Of a DNA stretch of 64,000 bases, positions 1-64,000 are shown in pieces. Source of the DNA: Brevibacterium paucivorans. GTDB taxonomy: Bacteria > Actinomycetota > Actinomycetes > Actinomycetales > Brevibacteriaceae. The position numbers and the translations under genes were made by a program. How positions within the stretch are numbered: position 1 is the first letter of the stretch; each line of letters starts with the position of its first letter. The notes under the pieces are model-generated. The model had not been told where the DNA came from. It saw nothing but the letters and a program-made list of their open reading frames with translations, and ran no database searches. The DNA is taken from NCBI RefSeq assembly GCF_016907735.1, contig NZ_JAFBCP010000001.1:1798001-1862000 (forward strand), in the 5' to 3' direction.

Positions 1-461
1 ATGCCCTGATCTTTTAGAAACGCGTGGAGTTGGTCTACATCGGCTCCTCGCGAACCAACCTTAAGTGTGCGAAACGCTGGCAGGTCTCCTTGGGCCACAA
101 TGATGGGGCGGGAAGACACCTCAGCGACTACCGTCCCTGCCTCAACACGGTCACCTGCCTTAAAAGGTACTGAGGTGACAATCGCCTCGTCTTCGCCCGA
201 GGTGACGAACCGTGGTGTGTTTGTGAATTCTTTCGTGGTTGAACAGTCCGCAGTCACCGTGCGACTTACGGTTCCCTTTTCCACGGGTACTGTGATGGTT
301 GAGGGCGACACATCGCTGGCTTGTGCGGCCTTTTGCACTTCGGTGCGTGCTTTACCGAGCCACAACCACGCAATGACGTTTGTGGCTACGAGCAGGACAA
401 TAACTGCGCAAACGATGACTTGCTTGCGTGACCACCTGGAGAACAGGCGAGGCTGAGCCAT
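1..461 (-). CDS. Membrane-fusion adaptor with peptidoglycan-binding domain, C-terminally cut by the window edge
   Basis: I translated this directly from the minus strand; the reading frame stays open from an ATG at 461-459 to the window start. About 15 basic N-terminal residues precede one hydrophobic segment (VIVCAVIVLLVATNVIAWLW, residues ~16-35). An extracytoplasmic region follows, with the beta-rich style of HlyD/RND-type adaptors (FKAGDRVEAGTVVAEVSSRP is lipoyl/barrel-like). The visible end, GSRGADVDQLHAFLKDQG, is the start of a peptidoglycan-binding-like domain. In actinobacteria such proteins accompany MacB-like ABC exporters, and I infer the ABC genes lie beyond the left edge. The start lies 5 nt after the stop of the upstream lipoprotein gene, so the two form an operon. 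The substrate cannot be inferred. Confidence 0.72.
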   Translation of the reverse strand, partial: MAQPRLFSRWSRKQVIVCAVIVLLVATNVIAWLWLGKARTEVQKAAQASDVSPSTITVPVEKGTVSRTVTADCSTTKEFTNTPRFVTSGEDEAIVTSVPFKAGDRVEAGTVVAEVSSRPIIVAQGDLPAFRTLKVGSRGADVDQLHAFLKDQG

Positions 462-466
462 ATGGG

Positions 467-1384
467 CTATCCAAATTCCTTTTTGGACCGATCGAGCGCT
501 TCGCGACGAATCTCCAGCGCCCCGTGGATCTGCGATTCATAGAAGTCGGCGATACCGGTGAGATAGCGGTCCTCAATGAACGTCCGCTTGGTTCCGTATT
601 CCAACGACTCTTGGCAAGTCGCGTCCGCCATTGCGATGTCGTAGGACTTTGCCGGATCTGTGGTAGCCCACACCTGCGCGACATCAGGCGTGGTGACTTC
701 TTCGCCGTGACTGTCCTTTCCGAAACCCGCCTTTCTCATGCAAGTTGCCCACGAACTGTGCAGATCCTGCATTTCCTGATCGTCTAATGCGCCATTAAAC
801 GCGTCCAGAATAAGTTGTGAGCTAATAAAGTCGGCTTGGTCGGCCTTTTCGAGTGAACCAAACTGCTCTTCATCGGCTTTGTTAGAGCAGCCGCCGTTGG
901 TGTTGCGCAGTTGCTCGTTCTCTTCAGCGTCAGCGGCCTCTTCAGCCAGCTCAGAGTCTTCTTTTGGCTCGCCCCGAAAGGCTTTGTTCCAGTCCTCGCG
1001 CTGGCTCTGAGGTGTCTTGGTGTACCCGGCGTTGTCGTGAGGGGCGTTTTCTTCGGATGGTTCGGTTGGGTAACCCCGGTTCTCCTTCACCTCATCTGTC
1101 GAAATGACATCGGTTTCATCGAGCACGGACGAAAACGAATTCGCATCTGTTGAAAGCTCTGGTTCGTATTGAAAGTGTGCTTGGTTCATGCAGTTTTGAA
1201 TAAACCGCTGGTTGTAGTTGTGCAGAGCCATCGAATCTTTAAAGAGTCCACGGATCTCTGAACGGATTTCCTTGCGTGGTTGATCAGGGACGGCGAAACC
1301 ACTGTCTTCGCTCTCTGACCCGCAACCGGTAACAAAGAGCGCTGTCGCACAAATAAATACTAGAGAGGTGACGGCTACTTTCAC
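467..1384 (-). CDS. Secreted lipoprotein with two Cys-Met motifs
   Basis: 305 residues. The N-terminus is a type II signal peptide: MK, a hydrophobic core, then lipobox LFVTGC with the lipidated Cys at about residue 21. The mature protein is acidic (long E/D-rich stretch at residues ~110-165). It carries two similar short motifs, NCMNQAHF at about 64-71 and TCMRKAGF at about 214-221, which suggests two copies of a small Cys-containing fold that could pair by disulfide. The start is GTG at 1384-1382 behind an AGAAAGAA-type ribosome site. The next gene, 5 nt downstream, is a membrane-fusion adaptor, so a role as an accessory lipoprotein of an ABC export complex at the outer face of the membrane is likely but inferred. 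I do not recognise a named family. Confidence 0.75.
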   Translation of the reverse strand: MKVAVTSLVFICATALFVTGCGSESEDSGFAVPDQPRKEIRSEIRGLFKDSMALHNYNQRFIQNCMNQAHFQYEPELSTDANSFSSVLDETDVISTDEVKENRGYPTEPSEENAPHDNAGYTKTPQSQREDWNKAFRGEPKEDSELAEEAADAEENEQLRNTNGGCSNKADEEQFGSLEKADQADFISSQLILDAFNGALDDQEMQDLHSSWATCMRKAGFGKDSHGEEVTTPDVAQVWATTDPAKSYDIAMADATCQESLEYGTKRTFIEDRYLTGIADFYESQIHGALEIRREALDRSKKEFG

Positions 1385-1511
1385 TGGTGGTTCTTTCTGT
1401 GAAAATGGTCAGCATCATCGCCAACCTAAAGTCATTCTAAACCCCGGTCGGGGGGGGCAAAACGAAACGGTGAAAGCGTCAGTCAGACGAGCCTGCCTGT
1501 GACCACCCCAC

Positions 1512-2177
1512 TCACCGCAACAGCGAACCGAGGAAGTCGTCTTCCTTACTTTCTGGCTGGACGTCGTCGTACTGGGGCAAAGTTGCGCTGGTATCCATGG
1601 GCTGGTGCGGACCGCCCGGGTAGTCCTTGCCGAACAACTGGAACGTCCGCAGCCTCACTGAGTCGAACCCGAACCGTGCGATCTCGGCCATGGGAAGCGA
1701 CAACGGGCTTGGATCCCACGAACCATTAGCCGAAATGCGGTCAAACGCCACAATCCGATTACGAATCTCACCAATGCGCCCACTGTACGCATCGATCTCA
1801 TGCCCAGTGCCGTGCGAATACGTAAACAGACCCACAAACGCCTTCGCGTCGATCACCGTACGCGCCAGCGCCTTAGTCGACCCCAGCTCCAGTTCGTGAG
1901 CCGGCTGGCGTACCAGTTCCTTTCCCGTCTTTTCAGCAACCCGCTGAATCAGCGGTTCCGTCAACGGTGGGTCCACCCGTGTAATGTCGCGCAGGCGCAC
2001 AGCATCAAACCCCTGCGCCTGCAACTGCCGGTTCACAGTCGCCACGAGCACCCACTTGTCGAAACCTGCCACCACTCCAACCAGCGGCCACATTTCAACG
2101 CCTTCACGCGTGATCTGTACAAGGGTCCCGTTGGTTTGTGACTCTTCTAGACGCGCCTGAATCTTCTTTAGTCGCAT
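1512..2177 (-). CDS. Conserved hypothetical cytoplasmic protein
   Basis: 221 residues, no signal peptide or membrane segment. The N-terminal ~60 residues (LVQITREGVEMWPLVGVVAG, then a stretch around TVNRQLQAQGFDAVRLRDI) look like a small beta domain reading 'effect on a binding value', but I cannot assign a family. The C-terminal ~25 residues are Gln/Asp/Ser-rich and probably disordered. The start ATG at 2177 is preceded by GAGGGGA about 5 nt upstream and a TAGAAT -10-like box further up, so it has its own promoter. It is transcribed in the same direction as the methyltransferase gene upstream of it (33 bp between them). Function unknown. Confidence 0.7.
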   Translation of the reverse strand: MRLKKIQARLEESQTNGTLVQITREGVEMWPLVGVVAGFDKWVLVATVNRQLQAQGFDAVRLRDITRVDPPLTEPLIQRVAEKTGKELVRQPAHELELGSTKALARTVIDAKAFVGLFTYSHGTGHEIDAYSGRIGEIRNRIVAFDRISANGSWDPSPLSLPMAEIARFGFDSVRLRTFQLFGKDYPGGPHQPMDTSATLPQYDDVQPESKEDDFLGSLLR

Positions 2178-2210
2178 ATCGTCCCCTCGCCTTGTACGCT
2201 CATTCCCATT

Positions 2211-3485
2211 CTAGTCCGTCCGCCCACCAGTCTGACGCGCCAACCTGACAACCACCTCGGCGTGGGACGTATGCGGAAACATATCCAAGAACCGCGCCTG
2301 CTCAATCCTGTACCCGGGCATTTTCGCAAGATCCGCCGCCAAAGTGTGCGGATTGCAACTCGAATAGATCACGTGCGGAATCCCGGACTGCTCGACCCAC
2401 CTGGCCATGTCCTCACCCATCCCGCGCCGAGGTGGATTCACAATCAACACGTCCGGCACCTGTGTCTGTTGGTGGGCCCACTGGGCGGCATCGGCACAGA
2501 TGAAGTTCAGCCCGAGGTCGCTCTCGCCTGCCGTGTCCAGCTCGGCTTTCTGCGCGGCTCCATGTGCGAGTTCCCGCGCCACCTCCCGCGCGGACTCGAC
2601 CGCAGCAGGGGCCACCTCGACACCCGTGACCTGCCGGCCTGGCCCGGCGACGTGCAGAGCGAAACCGCCAACCCCACAAAACAAGTCCCACGCCCTGAGG
2701 CGACGGCCGTGGGAAGTGGCGGGCACCTGGGCGTTGGAAACCCACTCACGCACCTGCTCATACAGACCAGACGCCACCACAGTATTCGTCTGCACAAACG
2801 ACTGCGGCCTAACCTTCAACTGCACCCGCCCCTGCGTCACCGGCAACCACTGCGGGCCATACAACGCGATCTCTTCGTCGCCCTCGATGATCGCCGTGTG
2901 AACAGGGTTGATGTTCGCGCTCACCGAAAACACCTCGACCCCCTCACACGCGTCCATAAAAGCGGGCAAGTGCTCCTGAATACGCGGCAGGGCAGACTGT
3001 GACGCCAACACAAACCGCACCATCACCCGGTTGTCATCACCAGCCGTGACAATCACGTGCTTGAGCTGACCCTTACGTTTGCGCACGTTATACGGCGGGA
3101 CCTGCGCGCGCTTGATGAGCCAGGGGAGTGTGCGAATCACGGTGTGAATCGATTCGGGGTACAAGGGGCAGTCGGTTAGGTCAATCCCAGCCCCGTCGTC
3201 GTCCAAGATGCCCAACGTGGGGTGCTCGGTGGTTCCCGCGACCACCATCTTGACCTTGATACGGAAACCGGACTCCGGGCCCACAACCGGGGGCAACCAG
3301 CTTTGTTCTTCCTCCTGAGCCGCCCTTGCTGCCCCAGTTGCCCAAAACGGTGCCAACAGGTCAGCGACCTCGGCCTGCTGCGACTCCACGCGCGTACTCA
3401 TGGGAACGGGGAGAAGCGTGCAGGAGCGGCACAGGCCGGCATCAAAATACGAACAATCCACGCCTCCCACTTTCTCATATCTCAC
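2211..3485 (-). CDS. rlmC: 23S rRNA (uracil-C5)-methyltransferase, RlmC/RumB type
   Basis: SAM-dependent RNA m5U methyltransferase of the TrmA/RlmCD family; RlmC modifies U747 of 23S rRNA in E. coli. The N-terminus carries the short Cys cluster CSYFDAGLCRSC typical of RlmC, expected to hold a 4Fe-4S cluster together with a later Cys. SAM-binding motif DLFCGVGGFALHVA lies mid-C-terminal. VNPPRRGMG and the catalytic SSCNPHTL (nucleophilic Cys) are near the end. There is no TRAM domain, which favours RlmC over RlmD. I chose GTG at 3485-3483, giving about 424 residues, because GGAG lies about 10 nt upstream. An in-frame start at 3539 is possible but would overlap the ilv promoter region. Divergent from ilvBNC. 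Confidence 0.85.
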   Translation of the reverse strand: MRYEKVGGVDCSYFDAGLCRSCTLLPVPMSTRVESQQAEVADLLAPFWATGAARAAQEEEQSWLPPVVGPESGFRIKVKMVVAGTTEHPTLGILDDDGAGIDLTDCPLYPESIHTVIRTLPWLIKRAQVPPYNVRKRKGQLKHVIVTAGDDNRVMVRFVLASQSALPRIQEHLPAFMDACEGVEVFSVSANINPVHTAIIEGDEEIALYGPQWLPVTQGRVQLKVRPQSFVQTNTVVASGLYEQVREWVSNAQVPATSHGRRLRAWDLFCGVGGFALHVAGPGRQVTGVEVAPAAVESAREVARELAHGAAQKAELDTAGESDLGLNFICADAAQWAHQQTQVPDVLIVNPPRRGMGEDMARWVEQSGIPHVIYSSCNPHTLAADLAKMPGYRIEQARFLDMFPHTSHAEVVVRLARQTGGRTD

Positions 3486-3509
3486 ACTATGGTCACTCCA
3501 TGTCAATGT

Positions 3510-3540
3510 TTGACACCGCTCGGTGGGTGCCCCATACACT
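3510..3540 (+). promoter_or_regulatory. Promoter of the ilv leader (sigma-A type)
   Basis: TTGACA at 3510-3515 and TACACT (TAnnnT) at 3535-3540, with a 19-bp spacer. Transcription should begin about 7 nt after the -10 box, which is at or next to the leader-peptide ATG at 3548. The leader would then be translated from a leaderless mRNA end. Confidence 0.65.
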
Positions 3541-3547
3541 AAGTGAC

Positions 3548-3604
3548 ATGAACAACATTGTCGTCCTTATTAGCAAGCGCGCGGAGTTACTCCAAGCGTT
3601 CTAA
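3548..3604 (+). CDS. ilvL: ilvBNC operon leader peptide (attenuation)
   Basis: Short ORF of 18 codons, MNNIVVLISKRAELLQAF then TAA. Seven of 18 residues are branched-chain amino acids (2 Ile, 2 Val, 3 Leu), in two clusters IVVLI and LL. It sits between a promoter (-10 TACACT) and a Rho-independent hairpin, 85 bp before ilvB. This is the classical layout of transcription attenuation: ribosome stalling at Ile/Val/Leu codons when charged tRNAs are scarce would prevent terminator formation. Corynebacterium ilvBNC is known to use such a leader. No Shine-Dalgarno is seen; the ATG lies 7 nt after the -10 box, so it is probably leaderless. Confidence 0.85.
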   Translation: MNNIVVLISKRAELLQAF

Positions 3605-3620
3605 CAAGGACGAACCCGCG

Positions 3621-3655
3621 CGCCCCTTCCGGATAACGGTAAGGGGCGTTTTTAT
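3621..3655 (+). terminator. ilv attenuator hairpin
   Basis: CGCCCCTT (3621-3628) pairs with AAGGGGCG (3641-3648). Inside, CCG (3629-3631) pairs with CGG (3637-3639) around a GATAA loop, with one bulged T, and TTTTTATT follows at once. It begins 16 nt after the leader-peptide stop and lies before ilvB, so it acts as an attenuator rather than an end-of-gene terminator. Confidence 0.85.
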
Positions 3656-3688
3656 TGGTCACACGACCACCCAGACTAAGGAGCTATC

Positions 3689-5515
3689 TTGGCCACAACG
3701 CAACCGGCACCGGCTTCGGCCACCAGGGCCCACCCGGTACCAAAACGAACCTCGCCAGAGAACCTTACGGGCGCACAAGCCGTCATTCGTAGCCTCGAGC
3801 TCCTTGGTGTCGACACGGTATTCGGCCTTCCCGGCGGCACGATCCTCCCCACCTACGACCCACTGCTGGACTCCAAAACCATCAACCACATCCTGGTGCG
3901 CCACGAGCAAGGTGCCGGCCACGCCGCGGAAGGCTACGCCTCGGCGACGGGACGCGTGGGCGTGTGCATGGCGACCTCGGGGCCGGGAGCAACCAACCTA
4001 GTCACCGCGCTTGCCGACGCACACATGGACTCCGTGCCAGTCCTGGCCATAACGGGCCAGCAGTCCTCCACCCTGCTGGGAACCGACGCGTTCCAAGAAG
4101 CCGACATCGTGGGCATGACCATGCCCATCACCAAACACAGCTTCCTGGTCACGCGCGCCGAAGACATCCCGCACGCAATTCAATCGGCATACCACATCGC
4201 TTCAACCGGACGCCCCGGACCGGTTCTGGTGGACATCACCAAGGATGCGCAGAACGCCGTTGCAGAATTCGTGTGGCCCGACGCCCCCAACCTGCCCGGC
4301 TACCGGCCCACCACCCGGCCACACGCCAAACAGATCAAAGAAGCGATCAAACTCATCGAACAGTCCACCCGGCCTGTGTTCTACGTGGGCGGGGGAGTGA
4401 TCCGAGCCCAAGCCAGCCCACAGCTGAAGGAACTGGCCGAAGCCACCCGGATCCCCGTTGCCACCACACTCATGGCACGCGGCGCCTTCCCCGACTCGCA
4501 CCCGCTGCACGTGGGCATGCCCGGCATGCACGGGACGGTGAGCGCGGTGACGGCGTTCCAGAAGTCGGACCTGCTCATCGCCGTGGGTGCTCGGTTCGAC
4601 GATCGCGTCACCGGCAACCTCGAAACCTTCGCTCCCAACGCCAAAGTCATCCACATTGACATTGACCCGGCTGAAATCGGGAAGAACCGCGCGGTGGACG
4701 TGCCCATCGTGGGAGACGCCGCCGAGGTGCTCGCCCAGTTGACGGCCGAACTCACCGCCTCGAAGTCCTCGGCCTTGGACAACGACCGAGGTGCGTGGTG
4801 GTCACAGCTGAACACGTGGAAGACCACCTACCCACTTGGATTTGAGCCCAACGATCAAGGACTGTGCGACCCGCAGTACGTGATCGAAAGGATTTCGGCC
4901 CTGACCGGGCCGGAAGGAACCTACGTCGCGGGTGTTGGACAGCACCAGATGTGGGCCAGCCAGTTCGTCACCTTCGACCGGCCAAACTCGTGGCTCAACT
5001 CAGGTGGGCTGGGAACCATGGGGTACTCCGTGCCTGCCGCTATGGGTGCGAAAGTGGGGCAACCCGAACGCACCGTGTGGGCAATCGACGGTGACGGGTG
5101 CTTCCAAATGACCAACCAGGAACTCGCCACCTGCGCACTCAACAACATCCCTATTAAGGTCGCGGTCATTAACAATTCGTCTCTGGGGATGGTGCGGCAG
5201 TGGCAGACCCTGTTCTACGACGGTAGGTACTCCCACTCCGACCTGAACACCGGGCACGAATCCGTGCGCGTCCCCGACTTCGTGAAACTCAGCGAAGCCT
5301 ACGGGTGCTTGGGGATGCGCGTTGACCGCAACGAAGACGTGGACGCAGCGATTGCGACCGCTCTTGAAACCAACGACCGTCCCGTGGTGATTGACTTCAC
5401 CGTTCCCGCCGACGCCATGGTGTGGCCCATGGTTCCTGCCGGCGTGAGCAACGACCAGATCCAGTACGCCCGCGACATGCAACCAGACTTCGACGACCCC
5501 ATGGAGGAGTTGTGA
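3689..5515 (+). CDS. ilvB: Acetolactate (acetohydroxyacid) synthase, catalytic subunit
   Basis: 608 residues, the usual length. ThDP- and FAD-dependent first common step of Val/Leu/Ile synthesis: condenses two pyruvates, or pyruvate with 2-oxobutyrate. The N-terminal ThDP pyrimidine domain contains GLPGG and the catalytic Glu in [14 protein letters not shown]. The middle FAD/regulatory domain contains [11 protein letters not shown]. The C-terminal ThDP pyrophosphate domain contains [12 protein letters not shown] with the Mg-binding Asn [12 protein letters not shown]. The start is TTG at 3689, chosen because AAGGAG lies about 5 nt upstream and no in-frame ATG precedes the conserved region. The stop overlaps the ilvN start (GTGA). 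Controlled by the leader peptide and attenuator upstream. Confidence 0.95.
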
Positions 5516-6027
5516 CAGTGAGCCGCCATACCCTTTCGGTTCTGATTGAAAACAAACCCGGCGCGCTCACGCGCTTCACCGGGTTGCTAGCCCGTCGCGG
5601 TTTCAACATTGATTCCCTGGCAGTGGGAACAACAGAAGTTGAAGAGATTTCCCGTATTACGGTCGTGGTTGACGTCCGTGATACGCCCCTTGAACAGGTG
5701 ACAAAACAGCTCAACAAGCTGATCAACGTCATCAAGATCGTGGAGCTGGAGCCCGAACAATCCGTCAGGCGCGCCCACGTGATCTTCAAGGTCAAAGCTG
5801 ATCCACAAGCGCGAGCACAAATCGCCAGCACATGCGAACTGTTCCGCGCCCACATTATTGATGTGTCGGCTGACGCAGTGTGTATTGAAGCAACGGGTGA
5901 ACAGTCCAAGCTTGACGCGCTGCGACGGGTGCTCGAACCGTTTGGAATCAGAGAAATCGTGCAATCAGGAACCGTGGCAATTGGACGCGGCGGCAAGTCC
6001 ATTTCGGACAAGGCCCTGCGGAACTAA
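5512..6027 (+). CDS. ilvN: Acetolactate synthase, small regulatory subunit
   Basis: 171 residues. An N-terminal ACT domain ([20 protein letters not shown], residues ~4-23, then NIDSLAVG) is expected to bind valine for feedback inhibition, followed by the conserved C-terminal AHAS small-subunit domain. It pairs with the IlvB catalytic subunit. The GTG at 5512-5514 overlaps the ilvB stop TGA (5513-5515), so translation is coupled. A second GTG at 5518 is the alternative start. Confidence 0.93.
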
Positions 6028-7125
<1,098 letters not shown>

Positions 7126-7151
7126 GCAGTAGCGCTTGCCCTTGCGACGCT

Positions 7152-7190
7152 TGTGGCCCTCAGCATTTTGCTGAGGGCCACAGTTGTTTT
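7152..7190 (+). terminator. Rho-independent terminator after ilvC
   Basis: A perfect 14-bp stem, TGTGGCCCTCAGCA (7152-7165) with its complement at 7169-7182 and a TTT loop, followed by GTTGTTTT. It lies 26 nt after the ilvC stop. Confidence 0.85.
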
Positions 7191-7234
7191 CGCTTCCGTT
7201 CTCACTTCCGCTTTGGCCCGGAAGAGGCAGGCGG

Positions 7235-7328
7235 GCCGAGGTGCCGGGCAGGCCGAGGTGCCGGGCGTGTGGGAGGTGCCCTGCCAGCCGAGGTGCCGGG
7301 CGTGTGGGAGGCGCTGCCACCTCGGCGG
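7235..7328. repeat. GC-rich short tandem repeat carrying four CCGAGGT heptamers
   Basis: Three near-identical units starting GCCGAGGTGCCGGGC (about 7235, 7252 and 7287). The last two are followed by GTGTGGGAGG and CTGCC-type tails. An inverted copy, CACCTCGGC, ends the array (7318-7326). The block lies between the ilvC terminator and the end of the minus-strand ThDP enzyme gene. No coding capacity is evident. It may come from local duplication of the genome-wide CCGAGGT motif. Confidence 0.7.
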
Positions 7329-7342
7329 CGGTTGACCTTGTG

Positions 7343-8896
7343 TTACATCACGACTTCGATGAGGTACGGGCCTTGAGCGTCAAGACCAGCGCGGAAGGCG
7401 GTTGCGAGGTCGTCCATGTTGTCCACGGCCTGACCGTCCACGCCCATCGACTTGGCCAGTGATACCCAGTCGATCGAGGGGTTGGTGAGGTCCATGAGGG
7501 CTTCTGCGCGCGGGCCACCAAAGTCAGCGCCCACATTGCGCATTTCGTCGCGCAGGATCTGGTACTTGCGGTTCGAGAAGATCACTACCACGATGTCCAG
7601 TCCCTCGCGCGCGTACGTCCATAGCGACTGTGGCATGTACATGCCGGACCCGTCGGACTCCAAGCAGATCACCTTGCGGTCTGGGCAGGCCACTGCCGCG
7701 CCGGCTGCCGTGGGGAGCGCGTAGCCAATAGACCCGCCGGTTCCCAGCATGTAGTCGTGCGGTTGGGCGGTGGCTGCGGTGGAGAAGAACGTGAAGCCGG
7801 TGGTGATGCTTTCGTCGACCACGATGCCGTTTTCCGGAATCATGTTGGCCAGCAGGTCGCCCAGTTTCTCTTTGGTGATAGAGCCGGTGGGTAGGTCCGG
7901 TAGGTCCAGCGCCGAGGTCGTCGCCTCTTTCGCCGTGTCTGCGCCTACCGCTGTGACCAGGGCCTGGAGTGAGGCCGTGAGGTCGTGGCGTGGCTGGGCC
8001 AACTCCACCACGTGCATGGCTGGGGGAGTGAGTGCGCTGGGCCGGTTGGGGTAGGCGAAGAACCCGACTGGGGCCTTCGACCCCACCAGGACCAGCAGGT
8101 CGTAGTCCTTGAGGAAGTCCACGGCAGCAGGGGTGGCGTACGGGACGCGCTTGACTGGCACACGGCCAGCACCCTGGGTGACGCGAGCGACCATGTTGGG
8201 GCACAGCAGATCAGCGCCGGTTGCTTCTGCGATCAGGCCCGCGCTGCGCAACGGGACTTCGCGTAGAGCGTTCTTGCCCAGGAGAATTGCTGGGTTTTTC
8301 GCTTTTTTCAGGGCAGCTGCTGCGCCTTCGATGATGTCGTCTGCAGGGATTCCGGCTGCGGGCACGAACGCCTTTCTTGGTTCCTGCTGGTTCTCCACCG
8401 GGTTCCATGCGGAGTCGGCAGGCAGGATGAGCGAGGCGATCTGGCCCGGGTTGGTCAGTGACGCGGCGATTGCGGCGGCCGTGTCGTGGGAGACGGAGTC
8501 GGCGTTCGCGGTGGTACGCACCCAGTGGCTGAACGGGCGTGCGGCACCTTCGACGTCCGAGGTGAGCGGGGCGTCGTACTGGCGGTGGTAGATCGCGTGG
8601 TCACCAATGACGTTGACGATTGGGGACTGCGCGCGGATCGCGTTGTGCAGGTTGGACAGTCCGTTTGCCAGGCCAGGACCCAGGTGCAGGAGCGTTGCGG
8701 CCGGTGTGTCTTTCATGCGCGCGTAACCGTCAGCGGCTCCCGTGACCACGCCTTCGAACAGGCCCAAGATGCAGTTGATTTCCGGGGTGTCATCGAGTGC
8801 TGCAACGAAGTGCATTTCCGAGGTTCCCGGGTTTGCAAACACCGTGTCGACACCGTTGGCGAGCAGGGTCTGCGTCAGGCTGTGCGCACCGTTCAT
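7343..8896 (-). CDS. ThDP-dependent decarboxylase / acetolactate-synthase-like enzyme
   Basis: 517 residues with the three-domain ThDP fold. The N-terminal pyrimidine domain holds the catalytic Glu in NPGTSEMHF. A central domain follows. The C-terminal pyrophosphate domain contains GSIGYALPTAAGAAVA and ESDGSGMYMPQSLWTYAREG with FSNRKYQILRDEM. It resembles the MdlC/benzoylformate-decarboxylase branch often labelled 'acetolactate synthase large subunit' in databases. It is shorter than IlvB and has no small-subunit partner, so I do not call it a second AHAS. The start has AAGGAGAACC upstream. It lies downstream of a TetR gene on the same strand. Substrate unknown. Confidence 0.8.
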   Translation of the reverse strand: MNGAHSLTQTLLANGVDTVFANPGTSEMHFVAALDDTPEINCILGLFEGVVTGAADGYARMKDTPAATLLHLGPGLANGLSNLHNAIRAQSPIVNVIGDHAIYHRQYDAPLTSDVEGAARPFSHWVRTTANADSVSHDTAAAIAASLTNPGQIASLILPADSAWNPVENQQEPRKAFVPAAGIPADDIIEGAAAALKKAKNPAILLGKNALREVPLRSAGLIAEATGADLLCPNMVARVTQGAGRVPVKRVPYATPAAVDFLKDYDLLVLVGSKAPVGFFAYPNRPSALTPPAMHVVELAQPRHDLTASLQALVTAVGADTAKEATTSALDLPDLPTGSITKEKLGDLLANMIPENGIVVDESITTGFTFFSTAATAQPHDYMLGTGGSIGYALPTAAGAAVACPDRKVICLESDGSGMYMPQSLWTYAREGLDIVVVIFSNRKYQILRDEMRNVGADFGGPRAEALMDLTNPSIDWVSLAKSMGVDGQAVDNMDDLATAFRAGLDAQGPYLIEVVM

Positions 8897-8944
8897 GGTT
8901 CTCCTTGTCTCAATAGATATGGGGCAAAAGTGGAGTGTGTCACA

Positions 8945-9622
8945 TCAGAGGGTACGGCTTGTTTGGGTTCCAAGTAAATTCCGTAGCCACGAATCGAGCA
9001 GATCGCTTCCAAGGTCAGTAAGTTCCGGGCCAAGCTGGCCGAACTGAACCGCGTTAATCAGACCAATGAGAGATGTCCAGGCAAGCACCGCACCCGTGGC
9101 GCGCTCAGGCGACATTTCCGCGCCCAGGTCTGTGGCACCTCGGGCGAGTTCTTCTGTAAGTGCGGGTGAGGCAGGTGCCGTCCCGAGGTCGAAGTGGGCG
9201 ACCGTGTGGACGAACAGGGTGAGGACTCGGGTGCCGGGATCGGTAGTGGACTCGGCGGGGGCGGCGTAGTTGGGGACTGGCGTGCCGTACATGAGGGCCC
9301 ACTGGTGCGGGTGGCGTTGCGCCCATTCGAGTAGCGCGTGGGTGAGTGCGTGAAGGCGCGCGTGGGGTGTTGTGGCGGTGTGTGTCGCTTTCTCGACGTG
9401 GTCTGCTACGCGGTTGAAAGATTCGACGAGGAGGACGGTGAGGAGTTCGTCGCGGTTTTTCACGTGTCGATACAACGCTGAAGGGGCGACGCCCATGGAC
9501 CGTGCGACTTCGCGAAGTGACAGTCCTGCGTGCCCATGCTTTTCGAGAAGTCGCGTGCCGTGCGTGATGATGCCGTTGCGCATCTGGGTGCGTGACTCCG
9601 CGTGGGGCTTTCGAGTGGTCAT
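8945..9622 (-). CDS. TetR-family transcriptional regulator (WHG-type C-terminus)
   Basis: 225 residues from ATG at 9622. The N-terminal TetR helix-turn-helix is clear: GTRLLEKHGHAGLSLREVAR, then SMGVAPSALYRHVKNRDELL (residues ~18-60). The C-terminal ligand/dimer domain contains HPHQWALMYGTPVPNY and ends with LGSDLLDSWLRNLLG, typical of TetR_C_33/WHG-type regulators. The start at 9622 has a CACACT -10-like box 6 nt upstream and no ribosome site; an ATG two codons earlier is possible. Two palindromic sites lie in the 112-bp gap to the divergent epimerase gene, so it probably represses itself and that gene. Confidence 0.87.
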   Translation of the reverse strand: MTTRKPHAESRTQMRNGIITHGTRLLEKHGHAGLSLREVARSMGVAPSALYRHVKNRDELLTVLLVESFNRVADHVEKATHTATTPHARLHALTHALLEWAQRHPHQWALMYGTPVPNYAAPAESTTDPGTRVLTLFVHTVAHFDLGTAPASPALTEELARGATDLGAEMSPERATGAVLAWTSLIGLINAVQFGQLGPELTDLGSDLLDSWLRNLLGTQTSRTL

Positions 9623-9655
9623 GTACACAGTGTGGCAAAGGTTGCGGTGAATTTT

Positions 9656-9672
9656 TGTGAACGGTGTTCACA
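9656..9672. promoter_or_regulatory. Putative TetR operator 1
   Basis: TGTGAACGGTGTTCACA, a palindrome with perfect 7-bp arms around GGT, upstream of the tetR start. Confidence 0.75.
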
Positions 9673-9700
9673 ATTGCGGATGGATGGGGTAAGTTAATTA

Positions 9701-9717
9701 TGTGAACGGTGTTCGCT
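9701..9717. promoter_or_regulatory. Putative TetR operator 2
   Basis: TGTGAACGGTGTTCGCT shares the first 13 bases with operator 1, 45 bp away (about four helical turns). It ends 17 bp before the epimerase start and overlaps the likely promoter. Confidence 0.7.
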
Positions 9718-9734
9718 AAATTGTGGAGGGCGAA

Positions 9735-10646
9735 ATGAAGTATTTGGTAGTTGGGTACGGCCAGATTGGGCAGGAGCTTGTTCGGCAGCTAACTGAGCGT
9801 GGGGATCGCGTCACGGTCGTGAAGCGGTCAGGTATGGCGCAGCGCAGGGGAGTCGAGGTTATTCAGGGTGATGTGCGGGAAGTGCTTCCTGAGTTGAGTT
9901 CGGATGGGTTCGACGGGGTGTTTAACTGTATGCACGCGCCTTATAGTGCGCGCGCCTGGCGGGACGTGCTGATTCCGCGTGAGAAACAATTGCTCGAATG
10001 GGCTGGTGGCGTGCCGGTGGTTTTCCCCGAGTCCGTGTATGCGTGGGGGACCGGAGCGCAGGTGCTGAAGGAAGGGGACCCAGTTGAGCCAGCGTCGCCT
10101 TTAGGAGAAGTGCGAGCTCAACTGCTACGTAATCGCGAGGCGTGCGGTGGCAGGACCGTGTCCGTTGTTGCCGCGGATCTCATTGGTCCCACTGCGTCAT
10201 TGGCTGGGGCGGTGTTTCATCAGCTGGTGTTTGATCGCGTGATGAAGGGCAACCGCCCGCTTGGTATGGGTGACGTGAGGGCGCCTCGGAGTATTACGTA
10301 TATCCCCGATCTGGTCCGTGGAATGATGTATGCGGTTGAAAACGCGCATGACCTGCCGTCTGTCGTTCATGCGCCGGCGCTTGATCCGATGTCGCAAGTT
10401 GAGTTGGCTCGTGCGTTTGCGCGCGTGGCTTCTAAGCCCGAGCCGGCCAAGGTGTTCCAGATTCCCTGGACTGTGATGAAGGTGGCGGGCGTGTTTTCGG
10501 AAACCTTCCGCGAACTACACAATCAGAGGTACTTGTGGGACTCGCCGCACGTTCTTCACACAGGGATGCTGGCCGATCTTCCGGTGACGAGCCTGGATGT
10601 TGCTCTTAAGAAATGCGTGTCTGGGAGGGAAGGTGCTTCGCGGTAG
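9735..10646 (+). CDS. NAD(P)-dependent epimerase/dehydratase-like protein
   Basis: 303 residues from ATG at 9735, chosen because GTGGAGGGC lies 5-9 nt upstream. The N-terminal Rossmann motif is VVGYGQIGQELVRQL, a single-domain atypical short-chain dehydrogenase. PESVYAWG sits where the catalytic Tyr region is expected, and there is no complete YxxxK, so catalysis is uncertain; it could be a reductase or an NmrA-like sensor. Divergent from a TetR repressor, with two shared operators between, so it is probably the regulator's target. Substrate unknown. Confidence 0.78.
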   Translation: MKYLVVGYGQIGQELVRQLTERGDRVTVVKRSGMAQRRGVEVIQGDVREVLPELSSDGFDGVFNCMHAPYSARAWRDVLIPREKQLLEWAGGVPVVFPESVYAWGTGAQVLKEGDPVEPASPLGEVRAQLLRNREACGGRTVSVVAADLIGPTASLAGAVFHQLVFDRVMKGNRPLGMGDVRAPRSITYIPDLVRGMMYAVENAHDLPSVVHAPALDPMSQVELARAFARVASKPEPAKVFQIPWTVMKVAGVFSETFRELHNQRYLWDSPHVLHTGMLADLPVTSLDVALKKCVSGREGASR

Positions 10647-10701
10647 GGGCTGGCTATGTTCGTTTGTCTACATGAGTCCGCGGTTTTCCGTGAGCTGTGT
10701 A

Positions 10702-10794
10702 GAGTAACGAGCCGATTTTGGCTCGAAAACGTGAACAAAACGAACAAAAGGGGTGTTTACCCAACGCAGTGACTCGAGTTGTGTTGGGTAAACG
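10702..10794. repeat. Dispersed intergenic repeat, copy A
   Basis: A ~93-bp element found again, inverted, at 49405-49496. The first ~55 bp are about 90 % identical between copies (shared core AACGTGAACAAAACGAAC). The right part is a hairpin: GTTTACCCAAC at about 10755-10765 pairs with GTTGGGTAAAC near 10783-10793. Read on the minus strand, the hairpin followed by a T-rich stretch forms a plausible terminator for the CPBP gene that ends at 10799. Confidence 0.75.
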
Positions 10795-10798
10795 CGCG

Positions 10799-12055
10799 CT
10801 ACGGGTGTTGGCGGTTCGTCGGGTCCGCTGGAGGTTCGAACGACTGCTGAGGGCGCGCTTCAGGTTGGCCCGGCTGAGCTGGGGGCACTTGGCCATGCGG
10901 TTGACCAGTCTGGCCAGACTGAATCTGACCCGGCTGACCTGGCTGAACCTGCTCCGGCTGTCCTTGCGGAGCGTACCCAGGCTGACCTGGCTGTCCCGGC
11001 TGCACGCCCGCTTGACCTGGAGAACCCTGCTCCTGCATTCCATAGGGCACCTGGTCCTGCTTAACAGGACGAACGTGAACGGGGGCCACCGTCTCCACCT
11101 TCTTCCAACGCGCAACAAGCGTCAAAACACCAGCAATGACGAAAAGCGCCACCATGGGGAACAGCATGAACACGCCACCGGAGCCTTCGCCTCGTTCGAA
11201 CGCGTTAGAAATATCGCCAGAGAACAACGCAATGAGGAACATGGTCACGTTGTTCACTGCGTGGACAACGACGGGGGCTTCAATACCACCGGAGAAGTGC
11301 GTGAGTGCAGCCATGACCAGCCCAAACACCGCGTAGTACGCCCACAACCATGGGTCGGAAGCGCCGTGCGCAAGCGTGAACAGGATCGTGGCAACAATGA
11401 CACCAACTACCCCTCCCACGCGCGGGATCCACGAACCAAAGACGCGCGGAACGTAGCTACGGAACATGACCTCTTCAGCTGCGGCCTGAAACGGCGTGGT
11501 CAACACAATGATGAGCAAATACGCCAGCGCCGTACCGTCAAACGTGAACGACGAGTCACCCGACCCCATAATTGCGCTGTTGTCAAAGAGAAATCCGACT
11601 CCCATGTACAGCACGAACAACGGCACCGTACACGCTAGGCTCAACCCCCACCACTTCCAACGCATGCGCGGCAAAACCGAGAACATGCGCGACCACGGCT
11701 GCTTGTGCAAAATCCGGTGTGCGAGCCAAGCAACAAGACCACCCAAAATGAGCGACAGGTTCACCGTGAACAACAACAGCGGCGTGTTGGTGATCTTGCC
11801 GGCCATGGCGTCTTCTTGTGAAATCGCACCAGTCGCGATGTCGATCGCCACTGCAATAATGCCACCCACAACTGACACAACAAAGAAAACAACTATGGTC
11901 GCAATGATCCCCACGAGCCCCATCCACCAGCGGTCGTGCGCGGTGCGGTAATGGTTTTCGAACGGTTCGTTCCGTGGCTCTGGCGCAGGAGTTTCAAACG
12001 GCCCGTTGTGGGGATGAGGAATGTTCGGTGGGGTTTCGCCGTGGGAAGTAGTCAT
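10799..12055 (-). CDS. CPBP-family intramembrane protease-like protein
   Basis: 418 residues. A ~40-residue polar Pro-rich N-terminus is followed by about eight membrane segments (residues ~45-300). The CPBP/Abi signature is present: AAEEVMFRSY (Glu-Glu-x3-Arg), FTLAHG and HAVNN. The C-terminal ~100 residues are a low-complexity Pro-Gly-Gln tail with many PGQ repeats, probably cytosolic and disordered. The family contains Rce1-like glutamic proteases involved in prenyl-protein or bacteriocin processing; the substrate is unknown here. The ATG lies 6 nt after a TATCAT -10 box, so the mRNA is probably leaderless. Confidence 0.85.
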   Translation of the reverse strand: MTTSHGETPPNIPHPHNGPFETPAPEPRNEPFENHYRTAHDRWWMGLVGIIATIVVFFVVSVVGGIIAVAIDIATGAISQEDAMAGKITNTPLLLFTVNLSLILGGLVAWLAHRILHKQPWSRMFSVLPRMRWKWWGLSLACTVPLFVLYMGVGFLFDNSAIMGSGDSSFTFDGTALAYLLIIVLTTPFQAAAEEVMFRSYVPRVFGSWIPRVGGVVGVIVATILFTLAHGASDPWLWAYYAVFGLVMAALTHFSGGIEAPVVVHAVNNVTMFLIALFSGDISNAFERGEGSGGVFMLFPMVALFVIAGVLTLVARWKKVETVAPVHVRPVKQDQVPYGMQEQGSPGQAGVQPGQPGQPGYAPQGQPEQVQPGQPGQIQSGQTGQPHGQVPPAQPGQPEARPQQSFEPPADPTNRQHP

Positions 12056-12061
12056 GCTTTA

Positions 12062-12067
12062 ATGATA
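12062..12067 (-). promoter_or_regulatory. -10 box of a leaderless promoter (CPBP gene)
   Basis: TATCAT on the minus strand, 6 nt before the ATG at 12055. No Shine-Dalgarno is seen. Confidence 0.55.
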
Positions 12068-12134
12068 TCCATTCCCAGGCCGTTGTGTGACGCCAAGCAT
12101 TGGTTGTGCATGACATTTATTCCGCCAGGTGCGT

Positions 12135-12140
12135 TAGTCT
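12135..12140 (+). promoter_or_regulatory. -10 box of a leaderless promoter (Eis-like gene)
   Basis: TAGTCT, exactly 7 nt before the GTG at 12148. A weak -35-like ATGACA lies at 12110-12115. This promoter lies divergently next to that of the CPBP gene. Confidence 0.6.
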
Positions 12141-12147
12141 GAAGTTT

Positions 12148-13434
12148 GTGACCGATTACATTTTTGAGACGTTCAAGCCCACCATCACCGACAACACCCC
12201 AGATGAAAAAACCACCAACTACATTCATGCGGTGCGTGCGGGGTTCCACGACAAACGCGTGTCGGGGGAGAAGCTTCTGCAGCGTGTGAAGCGTGCGATC
12301 GCTGACGATCGCGTGTTCACTGCCGCTTACAGCCAAGAGTCATACGACCACGCGCTGGATTCCGACATCCCAGTCGCGACTTTTGCGCACTTCGAAAAGA
12401 ACGTGAACGTGGGCGGCGGAAAGCTCATTCCTGCTCACCTCATCACATGGGTGACGGTGCGCCCCACCCACCGCAGGCGCGGACTGCTACGTCGCCTCAT
12501 GACCGAAAACCTCTCCAACGCAGCCGACGCAGGTTACCCATTCGCAGCGCTCACGGTCACCGAAGGTGGCATTTACCGTCGCTTTGGTTTTGGTGCAGCT
12601 TCCTGGCTCACGGATCTGGAAGTCGACACGTCACCTGGATTCCAGCTCATCTCCGAGCCTGACCGCCGTGTCGAAATGTGTGATGCGCGGGCCCTGCAAG
12701 AACTCGCGCCACAGATCTACGCAGAGTTCCAAAAGAAGTCACCGGGTGCTATTGGCCGTCAGCAGGCGCTCTACGACTTCGCTGCCGGACACGACATCGA
12801 GACCGGAGAAGCCGACGATGCCGTACGCGGCGCCCTGCACTATGACGAAAACGGAAAGCCAGACGGTTTCGTTTCCTTCAAGCACAAGGCAGGTGATGAC
12901 TGGTCACACGGAACCCTGGAACTGCTTGACTTCATCGCAGTGAGCAACGATGCATACTCGGCCCTGTGGGCATTCCTGGGCGCCATCGACTTGAGCGTGA
13001 AGGTGAAGTTCAACAATGCAGCGCACCAGTCACCTCTGCCATGGCTTTTGACCGACCCGCGCCGTGCCAAGATCGTCAACGAAAACGACGGAATCTGGTT
13101 GCGTATCCTCGATGTGAAGAAGTCGCTCGAAGCGCGCGCGTGGCTGGTTGGTGGCGAACTGACGTTGCGCATCAACGACGACATGGGATTCGCCGACGGC
13201 ACGTACCGCCTGGTGTCCGACGGTCAGGAAGCGACCGTGACCAAGCTGGACGACGGCGAACCTGCCGACCTGGAAATGAACGTTTCTGAACTGGGCTCCC
13301 TGTACCTGGGTGGCGCCGACCCTGTGGTGCTTGCCCGCGCCGGACGCATCACGGAAGTCCGCCCAGATGCGGCCCTGGAAGCTCGGTCGCTGTTCGCGCT
13401 GGAACGCGCGCCGTACACCCCGAACGACTTCTAA
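12148..13434 (+). CDS. Eis-like GNAT N-acetyltransferase
   Basis: 428 residues. Two tandem GNAT folds plus a sterol-carrier-like C-terminal domain are typical of the Eis (enhanced intracellular survival) family. The acetyl-CoA loop is VTVRPTHRRRGLLRRLM at about residues 100-120, followed by GGIYRRFGFGAAS. The protein ends in PNDF; in mycobacterial Eis the terminal Phe carboxylate is the general base, and the Phe is kept here. Family members acetylate aminoglycosides or other amines on the cytosolic side. I chose GTG at 12148 because a -10 box sits 7 nt upstream (leaderless); there is no ribosome site. Confidence 0.86.
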   Translation: MTDYIFETFKPTITDNTPDEKTTNYIHAVRAGFHDKRVSGEKLLQRVKRAIADDRVFTAAYSQESYDHALDSDIPVATFAHFEKNVNVGGGKLIPAHLITWVTVRPTHRRRGLLRRLMTENLSNAADAGYPFAALTVTEGGIYRRFGFGAASWLTDLEVDTSPGFQLISEPDRRVEMCDARALQELAPQIYAEFQKKSPGAIGRQQALYDFAAGHDIETGEADDAVRGALHYDENGKPDGFVSFKHKAGDDWSHGTLELLDFIAVSNDAYSALWAFLGAIDLSVKVKFNNAAHQSPLPWLLTDPRRAKIVNENDGIWLRILDVKKSLEARAWLVGGELTLRINDDMGFADGTYRLVSDGQEATVTKLDDGEPADLEMNVSELGSLYLGGADPVVLARAGRITEVRPDAALEARSLFALERAPYTPNDF

Positions 13435-13482
13435 GCGTGAGGTCTGGACTTTGAGGTCCGTTTAACTCACCGGCTAACAGCA

Positions 13483-13519
13483 CGAAAAAGGAAGCGTGGT
13501 CCCCACGCTTCCTTTTTCG
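13483..13519. terminator. Bidirectional terminator
   Basis: A perfect 17-bp inverted repeat (13483-13499 with 13503-13519, TCC loop) with A5 on one flank and T5 on the other. It can terminate the plus-strand Eis-like gene and the minus-strand ABC operon that converge here. Confidence 0.88.
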
Positions 13520-13540
13520 TTTGCCGGTAGGAAACCTCGC

Positions 13541-13577
13541 CCGAGGTGGGAGGGCCACCCAGCCTGGACCACCTCGG
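13541..13577. repeat. Inverted pair of the CCGAGGT motif
   Basis: CCGAGGTGG (13541-13549) and its exact complement CCACCTCGG (13569-13577) lie 19 bp apart in the convergent intergenic gap. They could form a second hairpin after the ABC permease gene. Confidence 0.7.
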
Positions 13578-13592
13578 CGGTTAACCTACGCC

Positions 13593-16079
13593 CTACCGCA
13601 TTGCCACGCCTTGGGCCGGTTGGGTGCGGGAGGCGGCGATTGCCGGTAGCGCCGAGGCCGCCAGGGCCGCCACGAGCGCCACCACGGCGAGTACCCCAAA
13701 CATGAGCCACGGAATCCCCAGCGGAACCGCGATGCCGTCGGCCGTCAGGAGAGACCGCACGCCGGTCCAGCCGAACAGGATCCCCAGCCCCAGACCAACG
13801 ACCAGTGACGTGAGGGCCATGAGGACCGCCTCGGCCGCAACCATGAACGCCGCCGACCACCGCGACATCCCCATGGACCGCAACAGAGCCGTTTCCCGCT
13901 TGCGCTCCATAGTCGCCAGGGAAAGCGTGTTACCCACGCCCACGATCGAAATGATGACCGAGGTGGCTAACAGTCCCAGCACAATGCCCGTCATGATGTT
14001 GAGGATTTGAGAGAACTGCGCGCGCAGGCTGGCGCCGTCGACGTACGCGATCACGCCGGAGTTTTCCAGCTGAGCCTGGAGCTTGGAAATGTCCTGCGCG
14101 GATGCGGAGTTGGTGACACGCACCCACGTCTGACCGCTCGACTCTTCGAGGCCCAGGTCGGTGACGTCGGCCTTGTTGGCAACAACCGTGTTTGGGGGCA
14201 CGCCTTCGACGGTCTTGAGTGTGAGGCTGACCTTCTTGTCGCCAACCGTGAGGTCGACCTTCTTGCCGTCGTGCTTCTTGGTGTCCGGAGTGTCACGCAC
14301 GTTCACGGTGCCGGGTTCGGGCAGGAAGCGCGTGTCACGTGGCACGTCCTTGGTGGCTTGGTCATGCGTGTCGACGCCCACAACCTGGGTCAGGGAGTCG
14401 TCGTTTTCATCCAGTTGGTGCCCCAGCGGCACGGACGCTTTGGCCTGCACGCCAGGGAGGGTGACGAAGTTGTCCACGGCGTCCGACTTCTTGATGGTGT
14501 CGGCGGTCTTGCCCGAGGTCGATGTCGCCACCACGTCGATAGGGTCGTCCTGGTTGAGTTCGTTGTTGGCGGTGGTGCGGGCGGTCTGCGCCCCCACCAG
14601 GATGGTCGCCACCAAGGTGACGCCCACCAAAAGCGCCGAGGTCGTTGAGGCTGTGCGTCGCGGCGACAGTTTGACGTTGCGTGCGACGAGGCCCAAGGCT
14701 GGGGAGCGGAAGATCGCTTCTCCGGCGCGACCGATCAGGGCAACCATGGGCGGTACGAACACGCGGCTGAGCACCAGAACACCGCTGAAGGCGAGGATGC
14801 CGCCGGGCAGTGCCAGGAGGAGTTCTCCCATGGCGGCGCCTAGAAGGAGCACGGCGACTCCAACCACGGTGAGGAGAGTCCCTACTACCAGACGGATCCA
14901 CGGGAACCGGGAGGCCGGGGCTGGGATGTCAGCGGGTGCCAGCGCGTCGATAGGGGACACGCGCGTGGCTTTGAGCGCGGGCCAGAACGAGGCGATGACA
15001 GTCACGGTGACACCCACGGCCAGTCCGAGAACGGCGGCGAGGAGGGTGAGCGGCGCCAACGCGAAGGTGGGTTGGAAGAAGGCACGTGCGGCCAGTGTGA
15101 GCAGGACCGCGAAGCCCCAGCCCACGAAGACACCGAGGATCGCGCTGATGAGACCCAGGACTGCGCCTTCAGCGAGGGTCGCGTTGCGGAGCTGGGAGCG
15201 GGTGGCGCCAACTGCGCGCAGGAGTGCCAGGGTGCGGGTGCGAGAGGCGACCAGCACCTGGAATGTGTTTGAGATGACCAGCCCGGCGACGAACAGGGCG
15301 ACGATAATGAAGGCGGCGATGAAAGCGACTAGGGTCGTTGCTTCGCCGGTCATTTCCTTCATGCGTTGCTGCACGATTTGGTCAGTGGTGGAAACGTGGA
15401 GGCCGCCGGCTGATTTGGCACCGGTGTCCTCGGTCTTGACGTCCTTGGCGCCGGCCAGTGCTTTCGCGACGGCGTCTTGGACCTGGGCGACGTTAGACGG
15501 GTTGTCGACGAAAACGCGCATGTGGTCGGTGGCGGGGTACAGGTTCGAAACGTCTGTGGCGAAGAACATGGGGACGCTGGATGGAACCTGTGCCAGACCG
15601 GTGATTGTGAAGGTGTGGGTGTCTTCGCCTTCGCCGTCTTCAGAGGGCACGACGAGTTCGACCTTGTCGCCCACCTTCTTGTTCTGTTTTTCCGCCATCT
15701 TCGCGTCGTACAGAAGTTCGCCCTTCTTGGAAGGGGCCTGGCCTTCTGTGATTGAGATGCCGCTGTGCTTTGGCCACACTGAGACGAACGCGAATTCGTC
15801 CGAGGTGGTGAACACGGAGCCTTGGTCGATGATCTGAGTGTCTTTCACGCCGTCTACCGATGCGACGGTCTTCTGGGTTTTGTCCGTCAGATCGTTTTCG
15901 TCAGGGGAGACCAGGAGGTCGGCGCCGGAGTACTGCACACTGAACTGGTCGCGCATCGTGTTGTTAAACGCAGTGAGCAGGCTGACCACTGCAACGACGA
16001 ATGCCACCGACACCATGACGGTGATTCCGGCAGCTACCAGACGCGAACCACCGGAACGAAGATTCGCTTTGACGATCAT
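13593..16079 (-). CDS. ABC transporter permease, MacB/FtsX type
   Basis: 828 residues. An N-terminal membrane segment (~17-38) is followed by a large extracytoplasmic domain (~40-235), then three TM helices of an FtsX core (~245-370), a further TM pair (~400-450), a second extracytoplasmic domain (~500-680) and three C-terminal TMs (~690-820). This is the duplicated 8-10 TM layout of actinobacterial FtsX-like permeases. Its ATG overlaps the stop of the ATPase gene by 4 nt. With the upstream histidine kinase/response regulator it resembles peptide-antibiotic sensing and export modules, but the substrate is not evident. Confidence 0.9.
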   Translation of the reverse strand: MIVKANLRSGGSRLVAAGITVMVSVAFVVAVVSLLTAFNNTMRDQFSVQYSGADLLVSPDENDLTDKTQKTVASVDGVKDTQIIDQGSVFTTSDEFAFVSVWPKHSGISITEGQAPSKKGELLYDAKMAEKQNKKVGDKVELVVPSEDGEGEDTHTFTITGLAQVPSSVPMFFATDVSNLYPATDHMRVFVDNPSNVAQVQDAVAKALAGAKDVKTEDTGAKSAGGLHVSTTDQIVQQRMKEMTGEATTLVAFIAAFIIVALFVAGLVISNTFQVLVASRTRTLALLRAVGATRSQLRNATLAEGAVLGLISAILGVFVGWGFAVLLTLAARAFFQPTFALAPLTLLAAVLGLAVGVTVTVIASFWPALKATRVSPIDALAPADIPAPASRFPWIRLVVGTLLTVVGVAVLLLGAAMGELLLALPGGILAFSGVLVLSRVFVPPMVALIGRAGEAIFRSPALGLVARNVKLSPRRTASTTSALLVGVTLVATILVGAQTARTTANNELNQDDPIDVVATSTSGKTADTIKKSDAVDNFVTLPGVQAKASVPLGHQLDENDDSLTQVVGVDTHDQATKDVPRDTRFLPEPGTVNVRDTPDTKKHDGKKVDLTVGDKKVSLTLKTVEGVPPNTVVANKADVTDLGLEESSGQTWVRVTNSASAQDISKLQAQLENSGVIAYVDGASLRAQFSQILNIMTGIVLGLLATSVIISIVGVGNTLSLATMERKRETALLRSMGMSRWSAAFMVAAEAVLMALTSLVVGLGLGILFGWTGVRSLLTADGIAVPLGIPWLMFGVLAVVALVAALAASALPAIAASRTQPAQGVAMR

Positions 16080-16822
16080 TTGGTGACCTCCAGAAGGGCC
16101 TGGGAAACCTCTTCAACGGTGGGGTCGAAGACCTCGCCGGCGATGTTTCCGTCAGCCAGTAGGACCACACGGTCGGCGTACGCGGCCGCGGCAGGGTCGT
16201 GCGTCACCATGACAACTGTCTGACCCATTTCGGAGACGCATGCGCGCAGAGTCTCTAACACCTCGGTCCCGGAACGCTTGTCCAGCGCGCCGGTGGGTTC
16301 GTCAGCGAAAATGACGTCAGGCTGGTTCACCAGGGCGCGGGCAACGGCCACGCGCTGTTGCTGGCCACCGGAGAGTTCGTGTGGGCGGTGGGTGAGGCGT
16401 TCGCTCAGGCCAAGATTTTCCACGATCGCGTTCTTGAAGTCCAGGTCGATGCTTTTGCGGGCGAGTTTGGACGGGAGCATGATGTTTTCGTCAGCAGTCA
16501 TGGCCGGTACCAGGTTGAACGCCTGGAAGATGAAGCCCATGTGGGCGCGCCTGATGCGGGTGAGCTTGGTGTCGCTGATGCCTGTGATGGCGCGGCCGGC
16601 GAGCGTGACGGTGCCGGAGTCGGGGGTGTCGAGGCCGGCCAGGATGTGCATGAGCGTTGACTTACCCGAGCCGGACGGGCCCATGATCGCGGTGAACTGG
16701 CCGGATTGGATGTCGATGTCGAAGTGGTTGAGGACGGTGAGTTCCGCCTCACCGGTGCCGTAGGTTTTGCTGAGGCCGCGAGCCGAAATCGCGGGGAATG
16801 CTGATGACGTAGATGTGTTCAT
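16076..16822 (-). CDS. ABC transporter ATP-binding protein (LolD/MacB type)
   Basis: 248 residues from ATG at 16822. Walker A GPSGSGKST, Q-loop FIFQAFNLVPAM, signature ELSGGQQQRVAVARAL, Walker B VIFADEPTGALD and switch His MVTHD are all intact. It energises the FtsX-type permease encoded downstream with a 4-nt overlap. I prefer ATG at 16822 (MNTSTSS) over an upstream in-frame start at 16975, because that extension would run through the intergenic hairpin region and has no homology to the family. Confidence 0.92.
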   Translation of the reverse strand: MNTSTSSAFPAISARGLSKTYGTGEAELTVLNHFDIDIQSGQFTAIMGPSGSGKSTLMHILAGLDTPDSGTVTLAGRAITGISDTKLTRIRRAHMGFIFQAFNLVPAMTADENIMLPSKLARKSIDLDFKNAIVENLGLSERLTHRPHELSGGQQQRVAVARALVNQPDVIFADEPTGALDKRSGTEVLETLRACVSEMGQTVVMVTHDPAAAAYADRVVLLADGNIAGEVFDPTVEEVSQALLEVTK

Positions 16823-16945
16823 GTTTCTACTGTCGCTAAGTTGTGTGGCGGAAACATCAGCCTGCGGGATATGGCTTTGTGGGTACGACTCATCCTTGAG
16901 GATGAGATTTGGGTGGGGTGGCGGTTTTGAGGAGTAGTTCAGCTC

Positions 16946-17009
16946 AAACGGCGCAAAGTGAGCGAAACTACGCAATATAATGCGCAGTTTCGCTCGTTTT
17001 GCGCCGTTT
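16946..17009. repeat. Near-perfect 64-bp hairpin
   Basis: Two 29-nt arms (16946-16974 and 16981-17009) around the loop ATATAA. Only three positions differ, and two of these would be G-U wobbles in RNA. It begins 6 nt after the response-regulator stop on the minus strand and lies before the ABC ATPase gene. It may terminate or stabilise the kinase/regulator mRNA. No T-run follows. Confidence 0.85.
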
Positions 17010-17015
17010 CGCCTC

Positions 17016-17681
17016 TCACACGACGCCGGCCTCGTAGGCGAAGATGACAGCGTGGATACGGTCGCGCACCTCGAGCTTGGTCAGAATATGACCTACATGC
17101 GTCTTCACGGTGGGGGCTGCCATGAACAGTTCGCTGGCAATCTCGGCGTTGGACCTGCCTCGCGCCACCAGCTCAAACACCTCACGCTCACGGGCCGTGA
17201 GCCGATCCAACTTCTGCGCGTGATCACTCGGCACCGCTGGTGTAGCGACCACCGTCTCCAGCAACCGGCGCGTGGTCGTTGGCGCGATCACCGCACCACC
17301 CACGTGCGCCTGCCGGATCGAGTCCAACAACACCTCGGGCCGGGCGTCCTTCAACAAAAACCCACTCGCCCCCGACCGCAGCGCCGTCAACGCATAATCA
17401 TCAGTATCAAACGTCGTCAACACAATAATGGTGGGCACCTGCGGCAAGGCCCCAGCATCACCCAACGCCACAATCTCCTGGGTAGCGGTCAGTCCATCCA
17501 TGACCGGCATGCGAATATCCATGAGAACCACATCGACCGCATGTGCCCGCACCGCCTCAACCGCTTCACGACCGTTTTCAGCCTGCGCCACTACCCGCAT
17601 GTCATCCTGCGAATCAATCACCATCGCAAGACCCGCACGCACCAACACCTGGTCGTCAACCAACAACACCCGAACCGTCAT
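17016..17681 (-). CDS. Response regulator, NarL/LuxR type
   Basis: 221 residues. The N-terminal receiver domain has acidic residues in VDDQ and phospho-acceptor Asp in VLMDIRMPVMDG (~54), the conserved Thr in LTTFD and Lys in FLLKD. The C-terminal LuxR helix-turn-helix is LTAREREVFELVARGRSNAE, then APTVKTHVGHILTKL. It is encoded directly after the histidine kinase gene (4-nt overlap) and upstream of the MacB-like ABC operon on the same strand, which is its likely target. Confidence 0.93.
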   Translation of the reverse strand: MTVRVLLVDDQVLVRAGLAMVIDSQDDMRVVAQAENGREAVEAVRAHAVDVVLMDIRMPVMDGLTATQEIVALGDAGALPQVPTIIVLTTFDTDDYALTALRSGASGFLLKDARPEVLLDSIRQAHVGGAVIAPTTTRRLLETVVATPAVPSDHAQKLDRLTAREREVFELVARGRSNAEIASELFMAAPTVKTHVGHILTKLEVRDRIHAVIFAYEAGVV

Positions 17682-18895
17682 GCCACATCCTCCGGAAGAG
17701 TGAACTGAACAAGAAAACCAGTCTCAGTGGGCTCAGCAACCAGCGAACCCCCATGAATATGTGCGCGCTCCTTCATACCCTGGATGCCCGCCCCAGACCC
17801 AGGCGCCACAGCAGATTCGGCCCGCCCGGTAGAAACAACCCGCGCCACGATTCCCAACTCACCCGGCTCCACAGTGACTTCTGCACGCGCATCCGGCCCA
17901 CCGTGCTTCATCGTGTTGGTGAGCGCCTCCTGCACAATCCGGTACACCGCCAACTGAGCCGCCGGCGCAAGCTCAGGCACATCAGGCGCAGTACTCAGCC
18001 TCACCTCAAGGCCCGTCGCCCGCACGTTTTCCACAAGGCTTCCGAGGTCGTGAATACCTGGCATCGGAGTAGTCTGGGCGCTGGCGCTGGGATCACGCAA
18101 AACACCCAACATCCCACGCAAGTTACCCAGCGCTTCACGACCAGTTTCTGCAATTGTTTCCAACGCGGTCACCGCGGCCCGTGGCGAAGCCTTCGCCGCA
18201 TAGCGCCCACCATCAGCCTGCGTAATGATCACCGACATCGAGTGGGCAACAATGTCGTGCATCTCTCGTGCAATCCGCATCCGTTCAGCATCGGATGCAA
18301 GTCGAATTTCATTCTCACGTTCGCGCTCCAGTAGCGCGTTACGTTCGGCAATCCTTTGCGCATCATCACGCTTACGCCAATGAATATCCCCAAGCGTCCA
18401 CGCGAGCGCCACCGTCACCATCGGAAAAACCAACGCCGCCAAAACTAGGAACAGCAGTTCACCAGCGGTGACATCCGAAAGCCTCGCACCAGACACATAG
18501 AAATACATGAAATTACTGGCCGCAAAAATAAACGCCGCCACAATTCCAATGCCCAAGAAGATCTTTCCCCACCGCCGAGGTGCATAAGCGGTGACCGCGT
18601 GCACAGTAATAGGGACGGTGACAAGGGCTGGGTGCGGGAATGCAAACGTCAACGCGTAGAGAAACCCAGTGGCCACGACAATCCATCCAGTGACCAGGGG
18701 CAGCGATCGCCTAATTACAAGCGATGCGCTCATCGCAACCAAAAACACGATCTGGAGAACCCCACGCAGACCGGGCTCATACGCCTGAAGCAGAATCGTA
18801 ATGAGCACCAGTGGCGCCGCGAAGAAAAGCGAGTCCACCACCCACATGTGGGCCGACATAAACTGTGATGCCCTCACATGCCACGGTTTTCTCAT
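17678..18895 (-). CDS. Sensor histidine kinase, NarL-type (HisKA_3)
   Basis: 405 residues. About five to six N-terminal membrane helices (residues ~15-170) have very short loops, an intramembrane-sensing style. A coiled-coil linker follows (RIAERNALLERERENEIRLA), then the phospho-acceptor His in MRIAREMHDIVAHSM and a C-terminal HATPase_c domain (QEALTNTMKHGG, GSGAGIQGMKERAHIHGG). I chose ATG at 18895 because TAAACT lies exactly 7 nt upstream; an in-frame ATG at 18931 has no ribosome site. It overlaps its response regulator gene by 4 nt. Confidence 0.88.
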   Translation of the reverse strand: MRKPWHVRASQFMSAHMWVVDSLFFAAPLVLITILLQAYEPGLRGVLQIVFLVAMSASLVIRRSLPLVTGWIVVATGFLYALTFAFPHPALVTVPITVHAVTAYAPRRWGKIFLGIGIVAAFIFAASNFMYFYVSGARLSDVTAGELLFLVLAALVFPMVTVALAWTLGDIHWRKRDDAQRIAERNALLERERENEIRLASDAERMRIAREMHDIVAHSMSVIITQADGGRYAAKASPRAAVTALETIAETGREALGNLRGMLGVLRDPSASAQTTPMPGIHDLGSLVENVRATGLEVRLSTAPDVPELAPAAQLAVYRIVQEALTNTMKHGGPDARAEVTVEPGELGIVARVVSTGRAESAVAPGSGAGIQGMKERAHIHGGSLVAEPTETGFLVQFTLPEDVA

Positions 18896-18902
18896 GTCCA
18901 TA

Positions 18903-18908
18903 AGTTTA
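18903..18908 (-). promoter_or_regulatory. -10 box of a leaderless promoter (histidine kinase)
   Basis: TAAACT on the minus strand, 7 nt before the ATG at 18895. Confidence 0.5.
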
Positions 18909-19059
18909 GGTAGAAGGTGAGGGGTGCTCATCGTCCCGCGGTATGAAATGTTCGGCGGTGAACACGAGCCCCGCTGTAAAACATATTCATCGCCATGAAT
19001 AAGATACGTATAGGCCCATATCCCGCACCTGGGTCATCAGCACGTGTTCAGGAGGCACA

Positions 19060-20643
19060 GTGAAACCCGTTGTCCTAATTGCAGAAGAACTCTCACCCGC
19101 AACCGTTGACGCGCTAGGGCCAGATTTTGAAATCAGGACATGCAATGGGGCAGACCGTGCCGAACTGCTGCCCGCCCTCAAAGACGTCAACGCTGTGCTC
19201 ATCCGCTCCGCAACTAAAATGGACGCCGAAGCACTCGCGGCAGCGCCTGAACTCAAAGTCATCGCACGCGCCGGTGTTGGCCTCGACAACGTAGAGATCT
19301 CCGCCGCCACTCGCGCCGGAGTCATGGTCGTCAATGCGCCCACCTCCAACATCATCTCGGCAGCCGAACTCACCATGGCTCACATCCTGGGTTCAGCACG
19401 TAACTACGGTGCAGGTCACGCGTCCCTCAAAGCAGGGGAGTGGAACCGTTCCAAACTTTCCGGCGTTGAGCTCTACGAAAAGACCCTGGGCATCGTGGGC
19501 TTGGGACGCATTGGTGGTCTGGTCGCTGAACGCGCAAAGGCCTTTGGCATGAACCTCATCGGTTACGACCCCTACATCTCCTCCTCCCGCGCAGCCGCAA
19601 TGGGCGTGACCGTCGTGAGCCTCGACGAACTCCTCGAACAGTCCGACTTCATCACCGTTCACATGCCCAAAACCCCTGAAACAATCGGCATGATCGGCGA
19701 AGAAGCATTCACCAAGGTCAAACCCACCGCGCGCATCATCAACGTTGCCCGCGGTGGCATCGTCGACGAAGCCGCACTCGCCAAAGCTATCGAAGACGGT
19801 CGCGTAGGCGGCGCTGGCATCGACGTGTTCACTCAAGAACCACCCGTGGACTCACCACTCATGGCCCACGACCGCATCAACGTCACCCCACACCTCGGCG
19901 CCTCCACCGCCGAAGCCCAAGAAAAAGCCGGCATCGCCGTCGCCCAATCAGTGCGCAAAGCCCTGGCCGGTGAGCTAGTGCCAGATGCTGTCAACGTTGC
20001 CGGTGGCGCAATCGACCCGCAAGTCCGCCCTGGCATCGCACTGACCGAACGCCTGGGACGGGTCGTGTCAGCCATGGCAGGCGACCCGGTCACTCACTTG
20101 CGCGTTGAGGTACGCGGCGAAGTGACACAAAAGGACGTCAGCGTCCTCAAACTGTCCGCTCTCAAGGGACTGTTCCTCGATGTGGTCGACGGCGCAGTGT
20201 CCTACGTCAACGCCCCACTTTTTGCTCAAGAACGTGGCGTCACCGTCGAACTCGCCACCGAACCCCTAAGCGAGAACTTCCGCAACGTCGTCACGCTCGT
20301 CGCTGCCACCTCGGCAGGGCAACAAATCCGCGTCGCCGGAACCGTCACCGGCCCCAAGGACGTGCAGAAACTCACCGAAATCGACGGCTACGACCTCGAA
20401 ATGAAACTCAGCGACCACCTCGTCGTCTTCAAATACGACGACCGCCCCGGCGTCATTGGCCTGTTCGGTCAGGCGCTAGGCAACCTGGGCATCAACATTG
20501 AAGCCATGCAGGTCTCGCCCAAAAATGATCAGGCGTTGGCCGTGCTCGCAGTTGATTCGGAAGTGACGGCCGAGGTCGTTGACACCGTCGCTGCTGACTT
20601 TGGCGCAAGCTTCGCTCGGGTTGCGAACATCGAAGAGAAGTAA
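19060..20643 (+). CDS. serA: D-3-phosphoglycerate dehydrogenase, long form
   Basis: 527 residues, the actinobacterial long type. First step of serine synthesis: oxidises 3-phosphoglycerate with NAD+. Substrate-binding and Rossmann domains (GLGRIGGLVAERAKAFGM at about 146-163; catalytic Arg in NVARGGIVDEAAL; His in VTPHLGAST) are followed by the ASB intervening domain (~320-450) and a C-terminal ACT domain (VVFKYDDRPGVIGLFGQALG) that senses serine. GTG start with AGGAGG 6-7 nt upstream. It converges on the CitE-like gene with a 1-bp gap. Confidence 0.95.
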   Translation: MKPVVLIAEELSPATVDALGPDFEIRTCNGADRAELLPALKDVNAVLIRSATKMDAEALAAAPELKVIARAGVGLDNVEISAATRAGVMVVNAPTSNIISAAELTMAHILGSARNYGAGHASLKAGEWNRSKLSGVELYEKTLGIVGLGRIGGLVAERAKAFGMNLIGYDPYISSSRAAAMGVTVVSLDELLEQSDFITVHMPKTPETIGMIGEEAFTKVKPTARIINVARGGIVDEAALAKAIEDGRVGGAGIDVFTQEPPVDSPLMAHDRINVTPHLGASTAEAQEKAGIAVAQSVRKALAGELVPDAVNVAGGAIDPQVRPGIALTERLGRVVSAMAGDPVTHLRVEVRGEVTQKDVSVLKLSALKGLFLDVVDGAVSYVNAPLFAQERGVTVELATEPLSENFRNVVTLVAATSAGQQIRVAGTVTGPKDVQKLTEIDGYDLEMKLSDHLVVFKYDDRPGVIGLFGQALGNLGINIEAMQVSPKNDQALAVLAVDSEVTAEVVDTVAADFGASFARVANIEEK

Positions 20644-20644
20644 C

Positions 20645-21502
20645 TTAGTTCTTCCACAGCCCGTAGGAGTCTGACAACTGCGCGATCTTCTTCGCGCGGG
20701 AGAGGCGGGGCAGGTAGGAGCCGTCGGCGATCGCGTCATCGCCGGCGGTTTCTGCTTCTTCCAGCATCTTGCGCGCCCACGTGCGGTCATCCTCACTGGG
20801 TGCCAACGCGTCGTTGATGGTCACCGCCTGTTGCGGACTCAAAATGAGCTTGCCCGTCATCCCCATCTTCAATGTCCAGCCACAGTCATGGAGCAGGGCC
20901 TTGGAGTTCGCACTCGCGGGGGAAGGGCCATCAATTGCGCCGGGCAAACCGCCCACGCGCGTGGCGACCACCAGCCGCGAACGCGCGTATGCAAGCGCCA
21001 TTGGGTCATCGCCCACACCCGTGTCCTTGCGGAAGTCGTTGGTACCTAGGGCCAATCGGAACGTGCCCGGCGCCTGCGCGATGCGGGTCGCAGCCTCGAT
21101 ACCAATTGCTGTTTCAATGAGCGCTAGAACTGGGATGCCTGCACCGGCCCGCATCGCCGTCAGTGTGACCTGGTCCGGTTCTTCAGTGTTGGGCAACATT
21201 ACCCCTTTGAGGCCCGGGAGCCCGTTGAGGGCATCCAAGTCTTTTTCCCACAGGGGCGTGTTGATCGGGTTGATGCGAACCCACCCCGCCATGTCGGTGG
21301 ACAAAGCGTTGACAACGTTGTCGCGTGCTTGGTCCTTGGAGACTTCCGGGACAGCTGCTTCGAGGTCGAAGATCACCGAATCTGACTCGCTCGTCTGGGC
21401 AGTTTCAAAAGATTCGGGGCGAAGCGCGTTGACCAGGAGCCAACTCCGGGACAGTTTGGCGGGTAGTGCGGCAGCGCGTTTGTTGCGGATCGTTGTGGGC
21501 AT
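20645..21502 (-). CDS. HpcH/HpaI-family (CitE-like) aldolase/lyase
   Basis: 285 residues. TIM-barrel fold of the citrate-lyase beta/malyl-CoA-lyase type: SVIFDLEAAVPEVSKDQAR near 40-60 (metal-binding acid in DLEAAV), RINPINTPLWEKDL, ALIETAIG (the conserved Glu) and LALGTNDFRKDTG. No citF or citD partner lies nearby, so it is a stand-alone CitE-like protein acting on an acyl-CoA or alpha-keto acid, substrate unknown. The ATG is 6 nt after a TACACT -10 box, with no ribosome site. Confidence 0.83.
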   Translation of the reverse strand: MPTTIRNKRAAALPAKLSRSWLLVNALRPESFETAQTSESDSVIFDLEAAVPEVSKDQARDNVVNALSTDMAGWVRINPINTPLWEKDLDALNGLPGLKGVMLPNTEEPDQVTLTAMRAGAGIPVLALIETAIGIEAATRIAQAPGTFRLALGTNDFRKDTGVGDDPMALAYARSRLVVATRVGGLPGAIDGPSPASANSKALLHDCGWTLKMGMTGKLILSPQQAVTINDALAPSEDDRTWARKMLEEAETAGDDAIADGSYLPRLSRAKKIAQLSDSYGLWKN

Positions 21503-21508
21503 ATGAGC

Positions 21509-21514
21509 AGTGTA
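21509..21514 (-). promoter_or_regulatory. -10 box of a leaderless promoter (CitE-like gene)
   Basis: TACACT on the minus strand, 6 nt before the ATG at 21502. Confidence 0.55.
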
Positions 21515-21583
21515 TGAAACGAGCGCCCTCGAATCGACCAGTTTGTGAGATGTGTTACTGAATGGTGAGATGGAGGGGCTACT

Positions 21584-22633
21584 GTGAAACCTATGACTAC
21601 GTTCAAGATTGCAGTAATTCCCGGCGACGGAATCGGAAAAGAAACAGTCCCTGAAGGGCTGAAAGTCCTCAAACGCGCAATTGAAGCAAGCGGCGACTCC
21701 GTTGAGCTCGACCTCAACGAGTTCGGGCCCTCTGCCGAACGCTACTTGGAAACCGGCGAAACCCTCACCGACGAAGAACTCGAACAGCTACGCACCCACG
21801 ACGCCATTTTCTTTGGTGCAATCGGTGACCCGCGCGTACCTTCCGGAGTTCTTGAACGTGGCGTCATCATCAAACTGCGCTTCGAACTCGACCACGCGAT
21901 CAACTTGCGCCCCTCCCGCTACTTCCCAGGCACCAGCTCGCCCCTGAAAGACCCCGGGAACATCGACTTCATCGTGGTACGTGAAGGAACCGAAGGATCC
22001 TACTCGGGACAAGGAGGATTCCTGCGCGCCCACACAGAACACGAAGTCGCCAACGAGATCTCCGTCAACACCCGCTACGGAGTTGACCGCGCGGTCCGCT
22101 ATGCATTCGAACAGGCCAACAAGCGTCGCAAGAAACTCACCTACGTCCACAAGACCAACGTCATGGTCCACGCAGGAAATCTGTGGGAGCGCGTCGTAAA
22201 AGAAATCGCGCAGGAGTTCCCGGATGTAGCCGTCAACTACGAACACGCCGACGCCTGCACGATGTACGTTGTCAACGACCCACAGCGTTACGACGTGATC
22301 GTCACCGACAACCTGTTCGGTGACATCATCTCGGACCTCGCTGCCGCGGTGACGGGCGGGATTGGTCTTGCCGCCTCGGCGAACCTCAACGTCAACGAAA
22401 CCGGACCGTCCCTCTTTGAGCCCATCCACGGATCCGCCCCCGACATCGCAGGTGAAGGGATCGCAGACCCCACCGCAACGATCCTCTCCGCAGCCCTCAT
22501 GGCACAGAACCTGGGACTCGACGTCGTCGCCAAAGCAATCGAAACTGCGGTCGAAGCCGACATCGTTGAACGCGGCGATGCGAAGCGCTCAACTTCAGAA
22601 ATTGGGGATGCGATCGCGCAACGCATCGGCTAA
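21584..22633 (+). CDS. leuB: 3-isopropylmalate dehydrogenase
   Basis: 349 residues. Oxidative decarboxylation of 3-isopropylmalate in leucine synthesis, NAD+- and Mg-dependent. The sequence shows IPGDGIGKETVPEG at the N-terminus, a LRPSRYFPG substrate loop, VVREGTEGSYSG, the Lys in KTNVMVH, the metal-binding DNLFGDIISDLAA, and the NAD-binding HGSAPDIAGEGIADPTATIL. GTG at 21584 is preceded by GGAGGGG at 7 nt; an ATG three codons later is an alternative. leuCD lies 30 kb away in this window; ilvE follows. Confidence 0.95.
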   Translation: MKPMTTFKIAVIPGDGIGKETVPEGLKVLKRAIEASGDSVELDLNEFGPSAERYLETGETLTDEELEQLRTHDAIFFGAIGDPRVPSGVLERGVIIKLRFELDHAINLRPSRYFPGTSSPLKDPGNIDFIVVREGTEGSYSGQGGFLRAHTEHEVANEISVNTRYGVDRAVRYAFEQANKRRKKLTYVHKTNVMVHAGNLWERVVKEIAQEFPDVAVNYEHADACTMYVVNDPQRYDVIVTDNLFGDIISDLAAAVTGGIGLAASANLNVNETGPSLFEPIHGSAPDIAGEGIADPTATILSAALMAQNLGLDVVAKAIETAVEADIVERGDAKRSTSEIGDAIAQRIG

Positions 22634-22681
22634 GGGAGTAACATCGGTCACAGAAGCGAATCGAGTTAATGGAGACTTACT

Positions 22682-23773
22682 ATGAGCACATTTGTCCAGC
22701 AGAAGAACTCGCAGCCCGCTCCACAGGGTGTGCGCGAAGCAATCCTTGCTAAGCCAGGCTTCGGTGACTACTTCACCGACCACATGAGCCACATCCGCTA
22801 CACCAAAGAACAAGGGTGGCACGCACACTCCGTGAAGCCCTACGGCCCTCTGGTTCTGGACCCAGCCGCCGCAGTCTTCCACTACGCGCAGGAAATTTTC
22901 GAAGGTATGAAGGCATACCGTCACGCTGACGGTTCGGTGTGGACCTTCCGTCCCACCAAGAACGCGGAACGCATGAACAAGTCAGCCGCCCGTCTGGCAC
23001 TACCAGAAATTTCCGCCGAAGACTTCGTGGGATCACTCCGAGCGCTGGTCGAACTCGACGAAGCCTGGGTCGCAACCCCGATGGACGCAGCTGATGAAGT
23101 GTCGCTGTACCTGCGCCCCTTCATGATCGCTTCCGAAACGTTCTTGGGCGTTCGTGCAAGCCAGGAAGTCGATTACTACGTGATCGCGTCACCTGCCGGA
23201 CCGTACTTCGCCGGCGGTATCAAGCCTGTCGACATCTGGCTGTCCCAGGACCTCAAGCGCGCTGGCACCGGCGGAACCGGTTTCGCTAAGTGCGGTGGTA
23301 ACTACGCGGCGTCCCTGCAGGCCGGTAATCAAGCGGCTGAAAAGGGATGCCAGCAGGTCATGTTCACCGACGCTAAAGAATCCAAGTACTTAGAAGAGCT
23401 GGGCGGCATGAACCTCATGCTGGTCACCAAGGACAATGAACTCCTCACCCCAAACGTTTCCGAAACCATTCTTGACGGTGTGACCCGCCGTTCACTGCTG
23501 GAGTTGGCACCGTCGATTGGCCTGACCCCAGTTGAACGTGACATCGAGGTCGCCGAATGGCGTGAACGCGCCGCCGCCGGTGAAATTGTTGAAGCGCTCG
23601 CCTGTGGAACCGCCGCGGTGATCACGCCAATCGGGCGCTTGGTGTCAGATGACTACACAATTGAGCAGAGCACGGAACCAGGCGAAGTCACCATGAAACT
23701 TCGCTCGACCCTGCTTGACATCCAGTACGGCCGTGCAGAAGGCCCCGAAGGCTGGATGGTCAAGCTGGCCTAA
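22682..23773 (+). CDS. ilvE: Branched-chain amino acid aminotransferase
   Basis: 363 residues, fold-type IV PLP aminotransferase of the long BCAT type. Final transamination of Val, Leu and Ile synthesis, with glutamate as donor. Visible motifs: YAQEIFEGMKAYRHADGS (residues ~60-80), the PLP Lys in FAKCGGNYAAS, EELGGMNLM, and GTAAVITPIG at the C-terminus. ATG is preceded by GGAG. It lies 48 bp after leuB on the same strand and is probably co-transcribed. No clear terminator follows; a structured region leads into the MFS gene. Confidence 0.95.
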   Translation: MSTFVQQKNSQPAPQGVREAILAKPGFGDYFTDHMSHIRYTKEQGWHAHSVKPYGPLVLDPAAAVFHYAQEIFEGMKAYRHADGSVWTFRPTKNAERMNKSAARLALPEISAEDFVGSLRALVELDEAWVATPMDAADEVSLYLRPFMIASETFLGVRASQEVDYYVIASPAGPYFAGGIKPVDIWLSQDLKRAGTGGTGFAKCGGNYAASLQAGNQAAEKGCQQVMFTDAKESKYLEELGGMNLMLVTKDNELLTPNVSETILDGVTRRSLLELAPSIGLTPVERDIEVAEWRERAAAGEIVEALACGTAAVITPIGRLVSDDYTIEQSTEPGEVTMKLRSTLLDIQYGRAEGPEGWMVKLA

Positions 23774-23785
23774 GCACCTCCTAAA

Positions 23786-23911
23786 AGGTCGCACCATCTC
23801 ACGCTTAGCGCTATCGCTTCACCCCACTCAAAAACGGAGTAAGCTATACCGCTAAGCGCGTACGGTGTGTGACCTAGCTCGTGGAAGGGCTCACTAGCCA
23901 CTCAACTTCCA
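23786..23911 (+). promoter_or_regulatory. Structured region before the MFS transporter gene (candidate riboswitch or operator pair)
   Basis: Within the 211-bp ilvE-MFS gap. AGGTC (23786-23790) pairs with GACCT (23871-23875), CGCTTAGCG (23802-23810) is the exact complement of CGCTAAGCG (23850-23858), and ACTC/GAGT close an inner loop. A second hairpin follows (TGGAAG 23882-23887 with CTTCCA 23906-23911, inner GGCT/AGCC). As DNA, each CGCT-W-AGCG is itself a palindrome, so these could be operator sites flanking a TATACC -10-like box at 23845-23850. No known riboswitch consensus was recognised. Confidence 0.5.
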
Positions 23912-23984
23912 GGCCGCAGTGACGGCACACAAATTCCGGTCGGCAGATCTGATCGGCGCGCCACTTCAGATAGGAATAACTGTC

Positions 23985-25367
23985 ATGAATCGTGTGGCAA
24001 CGGAAGTGCCAACGGCACAACAGGTGGTATCAAACCTCCCCTGGAAATGGAACGTTCAAGGCGCAATCTTCATTGTGGGTGGTCTTGGTTTCATGTTTGA
24101 CGCGTGGGACGTGGCCCTCAACGGGTTCCTCATCCCACTGCTGGCAAAAGAGTGGGGCTTAAGCATCGGGCAGGCGGCCTGGATCGCCACCGCCAACCTC
24201 ATCGGAATGGCCCTGGGGGCGTTCATCTGGGGTGGTATCGCCGACCGCATGGGGCGCAAAAAAGCCTTCACACTCACCCTGCTCATCTTTTCCGCGTTCA
24301 CGGTGCTGGGAGCGTTCGCACCCAACTACGCACTGTTCTTGATCTTCCGCTTCTGCGCCGGGTTTGGGCTCGGCGGGTGTATCCCAGTTGACTACGCCCT
24401 GGTAGGCGAGTTCACCCCCACCAAACACCGCGGACGCGTGCTCACGGCAATGGACGGCTGGTGGCCGGTGGGCGCGACCCTGTGCGCCGTTGTTTCAGCG
24501 TGGCTGGTGAGCTTCGCATCATGGCACACCATCATGCTGGTCATGGTGCTTCCGGCGCTGCTGATCGTTGCAGTTCGCTTCTTCATTCCAGAATCGCCCA
24601 TGTACCTCCTGTCCCAGGGTCGCAACGCTGAAGCAGACGAAGTCATCCGAAAACTCGTCACACGCACCGGCGCCAACGTCACCGAATGGTCCCACGACGG
24701 CGTTGAAGAAGCCCCCAAAGCGGCACCTCTCATGCAACGCCTGCGCGCCATGACCGGTCAAGTGAATCTGCTGTGGCAGTACTCGTGGAAGATCACCCTC
24801 ACCTCGTGGACCTTGTTCGTGTCGGTGCTTCTGCTGTACTACGCGGCCCTGACCTGGCTCCCTGGAATCCTCAAGAAACAAGGACTCACCGACCAAGCCG
24901 CGTTCATCACCACAGGCGGCATGACCGCGATTGGAATCGCCGGTGTCGTCGCTTCAGCGCTCCTCATCGAAGCCATTGGTCGCAAATGGGTTCTGGGCGC
25001 CTCGGCGGTTCTGGCAGCAGGATCGCTCGTGTGGTTTGCACTTGAACTCGAAAACTCCGGCACACAGCTTTCGCGCCCAGCCGTGATCGCAATCTTGCTG
25101 TTCGGATTCCTCATCCAGGTTTCGGTTCCCGCGCTCTACACCTATGTCACCGAGCTGTACCCCACGCGCCTGCGCTCGTCCGGATTCGGGTGGGCGTCCT
25201 CGGCCAGCCGCCTGGCCATTGGAATCGCCCCCATCGTGTTCGGTTCGCTCCTGTGGCCCAACATCGGACTGGTCAACACGTTCGCACTCACCGGCGCCCT
25301 GGTGGTGCTCGCCGTGATCGTCATGGTGTTCTTCGGCCGCGAAACCGCAGGCGAGGAACTCGACTAA
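23985..25367 (+). CDS. MFS transporter, sugar/organic-acid porter type
   Basis: 460 residues with 12 predicted membrane helices in two six-helix halves joined by a polar cytosolic loop (residues ~205-250). The first half has the MFS loop signature GGIADRMGRKKAF after TM2 and the FRFCAGFGLGGCIPVDYALVGE stretch of TM4-5. PESPMYL follows TM6, as in the sugar-porter/AAHS families. The membrane segments match substrate:H+ symporters such as niacin or aromatic-acid permeases, but the substrate is not determinable. I chose ATG at 23985 (AGGAAT about 9 nt upstream); earlier in-frame starts run into the structured leader. Confidence 0.85.
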   Translation: MNRVATEVPTAQQVVSNLPWKWNVQGAIFIVGGLGFMFDAWDVALNGFLIPLLAKEWGLSIGQAAWIATANLIGMALGAFIWGGIADRMGRKKAFTLTLLIFSAFTVLGAFAPNYALFLIFRFCAGFGLGGCIPVDYALVGEFTPTKHRGRVLTAMDGWWPVGATLCAVVSAWLVSFASWHTIMLVMVLPALLIVAVRFFIPESPMYLLSQGRNAEADEVIRKLVTRTGANVTEWSHDGVEEAPKAAPLMQRLRAMTGQVNLLWQYSWKITLTSWTLFVSVLLLYYAALTWLPGILKKQGLTDQAAFITTGGMTAIGIAGVVASALLIEAIGRKWVLGASAVLAAGSLVWFALELENSGTQLSRPAVIAILLFGFLIQVSVPALYTYVTELYPTRLRSSGFGWASSASRLAIGIAPIVFGSLLWPNIGLVNTFALTGALVVLAVIVMVFFGRETAGEELD

Positions 25368-25419
25368 AGCCGGCACCGACCTCGGCGGGCGGGGCTCCCG
25401 CTACCTGGTGCCAAGGCGG

Positions 25420-25425
25420 TAGGCT
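25420..25425 (+). promoter_or_regulatory. -10 box of a leaderless promoter (lipoate ligase homologue)
   Basis: TAGGCT, exactly 7 nt before the ATG at 25433. No Shine-Dalgarno is seen. Confidence 0.55.
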
Positions 25426-25432
25426 CGTCTGT

Positions 25433-26512
25433 ATGAACACGTTTCACACGGAAAGAAAAGTTCCTGGCGGAAAACTCGTGGTGGTCGACGGTGAACTCAC
25501 CGACGGTGTCATCACCCACGCGCAAGTGTCAGGCGACTTTTTCTTAGAGCCTGAAGAAGCGTACTTTGCGCTGGCCCCCGCCCTGGTGGGTGTGAGCACC
25601 GCGGACAGCCGTGAAGAGATCACTAACCGGTTGGATAAGGCTGTCACCCAGGCCGCCACCGAGGTGGGCGCCCAGGTGGACTTGCAAGGTTTCAGTACCG
25701 CTGATGTTGCGTTCGCGGTGCGACGCGGGCTGACAGGTGCCACCGATTTTTGGGACCACGAGTGGGAGATTTTCCACGACGAGTCACGCCCCACGGTTGA
25801 AAATGTGGCACTGGACCAGGTGCTCCTCGAAGAGGTCGCGGCTGGTCGCAGGAAACCCACCGTGCGGTTTTGGGAGTGGGACGACACCGCGGTGGTGATC
25901 GGCTCATTCCAGTCGTACTCCAACGAAGTCGAACCTGAAGGCGTTGCGCGTTATGACGTGCAGGTGGTGCGCCGGGTGTCCGGTGGGGGAGCGATGTTCA
26001 TGGAAGGTGGCAACTGCGTGACCTTCTCAATCTACGCCCCAGACAGCTTGGTAGCCGGATTAAGTTACGAAGAGTCCTACGCATTCATGGACCAGTTCAT
26101 TCTGGATGCGCTCACCCAACTGGGTGTCAGAGCAACCTATGAACCCATCAACGACATCGTTTCCCAGCACGGCAAAATCGGGGGAGCCGCCCAGAAACGG
26201 GTGTCCGCCGGCGCTGTCCTCCACCACGACACGTTGAGCTACGACATCGACGCCAACAAAATGGTCGAAGTTCTGCGCATCGGAAAAGCGAAAATCTCTG
26301 ACAAGGGCGTCGCTTCAGCCAAGAAGCGCGTGGACCCGTTGCGTAGCCAAACGGGTGTAAGCCGTGAACAGGTCATTCACACCATGATCGACACGTTCAC
26401 TCGCAGAACCGGGGCTAGCAATGGCTCTGTCACAGCTCAGGAATTGGAGCGAGCACGCGAACTCATCGACACGAAATTCGGCACTGAAGAGTGGACGAAA
26501 CGAGTTCCCTGA
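25433..26512 (+). CDS. Lipoate-protein ligase A family protein with N-terminal accessory domain
   Basis: 359 residues. The C-terminal ~250 residues are the LplA/BPL catalytic fold: FWEWDDTAVVIGSFQSYSNE, RRVSGGGAMFMEGGN (the conserved RRxSGGG lipoyl-AMP motif), INDIVSQHGKIGGAAQKR (substrate Lys). The N-terminal ~90 residues (KVPGGKLVVVDGELTDGVI, then VSGDFFLEPEE) match the accessory domain that in E. coli LplA lies after the catalytic domain. The domain order is therefore swapped. The reaction is attachment of lipoate (or octanoate) to E2/GcvH lipoyl domains. The start is set by the leaderless -10 box. Confidence 0.85.
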   Translation: MNTFHTERKVPGGKLVVVDGELTDGVITHAQVSGDFFLEPEEAYFALAPALVGVSTADSREEITNRLDKAVTQAATEVGAQVDLQGFSTADVAFAVRRGLTGATDFWDHEWEIFHDESRPTVENVALDQVLLEEVAAGRRKPTVRFWEWDDTAVVIGSFQSYSNEVEPEGVARYDVQVVRRVSGGGAMFMEGGNCVTFSIYAPDSLVAGLSYEESYAFMDQFILDALTQLGVRATYEPINDIVSQHGKIGGAAQKRVSAGAVLHHDTLSYDIDANKMVEVLRIGKAKISDKGVASAKKRVDPLRSQTGVSREQVIHTMIDTFTRRTGASNGSVTAQELERARELIDTKFGTEEWTKRVP

Positions 26513-26580
26513 ACGTGCGTGAACCGCACGCATAAGCCACTAGACTGGCAGTCAATAGTACCACAACAGAAGGAGCCCAC

Positions 26581-27366
26581 GTGCGCCCCGTTGAGCCCAG
26601 TGTTGAACTGATTTCACGCCCCAAAATCGACTGGGAAGAGATCACAGCCTACCTTGAAGAAGTGGGCGGAACCGCGTGGTCAGACCGCGTGCGCGACCAG
26701 GAGTCTCCTGACAGCGAAGACCTTCTGGAGTTCGCCGGACGCATGTGTTACCGCTCGTGGGAACCGGGGCTTAACCCAAACGTGGGTCGCGTGCGCACCG
26801 ACTCCACACAGTACCTGGGCAACGTGGTCGCATCCCAGCACGGGTCCGTTCTGGAACACGCCAGCTACACGTTCATTCTGCACAACGTGTCGCGCGTCTT
26901 TACCCACGAACTCATCCGCCACCGCGCCGGCGCCGCATACTCACAAGAGTCCTTGCGCTATGTGCGCCTAGAAGACATTCCTTTCTGGTTCCCCGAATGG
27001 GCTCGTGAAGACGAAGAACTCATGAAGCGGTGCCTGGACCTACTTGACCGGATGGAAGAGCACCAGAAGTGGATGAGCGAACACTTTGGGCTTGATGAAG
27101 AAGGCCAGAACTTTACGCACAAGAAGCACATGACGTCGTTCATGCGTCGCTTCGCCCCTGAGGGCCTGGCTACGGGGATCGTGTTCACCGCTAACCTGCG
27201 TACGCTGCGCCACGTCATTGAAATGCGCACCGCTAAGGGCGCGGAGGAAGAAATTCGCCTCGTGTTTAACAAGATCGGTGAGATTATGAAGAAGGAAGCC
27301 CCCGCGATCTTCGCCGACTACACGGTAGAAGACGGCGAGTGGATTCCCGGCACACGCAAAGCATAG
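26581..27366 (+). CDS. thyX: Flavin-dependent thymidylate synthase
   Basis: 261 residues. Converts dUMP to dTMP using methylene-THF and FADH2. The diagnostic ThyX motif RHRAGAAYSQESLRY is at about residues 112-126, with the flavin/dUMP-binding residues LRTLRHVIEMRTAKGAEEEIR near 200-220. GTG start behind AAGGAG. A typical TAGACT -10 box lies at 26541-26546, leaving a short 5' UTR, so this gene is not leaderless. The next gene starts 13 bp downstream. Confidence 0.95.
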   Translation: MRPVEPSVELISRPKIDWEEITAYLEEVGGTAWSDRVRDQESPDSEDLLEFAGRMCYRSWEPGLNPNVGRVRTDSTQYLGNVVASQHGSVLEHASYTFILHNVSRVFTHELIRHRAGAAYSQESLRYVRLEDIPFWFPEWAREDEELMKRCLDLLDRMEEHQKWMSEHFGLDEEGQNFTHKKHMTSFMRRFAPEGLATGIVFTANLRTLRHVIEMRTAKGAEEEIRLVFNKIGEIMKKEAPAIFADYTVEDGEWIPGTRKA

Positions 27367-27379
27367 AAGGAGCGCCACA

Positions 27380-28045
27380 ATGGCTCAGATCTACAACGCA
27401 GAACTCTCACCTTCTAAGAACCAGGTCATCGCTACGGTCTTAGGAACCGACGAAGCCGACATCGAGAAACTCACGAGCTACCGTTTCGACGACCCTGCTG
27501 GCCAGATCGGCATGGAAGTACACATTGTGCGTACCCCCGACGGCTCAGTTCTTCAGGTGCCACTGGTGTACCGCCCCGAACCGCTGGAAGATGCGGAAGA
27601 AGACGAACTCATCACCACCATGGAACATTCGGTGCTGGGAACACGCTACGTGTACCTGGGCATGTCAGACCCTGTTTTTGCTGAGGCACTCGACGTGACC
27701 ATCAGTGAAGAACGCAGTGGCGCAGAACAGTTCCTGGTCGACGGCGACACGCAAACCCCCATCACGGAGGGCCTTGCAGACGTCATCGGAACCGGTGAGA
27801 TTGAACTCGAAGAGGAAGAGGACGACGAAAACCTCATCGGCGTTCTTGAATTGTTCGCAGAACTCGACCTTGATGGCCTCAGTGAAGAAGAAGCAAATCA
27901 GCCAGGCCAGCTCATTGGTACGTGGGAAGGACAGGACACCCCTGTTCTGCTGGCCCACTCCGGTCTGGTGTACGTCGATGACGAAGAACTCGACGACGAA
28001 GACGGTGAAGAGGAAGACCTCGAAGAAACCGCCCAGGACAACTGA
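27380..28045 (+). CDS. Small acidic protein with maltokinase-N-cap-like domain
   Basis: 221 residues. The N-terminal ~110 residues (AELSPSKNQVIATVLG, then FDDPAGQIGMEVHIVRTPDG, then VPLVYRPEPLEDAEEDELI) resemble the cap domain of actinobacterial maltokinases (CG0192-related), here without the kinase domain. The middle and C-terminal parts are very acidic (EIELEEEEDDENL; tail DDEELDDEDGEEEDLEE), so it should be strongly negatively charged and partly disordered. ATG follows AAGGAGCGCCACA. It is probably co-transcribed with thyX and ends 2 bp from the convergent selB stop. Function unknown. Confidence 0.72.
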   Translation: MAQIYNAELSPSKNQVIATVLGTDEADIEKLTSYRFDDPAGQIGMEVHIVRTPDGSVLQVPLVYRPEPLEDAEEDELITTMEHSVLGTRYVYLGMSDPVFAEALDVTISEERSGAEQFLVDGDTQTPITEGLADVIGTGEIELEEEEDDENLIGVLELFAELDLDGLSEEEANQPGQLIGTWEGQDTPVLLAHSGLVYVDDEELDDEDGEEEDLEETAQDN

Positions 28046-28047
28046 AA

Positions 28048-29820
28048 CTAACCCCGCACACGCCTGAGGTTGCCATCCACACGGGTGGTCCAACCTCGGG
28101 CGTCTGTGTGTTCCAACAGCGGAATGGCAACCCTGCGGGTCGTGTCCAACGCTTGCCGTGCCTGACTCAACGTAAACGGTTGCACCAACCCAGCCAGCAC
28201 CCGCATGGCGCGTGCCGGCGTAGACGGAAGCACCACCACGCCGTCGCTGAGACGCAACAGCCGGCCTGCCTGCTCGGCAGCGGCAAGCTCACGCGCACCC
28301 AAGCCCAGATCCTCCAGATCCTGGGCTTCCGGCGCGTCAAACGGGTGCTCAGACAAGCGCCGCTCCAACTCCGCGACACCAGCTTCTGCAGCCCCTAAAG
28401 AACCTGAGCCGGGCAGACGCGCAAACCCGGAAACCACCTCGGCGGGGGGCTCAACCAGCCCCTCAACCAACTCACGCGGGCACCCCACACTCTTCGCCAA
28501 CTGCGCAAGCGGCACGCCCCGTGACAGCGGGTCACGGGTGTCGTCCTCAAGCACGCGCGCAACCTGGGCCACCCAGGTGCGCACAACGTCCTCCCGCACG
28601 AGCCACGCGCCCATGCGCTGAACGCCCGCCGGCAGCTGATCTGCCTCACCAGGCACTTCGTAGCCGAACGTGGTCAACGTGGACTCCCGCACGCACCCGC
28701 GGCGGGTCAGTTCAGCCGTGAAATCGGCAGGGGAGTAGTGCTCCAGGGCGTGGGCGCGCTCAGCGGCAGAACCACGCCGAAAAAGCTCGGGTGGGTCCAC
28801 ATCCAGCACGGTCAAACCACCCAGCACTGCACGCTCGCCGCTTCCACGCACCACCAGACGGTCACCCACCTGGACTGGAATCGAGCGGGACAGTTTCAGG
28901 CGCGCGTAGCGTTGGGACAAGGGCCGCACGTGCGCTTGCAGGCTGGCCGCGCCAATATGGACGGTGACGTCCGTGGGAATCGTGTCCACAGCCGTCCCAG
29001 TGACGTCCACAACGTCCGCCACATGCCAGGCATCCGGCGTGATGAGGGCGTCACCTCGGGAAATGTCCTGTGCAGAAACCCCGCGCAGGTTCAGCGCCAC
29101 CCGGGATACCGGCGCGATGCTGCTGACTGCGGAGTTGTGATTCTGCAACCCCCGGACCGTGACGCGGGTGCGGGACTGCGCCGAGGTGAGCTCCAGGTTC
29201 TGCTCGGTAGCCACCGTGCCTTCGCCCAGGGTTCCCGTGACGATCGTGCCCGCGCCGGTGATAGAGAACGCGCGGTCGACCCAGATGCGCACCCGCCCGT
29301 CTGTATCTAGTGGGGGAGCGGCGCTGGTGACCGAGTCCAAGGCGTCGAGGAGTTCCGGCAGCCCGTCCCCGGTGACCGCCGAGGTGGTAACCAGGGGCGC
29401 ATCGGTGAGGCAGCTGAGTTCGGTGCGGGCTTGGGAACTCGCGTGAGCGATCTGCTCAGGCGTTGCCGAGTCGCACTTGGTGAGCACAATGACACCTCGG
29501 GTGATTCCCAAGGCCTCGAGCGCGTCACGGTGATCAGTCGACTGGGCCGACCAGCCTTCATCAGCCGCCACGACGAAACACACAATAGGAGCCGGACCGA
29601 GCCCGGCCAGCATGTTGCCAATGAAGCGTTCGTGGCCGGGCACATCAACAAACGACACGTGCGTGCCACTGGGCAGCGTGCAGTGCGCGAAGCCTAAGTC
29701 AATCGTGAGCCCGCGCCGCTTTTCCTCATCTAACCGGTCTGGATCTGAACCTGTCAGGGCGCGGACTAGCGCGGACTTGCCGTGATCCACATGCCCGGCC
29801 GTGGCAATAACAAACGACAT
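28048..29820 (-). CDS. selB: Selenocysteine-specific elongation factor
   Basis: 590 residues. GTPase that delivers Sec-tRNA(Sec) to UGA codons by binding a SECIS hairpin in the mRNA. G1 GHVDHGKSALV, G2 region RRGLTIDLGFA, G3 DVPGHERFIGNM and G4 TKCDS are intact. EF-Tu-like domains 2-3 follow (~180-340). The C-terminal ~240 residues hold the winged-helix repeats that read SECIS (ALEHYSPADFTAEL near 365; QLAKSVGCPRELVEGL; the last WH near 530-590). ATG at 29820 starts 1 nt after the selA stop, so the order is selC-selA-selB on one transcript. The client is fdhA, 7 kb upstream. Confidence 0.95.
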   Translation of the reverse strand: MSFVIATAGHVDHGKSALVRALTGSDPDRLDEEKRRGLTIDLGFAHCTLPSGTHVSFVDVPGHERFIGNMLAGLGPAPIVCFVVAADEGWSAQSTDHRDALEALGITRGVIVLTKCDSATPEQIAHASSQARTELSCLTDAPLVTTSAVTGDGLPELLDALDSVTSAAPPLDTDGRVRIWVDRAFSITGAGTIVTGTLGEGTVATEQNLELTSAQSRTRVTVRGLQNHNSAVSSIAPVSRVALNLRGVSAQDISRGDALITPDAWHVADVVDVTGTAVDTIPTDVTVHIGAASLQAHVRPLSQRYARLKLSRSIPVQVGDRLVVRGSGERAVLGGLTVLDVDPPELFRRGSAAERAHALEHYSPADFTAELTRRGCVRESTLTTFGYEVPGEADQLPAGVQRMGAWLVREDVVRTWVAQVARVLEDDTRDPLSRGVPLAQLAKSVGCPRELVEGLVEPPAEVVSGFARLPGSGSLGAAEAGVAELERRLSEHPFDAPEAQDLEDLGLGARELAAAEQAGRLLRLSDGVVVLPSTPARAMRVLAGLVQPFTLSQARQALDTTRRVAIPLLEHTDARGWTTRVDGNLRRVRG

Positions 29821-29821
29821 A

Positions 29822-31168
29822 TCAGCGATCCGTGCGTTCAGTTTCCGCGCCTACAGCGTGGGCACACTCGATAATCCGGGAGGCAAGCACATGATCGTCC
29901 GCCGGTTCAACGCACCGCAGGTCCACCAGGCAGGCCCCGTCCTGTACATGCGTGACCACGGACGGTTCACCCACGCGTAACGGCTTCGCAAACGATTCAG
30001 GCAGCCGCACGGCCCAACCGGGAAGCTCCACTCCTGTTCCACCGCCGCCACCCACGCGACCTGCGTGGGGCGTGATCTCAACCGCCACCTCGGCGGCGTT
30101 GAGCGTTGCCGCCAGCGTGGCGGTGCGCTCACGGAGGTCCTTAGAGGACAGCCCTACATACGTGTGGACGGGCGGTTCCTCACCCACGACCGTGGCCGCC
30201 AAGGTGGCCAACACGAATTTACTGGCCCGCACCGCGCGCGCCAAAGGGTGAGTTGCAAGCTGTGTGACCAGCTGGCGCTTGCCCAGAATGATGCCGGCCT
30301 GCGGGCCGCCTAACAGCTTGTCGCCTGAAAACAGCACCACGTCTGCGCCGGCCTCCAACTCCGAGGTGGCATCGGGCTCGTTGGGCAAGTGCGGGTTGGG
30401 TGCCAAAAGGCCCGAACCGATGTCCACAACAAGCGGTACCTGGTATTCGCGCGCCAGTTGTGCGAGAGCCTGCGTGCTGGGGGAGGATGTGAACCCGGAC
30501 TGTGCGTAGTTGGACGGGTGAATCTTGAGAATCGCGGACACCTCACCTGCTTCACACTCACGCCGATAGTCCGCCAGGTGGGTGCGGTTGGTGGAACCCA
30601 CCTCGATGATGGTGGCACCCACCGAACGCATGAGTTCATGCAAACGGAAACCCGCCCCAATTTCCACGAACTCCCCGCGCGAAAGCAGGAGGCGGCCGGG
30701 CCGGCTCTGGGCTGCTACGAGCATGAGCGCCGAAGCGCAGTTATTCACCACCAGCGCGTCCTCAGCGGCAGGCACGTGGAGGGTGAGAGCGTCGGTGGTT
30801 TCGACACCTCGGCGCCCGCGCTTGCCGGACTCCAGGTCCATCTCAATGTCGACGTATGCGGCGGTGTGCTGGGCGACATCCGAGGCCCAGGGGCTCAACG
30901 GGGCGCGGCCCAGGTTGGTGTGGACCACCACGCCTGTCGCGTTGATGGTGGCGCGGTAGATGCCGGAGTTGAAGCGGGTGAGGTCTGCGACGAGGTCGTC
31001 ACGGAAGGTCGCCGAGGTGAAGGAAGGTTGCGTGCGTGCGCGGTCTAGGTGCCGGCGGACAATGGCCCGCGTGGTAGTCGCGTTGAGGCGTGTTGAGGCT
31101 GTGCGAACCCAATCACTGGCCAACAGAGTATCGGTGCGTGGCAAGTTGCGACGCGGATCTTCAGACAC
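29822..31168 (-). CDS. selA: L-seryl-tRNA(Sec) selenium transferase
   Basis: 448 residues. PLP enzyme that converts Ser-tRNA(Sec) to Sec-tRNA(Sec) using selenophosphate. The PLP Lys lies in LFSGDKLLGGPQAGI, with the substrate-binding TGVVVHTNLGRAPL near 90 and the conserved NNCASALML. I chose GTG at 31168 (VSEDPRRN): GGAAGGGGA lies 2-8 nt upstream. A longer frame to 31285 would run through the tRNA-Sec gene and cannot be real. Only 14 nt separate it from the 3' end of selC, so selC and selA share a transcript. Confidence 0.95.
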   Translation of the reverse strand: MSEDPRRNLPRTDTLLASDWVRTASTRLNATTTRAIVRRHLDRARTQPSFTSATFRDDLVADLTRFNSGIYRATINATGVVVHTNLGRAPLSPWASDVAQHTAAYVDIEMDLESGKRGRRGVETTDALTLHVPAAEDALVVNNCASALMLVAAQSRPGRLLLSRGEFVEIGAGFRLHELMRSVGATIIEVGSTNRTHLADYRRECEAGEVSAILKIHPSNYAQSGFTSSPSTQALAQLAREYQVPLVVDIGSGLLAPNPHLPNEPDATSELEAGADVVLFSGDKLLGGPQAGIILGKRQLVTQLATHPLARAVRASKFVLATLAATVVGEEPPVHTYVGLSSKDLRERTATLAATLNAAEVAVEITPHAGRVGGGGGTGVELPGWAVRLPESFAKPLRVGEPSVVTHVQDGACLVDLRCVEPADDHVLASRIIECAHAVGAETERTDR

Positions 31169-31182
31169 GTGTCCCCTTCCTG

Positions 31183-31277
31183 TGGCGGAGGCGGACGGGA
31201 ATCGAACCCGCCAAACCGAGCTACTCGGTTTCAACAGTTTTGAAGACCGCGGGGCCCACCAGGACCCGGACGCCTCC
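31183..31277 (-). tRNA. selC: tRNA-Sec (anticodon UCA)
   Basis: 95 nt including an encoded CCA. The 5' arm GGAGGCG pairs with CGCCTCC, with G as discriminator. Anticodon loop CTTCAAA gives anticodon TCA, matching UGA. A long extra arm is present (AACCGAG, TAGC loop, CTCGGTT) and GGGTTCGATTCCC is the T arm. The long acceptor and long variable arm are diagnostic of Sec tRNA. TAGGTT at 31291-31286 is a -10-like box only 8 nt from the mature 5' end. Confidence 0.95.
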
Positions 31278-31308
31278 ATGAGCAAAACCTACCATCGAAG
31301 GGCCTCAC

Positions 31309-31494
31309 TTAGTTGTCTAACATTTCTTCGTAGAAGTCGAATTGCTCGTCAGTTCCGAATGGTTGAATCACCCAGTTCGAAGCTTTATGAGCGTGGAGCA
31401 TTGCCTCGACACTGTCCACAAATTTCTCGTATTCAGCTGAATTGATTTTCACTGCAACGGTCAAGACAAAATTTTGTTCGTCGGCGTTCTCCAT
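31309..31494 (-). CDS. Small hypothetical protein between selC and selD
   Basis: 61 residues if it starts at ATG 31494 (MENADEQNFVLTVAVKINSA). The protein is acidic, with one Trp and a Tyr/Phe-rich C-terminus (DEQFDFYEEMLDN), and has no signal or membrane segment. GGGAG lies about 10 nt upstream. The stretch is visibly lower in G+C than its neighbours. A longer frame to 31620 exists but would overlap the selD promoter. No family recognised; it may be real because the frame is open and starts after a ribosome-site-like sequence, but it could also be noncoding. Confidence 0.42.
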   Translation of the reverse strand: MENADEQNFVLTVAVKINSAEYEKFVDSVEAMLHAHKASNWVIQPFGTDEQFDFYEEMLDN

Positions 31495-31606
31495 CGAAAA
31501 CGTACTCCCACATAGCCGGTGCTTGGTTGAATGCGCGCTCACACGCACATTGAGAACATCGTTGCACACGTGAGGTGCGCTACGCGCATGATCTGTGAGC
31601 CTGGGA

Positions 31607-31612
31607 TACGCT
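31607..31612 (+). promoter_or_regulatory. -10 box of a leaderless promoter (selD)
   Basis: TACGCT, 6 nt before the ATG at 31619; no Shine-Dalgarno. Confidence 0.5.
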
Positions 31613-31618
31613 GAGCCC

Positions 31619-32620
31619 ATGACTGCTCACGATCTTCCACGCTTAACGTCCCTAGCTCACGGTGGTGGGTGCGCCTGCAAAATCCCGCCGGGCGAACTCG
31701 AAGAAGCCGTGAAAGGCTTGGCTGGCCAAGACTACGACTCAGTTGTCGTTGGCCTGGACGACGGTGACGACGCGGCGGCGGTGAGTATTGGCAACGACAC
31801 GATTGTGCTCTCAACAGCCGACTTCTTCACCCCTGTCGTTGACGACGCGTTCGACTGGGGACGCATCGCAGCAGCTAACGCACTGAGCGACATTTACGCG
31901 ATGGGTGGTACCCCTGTGGTGGCCATCAATCTGGTGGGTTGGCCACGTGAAGTGTTGCCTCCGTCCCTGCTGAAGGATGTGCTGGCCGGTGGCCTCGAAG
32001 TTGGTAAACAGGCGGGGGTTCCCGTGATCGGCGGGCACTCGGTGGACGACCCTGAACCCAAATATGGCATGGCCGTGACCGGCACCGTGACCCCTAACGC
32101 GCTCATGCGCAACGACGCTGCTACGCCCGGCCTTCCCATTACGTTGACTAAGCCACTGGGCGTGGGAATCCTCAACAACCGCCACAAGGCAACCGGCGAC
32201 GTGTTCCCTGAAGCGGTCGAATCCATGACCATGCTCAACCGTGAGGCAGCGGTTGCCGCGACACAAGCAGGTATCACCGCAGCCACCGACGTCACCGGAT
32301 TTGGTCTGCTGGGTCACCTGTTCAAAATGTGCCGCGCATCCGGAGTAGGTGCCCGTATCGACATGTCCGCTGTACCCGTTCTGGACGCTGCCAGAACAAG
32401 TGTGAGCGAAGGGTTCATCCCCGGCGGCTCACGCAGGAACTTGGACTGGGTGAAGTCGAACCTGGCTGAACAGTTCCAGGTGGGCGCAGGCGTCAGCGAT
32501 GACGACGTGATCCTGTTGGCTGACGCTCAAACCTCAGGCGGACTGTTGCTCGTAGGTGAAATTCCGGGCCACCCGGTCATTGGCTACACCACGGACGAAC
32601 CGGGTATCCAGATCAGCTAA
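31619..32620 (+). CDS. selD: Selenide, water dikinase (selenophosphate synthetase)
   Basis: 333 residues. Makes selenophosphate from selenide and ATP, the Se donor for SelA. The N-terminus shows AHGGGCACKIPPGEL: the position often occupied by Sec or Cys is Cys here (CxCK), so it does not itself need UGA recoding. GLDDGDDAAAVSIGNDT and DIYAMGGTPVVAINLVGWP are the PurM/AIRS-type metal- and ATP-binding motifs. GHSVDDPEPKYG and TDVTGFGLLGHL follow. ATG at 31619 rather than 31595 because of the -10 box just before it. Divergent from selC/selA. Confidence 0.94.
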   Translation: MTAHDLPRLTSLAHGGGCACKIPPGELEEAVKGLAGQDYDSVVVGLDDGDDAAAVSIGNDTIVLSTADFFTPVVDDAFDWGRIAAANALSDIYAMGGTPVVAINLVGWPREVLPPSLLKDVLAGGLEVGKQAGVPVIGGHSVDDPEPKYGMAVTGTVTPNALMRNDAATPGLPITLTKPLGVGILNNRHKATGDVFPEAVESMTMLNREAAVAATQAGITAATDVTGFGLLGHLFKMCRASGVGARIDMSAVPVLDAARTSVSEGFIPGGSRRNLDWVKSNLAEQFQVGAGVSDDDVILLADAQTSGGLLLVGEIPGHPVIGYTTDEPGIQIS

Positions 32621-32658
32621 GAATAGCCCCTGCCACATATCTGGTGAAGTCCCTTGTG

Positions 32659-32664
32659 TATGAT
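32659..32664 (+). promoter_or_regulatory. -10 box of the ABC-F leader transcript
   Basis: TATGAT, 6 nt before a three-codon ORF starting at 32671. It probably gives an mRNA that begins at or next to that ATG. Confidence 0.55.
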
Positions 32665-32670
32665 GGACTC

Positions 32671-32682
32671 ATGCTCAAGTGA
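32671..32682 (+). CDS. Candidate three-codon leader ORF (MLK) upstream of the ABC-F gene
   Basis: ATG CTC AAG TGA, directly after a -10 box and 65 nt before the ABC-F start. It is followed by a hairpin: CTCCCG (32694-32699) pairs with CGGGAG (32719-32724) and CCG (32703-32705) with CGG (32716-32718). Antibiotic-resistance ABC-F and erm genes are often controlled by short leader ORFs on which drug-bound ribosomes stall. The layout fits, but translation of such a short ORF is unproven. Confidence 0.4.
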   Translation: MLK

Positions 32683-32747
32683 TCTTCGTTCCGCTCCCGT
32701 GACCGAGGCTGTGCCCGGCGGGAGATCGCGCGACCACGAGGATCTTT

Positions 32748-34454
32748 ATGTCTACCACCAACTCACCTGCGTCATCCCCTGCTCACCTTCGAGTGGAGGG
32801 GATCTCTAAATCATTTGGCGACCGTCGTGTCCTGACCGATGTCTCTTTCTCCGTTCCTGCTGACAGCCGTGTGGGATTGATCGGGGAGAACGGCTCTGGC
32901 AAGAGCACGTTATTGCGGATCATCGCCGGACACACTCAACCAGACACCGGAATTGTCCGCGTGTCTCGGCCAGGGGGATTGGCTACGGTGGGCCTGCTAC
33001 ACCAGCGCCCGCCTTTTGACATGGACGATTCTGTCGCTAACGCCCTCGAATCCGCCGTAGCCCATGCCCGGCGAGCTGCAAAAGCAGTTGAACAGGCTTC
33101 ACAAGCGCTGGCTGAGGATCCACATACGCCAGGTGCTGCCGAACAACTTGCCACAACCTTGGAAACCGCTCAACGATTGGGAGCCTGGGAATTAGATGCC
33201 CGGATCAGCACTACGCTGGCAGGATTTGGGCTCGCTCACCTCGATCGTGAGCTTCCTACTGGATCCTTGTCAGGTGGCGAGCGCGCCCGCCTGTCCCTGG
33301 TGTGGCTGTTGCTTTCTCGACCGGACGTACTCTTGCTGGACGAACCCACGAACCATCTGGACGACGCAGCTTCCGAGCACTTGTGCCAAATGTTGGCCGA
33401 GTGGTCTGGACCTGTGTTGATAGCAAGTCACGATCGCGCGTTCCTCGATGAGTCTGTCACCGGCTTGGTTGACCTTGACCCCCGCCCAGTACCTCATAAG
33501 GCACAAGACACCTCGGCCGGTCCAGCTTCAGGCGTGGGCGTCACTCGCTACACGGGCACCTACACCGACTATCTAGATGAACGTCGACAGGTCCGAACCC
33601 GATGGGAGCTCCAATACGAAGAAGAACAAGCAGAGCTCAAACGGTTAAGCGCCGCGTTGCGTAACAGCCGGACGGTCGGCCATCCGGGCCGCGAACCTCG
33701 TAGTGAGATTCGAATGGCCAAAAAGTTCTACGCTGACCGGAACGCTAAAGCTGTCTCGCGCCGCGTGAACGACGCTTGTGCACGGTTAGAGGAGCTTCAA
33801 CAACGACAAATTCGGCGTCCACCTCGAGAGCTAGAGTTCCAAGGTCTGACCGCCGCTAGTAAACCTGAACCGGCTAAAACGGGTACCGTTATCAGCGCCG
33901 TGAAGGTCAGCGTTGAGAACCGTCTTGCTTCGGTATCCCTGACTGTTGATCCGTCCACAAAACTGCTGGTCACTGGTGCAAACGGGGTGGGAAAGTCCAC
34001 TTTGCTTTACGTGCTTGCTGGCGATTTATCTCCGTCCCGAGGTGTCCTGACTCGTCGTAGTGGTGTGCGCGTAGGCATGTTGGCGCAGGAGACCACTCTT
34101 CCCGACCCTCACCGCCGGGGGTCAGGTCGCACGGTAGCGCAGGCGTACGCAGACATGGTGGGAGTTGCACGGGCGGAGCAGGTTCCTCTGTCGACGTTTG
34201 GGCTAATCGCGCCCTGGGACCAAAATCGTCCCGTCGAAGCTTTAAGCGTGGGACAAAAACGTCGCCTGGCCCTGGCAAGCCTGCTGGCCGATCCGCCAGA
34301 CGTGCTATTGCTGGACGAACCCACGAACCACCTCTCATTGGCGCTCGTCACTGAACTTGAGGCAGCCATTCCGGGGTACCCAGGTGCGGTCGTGGTTGCT
34401 TCACACGACAGGTGGCTACGGCGCAACTGGAATGGCGACGTTTTAAAGCTATGA
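32748..34454 (+). CDS. ABC-F ATPase (ribosome-associated, antibiotic-resistance type)
   Basis: 568 residues, no membrane segments. Two ABC domains: Walker A GENGSGKSTLL (~45) and GANGVGKSTLL (~410); signatures LSGGERARLSL and LSVGQKRRLAL; Walker B LLLDEPTNHLDD and LLLDEPTNHLSL. Between them lies a ~75-residue interdomain linker rich in Arg/Glu (RRQVRTRWELQYEEEQAELK), the part that reaches toward the peptidyl-transferase centre in ARE ABC-F proteins such as Msr/Vga/TlrC. A resistance role is plausible; a translation-factor role is the alternative. GAGGA precedes the ATG. It has its own leader and lies between selD and the fdh genes, with codon choice a little different from neighbours. Confidence 0.88.
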   Translation: MSTTNSPASSPAHLRVEGISKSFGDRRVLTDVSFSVPADSRVGLIGENGSGKSTLLRIIAGHTQPDTGIVRVSRPGGLATVGLLHQRPPFDMDDSVANALESAVAHARRAAKAVEQASQALAEDPHTPGAAEQLATTLETAQRLGAWELDARISTTLAGFGLAHLDRELPTGSLSGGERARLSLVWLLLSRPDVLLLDEPTNHLDDAASEHLCQMLAEWSGPVLIASHDRAFLDESVTGLVDLDPRPVPHKAQDTSAGPASGVGVTRYTGTYTDYLDERRQVRTRWELQYEEEQAELKRLSAALRNSRTVGHPGREPRSEIRMAKKFYADRNAKAVSRRVNDACARLEELQQRQIRRPPRELEFQGLTAASKPEPAKTGTVISAVKVSVENRLASVSLTVDPSTKLLVTGANGVGKSTLLYVLAGDLSPSRGVLTRRSGVRVGMLAQETTLPDPHRRGSGRTVAQAYADMVGVARAEQVPLSTFGLIAPWDQNRPVEALSVGQKRRLALASLLADPPDVLLLDEPTNHLSLALVTELEAAIPGYPGAVVVASHDRWLRRNWNGDVLKL

Positions 34455-34492
34455 CGGCGGGCTGACGCAGTCTTTACGCTCAGCCAGTCACC

Positions 34493-35581
34493 TCACGTGA
34501 CAATTGAGTCGTGCGTGATACCCGCCTCTTGACGCGCCCGCAACCGGGCTTTCTGCGGTTCCACCACATACTTGGGGTCCTGTGTGGACGCGTGCCCTGC
34601 GTCCATGACTCCGAACCTGGTCAGCGCCGAACCTGCCACCAGGCACGCGCCCGACACAATCGCACCCACCCGGTTGCGCCCCACCAGGGCAGTGCCCACA
34701 CCGCCGGCAATCACACACGCTTCTGACAAGTGCATGAGCTTGCCCGCGTGCCCAATCTCCAGCGGTTCGGCTTCCAACGGGTGCATGTCCTTCTTGGTCC
34801 ACGTCAGCGCAATCAAGTCCCCGGCCACACCCATGAGCGCTAAGAGTCGCGCTGGCCCCGCCTGCGCGGGGGAAGTGGTGACCATGGCCGCACCTCCGGC
34901 TGCCAAAGACGCCGAGGAGGCAAACACAAACGGCAACCCTCGCCTGGCCGCGTTCCAGGTGGGAACTGCTGTGTTGGACAAGAGCGCTGCCGTGTACACG
35001 GCAAGTGGCGCACCCAAAGCAGACGCGAGGAACCCTGCCGGGGTTTCCATGGCGAACAGAGCCTTCTTACCGGCCTTCACCAACGCAGTATCTTCGCCGG
35101 GGATGTGACCTTCCAACATGCGCACGACCTCGGCCGCGGCAGCTACACCCGCACCGGTGGAAAAACCACCCAAAATCCACGACCCCAAACTCATAGGGGA
35201 CGTGACCTTCACGGTGCGCATCATGTTAAGAAAACGTTCGGGACGCCCCAGATCAGCAATCAGCGCCACCGCTCCGGCACTGATCGCGCCCAAAGCTGTG
35301 AGCCTGGCGTTACGACGAAGCTCGTGCAGCCCCGTCATGTGAGCGCCAGCTGCCAGCAAAGCGGAACCACCGGCAATGCCACCCAACACCAGGTACGCGC
35401 CAATCTCATGCTTCCACGGCGGGGCTTTTACAATCGGGCGACCGTAATACGACTCGAACTGTGCCTCATCCACCATGAGGTCTTCGCCACCGCGCTTTTT
35501 ACGCTTGCCGCCTTGCCCAAAGAACTTCCGGAAACGCTTTTCGCGCTTTGGAGGCCGGTAGCTGTCGAACTCTTGCGTCAC
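34493..35581 (-). CDS. NrfD/PsrC-type membrane anchor subunit of formate dehydrogenase
   Basis: 362 residues. A basic N-terminus (RPPKREKRFRKFFGQGGKRK) precedes about eight hydrophobic helices, starting KHEIGAYLVLGGIAGGSALL (~55-75). NrfD-type subunits transfer electrons to menaquinone and anchor the Fe-S subunit. The GTG start overlaps the fdhB stop (GTGA). The order fdhA-fdhB-nrfD replaces the usual cytochrome b subunit, so the complex should be a menaquinone-linked formate dehydrogenase without haem b. It converges on the ABC-F gene with a 38-bp gap. Confidence 0.87.
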   Translation of the reverse strand: MTQEFDSYRPPKREKRFRKFFGQGGKRKKRGGEDLMVDEAQFESYYGRPIVKAPPWKHEIGAYLVLGGIAGGSALLAAGAHMTGLHELRRNARLTALGAISAGAVALIADLGRPERFLNMMRTVKVTSPMSLGSWILGGFSTGAGVAAAAEVVRMLEGHIPGEDTALVKAGKKALFAMETPAGFLASALGAPLAVYTAALLSNTAVPTWNAARRGLPFVFASSASLAAGGAAMVTTSPAQAGPARLLALMGVAGDLIALTWTKKDMHPLEAEPLEIGHAGKLMHLSEACVIAGGVGTALVGRNRVGAIVSGACLVAGSALTRFGVMDAGHASTQDPKYVVEPQKARLRARQEAGITHDSIVT

Positions 35582-36660
35582 TTGCGACCTCCCAAGAACG
35601 CGACCGTAGCGGCCGCGAGCATACCTAACGCAGCCACTCCCGCACGCTTGTACATGCTGGGCAGATCCGCCGTGGGCACCCGCGGGTCGGGCGGCAAACC
35701 GTACACTTCAGGTTCGTCCAGAAGCAGGAACACCGAACCCGTTCCGCCCACACCGTCATTGGGGTTGGCGCCGTACAGCCGTGCCTCAGTCATGCCGGAC
35801 TCACGCAACTCGGCCACGCGTTCTTGCGCGGTTTCGACCATCGAGTCATGGTCACCGAACTTAATTGACGTGGTGGGGCACGTCTGTGCGCACGCAGGAG
35901 TCTGACCCTCCACGAGCCGGTCGTAACAGAGCGTGCACTTGTTCGCCGTGCCTGGATTGGGCACTTCCTGGTCCAACGGTTCACGGTCCGGGTTCGTATT
36001 CACCGTGCCATCGTCACGACGCTCAATCACCCCGAACGGGCACCCAGCAACACACGTCCCGCACCCGTTGCACACGTCATTTTGCACCACGACAGTGCCG
36101 AACTCCGTGCGGAAAAGCGCACCCGTGGGGCACACGTCCAAGCATCCGGCGTGCGTGCAGTGCTTGCACACATCCGAACTCATCAACCAGCGGAACTCGG
36201 GGGTATCCGGCTGAGCGTCTGCGCCGGTGGGGGCACCCGCGCCAGCAGCGTCACCTTGGCCAGCCAGCCCACCCAAAACATCGACGTTAGACAGATCCTC
36301 TGACGGGGCAGGCAAGGTGGCCCGCGCCTCGGGAGAGCTACCTGCTGGGCGCACCTGCGGCATACCCAAGCTCACCAGCTTGCGGCCCGACTCCCGTGCG
36401 CTCGCAATATCGTCCTTGCCTTGCTCAACGAACTTCACGTGTCGCCACGTGTTCGCGCCAAGACCACCGGTGTTGTCGAAGGACGAACCCAGCATCTCCA
36501 ACGAGCCGTCCTGCGGGTTCCGGTTCCACTCCTTGCACGCAACTTCGCACGCTTTACACCCAATGCAAATGGAGGAGTCGGTGAAAAAGCCCTTGCGTTC
36601 GTGGGAGGTGTGCCATTTGGCATCAGCAATCGGGTCGGTCGCTCCGGCTAGCTGGCCCAT
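35578..36660 (-). CDS. fdhB: Formate dehydrogenase iron-sulfur subunit
   Basis: 360 residues, ferredoxin-like electron carrier of the DMSO-reductase superfamily. Four Cys clusters are visible: CIGCKACEVAC (~32), CKHCTHAGCLDVCPTGAL (~167), CNGCGTCVAGCPFG (~197) and CTLCYDRLVEGQTPACAQTC (~238). They should hold four 4Fe-4S clusters. A ~60-residue Ala/Gly/Pro-rich insert separates the first cluster from the rest. One hydrophobic segment (AGVAALGMLAAATVAFLGG) at the C-terminus may be a membrane anchor. The start overlaps the fdhA stop by 1 nt. Confidence 0.92.
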   Translation of the reverse strand: MGQLAGATDPIADAKWHTSHERKGFFTDSSICIGCKACEVACKEWNRNPQDGSLEMLGSSFDNTGGLGANTWRHVKFVEQGKDDIASARESGRKLVSLGMPQVRPAGSSPEARATLPAPSEDLSNVDVLGGLAGQGDAAGAGAPTGADAQPDTPEFRWLMSSDVCKHCTHAGCLDVCPTGALFRTEFGTVVVQNDVCNGCGTCVAGCPFGVIERRDDGTVNTNPDREPLDQEVPNPGTANKCTLCYDRLVEGQTPACAQTCPTTSIKFGDHDSMVETAQERVAELRESGMTEARLYGANPNDGVGGTGSVFLLLDEPEVYGLPPDPRVPTADLPSMYKRAGVAALGMLAAATVAFLGGRK

Positions 36661-39600
36661 TACTTGTCACCTCGTTTAAATCGCGCACGCTTATCATCCC
36701 ACTTTTGACTATCCCGCGTCGCCTCAGCTCCTTCGACCGGCGTAGGCCCTTCGCCTGGGGGCGGAACCGCACCTTCCTGCGCTGGGAGGTCGTGCCCGGT
36801 ATCCAAGGTGACTCCCGCCTCGGCCCGGTACTTATCAACCAAATCCCGCAACGCTTCACCACGCGGCCTGCGCCCCGGTTTGATGGCAACCGCGATCGAC
36901 TTGGACTCCTGAATCTGCGCGTTGGGGTCCATGGTGACACCAATGAGGTCGTTCGCCGAATCCCCGGACACCACCGCGTGCGAACCCTGCGCCCAGTGGT
37001 ACGGCAAACCAATCTGGTGAACCGTGCGCCCGTTGATGTCCAGCGGCGTGAAGCGTTCACTGACCATCACGCGGGCCTCAATCGCTGAACGCGGCGTGAT
37101 CAACGTGGCCCATTCCCCGTGCGTCAGGCCTTCAAGCTCAGCCAGCTCAGGGGACACCTCACAGAACATTTCCGGCTGGAGTTCCGCTAAGTACGGCAAC
37201 CAGCGACTCATTCCACCTGCCGTGTGGTGTTCCGTGAGGCGATACGTGGTGAACACGTGCGGGTACACATCCTTGCCCGCTTCGCCACTGCCCGGCGAGT
37301 ACAGGTTGATGTCGTCGGCGATCGTCATGCGCGCTGGGCTGTTCTGCGGGTCGTACAGCGGGTTCGGAATCGCCGACTCCGGCGGTTCGTAGTGCGTGGG
37401 CATCGGCCCGTCGACCACACCGGTGGGTGCGAAGAGCCAGCCCTTACCGTCGGCTTGCATGACGAACGGGTCATCACCGGCAAGAGCGGCCGGTCCCACA
37501 GCGTCTTCCGGCGGTTCGTAGTCAGGAGCGCGGTCGGCTGGGAAGTCCGGGATGTCGTGACCCGTCCAGCGCTGCTGCTCCTGATCCCACCACACGTACT
37601 TCTTACGTTCTGACCAGGGCTTTCCTTGCGGGTCAGCGGATGCGCGGTTGTAGAGCATGCGCCTGTTGGCCGGCCATGCCCAACCCCATTCGCGGGCTGC
37701 GATGTCCTGTTCCTGCCCCGGTTTGCGGTTGGCGGCGTGGTTGATTCCGTCGGCAAACACGCCGGTGTAGATCCAGCAACCGCCCGAGGTGGTTCCGTCC
37801 GCCCGCATCTCATTGAAGTTGGCGAGTGGCTCACCTTTGTTGGGGCCGTCGAGGTGGAAACCGTTGATTTCGGCAAGGACTGCTGAAGCGTCGGGCTCAC
37901 CGTGTTCATCGACTGGGTAGTCCCACGTGAGGTCCAAGAGCGGACGGTCACGCGGGTCCGTGGAGTCAGCGAGCTTTGCGCGGATCCGGTTTCCTAAGTC
38001 GTAGAGGAACTCCAAGTCCGAGGTGGCATCCCCGGGCGGAGTGATGGCTTGGTGGCGCCACTGCACGAGGCGCTGCGTCTGTGTGAACGTTCCGGCCTTT
38101 TCCGTGTGGTTGGCCGCCGGCATGAAGAAGACTTCCGTACCGATGTCTTCTGTGCGCAGTTCGCCCGTTTCGATTTCGGGCCCTTCTTTCCACCAGGTCG
38201 CCGATTCGATCATGTTGAAGTCGCGCACAACCAGCCACTTGAGGTGCGACATGGCCATACGCTGCATGCGACCGTTCGCAGACCCCACCGCCGGGTTCTG
38301 CCCCAGCAAGAAGTACCCGTCAACCTTGTCCTCAAGCATCAACATGCACGACTGGTACGTGCCGTGCGGTCCGTTAATACGGGGGAGGTAGTCGTACGCG
38401 AAGTCGTTTTCTGGTGTGGCCTTGTCACCCCACCACGACTTGAGCAGGCTCACCGCGTACGCATCGCCGTTGGCCCAGAAGCCCTTCTTCTTTTTGTCGC
38501 CCACGGCGCCGAGGTATTGGTCCAGGGTGTCGTGCGTTCCGGCTTTGGGCATGGGTAGGTAGCCGGGAAGCAGGTGGAACAGGGTCGGGATGTCCGACGC
38601 ACCTTGAATGGTGGCGTGCCCGCGCAATGCCATGATTCCACCGCCGGGGCGTCCCATGTTTCCAAGCAGAAGCTGGAGGATCGCTGCCGTGCGGATGAAC
38701 TGCGTTCCCATGGAGTGCTGCGTCCAGCCCACTGCGTAGGCAAAGCACGTGGTGCGTTCCCGCCCGGAGTTCTGCGTGATGGAGCGTGCCACGTACTCAA
38801 AGTCTTCGCGCTTAATGCCACACATCTGTTCCACCAGCTTAGGGGTGTAGCGCGCGTAGTGGCGCTTAAGGATTTGGAAAACCGTCCTGGGGTGCTCATA
38901 TGTGGGGTCGGTGGCTGGGCGACCCGTTTCAGGATCGATTTCGTACGCCCAACTGGACTGGTCGTAGGTCTTGGAGTCCTTGTCGAACCCAGAGAACAGC
39001 CCGTCGAGGTCCTCCGTGTCGCGGTAGTCCTCGTTGATGATCGTGGCGGCGTTGGTGTAGGCCTTCACGTACTCGGCAAAGTACGCGTCGTTTTCGATGA
39101 CCCACCGGATGAGCGCTCCCAAGAACACAATGTCTGAACCCGCCCGGATAGGCACGTACTTGTCAGCAAGTGCCGAGGTGCGACTAAAGCGAGGGTCGAT
39201 GTGAATGACGCGTGCCCCACGCTTTTTAGCTTCCGTCACCCATTGGAACCCAACGGGGTGAGCTTCAGCCATGTTAGAACCTTGGATCACAATGCAGTCG
39301 GCATTGGCCATGTCCTGGAGGTACTGGGTGGCGCCTCCTCGCCCAAATGAGGACCCCAAACTGGGGACCGTGGCGGAGTGTCAAATACGTGCCTGGTTTT
39401 CCATCTGAACAGCGCCGGCGGCGGTGAACAGTTTCTTAGCCAGGTAGTTTTCTTCGTTGTCGATCGTGGCTCCACCCAGGGACGCGATTCCCATGGTGCG
39501 GTTAAGCGGACGACCGTGTTCGTCAGTGTCTTGCCAGTGAGCGCGACGCGCTTCAATGAAACGTTCCGCGATCATGTCCATCGCGGTGTCTAAGCTGATC

Positions 39601-39947
39601 TTTTCCCAATCCGTGGAGTGGGGAGCACGGTATAGAACGTCCGTGACACGTCCAGGTGCGTTCACCAATTGTTCTGAGGCCGCACCCTTAGGGCACAAGC
39701 GTCCACGTGAAATAGGGGAGTCCGGGTCACCTTCGATCTGTACAACTTTGTTGTCTTTGACGAAGATTCGCTGGCCACACCCCACGGCGCAGTAGGGGCA
39801 CACGGACTGAACGACTTTGTCAGCGGTCACTGTGCGCGGTTCAGTGTTCTGGGTCTTTGAACTGGTCACGGAAGGACCGCGACCAAAGGCGTCACCAGTG
39901 GTGAGCTGACGCACCACTGGCCACTGCAAGAAACTCAACCGACCCAT
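36660..39947 (-). CDS. fdhA: Formate dehydrogenase catalytic subunit, selenoprotein with in-frame UGA
   Basis: 1095 residues if UGA at 39383-39381 is read as selenocysteine (residue 189). The surrounding sequence is QARI-U-HSATVPSLGSSFGRGG, which matches the Sec/Cys-His active site of formate dehydrogenases. Residues ~47-75 hold the 4Fe-4S site (CPYCAVGCGQRIF), with KGAASEQL after it. The rest is the molybdo/tungsto-bis-MGD oxidoreductase fold, ending with the dinucleotide-binding C-terminal domain. It oxidises formate to CO2. The N-terminus has no twin-Arg signal (MGRLSFLQWPVVRQL), so a cytosolic location is likely. ATG at 39947 follows TAGACT by 7 nt. Read conventionally it would look broken into two ORFs, but a SECIS hairpin follows the UGA and the Sec genes are nearby. 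Confidence 0.95.
39351..39383 (-). promoter_or_regulatory. Bacterial SECIS element of fdhA
   Basis: The UGA (39383-39381) is followed by an 11-nt spacer and a hairpin at 39369-39351, GGUCCCCAGUUUGGGGUCC: GG/CC, a U-U mismatch, then CCCC/GGGG with loop AGUUU. The spacing and the U in the stem match the E. coli fdhF SECIS layout recognised by SelB. Confidence 0.82.
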
Positions 39948-39954
39948 GCCTGGG

Positions 39955-39960
39955 AGTCTA
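39955..39960 (-). promoter_or_regulatory. -10 box of a leaderless promoter (fdhA operon)
   Basis: TAGACT on the minus strand, exactly 7 nt before the ATG at 39947. No Shine-Dalgarno. Confidence 0.6.
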
Positions 39961-39975
39961 GCACCAGCCGGGCAA

Positions 39976-40863
39976 CTAGATCAGCTCTAGTGCCTGGTCA
40001 ATCTGGGTGATGAGACGCCGTCTTAAGTCTTGAGCCTGCAGGGAAAAATCCTCTTGCCGGCGCATGTATTCGGCCTTCCCCTGGGCGGTTTCAATCGCGA
40101 CGATCCCGTACCCCCATGCGCGCACATCGTAAGGTGAGGCTTCCATGTCGAGAGTGCGAATCGCACGCGCCAGGTCGAACGCGTCCAACACTGTCGCCGA
40201 TTCCACAATCGGTTCCAGCTTCATCGCCCACTTGTACAGGTCCATTCCGGCGTGCAGACACCCTGGTTGTTCGTTCGTGCGCATCCCTTGCCGTGTGGGT
40301 TGCAGCGTGTTCAGCGGGCGCGCCGGGGGAGTGAAGAACCTGAACGCGTCGTAGTGGCTGCACTGGATGCGGTGGTTTTCGACCACGCGGTCCGTCTCTT
40401 CTTGGCTCAACCGCAGTGGCACGTGCGAGTGGCGGTGTTCCTGCGCCGTCTGCTTGTACACCATGGCCCATTCGTGCAACCCAAAACACCCGAACGACGC
40501 CTCCCGGTCTACGGTCGCTTCCAACAGTTGCCGGATGAATGTGGCTCCCTGCCCGCGGTCGGCTTCCCACGCGCCCACGTCAACATGAGCTACCGTGTGG
40601 CCGGCGTGCTGGCTACGGGTGTACCAGCGCCGGTTGAAGTAGGTCTCATCCGCCGAGGTCTCAACCACCACCGCTCTTCCCGCACCCGGGTGCCATGTGG
40701 CGAGCTTGCCGGGTTTGAACGGGTAGTAGGTGAAAAGGAAGTCCTCAACCGGGTGCTTTTCGCCTCGTGACCGGCGTTCCAGGTGGGAAGCAGTGCGCTC
40801 ATGAACGGCCCGTTCATGAGCGTCACGAAGTTCCCGCCATTCGCAGGGTGAAAGAACATGCAC
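39976..40863 (-). CDS. Conserved actinobacterial protein often labelled 3-methyladenine DNA glycosylase
   Basis: 295 residues, soluble. Regions FLFTYYPFKPGKLATWHPGA, CFGLHEWAMVYK and HYDAFRFFTPPARPLN resemble actinobacterial proteins that databases call 3-methyladenine DNA glycosylase. I cannot see a helix-hairpin-helix motif or a catalytic Asp that would confirm the activity, so treat the function as tentative. A trait for further checking is the many His/Trp residues (HEW, HRHSHVPL). It follows mdh on the same strand with 3 bp between, so the two probably share a transcript. Confidence 0.7.
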   Translation of the reverse strand: MHVLSPCEWRELRDAHERAVHERTASHLERRSRGEKHPVEDFLFTYYPFKPGKLATWHPGAGRAVVVETSADETYFNRRWYTRSQHAGHTVAHVDVGAWEADRGQGATFIRQLLEATVDREASFGCFGLHEWAMVYKQTAQEHRHSHVPLRLSQEETDRVVENHRIQCSHYDAFRFFTPPARPLNTLQPTRQGMRTNEQPGCLHAGMDLYKWAMKLEPIVESATVLDAFDLARAIRTLDMEASPYDVRAWGYGIVAIETAQGKAEYMRRQEDFSLQAQDLRRRLITQIDQALELI

Positions 40864-40866
40864 GGT

Positions 40867-41859
40867 TTAGTCGAGGTGTCCTTTGCCCGCTGCGGTGGAG
40901 CGTTCGTCAAGGAGTTCGTTGGCCGAGGCGGTAATCCGCTCCCGCTGAAGGTCGGTCAGTTCCAGCTGAGGTACCACCGTGTAAATGCCGTTCTCAATCG
41001 TCACCGGATAAGAGTAGACCACACCGGCGGGAACACCGTAGCGAGCCTCCTCGGGTAGCGCTTGAGTGGGGACCGCCATGGACACCCAACGGCCGTCCGT
41101 TCCCTGTTCCCAGTCGCGGAGGTGATCCAAGGTCGCTGACGATGCAGACACCACCGAGGAACCACCTCGGGCTTTAATCACGGCGCCACCGCGGGTGGCA
41201 ACGGTGGGCACGATGGTGTCCAACCAGGTGTCCTTATCAATGACGTCCAGGGCAGGAGTGCCGCTCACGGTTGCGAACGTGAGGTCAGGGAACTGCGTGT
41301 TCGAGTGGTTACCCCACACGGCCACCTGAGCGATCTCACCCGCACTCACGCGGGCGCGCTGGGCCACTTGTCCAATCAGACGGTTGTGGTCCAGGCGGGT
41401 GAGCGCGGTGATATTGGCGGGGTTGAAGCCCTCTTTTTCTGCGTGGTGAGCGGCCACCAACGCGTTCGTGTTGGCAGGGTTTCCCGTGACCACGACTTTG
41501 CAGTCCGGGTGGGCGACCTGCCCCAAAACACGGCCTTGAGTGGCGAAAATGCCTGCGTTGACTTCAAGAAGATCAACGCGGGTCATGCCGTCCTTGCGGG
41601 GTGCCGAACCGATGAGCAAGGCCGCGTGAGCGCCGTCGAAGGCAACCTCGGGATCATCGGTGGCCACGATGTTTGCGATGCGCGGGGAGGCGTGGTCCAC
41701 GAGCTCCATAATGACCCCGTCCAGAGCCTGAACCGCCTGCGGGACTTCGAGGAGGCGCAACTCGATGGGTTCGTCCCCGTAGACGTAGCCGTCAGCGAGC
41801 CGGCCCAAAACGTTGTATCCGATATTTCCTGCAGCACCTGAAACAGCGACGATTTTCAT
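40867..41859 (-). CDS. mdh: Malate dehydrogenase (NAD+)
   Basis: 330 residues, cytosolic-type MDH. NAD-binding GAAGNIGYNVLGRL at the N-terminus, LRLLEVPQAVQALDGVIMEL with the Asp/Glu for NAD, the Arg-containing substrate loop (SAPRKDGMTRVDLLEVNAG), TRLDHNRL, and the proton-relay His in VWGNHSNTQ. Interconverts malate and oxaloacetate in the TCA cycle. ATG has AAAGGGG about 7 nt upstream and TAGAAT further up, so it has a normal leader. Confidence 0.93.
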   Translation of the reverse strand: MKIVAVSGAAGNIGYNVLGRLADGYVYGDEPIELRLLEVPQAVQALDGVIMELVDHASPRIANIVATDDPEVAFDGAHAALLIGSAPRKDGMTRVDLLEVNAGIFATQGRVLGQVAHPDCKVVVTGNPANTNALVAAHHAEKEGFNPANITALTRLDHNRLIGQVAQRARVSAGEIAQVAVWGNHSNTQFPDLTFATVSGTPALDVIDKDTWLDTIVPTVATRGGAVIKARGGSSVVSASSATLDHLRDWEQGTDGRWVSMAVPTQALPEEARYGVPAGVVYSYPVTIENGIYTVVPQLELTDLQRERITASANELLDERSTAAGKGHLD

Positions 41860-41911
41860 GAGCGCCCCTTTCTGAAGTCTGGAATTATTCTATCGGCCAA
41901 AGGCAGGTAGC

Positions 41912-44368
41912 TTAGCGAGGTGCTGACCGGTTAGTGAGCGCCGTGGGCACCGCGTTCCACGGGTCTTCAGGCCACGGGTGTTTGGAGTACTTGCCCCGGT
42001 TTTCGGCCCGCACATGCGCATATGCCCCATTCCAAAAACTGCGCAGGTCATCCGTGACCGCCAAGGGTCTGCGGGCTGGTGACAACAAGTGCATCAGCAC
42101 TGGGCGCCCCAGAATGCTAGGCGTGTCAGCCAGACCAAAGCACTCCTGGAGTTTTACTGCCAACACGGGAGCTTCCGGCTGATCCCCGTGGGACTCCGGC
42201 GTGGGGTACGTGACCCGGACTTTGGCACCACTGGGAACCTCGAGCCGTTCAGGAACCAGCTCATTGAGCCGGGCCGCTTCCGGCCAAGGGAATACGCGTT
42301 GCAACGCCGCCACCAGGTCAATCTTGTGCCCACGGCCCAGCGCCTCCAGGTCAGGCTCAAGCCATGTGAGGTCCTGCAGGGCATTCAGCGTGACATCGGG
42401 CCACGGGTCGCCCACGACAGCATGCACAAAGCCCAACCTGCCACGCAAGGACTCAAACGCGGGATCACCCTCACCCGGCTGCTCGGAAATCCCGGGCACC
42501 ACGGCGTGCAATCCACGTGTCGCACACGCAGCCCGCACAGCGTCCACTACCGCCTGAGCTGATGGCTGCACCGGGGTGGATGCGAGCTCAATCGCACCCA
42601 GTTCCTCCACCTTCCGGGCCTGCACCTTGCCGTCTGTAAACTCGGCGCGCTCAACCGTGCGGTGTAGCGCCCCGGCGGCCTCTAGCGCAGTCGCTTCATC
42701 GATCGACACGGCCAACTGCGCACGCGCCTCACTGCCCGCACGCGCTATGCTGGCAACCGCGATCCAGTCATCGAACCCATCCGCACGCACACCGGTTCCG
42801 GAGACAGTCAGGTAGGTGTCGCCTCGGCGGCGGGCAATCCACTCCGGGCGCGCCAACGCGGTCACCAACCCCACAACAGAACGTGGCACGGAACCCTTAG
42901 GTGCATCCACGCCGGCAATCCGGGAAAGCCTCGCCACCTCGCGCTCAAACGCCGTCGTGCCCGAAAGCTTCGACACCAACTCCGGCACATCCCGCGCCCT
43001 CTCATCAGCGGCCAGCGCGCACGCGACCCGCACCGCTTGCGGCCCCACCTTCTCCACGCCGTCAAACAGCGCGCGAGCCACATGCGGATCGGCCGGGACG
43101 CTCGCGAGTTTGTGCCCAACCGGGGTTGCCTCCCCGTCCTGGTCCAACGCCCCCAGCGCAGTGAGTGCCTGCACCGCTCGCTCCGTTGCCCGAGGCGGCA
43201 GCTCCGTTGGCATGTCCAGCCCGACTCCCAGCGGGGTTCCCCACACCGCTAAATCAAGCACAGTAGACGTGAGGTCTGAGGTTGTGATCTCTGGGGGAGT
43301 GTGCGCTGGCCGGGACGCGAAATCCGCTTGGCTCATACACCGGATGACCCGGCCCGGGGCTTCACGGTGCGCACGGCCCGCCCGCTGCACCATGGCCGCT
43401 TTTGACGCACCCACGGTGACCAGGCCGGACATCCCGCGCACGGAATCAAACCGTGCCTGCCGATCCAGCCCCGCATCGACTACAGAACGCACCCCTGGAA
43501 CCGTGATCGCTGATTCGGCAATGTTGGTCGCCACGATCACCCGAGTGCTCTCAGGTACGTGACCGCGCACGATCCGCTGCTGGGCGGCAACACTGAGCCG
43601 GCCGGACAGCTCCTCGGTGGGGAAGTCACGGCGCACACTGGCCGCCACTCGCTCAATTTCGCGGGCACCAGGCACAAACACCAAAACGTCCCCACCGCGC
43701 TCGCCGCGGTGCCCAGCCTCGGCAACTGCGACACTTGCCACGTGGTCCAAGAAGTCCCAGTCCACGCCACGTTCAGTGAGCGGACGCGGCCCGGGCTCCC
43801 ACACGGTCTCACACTCAAACGTGGGCACGTGAGCGGACAACAGCGTCGCCTCTTCACCCGTGGCTTGCGTGAGAAGGCCCGTCCACATGTCACTGTCCAA
43901 CGTGGCCGACATCGCGTACACGCGCAGGTCATCCCGCATCGCCGCGACCTGAGCCACAAATGCACACGCCAGATCCGAATCGATCGACCGTTCATGGACC
44001 TCGTCCAAAATGACGGTCGAAACACCTGCCAACTCCGGGTCACGCAACAGCCTGCGGATCAACACCCCAGTAGTCACGAACTCCACCTTCGCGTCCGCTG
44101 GGACGTCGCGGTCACCTCGGACGGTGTACCCCACCGGCAACCCGGACAGTTCCCGCAACCGAGTAGCCGCCGCCTGGGCGGCGATGCGGCGAGGCTGCGT
44201 GACGATCACGCGCCCTGACCCCAGGTTGGCAACCGCGGGCGGGACCACGGTGGTCTTACCGGAACCCGGGGGCGCCTGGATAACAGCTACCCGAGGTCGT
44301 TGATCCGCAATCTGCTCCACGAGCGAGGCTGCGGGCAGGTTGGCAGAGATTCGGCCGAGGTCGAACAT
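41912..44368 (-). CDS. hrpB: ATP-dependent helicase HrpB (DEAH-box)
   Basis: 818 residues. Superfamily 2: Walker A PPGSGKTTVV, motif II DEVHERS, motif III SATLDSD, motif VI QRAGRAHREAPG. The HA2 and HrpB-specific C-terminal region (IDEATALEAAGALHRTVERA; ending NRGKYSKHPWPEDPWNAVPT) is complete. HrpB is a putative DEAH RNA helicase. The ATG is inside the glsA stop (GTGATG, with TGA shared), and a GTG one codon earlier is possible, so translation is coupled to glutaminase. Confidence 0.92.
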   Translation of the reverse strand: MFDLGRISANLPAASLVEQIADQRPRVAVIQAPPGSGKTTVVPPAVANLGSGRVIVTQPRRIAAQAAATRLRELSGLPVGYTVRGDRDVPADAKVEFVTTGVLIRRLLRDPELAGVSTVILDEVHERSIDSDLACAFVAQVAAMRDDLRVYAMSATLDSDMWTGLLTQATGEEATLLSAHVPTFECETVWEPGPRPLTERGVDWDFLDHVASVAVAEAGHRGERGGDVLVFVPGAREIERVAASVRRDFPTEELSGRLSVAAQQRIVRGHVPESTRVIVATNIAESAITVPGVRSVVDAGLDRQARFDSVRGMSGLVTVGASKAAMVQRAGRAHREAPGRVIRCMSQADFASRPAHTPPEITTSDLTSTVLDLAVWGTPLGVGLDMPTELPPRATERAVQALTALGALDQDGEATPVGHKLASVPADPHVARALFDGVEKVGPQAVRVACALAADERARDVPELVSKLSGTTAFEREVARLSRIAGVDAPKGSVPRSVVGLVTALARPEWIARRRGDTYLTVSGTGVRADGFDDWIAVASIARAGSEARAQLAVSIDEATALEAAGALHRTVERAEFTDGKVQARKVEELGAIELASTPVQPSAQAVVDAVRAACATRGLHAVVPGISEQPGEGDPAFESLRGRLGFVHAVVGDPWPDVTLNALQDLTWLEPDLEALGRGHKIDLVAALQRVFPWPEAARLNELVPERLEVPSGAKVRVTYPTPESHGDQPEAPVLAVKLQECFGLADTPSILGRPVLMHLLSPARRPLAVTDDLRSFWNGAYAHVRAENRGKYSKHPWPEDPWNAVPTALTNRSAPR

Positions 44369-45675
44369 CACTTAGCGAACCAGCTCGAATCCACGGGTTC
44401 TTCGTTCGGTTCGATGTCGGACAGCGACGTGTAAACTTCGTCGCGCAGGTCCGCGAAGTGCTCGTTGGGGTCGAGGATGGTCACTGTGTGGCCGCGGCGC
44501 TTGAGCTCAAAGATTCCAGCGTGGAGCAGCTTGTACCCCACCAGGGACACCGACGGTACGCTCCTGAAATCGATGACGATGGGTTGCTTGTTCTCTGGCG
44601 TCTCAAGAATGGAGCGCAACGCTTTTTCAGCCAGGGAGAAGTCCATGCTTCCCTGAATGTGAATGTGCAGGCGGCCAGAGCTGTCCGTTTCTTTCTCCAA
44701 AACAGACGACAGAACAGGGCTGGGCGGCCTCATCATGTGCAGGCCCAGGTCTTCGCTCATGCGTTCAAATGCGTCCACGCCACGTACCGAGTTGCCGAAC
44801 TTATCAATCGGAGGTGAGAACGCTGCCGCACCCATCTGGCCGGGCAGTGACCCCATAATGCAGCCAGAAACCCCGGACTTTGCAGGAATCCCCACATTGG
44901 TGAGCCAGTCACCAGCCGCGTCATACATTCCGCACGTGGTCATCACGGACAACACCTGCTGGGCCACCCACTCCGGAACTACACGCTCGCCTGTCTGCGG
45001 GTTCACCCCACCGGAAGCCAACGTCATGCCCATCACTGCCAGGTCTTTGGCCGTCACCGCAACGGAACACTGACGCGTGTAGCCGCGCACCACCTCGGCG
45101 GGATCACTGATGATGAGGTCATTTGCACGCACCAACGCAGCCAGTGCCAAATTACGCCACGCCTTGTCGATCTCAGACTCATACACGGCGTCGTCATAGG
45201 ACAACTCCCGGCCAGCAAAAGCGCTCATCCCGGCAAGAATCCGCTTTTCGCGCTCCTCCCTGCTGGCGCCTCGCGAATGAACCAGGGCGTGAGTGGTCAC
45301 CGCACCAATGTTGATCATGGGGTTGTCAGGGCGCCCAGTCGCTTCGTCCAGACTGATCGAGTTGAACGGGTCGCCAGATGGTTCCTCACCGACAGATTCG
45401 TTGACGCGCTCCAGGCCACGGTCGGCAAGCGCCATCGCGTACACGAACGGCTTGGACACGGACTGGATGGAGAAGGGCTTATCGGAATCTCCCACGGAGT
45501 AGACGACTCCTTCCGGGGTACACAGCGCCAGCCCAAACAGATTGGGGTCCTGATTGGCGAGTTCGGGAATGTAATCCGCCATGGCCCCACCGGTTTTTTG
45601 CAAACCGGCTATATGGATCGATCGCAAGTATTCGGTGACAGGGGAATACGCAGGATTCGAAGCGAGGGTTTCCAT
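44368..45675 (-). CDS. glsA: Glutaminase fused to a STAS domain
   Basis: 435 residues. The N-terminal ~310 residues are a serine-dependent beta-lactamase-like glutaminase that hydrolyses Gln to Glu and ammonia: IQSVSKPFVYA carries the catalytic Ser-x-x-Lys, with the NPMINIGAVTTH region, YDDAVYESE, and GKSGVSG. The C-terminal ~100 residues (LHIHIQGSMDFSLAEKALRS, then VIDFRSVPSVSLVGYKLL) are a STAS domain, probably for interaction or regulation. I chose ATG at 45675 because TAGTCT lies 7 nt upstream; an upstream GTG would run into the opposite gene's promoter. Its stop overlaps the hrpB start. Confidence 0.92.
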   Translation of the reverse strand: METLASNPAYSPVTEYLRSIHIAGLQKTGGAMADYIPELANQDPNLFGLALCTPEGVVYSVGDSDKPFSIQSVSKPFVYAMALADRGLERVNESVGEEPSGDPFNSISLDEATGRPDNPMINIGAVTTHALVHSRGASREEREKRILAGMSAFAGRELSYDDAVYESEIDKAWRNLALAALVRANDLIISDPAEVVRGYTRQCSVAVTAKDLAVMGMTLASGGVNPQTGERVVPEWVAQQVLSVMTTCGMYDAAGDWLTNVGIPAKSGVSGCIMGSLPGQMGAAAFSPPIDKFGNSVRGVDAFERMSEDLGLHMMRPPSPVLSSVLEKETDSSGRLHIHIQGSMDFSLAEKALRSILETPENKQPIVIDFRSVPSVSLVGYKLLHAGIFELKRRGHTVTILDPNEHFADLRDEVYTSLSDIEPNEEPVDSSWFAK

Positions 45676-45681
45676 GGCTAC

Positions 45682-45688
45682 TAGACTA
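45682..45688. promoter_or_regulatory. Shared symmetric -10 element of two divergent leaderless genes
   Basis: TAGACTA. The plus-strand -10 TAGACT (45682-45687) and the minus-strand -10 TAGTCT (45688-45683) overlap by 5 bp. Each is exactly 7 nt from its start codon: plus ATG 45695, minus ATG 45675. Confidence 0.6.
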
Positions 45689-45694
45689 GTGCCC

Positions 45695-46504
45695 ATGCGA
45701 ATCGTTCGTTTTGTTCACAACGACGCGCCACACTACGGCGTAGTTGAAGGAAACCTCCCTGAAGTTAGCGACGACGGAACTTTTGACACCTCGGAACTGG
45801 AGGTGGCGGTCCTAAGTTCTGACCCATTCTTTAGCCCTGCGCAATCGACCGGCGAACGCCTGCCTTATGACGAAGTGCGGATGCTGGCCCCGATCCTGCC
45901 CCGCTCAAAAGTCATTGGGGTTGGCCGGAACTTTGCCGATCATGCGCGCGAACTCGGAAACGAGGTCCCGGTGAGCCCGCTGACGTTCTTCAAGCCCAAC
46001 ACCTCGGTGGTGGGGCCCGGTGAGCCTATCCGGTTGCCTGCCATCAGTGAAGAAGTGTCCTACGAAGCTGAACTGGCCGTGGTCATTTCTAAGATCGCCA
46101 AGAACGTTACGCCAGAAAACGCGTACTCCTATGTTTTGGGGTACACGGCAGCAAACGACGTGACACTCCGTGACATCCAGCGGATCGACAAACAGTGGTC
46201 GCGGGCCAAAGGCTTCGACTCCAGCTGTCCTCTGGGGCCGTGGATCGAAACTGAATACGACCCAGAAAATGTGCGCATTCGTTCGTGGGTCGACGGCGAA
46301 CTCAAACAAGACGGAAACACTGAAGACTTCATCTTCGACATTCCCACCGTCATTGCTCACCTCACCGAAGTCATGACCCTGCTTCCCGGTGACGTCATCT
46401 TGACGGGAACACCCGCGGGAGTAGGTCGCATTGAGGCTGGTAACCGCGTCGACATTGCCATTGACGGGCTGGGAGTTCTGTCCAACCCCGTCATGGACGT
46501 CTAA
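45695..46504 (+). CDS. Fumarylacetoacetate-hydrolase-family protein
   Basis: 269 residues. FAH fold; metal-binding and catalytic regions GVGRNFADHARELG, LTFFKPNTSVVGPGEP (Lys), YEAELAVVISK (EXE-type metal acid), AANDVTLRD and ILTGTPAGVGRI. Family members hydrolyse C-C bonds of acylpyruvates or act as oxaloacetate decarboxylases; the exact substrate cannot be read. MRIVRFVHND at 45695 is the start (leaderless); upstream in-frame starts would extend into glsA. It precedes gltX by 63 bp. Confidence 0.87.
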   Translation: MRIVRFVHNDAPHYGVVEGNLPEVSDDGTFDTSELEVAVLSSDPFFSPAQSTGERLPYDEVRMLAPILPRSKVIGVGRNFADHARELGNEVPVSPLTFFKPNTSVVGPGEPIRLPAISEEVSYEAELAVVISKIAKNVTPENAYSYVLGYTAANDVTLRDIQRIDKQWSRAKGFDSSCPLGPWIETEYDPENVRIRSWVDGELKQDGNTEDFIFDIPTVIAHLTEVMTLLPGDVILTGTPAGVGRIEAGNRVDIAIDGLGVLSNPVMDV

Positions 46505-46567
46505 CGTCGTAACGTAGCTTCACCACCACACTTACACACACGAACACATATACAAAGAAGGAACACC

Positions 46568-48040
46568 GTGACTGTACGAGTCCGCTTTTGCCCGTCACCA
46601 ACTGGAACCCCGCACGTGGGAATGGTGCGTACCGCCCTGTTTAACTGGGCCTACGCCAAGCACACCGGCGGAACCTTTGTTTTCCGTATAGAAGACACCG
46701 ACGCCGCCCGCGACTCAGAAGAGTCCTACGGCCAAATCATCGAAGCGATGAAGTGGCTGGGGCTGGACTGGGACGAAGGTATCGACGTGGGCGGACCACA
46801 CGGCCCTTACCGCCAGTCACAGCGTGGCGACATCTACGCCGAGGTCATTGAGAAGCTCAAAGCTGGTGGCCACATTTACGAGTCGTACTCCAACGCAGAA
46901 GAAATCGAAGCGCGTCACCGGGCTGCAGGCCGTGACCCCAAGCTGGGCTACGACGGGTATGACCGTGACCTGACCCAGGAACAGATCGCAGAGTTCAAGG
47001 CGCAAGGCCGCGAACCTGTATGGCGTGTGCGCATGCCTGATGAAGACATCACGTTCACCGACATGGTGCGCGGCGACATTACGTTCAAGGCCGGTTCTGT
47101 TCCCGACTTCGTGGTCGTGCGCGCCAACGGGCAGCCACTGTACACCCTGGTCAACCCAGTTGATGACGCGCTCATGGGAATCACCCACGTGTTGCGTGGT
47201 GAAGACCTGTTGAGCTCAACCCCACGCCAGATTGTTCTGTACGAACACCTCAAGGCGATCGGTGTTGCTGAGCGCACCCCAGAGTTTGGCCACCTGCCGT
47301 ACGTGATGGGCGAAGGCAACAAGAAGCTGTCCAAGCGTGACCCCGAATCGAACCTGTTCCACCACCGCGACAACGGGTTCATCCCCGAAGGTTTCATCAA
47401 CTACCTTGCGCTTTTGGGCTGGTCGATCGCTGCTGACCGCGACATTTTCAGCGTTGATGAACTCATCGAAGCGTTCGACATCCACGACGTGTTGCCCAAC
47501 CCGGCGCGCTTCGACGTTAAGAAAGCCACGGCCATTAACGCCGACCACATTCGCATGTTGGACGTTGACGACTTTGCGCAGCGTCTGGTGCCGTACCTGC
47601 AGGCGGCCGAGGTGTTGCCCCAGGAACCGACCGCCGAGCAGTTGGCAGTGTTGAAGGAAGCGGCGCCGCTTGTGCAGACCCGTATGAACCTGCTCAGCGA
47701 AGCTCCTGATCTTCTGCGTTTCCTCTTCGTGACAGATGCCAACTTCGAGTTCTACGAAGACGGCCTCAAGACCCTGAAAGACACCGCGCCACAGGTTCTG
47801 GACCAGGCAATTGCAACGCTGGAACCCATCACCGACTGGACCACAGACACCCTCCACACAGCACTGCAAGAAACCCTGGTAGACAAGGCCGGCATTAAGC
47901 CTCGTCTGGCGTTCGGGCCGCTTCGCGTGGCAGTTTCTGGGCGCCGAATTTCGCCACCTCTGTTCGAATCCATGGAGATTCTGGGCAAGGACTCGTCCAT
48001 GTTCCGCCTCAACAAACTACGCGAACACTTGGCTGAGTAA
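46568..48040 (+). CDS. gltX: Glutamyl-tRNA synthetase
   Basis: 490 residues, class I synthetase. [20 protein letters not shown] contains the HIGH-like PHVG, with FRIEDTD after it. The KMSKS-like loop is [11 protein letters not shown] near residue 257. [12 protein letters not shown] and [13 protein letters not shown] are family features. Charges tRNA-Glu; no glutaminyl-tRNA synthetase is in this window. GTG at 46568 follows AAGGAACACC. tRNA-Gln and tRNA-Glu lie 2 kb downstream. Confidence 0.95.
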
Positions 48041-48105
48041 TCCGCAAGCACGCCCTGAGCCACGAAACCCGGCAACCACCTCGGCGAACAACGACAAGGA
48101 GACCC

Positions 48106-49374
48106 ATGCTCACCCGCACGTACACGATCCCCGGACTCAACGTTGACGAACACACCGTCACGGTGTCGCTCGATCACTTTGGGGATACCCCAGGGGAGCT
48201 CGAGGTTTTCGCGCGCGTGTACTCCCTGCCGGGTTCCGCAGAAAAGCCGTACCTGGTGTACCTGCAGGGAGGGCCGGGATTTGAAGCCCAGCGAGTGACA
48301 GACCCATCTGGGTGGGTTGGGCGCGCACTTCGCGAATACAACGTGGTCATGTTGGACCAGCGGGGCACCGGGCAGTCCAGCCCTGTGGGGTTTGTTGACG
48401 GGCATTTCGTGGGTACGGGTGATAACCAGACACCGGCTACAGTGGCGGACTACCTGACGCATTTCCGGGCGGACGCCATTGTGGAGGACGCCGAGGTCGT
48501 TCGCGAGTCCCTGGGAGCGTCCACCTGGGCGGTGTTGGGGCAGTCGTTCGGCGGGTTTACCGCGTTGCGGTACTTGGCAGAACACCCTGAGTCCTTGGAG
48601 CGTGTCATGTTCACCGGCGGGCTACCACGGGTGCCAGGTGCGGCCGGCGGTGAAGCTGACGCTGACCCAGCGGTGGCGTACCAGGACACGTGGACGATCA
48701 TGGCCGGGAAATCGGAGCGGTTCTTTCAACGCTATCCGCATGCGCGGGAGGCATATGAGCGTTTGTTTGAGCGTGCGACCGGTGGGATTGAGCTGCCGGA
48801 TGGCACAGTGGCTACACAGGCTCATGTGCGTGGACTGGGCCAGTTCCTGGGCGCCAGCGGGGGAGCGGAACGCTTGAACTACCTGTTGGCACTGGGTGAC
48901 TCGGTGGCCGGGCGTCACGACCTCCAGGACGCTTTGACATTTGGTGCGCGCAACCCAATCTATGCGGTATTGCACGAAAGCTGCTGGGCATCCGGTGTCG
49001 CTACGCGTTGGGCTGCTGAAAGGGCCCGTCCGGAACGGCAGTCGCCGTTCGCTCTGGCCGGTGAGCACGTGACGCAGGACCACTTTGAGTCCGGTCCTCT
49101 GGAGGCGTGGAAGGATGTGGCGCATCGGCTGGCAGACCACGAATGGCCGGTCATGTGGGACGCGGACAAGCTTGCTCACGCACGTGGCAAGGTTCCCGCG
49201 GCTGCTGCGGTGTACTTCGACGATGCGTATGTGCCGTGCAAACATTCCTTGGCCACTGCCAAGCTCGCGGGTGTTGAGCCGTGGGTGACCAACGAATATG
49301 AGCACAACGGACTGCGTGCGTCAGGGGAGCGGGTGCTGGACCGCCTGCTGGCCATGACGCGCGGCGAAGTGTGA
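48106..49374 (+). CDS. Alpha/beta hydrolase, proline-iminopeptidase (S33) type
   Basis: 422 residues, soluble. LVYLQGGPGFEA carries the oxyanion-hole motif, VMLDQRGTGQSSPV the DQRGxGxS signature, and LGQSFGG the nucleophile elbow with catalytic Ser. An Asp in YFDDAYVP and a His in YEHNGLRASG complete the triad. Expected to cleave N-terminal Pro (or other residues) from short peptides; some S33 members are tricorn-like or esterases. ATG follows AAGGAGACCC. The copy-B repeat acts as its terminator. Confidence 0.87.
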   Translation: MLTRTYTIPGLNVDEHTVTVSLDHFGDTPGELEVFARVYSLPGSAEKPYLVYLQGGPGFEAQRVTDPSGWVGRALREYNVVMLDQRGTGQSSPVGFVDGHFVGTGDNQTPATVADYLTHFRADAIVEDAEVVRESLGASTWAVLGQSFGGFTALRYLAEHPESLERVMFTGGLPRVPGAAGGEADADPAVAYQDTWTIMAGKSERFFQRYPHAREAYERLFERATGGIELPDGTVATQAHVRGLGQFLGASGGAERLNYLLALGDSVAGRHDLQDALTFGARNPIYAVLHESCWASGVATRWAAERARPERQSPFALAGEHVTQDHFESGPLEAWKDVAHRLADHEWPVMWDADKLAHARGKVPAAAAVYFDDAYVPCKHSLATAKLAGVEPWVTNEYEHNGLRASGERVLDRLLAMTRGEV

Positions 49375-49404
49375 TGGCGCTACTGTAGCCACGCGCACAA
49401 AAAC

Positions 49405-49496
49405 CGTTTACCCAACACCCCTCGCAAGGGGTGTTGACTACACACCCTTTTTGTTCGTTTTGTTCACGTTTTTGGCCCAAAATCGGCGAGTTACTC
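49405..49496. repeat. Dispersed intergenic repeat, copy B (inverted)
   Basis: Inverse-oriented copy of 10702-10794. Plus-strand order: CGTTTACCCAACAC, hairpin CAACACCCC with GGGGTGTTG, then CCCTTTTTGTTCGTTTTGTT. The hairpin plus T-tract sits 31 bp after the hydrolase stop and should terminate it. The rest of the element extends well beyond what a terminator needs. Confidence 0.75.
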
Positions 49497-49549
49497 ACCA
49501 CCCCTAGACTGAAACTTCTCACTTGTGGTGGGTAACTGGGTGTGAGGAG

Positions 49550-49828
49550 TTAGCTCACAGCTTGGTTGCGTCGTTTGAGCGCGGTTGCGATGATGATCGC
49601 GATGATCGGCCCCAGAATGGGCACGAATACTGCTAACAGAATCAGCAGTGTCGTGTGTAGTGGTTTGAGCCGGGCGAAAACTACCAGGACTATCGCAGTG
49701 ACCAGCAGTATGAGTGAAACAGGAGCCACGAACATCATCGCGACGAAACCGGCGTCGGCATAGAACGGAACTTGCGGCCCGGTATTCATGACAAGATGGG
49801 AGCACAACGCCACAGTTGATACGAACAT
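49550..49828 (-). CDS. Small two-TM membrane protein
   Basis: 92 residues from ATG 49828, preceded by AAGGAGGCGAAA. Two hydrophobic helices (residues ~30-52, FVAPVSLILLVTAIVLVVFA, and ~58-82, LLILLAVFVPILGPIIAIII) end in a basic KRRNQ. Related small proteins of the PLDc_N/phospholipase-D-nuclease N-terminal type have a similar topology, but I cannot confirm that. No neighbours suggest a function. Confidence 0.65.
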   Translation of the reverse strand: MFVSTVALCSHLVMNTGPQVPFYADAGFVAMMFVAPVSLILLVTAIVLVVFARLKPLHTTLLILLAVFVPILGPIIAIIIATALKRRNQAVS

Positions 49829-49982
49829 TTTCGCCTCCTTGAAAACACCCGGTGAGGTGGTTTGATGATAGCGCCCCCCCTGTGATGGGCAACACAAATG
49901 CGAGTCCGTTTTGCACAAGAGCGCCGAGGTATGTAAAGTAGTCTTTCGTTGCCGACGCGGGCTTCAAGCCCGAGTCTTGCAT

Positions 49983-50054
49983 TGGGGTATGGTGTAATTG
50001 GCAGCACGAGTGATTCTGGTTCATTTAGTCTAGGTTCGAGTCCTGGTACCCCAG
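49983..50054 (+). tRNA. tRNA-Gln (CTG)
   Basis: 72 nt. TGGGGTA pairs with TACCCCA and the discriminator is G. D-arm GTGTAATTGGCAGC; anticodon loop TTCTGGT gives CTG; TAGGTTCGAGTCCTG T-arm. CCA is not encoded. Confidence 0.93.
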
Positions 50055-50070
50055 CGCTATTTCAGCACAA

Positions 50071-50143
50071 GCCCCCGTCGTCTAGTGGCCTAGGACGCCG
50101 CCCTCTCAAGGCGGAAACGGCAGTTCGAACCTGCTCGGGGGTA
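50071..50143 (+). tRNA. tRNA-Glu (CTC)
   Basis: 73 nt. GCCCCCG pairs with CGGGGGT (one G-U) and A is the discriminator. Anticodon loop CTCTCAA gives CTC; GCAGTTCGAACCTGC is the T-arm. It lies 16 bp after tRNA-Gln, probably one transcript. Confidence 0.93.
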
Positions 50144-50165
50144 CATATTCCAAAACTTCATACAA

Positions 50166-50199
50166 ATGAGGGGCGCATCTACACAGATGCGCCCCTCAT
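50166..50199. terminator. Hairpin between tRNA-Glu and the DUF4282 gene
   Basis: A perfect 15-bp stem: ATGAGGGGCGCATCT (50166-50180), loop ACAC, complement 50185-50199. No T-run follows on the plus strand; on the minus strand TTTGTATGAAGTTTTGG follows, so it could end either transcript. Confidence 0.75.
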
Positions 50200-50227
50200 G
50201 CGTGCCGTATGCGGTTGCTAGCTCCGA

Positions 50228-50866
50228 CTAGTCGGTCAGAGCCCTCCGCATTTCGGTGGTGTTTTGAGCTGTACGGATATTGGCGACCATGAATTCGAGT
50301 GCAATACGCGACAAGATGATCTGCGCAAGAGCAGGAATCCACCCCAGGAAAATAGTGGGCAAGAACATCATGCTCAAGAGCCCACCGCCTGAACCAGAGA
50401 AGGCGTAGCTGAGACCGCTAGCAGCCGCCGAAGCGAGCGCGGTGATGACGATCCACAGAAGCCATGTTCCTACCGCTGTGATGATCGAGAGCGTATATAG
50501 GACGCTGGCAAAGTTGATCGTCACAAAGTTTTCAAACTTCAGATCAAACAATGCCTTGAAGAAGCGCGTAAACACGTTGCCTTTAGGAGCCTGCGCCTGC
50601 AACTGGCCCGTTGGCTGAACGTTTTGAACTGGAACCCCGCCCGTGTTGTAGTTGGCAGCTGGATATGGCTGGCCGGCGGCGGGTTGTGCGGGTGCAGAAG
50701 CATACTGCTGCTGCGGAACCTGGCTCGTCTGGGCCGATCCCTGCGGCGCGTTGCCCGGGGTTGCCTGCGGAGCGGAGCCATATGGGCTTGAACCGTACGC
50801 GCTCGGTGCGTTGGAGGGTGGCGTCGGGTTGTTAGGTGCGCCGTTTGAAGGGTAGTTGTCAGTCAT
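50228..50866 (-). CDS. DUF4282-type membrane protein with Pro/Gln-rich N-terminus
   Basis: 212 residues from ATG 50866 (MTDNYPSNG), preceded by AAAGGA. The first ~95 residues are low-complexity (Pro, Gln, Ala, Ser, Tyr) and disordered. The C-terminal region has two to three hydrophobic segments (TLSIITAVGTWLLWIVITAL; then a Gly/Ser-rich loop and MFLPTIFLGWIPALAQIIL) and ends RIALEFMVANI with an Arg-rich tail, matching DUF4282. Function unknown. Possibly related to the CPBP-type tail composition. Confidence 0.8.
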   Translation of the reverse strand: MTDNYPSNGAPNNPTPPSNAPSAYGSSPYGSAPQATPGNAPQGSAQTSQVPQQQYASAPAQPAAGQPYPAANYNTGGVPVQNVQPTGQLQAQAPKGNVFTRFFKALFDLKFENFVTINFASVLYTLSIITAVGTWLLWIVITALASAAASGLSYAFSGSGGGLLSMMFLPTIFLGWIPALAQIILSRIALEFMVANIRTAQNTTEMRRALTD

Positions 50867-50925
50867 GCTGGCATCCTTTGTCCATGGTGGTGCTACACCA
50901 AACATGTTACGCAATTCGGACATAA

Positions 50926-50962
50926 AAAGCGGGGCTGCCCCACGGAAGGGCAACCCCGCTTT
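50926..50962 (-). terminator. Terminator after the IclR gene
   Basis: Read on the minus strand: AAAGCGGGGTTGCCC at 50962-50948, loop of seven, then GGGCAGCCCCGCTTT with TTATG after it. One mismatch in a 15-bp stem. Confidence 0.8.
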
Positions 50963-50973
50963 GTAAAAGCGTT

Positions 50974-51693
50974 TTATGCGCGGTTTAGCGCATCCGTAAG
51001 CGCCTTCGCCGCCTCCAGAACGGACTGCGCGTGCAAGCGACCAGGCTGGCGGGTCAAACGCTCCACCGGACCGGAAATCGAGACCGCCGCAACAACCCGC
51101 GAACTCGGGCCACGGACGGGAGCGGAAACTGACGCCACGCCTCGTTCGCGTTCCGCGATCGACTGTGCCCAACCTCGGCGGCGGACACCAGAAAGAATCG
51201 TGGCAGAAAAACGTGCGCCACGCAGACCCGTGTGCATGCGGTCCGGTTCTTCCCATGCAAGCAATACCTGCGCGGCAGAACCTGCGCGCATACTCAACGT
51301 GGCACCAATAGGAACTGAGTCGCGCAGACCCACAGGACGTTCAGCTGCGGCGACGCACAAGCGCAAGTCACCCTGGCGACGGAACAGCTGAGCAGACTCA
51401 CCCGTGCGGTCACGCAACTGGTTGAGAACAGGGCCAGCGGCCGCGAGCAGACGGTCCTCGCCGGCTGCGGATGAAAGTTCGGACAGGCGGGGGCCCAAAA
51501 CGAAACGCCCCTGAAGGTCTCGCCCGACCAACCGGTGATACTCAAGAGCAACCGCCAGGCGGTGTGCGGTGGGGCGGGCCAGGCCGGTGAGGCTCACGAG
51601 TTCAGCCAGCGAAGCGGGCCCGGCTTCAAGTGCGGACAAGACGAGTGCGGCTTTGTCGATAACTCCAACGCCACTTCCATTTTGGTTGCTCAT
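50974..51693 (-). CDS. IclR-family regulator, probably of leuCD (LtbR-like)
   Basis: 239 residues. The N-terminal winged helix (KAALVLSALEAGPASLAELV; HTH ARPTAHRLAVALEYHRLV near 35-55) is followed by the IclR effector domain (RERGVASVSAPVRGPSSRVV, AAVSISGP). It is divergent from leuCD, as in Corynebacterium where LtbR, an IclR protein, represses leuB, leuCD and trp genes; orthology is inferred. ATG at 51693 follows TACAAT by exactly 7 nt, so it is leaderless. Confidence 0.85.
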   Translation of the reverse strand: MSNQNGSGVGVIDKAALVLSALEAGPASLAELVSLTGLARPTAHRLAVALEYHRLVGRDLQGRFVLGPRLSELSSAAGEDRLLAAAGPVLNQLRDRTGESAQLFRRQGDLRLCVAAAERPVGLRDSVPIGATLSMRAGSAAQVLLAWEEPDRMHTGLRGARFSATILSGVRRRGWAQSIAERERGVASVSAPVRGPSSRVVAAVSISGPVERLTRQPGRLHAQSVLEAAKALTDALNRA

Positions 51694-51700
51694 ACCCTCA

Positions 51701-51706
51701 ATTGTA
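51701..51706 (-). promoter_or_regulatory. -10 box of a leaderless promoter (IclR regulator)
   Basis: TACAAT on the minus strand, 7 nt before the ATG at 51693; TTGCAT-like -35 about 16 bp further up. Confidence 0.6.
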
Positions 51707-51711
51707 GGTCT

Positions 51712-51740
51712 CACCATCTAAGATGCAAGTTCGGATGGTG
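51712..51740. promoter_or_regulatory. Inverted repeat between iclR and leuC (candidate operator)
   Basis: CACCATC (51712-51718) and GATGGTG (51734-51740) are exact complements 15 bp apart. They overlap the divergent promoter region of the IclR gene and leuC. Confidence 0.55.
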
Positions 51741-51831
51741 GTACATCTGGCTAGTGTGAGTCTCGAAAATCGCATGTGAGCGCCGGCGTCACGTAGCAGG
51801 TGCAGGTTGCGTGTCGTGAAGGAGATCTACC

Positions 51832-53235
51832 GTGGGAACCACACTGGCGGAGAAGGTCTGGGCTGACCACATTGTCGCAGCCGGTCAAAACAACGAACCC
51901 GACCTCATCTACATTGACCTCCACCTCGTCCACGAAGTCACCAGCCCTCAGGCATTCGAAGGCTTGCGACTCGCAGGCCGCAAAGTACGTCGCCCCGACC
52001 TCACAATCGCAACGGAGGACCACAACACCCCCACCGTTGACATCGACAAACCCATCGCCGACCTCACCAGCCGCACCCAGATCGAAACCCTGCGGAAGAA
52101 CGCTGAAGAATTCGGCATCCGCTTGCATTCCCTGGGTGACGTGGAGCAGGGGATCGTACACGTGGTGGGCCCTCAACTGGGTCTGACGCAGCCGGGAACC
52201 ACTGTGGTGTGTGGTGACTCCCACACGTCGACCCACGGCGCGTTTGGCGCGCTCGCGTTCGGGATCGGCACCAGCGAAGTCGAACACGTGCTGGCCACCC
52301 AGACACTCTCCCTCAAGCCGTTTAAGACCATGGCCATTACAGTCAACGGAACCCTGCCCGAACACTCCTCGGCCAAGGACATCATCCTGGCTGTCATCGC
52401 AAAGATCGGCACCAACGGTGGCTCCGGCCACGTGCTCGAGTTCCGAGGCGAAGCGATCCGCAACCTGTCCATGGAAGCGCGCATGACCCTGTGCAACATG
52501 TCGATTGAAGCAGGTGCTCGCGCAGGCATGGTCGCACCCGACGACGTCACGTTCGAGTACCTGCGGGGACGTCCTCACGCGCCCACGGGGGACGCGTGGG
52601 ATCAGGCGGTTGCATACTGGAAGACCTTGCGTACGGATGAGAATGCGGAATTTGACGCCGAGGTCGTTCTGGACGCCGCTGACATCGAACCTTATGTCAC
52701 ATGGGGGACCAACCCGGGTCAAGGTTTGCCACTTTCACAGTCGATTCCCGACCCTGCCCAGATGGTTGACGAAAACGAACGAATCGCGGCAGAAAACGCC
52801 TTGGCCTACATGGACCTGGAACCTGGCACCCCGCTGAAAGACATCGCGGTGGACACCGTGTTCTTAGGCTCGTGTACCAACGCCAGAATTGAGGACCTGC
52901 GAAGCGCAGCACATGTTCTCCGAGGTCGTTCAAAGGCTCACAATGTACGCATGTTGGTGGTCCCCGGTTCGGCTAAAGTGCGCCTGCAGGCTGAAGAAGA
53001 GGGTCTGGACAAGGTCTTCACCGACTTCGGCGCGGAATGGCGATTCGCCGGATGCTCCATGTGCCTGGGAATGAACCCGGACCAGCTTTCGGAAGGCGAG
53101 CGGTGCGCATCCACCTCGAACCGCAACTTTGAAGGACGCCAAGGAAAAGGCGGACGCACCCACTTGGTCAGCCCAGTCGTGGCCGCGGCCACCGCAGTCA
53201 ACGGAACCTTGTCAACCCCGGCAGACCTGGCGTAG
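51832..53235 (+). CDS. leuC: 3-isopropylmalate dehydratase, large subunit
   Basis: 467 residues. Aconitase-superfamily subunit carrying a 4Fe-4S cluster; isomerises isopropylmalate. The cluster Cys are in [12 protein letters not shown] (residues ~344) and [11 protein letters not shown] (~407). Also [18 protein letters not shown] and [20 protein letters not shown] at 51832 with AAGGAG about 7 nt upstream. Pairs with LeuD 32 bp downstream. Probably repressed by the divergent IclR regulator. Confidence 0.95.
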
Positions 53236-53267
53236 AGCCACGCAACGAAGAGCACATAGGAGTCATC

Positions 53268-53867
53268 GTGGAAAAGTTCACTTCACACACCGGCGTGGGT
53301 GTTCCATTGAACCGTTCGGCCGTTGACACTGACCAGATCATTCCGGCCGTGTACCTCAAACGCGTAACCAAAACTGGTTTCGACGACGCGTTGTTTGCGC
53401 GCTGGCGCAAAGACCCTGAGTTCGTTCTCAACCGCGAACCGTACACACACGGGTCCGTGCTGGTGGCAGGGCCCGACTTTGGGACGGGGTCATCACGTGA
53501 ACACGCAGTGTGGGCACTTCGCGACTACGGTTTCAAAGCCGTTCTGTCATCACGCTTTGCCGACATCTTCCGCGGAAACGCAGGAAAGAACGGCCTTGTC
53601 GTGGCTCAGCTTGAGCAAAGTGACATTGACCTCCTTCTCAAGCGCATCGAAAACCAACCTGGGATCGAAGTCACCGTGAACCTCGAAACGCGGACGGTCC
53701 ACTGTGATGACCTCACACTGCCTTTCGACATTGATGACTTCACGCGCTACCGCCTCATGGAGGGGCTGGATGACATCAGCCTGACACTCCAGCACGAAGG
53801 CGCTATCGACACGTATGAAGCCCAGCGACCAGGCTTCAAACCCACAACTCTTCCCGTCCCAGAGTGA
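53268..53867 (+). CDS. leuD: 3-isopropylmalate dehydratase, small subunit
   Basis: 199 residues. Swivel domain of the dehydratase: [36 protein letters not shown] (substrate binding), [20 protein letters not shown] start with AGGAG about 6 nt upstream. Same operon as leuC. Confidence 0.95.
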
Positions 53868-53934
53868 GCAAACTGAAAACAAAGGAACCCTGCCTGGGCT
53901 AGCATTGCTCTAGTTGCCCAAAGAAAGGATTCCG

Positions 53935-55254
53935 ATGCTGATCGTGCACGGAGGTACACCTCTGGCCGGCACAGTTCGCGTACGCGGAGCCAAGAACTTG
54001 GTGTCGAAAGCGATGGTGGCCTCGCTTCTGGGCGAGAGCCCGTCAGTTCTGCGTAGCGTTCCGCGAATTCGCGATGTTGAGATCGTGACCGGTCTTCTGG
54101 AACTACACGGTGTTCGCACCCACACAGCGCCAGACGGTGACCAGCCCGACGGCGAAATCCATATGGACCCAAGCAACATCGAGTCCGGTTCGATTCCCGA
54201 CATTGATGCGCACGCAGGGTCTTCGCGTGTACCGATCCTCTTCTGTGGTCCGCTGTTGCACCGCTTGGGTCAAGCGTTTATACCTGACCTCGGTGGGTGT
54301 CGAATCGGCGACCGCCCCATCAACTTCCACTTGGACGTTCTACGCCAGTTTGGGGCAACCGTCGATAAGACACCGGGCGGTATCAAGCTCGAAGCACCTC
54401 GGCGACTTGCCGGCACCAAGGTGGAACTGCCGTACCCATCTGTGGGAGCCACCGAACAGGTCCTTCTCACTGCAGTCCGCGCAGAAGGCGCGACCGAGCT
54501 CAAAAACGCGGCGGTCGAACCGGAAATCATGGACCTCGTAGCAGTGCTACAGAAAATGGGCGCCATCATCTCCGTAGACACCGACCGCGTGATTCGCATT
54601 GAAGGTGTCGACTCCCTGCGTGGCTACACCCACCGCGCTCTGCCAGACCGAATCGAAGCAGGGTCATGGGCCTCGGCAGCCTTGGCCACCGGAGGTAGAA
54701 TCTTTGTCGAAGGCGCCCAGCAAGAACCCATGATCACGTTCCTCAACGTGTTCAGGAAAATTGGGGGAGAGTTCGACGTTCGCGAAAACGGCATCCTTTT
54801 TGCCCACCCGGGAACCGAACTTCAACCGGTAGCCCTCGAAACCGATGTTCACCCAGGTTTCATGACCGACTGGCAACAGCCGCTGGTGGTCGCCCTCACG
54901 CAAGCAAATGGACTGTCCATCATCCACGAAACCGTGTACGAAAACCGGTTCGGATTTACCGACGCGCTAGTGCGCATGGGGGCCAACATCCAGCTCTACC
55001 GTGAATGCTTGGGTGGTACGCCATGCCGATTCGGTCGCATGAACTTCAACCACTCGGCCGTGATCTCCGGGCCCACCACGCTCACGGGCAAAGACATCGA
55101 AGTTCCGGACCTGCGAGGAGGCTTCTCACACGTCATCGCAGCGCTGGCTGCTCAAGGCACCAGCAATGTACACGGACTCCAGCTTCTGAACCGCGGATAC
55201 GAGGACTTCACCCACAAACTCGAGTCGCTGGGTGCGCGAATGGAGATTCCATGA
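53935..55254 (+). CDS. murA: UDP-N-acetylglucosamine 1-carboxyvinyltransferase
   Basis: 439 residues. First committed step of peptidoglycan synthesis: adds enolpyruvate from PEP to UDP-GlcNAc. The EPT inside-out barrel motif RGAKNLVSKAMVASLLG is at the N-terminus. The catalytic Cys lies in DLGGCRIGDRPINFH (Cys at about residue 122), so fosfomycin sensitivity is predicted (most resistant species have Asp). Start ATG 53935 behind AAAGGA, not the upstream TTG. Its last 4 nt overlap plsC. Confidence 0.93.
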   Translation: MLIVHGGTPLAGTVRVRGAKNLVSKAMVASLLGESPSVLRSVPRIRDVEIVTGLLELHGVRTHTAPDGDQPDGEIHMDPSNIESGSIPDIDAHAGSSRVPILFCGPLLHRLGQAFIPDLGGCRIGDRPINFHLDVLRQFGATVDKTPGGIKLEAPRRLAGTKVELPYPSVGATEQVLLTAVRAEGATELKNAAVEPEIMDLVAVLQKMGAIISVDTDRVIRIEGVDSLRGYTHRALPDRIEAGSWASAALATGGRIFVEGAQQEPMITFLNVFRKIGGEFDVRENGILFAHPGTELQPVALETDVHPGFMTDWQQPLVVALTQANGLSIIHETVYENRFGFTDALVRMGANIQLYRECLGGTPCRFGRMNFNHSAVISGPTTLTGKDIEVPDLRGGFSHVIAALAAQGTSNVHGLQLLNRGYEDFTHKLESLGARMEIP

Positions 55255-55985
55255 GCCAGAAACCCTACGATGTGACCTTCACGCCTGAAGACCAAAAGCG
55301 CACGCACCGCCTGGCCCGCGTGGTCGCGCCACCGCTGAAAACCGTGTACCGCGTTTTTGGCCGGTGGGTAGACGAAAACCCACACAACATTCCTCAAGAC
55401 GGTCCAGCGATCCTGGCGGTGTATCACGCGAGCCTGCTCGACCCGGTGTTCGTTGCGCTGTCCCTGTGGTCGAACGGACGCATGCCGCGCTTCATGGCCA
55501 AGTCCCCACTGTTCACCGGCATTATCGGACGCCCCATGCGCGCGCTGGGACAGATCCCGGTTCTTCGTAACTCAGCGACCGCCTCGGACTCCTTAAAGTA
55601 CGCCCGCAAGGCACTTGACGCGGGCGAATGCGTGGTCATCTACCCACAGGGGACCCTGACCAAGAACCCTGAACTCTGGCCCGAAAACTTCAAAACCGGT
55701 GTCGCCCGCCTCGCACTGGAAAGTGGAGTACCCATCGTGCCAGTAGCGCACTGGGGAACCAGCGCCCTCATGCCACCGGGGGCGAAAAAGCCTGCTCTCA
55801 AACCCGGCAACATCGTGCGTATCTCCTACGGCGAACCCATCGACATCTCGGGCATTGAAGCTACCCGCGAAAACTTGCGCACTATCACCAACCACGTTGA
55901 AGCCGTGATCGCACGCGACGTCGCACGGCTCAGCGGCAAACCACTTCCCGAACGCTACACGCACGCATTGGAGCTGTCCTTATGA
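55251..55985 (+). CDS. plsC: 1-acyl-sn-glycerol-3-phosphate acyltransferase-like protein
   Basis: 244 residues. HxxxxD acyltransferase motif is YHASLLDPV (~residues 60-68), followed by FMAKSPLFTG, a GRPMRALGQIPV stretch and the YPQGTLTKNPEL variant of the EGTR motif. Makes phosphatidic acid from lysophosphatidate in membrane-lipid synthesis. It overlaps murA at its start and gpsA at its end (both ATGA), so murA-plsC-gpsA is a coupled operon; gpsA supplies glycerol-3-phosphate. Confidence 0.88.
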   Translation: MSQKPYDVTFTPEDQKRTHRLARVVAPPLKTVYRVFGRWVDENPHNIPQDGPAILAVYHASLLDPVFVALSLWSNGRMPRFMAKSPLFTGIIGRPMRALGQIPVLRNSATASDSLKYARKALDAGECVVIYPQGTLTKNPELWPENFKTGVARLALESGVPIVPVAHWGTSALMPPGAKKPALKPGNIVRISYGEPIDISGIEATRENLRTITNHVEAVIARDVARLSGKPLPERYTHALELSL

Positions 55986-56986
55986 AAATCGCGGTCATGG
56001 GCGCCGGGTCGTGGGGAACGACCTTTGCCAAAGTGATTGCTGATTCGGGTAACCCCGTTATGGTCTGGGCGCGCAAAGACGAGGTCGCCCACGAAATCAA
56101 CACACAGCACACCAACTCCCGGTACCTGGGTGACATTGTGCTCAGTGACCTCATCACCAGCACGTCAGACCCGGCCCAGGCCGTTTCTGACGCAGATGTT
56201 GTGGTGCTGGCGATTCCCGCGCAGAGCATGCGCGCCAACCTGTCGCAGTGGAAGGACCACCTGAAACCGGACTGTGTTCTGGTGAGCCTCATGAAGGGGA
56301 TTGAAGGTGCGTCCGGTAAGCGGATGACTGAAGTGATCGCCGAGGTAGCAGAAGTTCCGCTGTCCCGTGTGGCTGTTGTGTCCGGGCCGAATTTGGCAAA
56401 GGAGATCGCGGAGTCCCAGCCAACGGCAACGGTGATTGGGTGTGAGTCGGCTACCACGGCCGAGGCGCTTTCCGACTTGTGCGCCAACAACTACTTCCGT
56501 CCCTACACCAACGCCGATGTTGTGGGGATTGAGCTGGGCGGAGCCATTAAGAACGTGATTGCTTTGGCTGTGGGGATCGCAGACGGCCAGGGCTTAGGCG
56601 ACAACTCAAAAGCGTCGATCATTACCCGAGGTCTGGCAGAGACGACTCGCCTCGCTGTCGCCATGGGGGCTCAGCAACACACGCTGTCAGGTCTGGCCGG
56701 ATTGGGTGACCTGGTGGCCACGTGCGCGTCCCCACTTTCGCGAAACCGCACCTTTGGTCGCTTGCTGGGGGAGGGCAACACGGTTGACGAAGTTGCCGCC
56801 CAGATGACGCAAACTGCCGAAGGCGTGAAAACTGCACCCGCGGTTCTGGCACTGGGTGACGCTCACGGGGTGGAACTTCCGATCACACAAGCTGTGGCGG
56901 CGGCCCTGGACGGATCGCTGGCAGTCTCAGATCTGTCAGGTGTTCTTTTGGCGCGTAAACGTAAGGACGAAGCTCCAGTTCGTTAG
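55982..56986 (+). CDS. gpsA: Glycerol-3-phosphate dehydrogenase [NAD(P)+]
   Basis: 334 residues. Makes sn-glycerol-3-phosphate for phospholipids. NAD-binding GAGSWGTTFAKV, SLMKGIEG, VVSGPNLAKEI, the active-site Lys in ELGGAIKNVIALAVGIADG, and DNSKASIITRGLAE. Start overlaps the plsC stop. Confidence 0.95.
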   Translation: MKIAVMGAGSWGTTFAKVIADSGNPVMVWARKDEVAHEINTQHTNSRYLGDIVLSDLITSTSDPAQAVSDADVVVLAIPAQSMRANLSQWKDHLKPDCVLVSLMKGIEGASGKRMTEVIAEVAEVPLSRVAVVSGPNLAKEIAESQPTATVIGCESATTAEALSDLCANNYFRPYTNADVVGIELGGAIKNVIALAVGIADGQGLGDNSKASIITRGLAETTRLAVAMGAQQHTLSGLAGLGDLVATCASPLSRNRTFGRLLGEGNTVDEVAAQMTQTAEGVKTAPAVLALGDAHGVELPITQAVAAALDGSLAVSDLSGVLLARKRKDEAPVR

Positions 56987-57017
56987 GCTGAAAGAACCAC
57001 AAAAGGAGGAGGAAGAC

Positions 57018-57566
57018 ATGTCCACATCAACCGACTATCTAAACTCACCATTTGCACGTATGAACGAAGTTCCCCGCTTCGATCTCACCAGCCCCGACAT
57101 TACTGAAGGTCAGCCACTGGCGGTTGCCCAGACCTCGGGAATCATGGGAATCGACGGTGGCCAGGACCGTTCGCCTGCCCTGTCCTGGAGCGGTGCCCCA
57201 GAAGGTACCCAGGCATACGCAGTCACGTGCTTTGACCCCGATGCACCAACGGGCTCCGGATTCTGGCACTGGGTGCTCACCGACATTCCGGCAGACGTGA
57301 CTTCCCTTGAAGCCAACGCGGGTGACCCCGATGCGGGACTGCTTCCAGAAGGTGCAGTCATGATGCGCAACGACGCAGGTTCTGCACGCTTCGTGGGTGC
57401 TGCTCCACCGGAAGGACACGGCCCACACCGGTACTACTTCATTGTTCACGCACTTTCCAAGCCTCTTGGTCTTGAACCTGACGCAACCCCAGCTTTTGTT
57501 GGATTCAACATGTTCTTCGCCTCGCTCGGTCGTGCCTGGATCCAGACCACATATGAAGTGAAGTGA
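57018..57566 (+). CDS. YbhB/YbcL-family Raf-kinase-inhibitor-like (PEBP) protein
   Basis: 182 residues. The two PEBP motifs DPDAPTGSGFWHWVL and GPHRYYFIVHALSKPL are present, with the ligand-binding pocket in GFWHWVL. Function in bacteria is largely unknown. The ATG follows AAAAGGAGGAGGAAGAC, a very strong ribosome site. It sits between gpsA and ddl. Confidence 0.88.
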   Translation: MSTSTDYLNSPFARMNEVPRFDLTSPDITEGQPLAVAQTSGIMGIDGGQDRSPALSWSGAPEGTQAYAVTCFDPDAPTGSGFWHWVLTDIPADVTSLEANAGDPDAGLLPEGAVMMRNDAGSARFVGAAPPEGHGPHRYYFIVHALSKPLGLEPDATPAFVGFNMFFASLGRAWIQTTYEVK

Positions 57567-57568
57567 TA

Positions 57569-58678
57569 ATGACGCAACGCCCCCTTGTCGCCGTGCTCTT
57601 CGGTGGCCGTAGCTCTGAACACTCAGTCAGTTGTGTAACGGCAGCCGGAGTGATGAACGAAATCGATCCGAACGCTTTTCGCCTCCTTCCCATTGGCATC
57701 ACACAGGAAGGAAAATGGCGGGTTGTTAACGACTGGAAGTCCTTTGCCTTTGACCGGGACAACATGCCGCAGGTCGCAGACAACCAGACCGAAGTGTTCG
57801 TGTCACCATCGAGAAACGGCTCACTCATCGAGCGCGACGCACAAGGGGTGTTCACCGATTTAGGTTCTCCGGACATCGTGTTCCCACTCCTTCACGGAAA
57901 GTACGGGGAAGACGGTGCCATGCAGGGCCTCTTGACCCTCCTCGACGCGCCGTTTGTGGGCCCCGGAGTGTTTGCCTCGGCCGCCGGGATGGACAAGCAC
58001 TTCACCAAAATGGTGCTACGCGCAGCCGGCATTCCCACAGCGGAGTGGAAAACCGTCACGCTGACTCAGTACAACGCTGACCCCAACGCGGCCATCGACT
58101 CCCTGCAGGAGCTGGGGCTGCCCGCGTTTGTTAAACCTTCGCGCGCTGGGTCTTCGGTGGGCATTAGCAAGGTCAGTGACACCTCGGGCTTTAAAGCAGC
58201 GCTTGACGATGCCTTCGCACACGACACCAAGGTCATCGTGGAACCATTTATCGACGGTCGCGAAATCGAATGCGCCGTGCTTGGGTCAGTCAACGACGCT
58301 GAACTCAAGGCATCTTCGCCAGGTGAAATCACCGTGTCGGGCGATCACGAATTTTATGACTTCGACGCCAAATACCTGGACTTGGACGCGACCACGCTCA
58401 CGTGCCCAGCCGATGTCGAACCAGATGTGGCTGAGCAGGTTCGCGAGATCGCCTGCCAAACGTTCCGAGCGTTCGACTGCTCAGGCCTGACCCGCGTGGA
58501 CACGTTTGTGAGGCCCAACGGTGAAGTGTTGGTCAACGAAATCAACACGTCCCCCGGATTTACTCCGTCATCTGGGTACCCGGTCATGTGGCAAAACAGT
58601 GGATTGCCGTACCGGGACCTCATTGCCGAACTGCTGACGATCGCCGTCGAGGACCACAAACGCGCAACGACCGCGTAA
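57569..58678 (+). CDS. ddl: D-alanine-D-alanine ligase
   Basis: 369 residues from ATG 57569; a GTG two codons earlier overlaps the PEBP stop and could be used. ATP-grasp ligase of peptidoglycan synthesis. LFGGRSSEHSVSCVTA at the N-terminus, HGKYGEDGAMQGLLTLLDAP, the ATP-binding EPFIDGREIECAVLG and the D-Ala-binding VNEINTSPGFTPSSGYP. Located near murA, supporting a cell-wall group. Confidence 0.93.
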   Translation: MTQRPLVAVLFGGRSSEHSVSCVTAAGVMNEIDPNAFRLLPIGITQEGKWRVVNDWKSFAFDRDNMPQVADNQTEVFVSPSRNGSLIERDAQGVFTDLGSPDIVFPLLHGKYGEDGAMQGLLTLLDAPFVGPGVFASAAGMDKHFTKMVLRAAGIPTAEWKTVTLTQYNADPNAAIDSLQELGLPAFVKPSRAGSSVGISKVSDTSGFKAALDDAFAHDTKVIVEPFIDGREIECAVLGSVNDAELKASSPGEITVSGDHEFYDFDAKYLDLDATTLTCPADVEPDVAEQVREIACQTFRAFDCSGLTRVDTFVRPNGEVLVNEINTSPGFTPSSGYPVMWQNSGLPYRDLIAELLTIAVEDHKRATTA

Positions 58679-58700
58679 GGGTGCGCAGCCGTAGCGGTGG

Positions 58701-59210
58701 CTACGGTGTGGGCGATTCTGTGGCTATGGGGTTGTTGTTTTCATCAACGACCGTGGCGTCTTTTGTGCTTACGCACTCACCGGTTTTTTCCAGTGTGGAC
58801 ACCGCTCCTGAGACCGCGGTGAGGACATTCGCACCGGACACTTGTTTGGGGTCCACAATCACTTCGACGGAAGGCGTGCGGCCATAGGCCACGAAACGCC
58901 ATGAGTCGTCCTTTTCTTCCACCGAAATCCAGTCCACGCCGTCCACATGGACGCAAGGGTCGGTGGTGGGTGCGGGTGGTTCCATTCCGCAGCGAAGAAT
59001 GACCGAGGTGGGGTCGCCCCACGCGTCGGTGGCTTGCGTGGATGTTTTGCGGTTTTTGAAGTCGCCGATTGCGTCAGGGAGTCGCAACATGACATCGGCG
59101 CATGCTGCGGACGTCGCGTGCGGAGCCGGTTCCACCACAACGGTTGGGGTGCATGCACTTACACCTGCAAGAGTGAGGCCAACAAAACAGATCGACAGAA
59201 CACGACGCAT
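58701..59210 (-). CDS. DUF3515 family lipoprotein
   Basis: 169 residues from ATG 59210. Short signal peptide with lipobox AGVSAC (Cys at about residue 20), then a small extracytoplasmic domain with conserved Cys (CADVMLRLP, LRCGMEP, DPCVHVDGVDWI, then GECVSTKD). The family is actinobacterial and always near ddl and thiL. Function unknown. The ATG follows TATCCT by exactly 7 nt (leaderless), so the longer frame upstream is not used. Convergent with ddl; a CCGTAGC/GCTACGG hairpin at 58689-58706 marks the boundary. Confidence 0.85.
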   Translation of the reverse strand: MRRVLSICFVGLTLAGVSACTPTVVVEPAPHATSAACADVMLRLPDAIGDFKNRKTSTQATDAWGDPTSVILRCGMEPPAPTTDPCVHVDGVDWISVEEKDDSWRFVAYGRTPSVEVIVDPKQVSGANVLTAVSGAVSTLEKTGECVSTKDATVVDENNNPIATESPTP

Positions 59211-59217
59211 ATGACCC

Positions 59218-59223
59218 AGGATA
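59218..59223 (-). promoter_or_regulatory. -10 box of a leaderless promoter (DUF3515)
   Basis: TATCCT on the minus strand, 7 nt from the ATG at 59210; it occupies the -35 position of the divergent thiL promoter. Confidence 0.55.
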
Positions 59224-59240
59224 GCCGTTATGAAAATGCG

Positions 59241-59246
59241 TAAGCT
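59241..59246 (+). promoter_or_regulatory. -10 box of a leaderless promoter (thiL)
   Basis: TAAGCT, 7 nt before the ATG at 59254; 17 bp from the opposing -10 box. Confidence 0.55.
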
Positions 59247-59253
59247 GGTGGTT

Positions 59254-60216
59254 ATGCAACAGTCGTTAGGATCCCTGGGAGAAGACCGCGTCTTAGAGCG
59301 CATCCTGTCACACGTAGACCCGGGAGATCACGTGTCGGTGGGACCCGGCGACGACGCGGCTGTTTCCACCTTGCCCGGCCCCACCGTCACCACAACCGAC
59401 ATGCTGGTTGAAGAAAGCGACTTTCTACGCGCGTGGCTAGACCCGTACAGATTAGGGGTCAAAGCGGCGGCTCAAAACCTTTCGGATCTCTACGCAATGG
59501 GTGCTACGCCTCACGGGCTCCTCATGTCACTGTCAGCCCCCAACGACACTCCCATCGACGTGATCGAAGAGTTCACGCGTGGGCTCAACGAAGAAGCCCA
59601 GCGGGCCGGTGCCGCCATTATTGGGGGAGACCTGTCAACCGGAGGGCTCATCACGGTAGCGATCACTGCTGTGGGGTACTTGCGCACAGAACCAATCCTG
59701 CGTTCCGGAGCACGCCCCCACGACGGGGTGTTCCTAGCTGGCACGGTAGGCCACGCCGCGGCCGGACTCGATCTGTTGTTTGCGGGCCACCGACTCGGAG
59801 ACAGCGAAACCGACCCTTTCATCGAAACTCAGCTGGCACCTCGGCCGGACTACACCACAGCGGCCCGGCTGCCAGGGTGGGCGAACGCTGGAATTGACGC
59901 GAGCGACGGACTCAGTGGGGACTTAGGCAAGGTCGCGCGGAAGTCAGGGGTGGACATCCACCTGGACCCGGAAGCAATCGCGGGGCTGGCTAAACAGGTG
60001 CTCCCGGCCGCTCACATCCTTGGGGATCCAGACCTGGCGCTCAAATGGGTGCTCCACGGAGGCGAAGACCACGGGTACCTGGTTACTGGGCCAGCAGACA
60101 CCGCTCCGGTAGGCTTGATCCGGATCGGAACATGCGTGACCGGGACGGGAAGACTCACGCTCGACGGAAAAGACATTCAGCCCGGAGCGTTCACCCACTT
60201 TTCGGAGGCACAGTGA
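59254..60216 (+). CDS. thiL: Thiamine-monophosphate kinase
   Basis: 320 residues. Phosphorylates thiamine phosphate to thiamine diphosphate, the cofactor for IlvB and the 7.3-kb ThDP enzyme. PurM/AIRS-like: VGPGDDAAV, TTDMLVEESDF, LSDLYAMGATPHGLLMSLS and a GDLSTGGLITVAITAVG stretch; ASDGLSGDLG. Start at 59254 set by the leaderless -10. Its stop overlaps the GTG of the DAK2 gene. Confidence 0.93.
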   Translation: MQQSLGSLGEDRVLERILSHVDPGDHVSVGPGDDAAVSTLPGPTVTTTDMLVEESDFLRAWLDPYRLGVKAAAQNLSDLYAMGATPHGLLMSLSAPNDTPIDVIEEFTRGLNEEAQRAGAAIIGGDLSTGGLITVAITAVGYLRTEPILRSGARPHDGVFLAGTVGHAAAGLDLLFAGHRLGDSETDPFIETQLAPRPDYTTAARLPGWANAGIDASDGLSGDLGKVARKSGVDIHLDPEAIAGLAKQVLPAAHILGDPDLALKWVLHGGEDHGYLVTGPADTAPVGLIRIGTCVTGTGRLTLDGKDIQPGAFTHFSEAQ

Positions 60217-61712
60217 AGGATTCGGCTCGCGTCAACGCAAGGCTCGCCGCACGGTGGGCCAGGCGCGCGGTTGAACGCATGAAACGGCGCCGTCACGAAA
60301 TCGACGAAATCAACGTGTTTCCCGTGCCCGACGGTGATACCGGGACCAACATGTACGACACGGTCCGTTCCGCCTACCGGGCTGTCGAAGAACTCACGGG
60401 CACCGTGACCATGCACCGCGTGGTTGACGCCATGGCGACAGGAGCGCTGAGAGGAGCCCGAGGAAATTCCGGCTTGATCCTGTCTGTGGCCTTGCGCGGG
60501 GTCGCCGACGCGCTGGACGGTGTGGCCGAACTCGACGCACATACGTTCGCCGGGGCGATGGAGCTTGCAGCGTCTAGGGCCGAACAAGCGATTGCGACGC
60601 CTGTTCACGGAACCATGGTGACCGTGCTTCACGAAATGGCCCAGAAGGCGCGTGAAGAAGCTGATGCTGGGTCAGATCTGCTGACCCAGTTAGAGGCGGT
60701 GCGCAAACGTTCACGTGAAGCCCTGGGCGAGACCACGGGGCAGCTTGCGGTCCTTTCCGATGCGCACGTCGTCGATGCTGGGTCTTCTGGAATCGTGGAG
60801 ATGTTTGACCTGCTCTATTTGACTGTTTCGGGGCGGTCGCCGGCCTCTGAAGGCGTGCGGTACGCGCCTGCTCAGGGCGTTGAAATGCGTGCCGAGGTTG
60901 GCCTTGAGCTAGTATTTTGGTGTGCCGAACAAAAAGACAAGACTCGGGAAGTGACGCGCGCGCTCACGAAGCTCGGGGGTACGTCCATTGTGGTGTCATG
61001 GCCCAAGATTCACGTCCACGTGCCTGACGATGAAACGGCCCGTTCGGTTTTGGCGGCGTGTGAGCCGTTGGGGATCGTGCAGTTACGCATGGAAGATCTC
61101 AGTGACGAAGGCGGTTCGCAGATTACGGTGGTTGGGCTGGCCAGCGGCATGGGTGTTCTCATGCAAACGGCACTCACCCAGGCGGTTGCCGTGAACGCGA
61201 ATGTGCCCGGGTGGGCGGACCACGTGGACGAACTCATTGAGGACGGTGCCCACACAATCGTCAGTGGTGTTCCTTCAGTGACCCATGAACTTCTTACCGC
61301 GGCCCCGGCTGATGCTGTTCTCACCACTCCTGGCCCGGTCTCTTTGCTCGCCGCGATGGCCGTGTTCGACCCCGAGGTCGAGGCTCAAGACAGCAGGGAC
61401 GACATGCGGGAAGCAATCGAGGGAACCCGGGAAGGCGTGATCACTCGCCCACACCCAGAAGGACCGTTCTTGTCCGAGGACGGTGAAACGCGAGCGGCGT
61501 CCGAATCGTTGTCTGAAACAGTTCTTGCGCTCGTGGAGTCCTTAAATCACGAACATTCAGCGGAAATTATCACGCTTGTGACCGGCCGGGACGTCCAGGC
61601 CACCGGGCTCGTGGCCACTGTCGCCCAGATGAAGTCGCAGTACCCAGGAGTGCGCGTGGATGTCATTGAAGGCGATGTGCCCGAATGCATCGTCGCTGTT
61701 GGGTGCGAATAG
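60213..61712 (+). CDS. DAK2-domain kinase (FakA/YloV family)
   Basis: 499 residues from GTG 60213, which overlaps the thiL stop (GTGA). The N-terminal DAK2 ATP-binding domain shows INVFPVPDGDTGTNMYDTV, ARGNSGLILS and DAGSSGIVEMFDLL. The C-terminal half has the FakA-type middle and DegV-related C domains. In Firmicutes FakA phosphorylates fatty acids bound to FakB; a partner is not visible here. Located next to recG as in many actinobacteria. Confidence 0.88.
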   Translation: MKDSARVNARLAARWARRAVERMKRRRHEIDEINVFPVPDGDTGTNMYDTVRSAYRAVEELTGTVTMHRVVDAMATGALRGARGNSGLILSVALRGVADALDGVAELDAHTFAGAMELAASRAEQAIATPVHGTMVTVLHEMAQKAREEADAGSDLLTQLEAVRKRSREALGETTGQLAVLSDAHVVDAGSSGIVEMFDLLYLTVSGRSPASEGVRYAPAQGVEMRAEVGLELVFWCAEQKDKTREVTRALTKLGGTSIVVSWPKIHVHVPDDETARSVLAACEPLGIVQLRMEDLSDEGGSQITVVGLASGMGVLMQTALTQAVAVNANVPGWADHVDELIEDGAHTIVSGVPSVTHELLTAAPADAVLTTPGPVSLLAAMAVFDPEVEAQDSRDDMREAIEGTREGVITRPHPEGPFLSEDGETRAASESLSETVLALVESLNHEHSAEIITLVTGRDVQATGLVATVAQMKSQYPGVRVDVIEGDVPECIVAVGCE

Positions 61713-61714
61713 AG

Positions 61715-63916
61715 ATGGCCGGACCAGCAGACACATTTTTTGACCACTTTGTTCACACACGTGAGCAGAAGACGGCGTTTTCAAACCTGGGGCTGGGCAC
61801 AATCGACCAAGTGCTCCGGCACGTGCCTCGAACCTATCTGTTCCCCGGCGAGCTCACACCCATGGAAGAGCTTGAACCGGACACCACCGCCGTAGTCCTA
61901 GGTAAGGTGCTCTCGGTTGATCTGATCAGGCTGAGAGATCGTAAACGCTCACTGACCAAGGTAAAGCTTGGCGGAAGGTACACGGCGGTTGAGCTGACAT
62001 TCTTCAACATGCCGTGGTTGGAAAAGAACCTGGCACTCGGACAAAACATCGCAGTTTCCGGAAAGGTCGTTGACACCCAGTACGGGCGACAAATCAACCA
62101 ACCCAGAATCCTGGACAGCAACCTTGAGTTAGACGACGGAGAATGGGGCAGGGGTTCGGTGAGCATGCACCAGGAAATGCAGATGACCAAACCCATGCCC
62201 ATCTACTCCGTCAAAGGAAAAACCAAGCTGTCTACGGTTACCCGTGTGATCCACCGAATGCTCGACCGCTTGCCCTTAGAAGCGTTTGCAGACACCATGC
62301 CTCAGCGCGTGCGGAGTGAGATGGGCCTGTACTCGTACAAAGAAGCATTGGAAGGTATCCACCGGCCACGCGACAAAGCCCAACTGCAGCAGGCCCGCGA
62401 ATGGTTCGCATTTGAAGAAGCATTCGCGCTCCAAACCTACATGCTCAGCAACAAGCAGGTTCACGAAAAGGAAGCTGCCCCCGTGCTAGCCGGGGCAGCC
62501 ATGGGCAAACTCGACCAGTTCGACCAACACCAGACTTTTGAACTCACACGGTCTCAAAAACAAGCGGGTACAGAAATCTCCCGTGACCTGGTGCGCTCAA
62601 CCCCCATGAACCGGCTTTTACACGGTGACGTGGGTTCCGGAAAAACACTCGTGGCCCTGCGAGCCATGTTGCAGGCGGTGGACTCTGGGTACCAAGCCGC
62701 TCTTTTAGCTCCCACTGAAATTCTGGCCACTCAACACGTGGGAAGTCTGCGCTCGCTCTTAGGTGAGCTCGCCTCGGACGGATTTACCGACGGAGTGCGA
62801 ATCGAACTTCTCACCGGCTCCATGTCCGGGCGCGAACGCAAACGCGTGGCCACGGAACTCGCCGCTGGAATCGTGGATATTGTCGTGGGGACACACACGC
62901 TCCTGTCCGACACCACCATCTTCGACAAACTGGGGATCGTTGTCATCGATGAGCAGCACCGGTTCGGTGTCGAACAGCGCGAACAGTTGCGCGAAAAAGG
63001 CGGCGGGAAGGTTCCGCACACCCTGGTCATGACCGCAACCCCCATTCCGCGCACCGTGGCGTTGACGGTGTATTCGGACCTGGATGTAAGTACTCTGCGG
63101 GAACTTCCCGGGGGTCCCAAACAAGTGAGCACCCACGTAGTACCGATGTACGAAAAGCCCCGATGGTTTAACCGCGTGTGGGAAGTGGTGTCTGAACAGG
63201 TGCAGAACGGGCACCAAGCGTTCGTGGTCACCAGCCGGATCGACTCAGAAGAAGACCCAGATGCTACGAACGATGGCACGCAAGGCGGGGATGCCGGGGA
63301 AACTGGGGGCCCGGATCCAGAACGGCCCCGGCTCTTAGGGGTAGAAGAGCTTGCAGAAAAACTGCGGTCCCACCCGGAGTTAAAAGACGTGCGCATCGAG
63401 ACCTTGCACGGAAAATCGGAGCAAGACGTGAAAGAGACCGCCATGCAGCGGTTCAAGGATCACGAGTTCGACGTGTTGGTGGCAACCACGGTGATCGAAG
63501 TGGGGGTGGACGTCCACAACGCCCGCGTCATGGTGGTGTTCGACGCTGACAGGTTCGGGGTGGCGCAACTCCACCAGCTCCGCGGGCGTGTGGGACGTGA
63601 CGGCAAACCAGCCATGTGCTTTTTCGTCACCCAGAACCGCGAGGACTCCGAATCGAGAGAACGCCTCGAATACGTTGCCTCGACAACGGACGGATTCGCG
63701 TTGGCCGAATACGACCTCAAAACCCGTAAAGAGGGTGACGTTCTGGGAACGAGCCAGTGGGGTGCGGCACGCTTACGTTTTGTGTCCATTAAAGACGAAA
63801 ACCTCATCATGACTGCCCGAAACGCAGCCCAGGACGCTCTTGCGGACGACCCGAAACTCGCCCAAAGGCCAGCCCTCGCGCTGTACCTCACCGACATTAT
63901 GCAGATTGAGGCATAA
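61715..63916 (+). CDS. recG: ATP-dependent DNA helicase RecG
   Basis: 733 residues from ATG 61715. Branch-migrating helicase for stalled replication forks. The N-terminal wedge/OB domain is LGKVLSVDLIRLRDRKRSL near 65. Walker A GDVGSGKTLVALRA (~305), TGSMSGRERK, motif II IDEQHRFGVEQREQ (~420), MTATPIPRT, and C-terminal HQLRGRVGRDGKPAMCFF. A ~40-residue acidic Gly-rich insert (DPDATNDGTQGGDAGETGGP) splits the second RecA-like domain at about residue 523. It starts 2 bp after the DAK2 stop. Confidence 0.94.
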   Translation: MAGPADTFFDHFVHTREQKTAFSNLGLGTIDQVLRHVPRTYLFPGELTPMEELEPDTTAVVLGKVLSVDLIRLRDRKRSLTKVKLGGRYTAVELTFFNMPWLEKNLALGQNIAVSGKVVDTQYGRQINQPRILDSNLELDDGEWGRGSVSMHQEMQMTKPMPIYSVKGKTKLSTVTRVIHRMLDRLPLEAFADTMPQRVRSEMGLYSYKEALEGIHRPRDKAQLQQAREWFAFEEAFALQTYMLSNKQVHEKEAAPVLAGAAMGKLDQFDQHQTFELTRSQKQAGTEISRDLVRSTPMNRLLHGDVGSGKTLVALRAMLQAVDSGYQAALLAPTEILATQHVGSLRSLLGELASDGFTDGVRIELLTGSMSGRERKRVATELAAGIVDIVVGTHTLLSDTTIFDKLGIVVIDEQHRFGVEQREQLREKGGGKVPHTLVMTATPIPRTVALTVYSDLDVSTLRELPGGPKQVSTHVVPMYEKPRWFNRVWEVVSEQVQNGHQAFVVTSRIDSEEDPDATNDGTQGGDAGETGGPDPERPRLLGVEELAEKLRSHPELKDVRIETLHGKSEQDVKETAMQRFKDHEFDVLVATTVIEVGVDVHNARVMVVFDADRFGVAQLHQLRGRVGRDGKPAMCFFVTQNREDSESRERLEYVASTTDGFALAEYDLKTRKEGDVLGTSQWGAARLRFVSIKDENLIMTARNAAQDALADDPKLAQRPALALYLTDIMQIEA

Positions 63917-64000
63917 ATGCGCGTCATCGCTGGAAAATACAAGAGCCACGCACTCACCGCGCCACAGGGCGCGGACACTCGACCCACCTCGGACCGGGTA
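63917..64000 (+). CDS. rsmD: 16S rRNA m2G966 methyltransferase RsmD, N-terminus only
   Basis: Only 28 codons are in the window: MRVIAGKYKSHALTAPQGAD, then TRPTSDRV. The start and TRPTsDRV motif are diagnostic of the RsmD N-terminus. It follows the recG stop directly, as in many actinobacteria. Confidence 0.85.
   Translation, partial: MRVIAGKYKSHALTAPQGADTRPTSDRV

Follow-up and report, generated by a model that had tools for sequence, protein, structure and literature searches.

A DNA word, CCGAGGTSKY, maintained across a Brevibacterium genome and its candidate roles

The ilvC locus and the copies in the window

The genome under study (G000) is that of a Brevibacterium of 2.41 Mb (2,410,104 bases in one contig), and the window is the whole 64-kb stretch of DNA that was analysed. 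The genus assignment follows from the IlvC protein, which is 84-86% identical to its Brevibacterium counterparts and reaches no more than 77% with other genera. In the window, ilvC ends at 7125 and faces a convergent acetolactate synthase gene; the gap between them holds the terminator-like hairpin of ilvC itself, with a T-rich tail (7151-7183), followed by four copies of the heptamer CCGAGGT at 7236, 7253, 7288 and 7319. These four copies, to which the first-pass annotation had drawn attention, are real but not mutually independent, since the stretch is partly a local duplication (a 35-nt direct repeat, with spacings of 17 and 35). The copies at 7288 and 7319 are inverted relative to each other, and the pair folds somewhat more stably than its shuffled versions. 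Such inverted pairs need not be terminators because ilvC already has its own. The features are as follows (coordinates in the window, strand, description).

7221..7307, plus, 35-nt direct repeat region (three copies, 74-100%), a local multiplier of the word
7283..7335, plus, inverted word pair in the convergent ilvC/acetolactate synthase gap (-31.3 kcal/mol, z -2.1)
13530..13590, plus, inverted word pair between convergent genes (-29.2 kcal/mol, z -2.5)
197..203, plus, CCGAGGT copy
2254..2260, minus, CCGAGGT copy
2427..2433, plus, CCGAGGT copy
2512..2518, plus, CCGAGGT copy
3367..3373, minus, CCGAGGT copy
3974..3980, minus, CCGAGGT copy
4722..4728, plus, CCGAGGT copy
4786..4792, plus, CCGAGGT copy
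6528..6534, plus, CCGAGGT copy within ilvC
7236..7242, plus, CCGAGGT copy, intergenic cluster 3' of ilvC
7253..7259, plus, CCGAGGT copy in the 35-nt direct repeat
7288..7294, plus, CCGAGGT copy in the 35-nt direct repeat, hairpin arm 1
7319..7325, minus, CCGAGGT copy, hairpin arm 2
7912..7918, plus, CCGAGGT copy
8557..8563, plus, CCGAGGT copy
8818..8824, plus, CCGAGGT copy
9137..9143, minus, CCGAGGT copy
9183..9189, plus, CCGAGGT copy
13541..13547, plus, CCGAGGT copy, hairpin arm 1, between convergent genes
13571..13577, minus, CCGAGGT copy, hairpin arm 2, between convergent genes
13958..13964, plus, CCGAGGT copy
14513..14519, plus, CCGAGGT copy
14636..14642, plus, CCGAGGT copy
15800..15806, plus, CCGAGGT copy
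16260..16266, minus, CCGAGGT copy
17332..17338, minus, CCGAGGT copy
18042..18048, plus, CCGAGGT copy
18575..18581, plus, CCGAGGT copy
19892..19898, minus, CCGAGGT copy
20308..20314, minus, CCGAGGT copy
20570..20576, plus, CCGAGGT copy
25379..25385, minus, CCGAGGT copy
25659..25665, plus, CCGAGGT copy
28093..28099, minus, CCGAGGT copy in selB
28436..28442, minus, CCGAGGT copy in selB
29053..29059, minus, CCGAGGT copy in selB
29181..29187, plus, CCGAGGT copy in selB
29379..29385, plus, CCGAGGT copy in selB
29494..29500, minus, CCGAGGT copy in selB
30087..30093, minus, CCGAGGT copy
30361..30367, plus, CCGAGGT copy
30806..30812, minus, CCGAGGT copy
31012..31018, plus, CCGAGGT copy
33510..33516, minus, CCGAGGT copy
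34037..34043, plus, CCGAGGT copy
35127..35133, minus, CCGAGGT copy
37784..37790, plus, CCGAGGT copy
38018..38024, plus, CCGAGGT copy
38509..38515, plus, CCGAGGT copy
39173..39179, plus, CCGAGGT copy
40653..40659, plus, CCGAGGT copy
41164..41170, minus, CCGAGGT copy
41645..41651, minus, CCGAGGT copy
44114..44120, minus, CCGAGGT copy
44291..44297, plus, CCGAGGT copy
44355..44361, plus, CCGAGGT copy
45092..45098, minus, CCGAGGT copy
45788..45794, minus, CCGAGGT copy
46001..46007, minus, CCGAGGT copy
46839..46845, plus, CCGAGGT copy
47607..47613, plus, CCGAGGT copy
48078..48084, minus, CCGAGGT copy
48491..48497, plus, CCGAGGT copy
49924..49930, plus, CCGAGGT copy
51172..51178, minus, CCGAGGT copy
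52658..52664, plus, CCGAGGT copy
52920..52926, plus, CCGAGGT copy
54287..54293, minus, CCGAGGT copy
54396..54402, minus, CCGAGGT copy
56340..56346, plus, CCGAGGT copy
56626..56632, plus, CCGAGGT copy
57132..57138, minus, CCGAGGT copy
58181..58187, minus, CCGAGGT copy
59003..59009, plus, CCGAGGT copy
59838..59844, minus, CCGAGGT copy
60892..60898, plus, CCGAGGT copy
61372..61378, plus, CCGAGGT copy
63986..63992, minus, CCGAGGT copy

The window thus carries 78 copies on both strands compared to 10.8 expected from dinucleotide shuffles (sd 3.5), a count matched by 0 of 100 shuffles, and CCGAGGT/ACCTCGG ranks first among all of its 7-mers. The first-pass annotation had estimated about 75 copies by eye against 8-12 expected, and all 13 of the positions that it listed are genuine copies. 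The window also encodes selenocysteine machinery of Brevibacterium: tRNA-Sec, selB and a neighbouring gene lie close to the gene for a formate dehydrogenase alpha subunit (28048-31285 and 36660-39359).

Abundance, exact form and upkeep of the word

Over the whole genome CCGAGGT occurs 1197 times in the forward and 1181 times in the reverse orientation (2,378 copies, about one per kb), the strands being equal; the same heptamer read backwards, used as a control, occurs 140 and 159 times. Sample-based analyses covered 1.144 Mb of the genome, and in a genome-spread sample of 864 kb CCGAGGT was again first among the 7-mers with 846 copies compared to 150.7 under an order-2 Markov model (5.6x), far from the near-Markov count that would have undone the original claim. 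A literature search for the bare heptamer matched primer sequences only.

The G/C flank that had been proposed is confirmed: CCGAGGTG, with G after the core, is enriched 10.1x and CCGAGGTC, with C, 6.3x, compared to about 1.1x for A or T at that position (CCGAGGTA/T). The best extension is CCGAGGT[GC][GT] (13.6x) and weak base preferences run on to about +18. Single changes in the core are nearly all found at 0.5-1.7x, the tolerated ones being confined to the two edge positions (last T to C, 3.3x; first C to T, 2.2x). The word is therefore 5'-CCGAGGT-S-K-Y (S = G/C, K = G/T, Y = C/T), with its first seven bases near-strict.

That selection acts on the DNA word and not on the protein had been suggested from codon choice, and Glu codons in this genome are indeed GAA (0.61) more often than GAG (0.39). 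When codons were permuted within genes, holding both the protein and the codon usage fixed, CCGAGGT exceeded these synonymous shuffles 3.7x in coding DNA and CCGAGGTG 6.5x; enrichment was found in most codon phases, reaching 10x and 14x in two phases that use rare codons, with one of the six near 1 (1.2x). Intergenic DNA holds 133 copies compared to 24.6 expected (5.4x), in agreement with the occurrence in and between genes seen in the window. Because the word is enriched in most codon phases and also in intergenic DNA, neither codon usage nor codon-pair bias, the latter named at the outset as an explanation that would undo the claim, accounts for it. Copies do not follow the gene strand either (464 sense and 494 antisense).

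Comparison with a sister species (G004; 177 kb aligned at 88% nucleotide identity) showed that 160 of 196 copies (82%) are identical, compared to 87.5 (45%) expected from other 7-mers in the same codon phase (binomial p about 2e-26). Every codon phase shows this excess, as do intergenic copies (18/22), and it covers positions 0 to +9 before it ends, giving a sharp footprint of about 10 bp; single-mismatch words show mainly ordinary conservation. What is maintained is thus the DNA sequence of each single copy, independently of protein, gene strand and replication strand, by natural selection or by a self-copying bias.

A 29 kb island (2157-2186 kb, contig C1, GC 0.61) that is absent from the sister species holds 12 copies compared to about 30 expected (p=2e-4); a low-GC segment of 11.7 kb (2278.5-2290 kb) holds 2. 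In phage AGM1, a single phage whose host, B. aurantiacum, is a different species, CCGAGGT is found 13 times (12.0 expected) and CCGAGGTG 4 times (3.8 expected), so the enrichment is not a mutational habit of DNA replicated in these cells. The island also contains a second N6/N4 methylase gene, at 2184265.

With a replication origin placed near 1.2 Mb by GC skew only, 1,152 copies divide into 574 leading-strand and 578 lagging-strand ones (49.8% leading, 95% CI 46.9-52.8), a balance unchanged for assumed origins from 1.1 to 1.3 Mb. The strand bias relative to origin and terminus that the first-pass annotation had contemplated is thus absent; this excludes a polarised segregation motif and also removes the usual hallmark of Chi. 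Copies are evenly spread (spacing CV 1.1; variance/mean of 10 kb window counts 1.34), and close intergenic pairs show a modest excess of the inverted (+-) arrangement (11/22, p=0.01). Around the word, its own strand is rich in G and poor in A at synonymous and intergenic positions (at fourfold sites A stands at 0.73-0.80x and G at 1.17x), on both sides within about 100-300 bp and for longer on the 3' side. This asymmetry is found in the source genome and the sister species, is weaker around near-miss words and was not seen in word-rich high-GC relatives.

Distribution in the genus and words of other families

In most Brevibacterium the whole-genome count of CCGAGGTG is about 10-19 times that of its reverse; several species have a ratio of 5-7, and about nine fall to 1.3-3.2. 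In a two-gene tree with missing data, which is a rough guide only, most of the word-poor species group together. Pooled shuffle tests gave 6.5x for the source genome, 2.4x for a word-rich high-GC pool (5.6x intergenic) and 1.2x for the word-poor species. Excess conservation ranks the species in the same way: it was 0.82 compared to 0.45 expected for the source genome and 0.56-0.66 compared to 0.36-0.38 in three of the high-GC pairs, and no excess was found in the one word-poor pair tested. These counts and pooled tests correct a shuffle test on 40 kb per species, in which the word had seemed restricted to two species; they show instead that most of the genus carries the signal, in graded strength. 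An enrichment across the order Actinomycetales, read from raw counts, was also rejected, as synonymous shuffles trace it mostly to the codon usage of high-GC genomes. In G009 and G045 a one-base variant, ACGAGGTG, is enriched 3.1x beside CCGAGGTG at 2.3x, a hint of a dialect of the word.

Different words appear to be present in other families of actinobacteria. Shuffle tests of named Microbacteriaceae loci (L017, L026, L031, L033, L053, L058 and L067) found CGGATGCC enriched in coding phases (up to 44 compared to 3.7) and in intergenic DNA (19 compared to 4.5). A count in 149 genomes of the order finds CGGATGCC strongly enriched in one family only (f19, taken to be Microbacteriaceae from the named loci), in all of its genomes but one, G115, where it is near background; examples are 1497 and 1444 copies compared to 67 and 71 of the reversed word, about 21x the control in G070. 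CGGATGCC is an independent word of one actinobacterial family, at a density similar to that of CCGAGGT. Weaker candidates from shuffle tests of named loci are GNCGTAC in Nocardioidaceae and allies (L013-L015, L024, L046, L059, L069, L077, L080 and others) and CCCCTTC in Dermatophilaceae (L066, L068, L074-L076 and L084; intergenic 13 compared to 2.1), both of which still need independent confirmation because they were picked by scanning all 7-mers. There is about an even chance that Actinomycetota use lineage-specific self-recognition words (CCGAGGTSKY, CGGATGCC, possibly GNCGTAC and CCCCTTC) for the uptake or recombination of kin DNA, which, if true, would represent the first Gram-positive uptake-signal system or the first AdnAB Chi sites.

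Candidate roles of the word

Abundant short words fall into three known classes, Chi sites, uptake signals and HIP (PMC4390886), none of which was reported for Actinobacteria in the literature searched. As no protein is tied to CCGAGGTSKY, its function remains inferred. ComEC, RecC, Eco57I-type and N6/N4 methylases, AdnAB-type nucleases and T2SSE ATPases were compared among species and none separates the word-rich from the word-poor; since no tested gene tracks the word, the choice between uptake and Chi is a matter of judgement. A defined 10-bp word, together with congeners with and without it, makes both questions directly testable.

We tentatively prefer, at somewhat short of even chances, a role as a DNA-uptake-type signal, a genome-wide recognition word in a clade of Brevibacterium. 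Some DNA-binding component of the competence machinery would favour word-bearing DNA, this preference would make transforming DNA come mainly from kin, and each recombination event would restore or spread the word. CCGAGGTSKY would then work like the uptake sequences (DUS and USS) of Neisseriaceae and Pasteurellaceae, the families named for such sequences in the literature examined. It resembles them as a short exact word with thousands of copies in both orientations, in and between genes, with inverted pairs at gene ends, as reported for DUS (PMC3630211), and in differing by lineage. The uptake reading draws support from the missing strand polarity, from how densely the copies lie, from their inverted pairs and from the differences among species of the genus; the exactness of the word, its conservation in the sister species, its indifference to gene strand, its scarcity in the 29 kb island and its background level in phage AGM1 also speak for it. 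On the gene side, ComEC was found in 51 of the 51 species searched, a comEC-adjacent gene reads by eye as ComEA-like with helix-hairpin-helix motifs, and secretion/pilus ATPase (T2SSE) and T2SSF genes are encoded. On the other hand, species at background level have ComEC and pilus-type ATPases just as the others do, so that no uptake gene tracks the word; the excess of inverted pairs is modest, and a literature search found no report of transformation in Brevibacterium. The host, unlike those of DUS and USS, is a Gram-positive actinobacterium. In H. influenzae and N. gonorrhoeae the enrichment of single-mismatch uptake-sequence forms is graded (PMC1939737), but such forms are hardly enriched here, most single changes remaining at background. 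The uptake reading also does not predict the local G-rich, A-poor strand. If it is correct, sequence-selective transformation is not confined to Gram-negatives.

A Chi-type hotspot is the main rival and a less probable reading: an AdnAB helicase-nuclease would read CCGAGGT(G/C) in the translocated strand, stop degrading and load RecA, so that the copies would protect and recombine self DNA. Three observations favour it, namely the AdnAB-type genes (310385-316899 in the genome, both subunits with a UvrD helicase and a PD-(D/E)XK nuclease, with PDDEXK_1 pairs of the AdnAB kind in the sampled Brevibacterium), the locally G-rich strand and the different words of other families; additionally, RecC is absent from 51 of 51 species. 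The G-rich, A-poor strand around the copies recalls E. coli Chi, whose surroundings are GT-rich. CCGAGGT shares with the Chi sites of RecBCD and AddAB its nature as a GC-rich, over-represented 7-8-mer depleted in acquired DNA. However, it has no replication-strand polarity and is about four times as dense as E. coli Chi, and the group of G002 and G030 keeps AdnAB-type genes yet the word is not enriched there. Polarity is treated as a defining property of Chi (PMC8022716). According to PMC4824097 it is not known whether AdnAB responds to a Chi sequence; a Chi role for the word would give AdnAB its first candidate.

It is improbable that the word serves to bind a protein of the nucleoid or of chromosome organisation, one that needs a near-uniform, non-polar lattice of sites. 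The even spread in both orientations and in coding and intergenic DNA would suit such a protein, but there is no positive evidence for one, and the strength of the signal is strongly uneven among species of a single genus. KOPS and other segregation motifs are likewise short over-represented chromosomal words; KOPS are, however, strongly polarised from origin to terminus, and signals of that type are excluded by the 50:50 distribution of CCGAGGT.

A methylation-coupled word, acted on by an orphan DNA methyltransferase like cyanobacterial HIP1, is slightly less probable still. An N6/N4 methylase gene (1361648-1363039) is common to the source genome and its sister species, and HIP1 is a precedent for an abundant word found together with orphan methylases (PMC4390886). 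HIP1 is also a very abundant lineage-specific word of unsettled function that has been lost in some species, but it is palindromic and has known orphan methylases, whereas CCGAGGT is asymmetric and no methylase tracks it. The same N6/N4 methylase family occurs in G002 and G030, where the word is not enriched, and the source genome encodes no Eco57I-type methylase. Of the first interpretation of the motif, selection for a DNA word has stood and the polarised segregation signal is refuted; the methylation motif found no positive support, and the uptake and Chi-like readings are both retained.

Lastly, the reading of the word as a functionless by-product of base composition, of codon usage or codon-pair bias, or of mutational context, which gains some colour from other high-GC actinobacteria, whose high raw counts are mostly explained by codon usage, is refuted with near certainty by the excess over synonymous shuffles (above all in the two rare-codon phases), the intergenic excess, the mostly background level of single-base neighbours, conservation about twice that of comparable 7-mers and the background count in a related host's phage.

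As a separate observation, GTGCAC is strongly avoided genome-wide (214 copies compared to 707 expected in the 864 kb sample; 0.3-0.6x over synonymous shuffles), as would be a restriction site.
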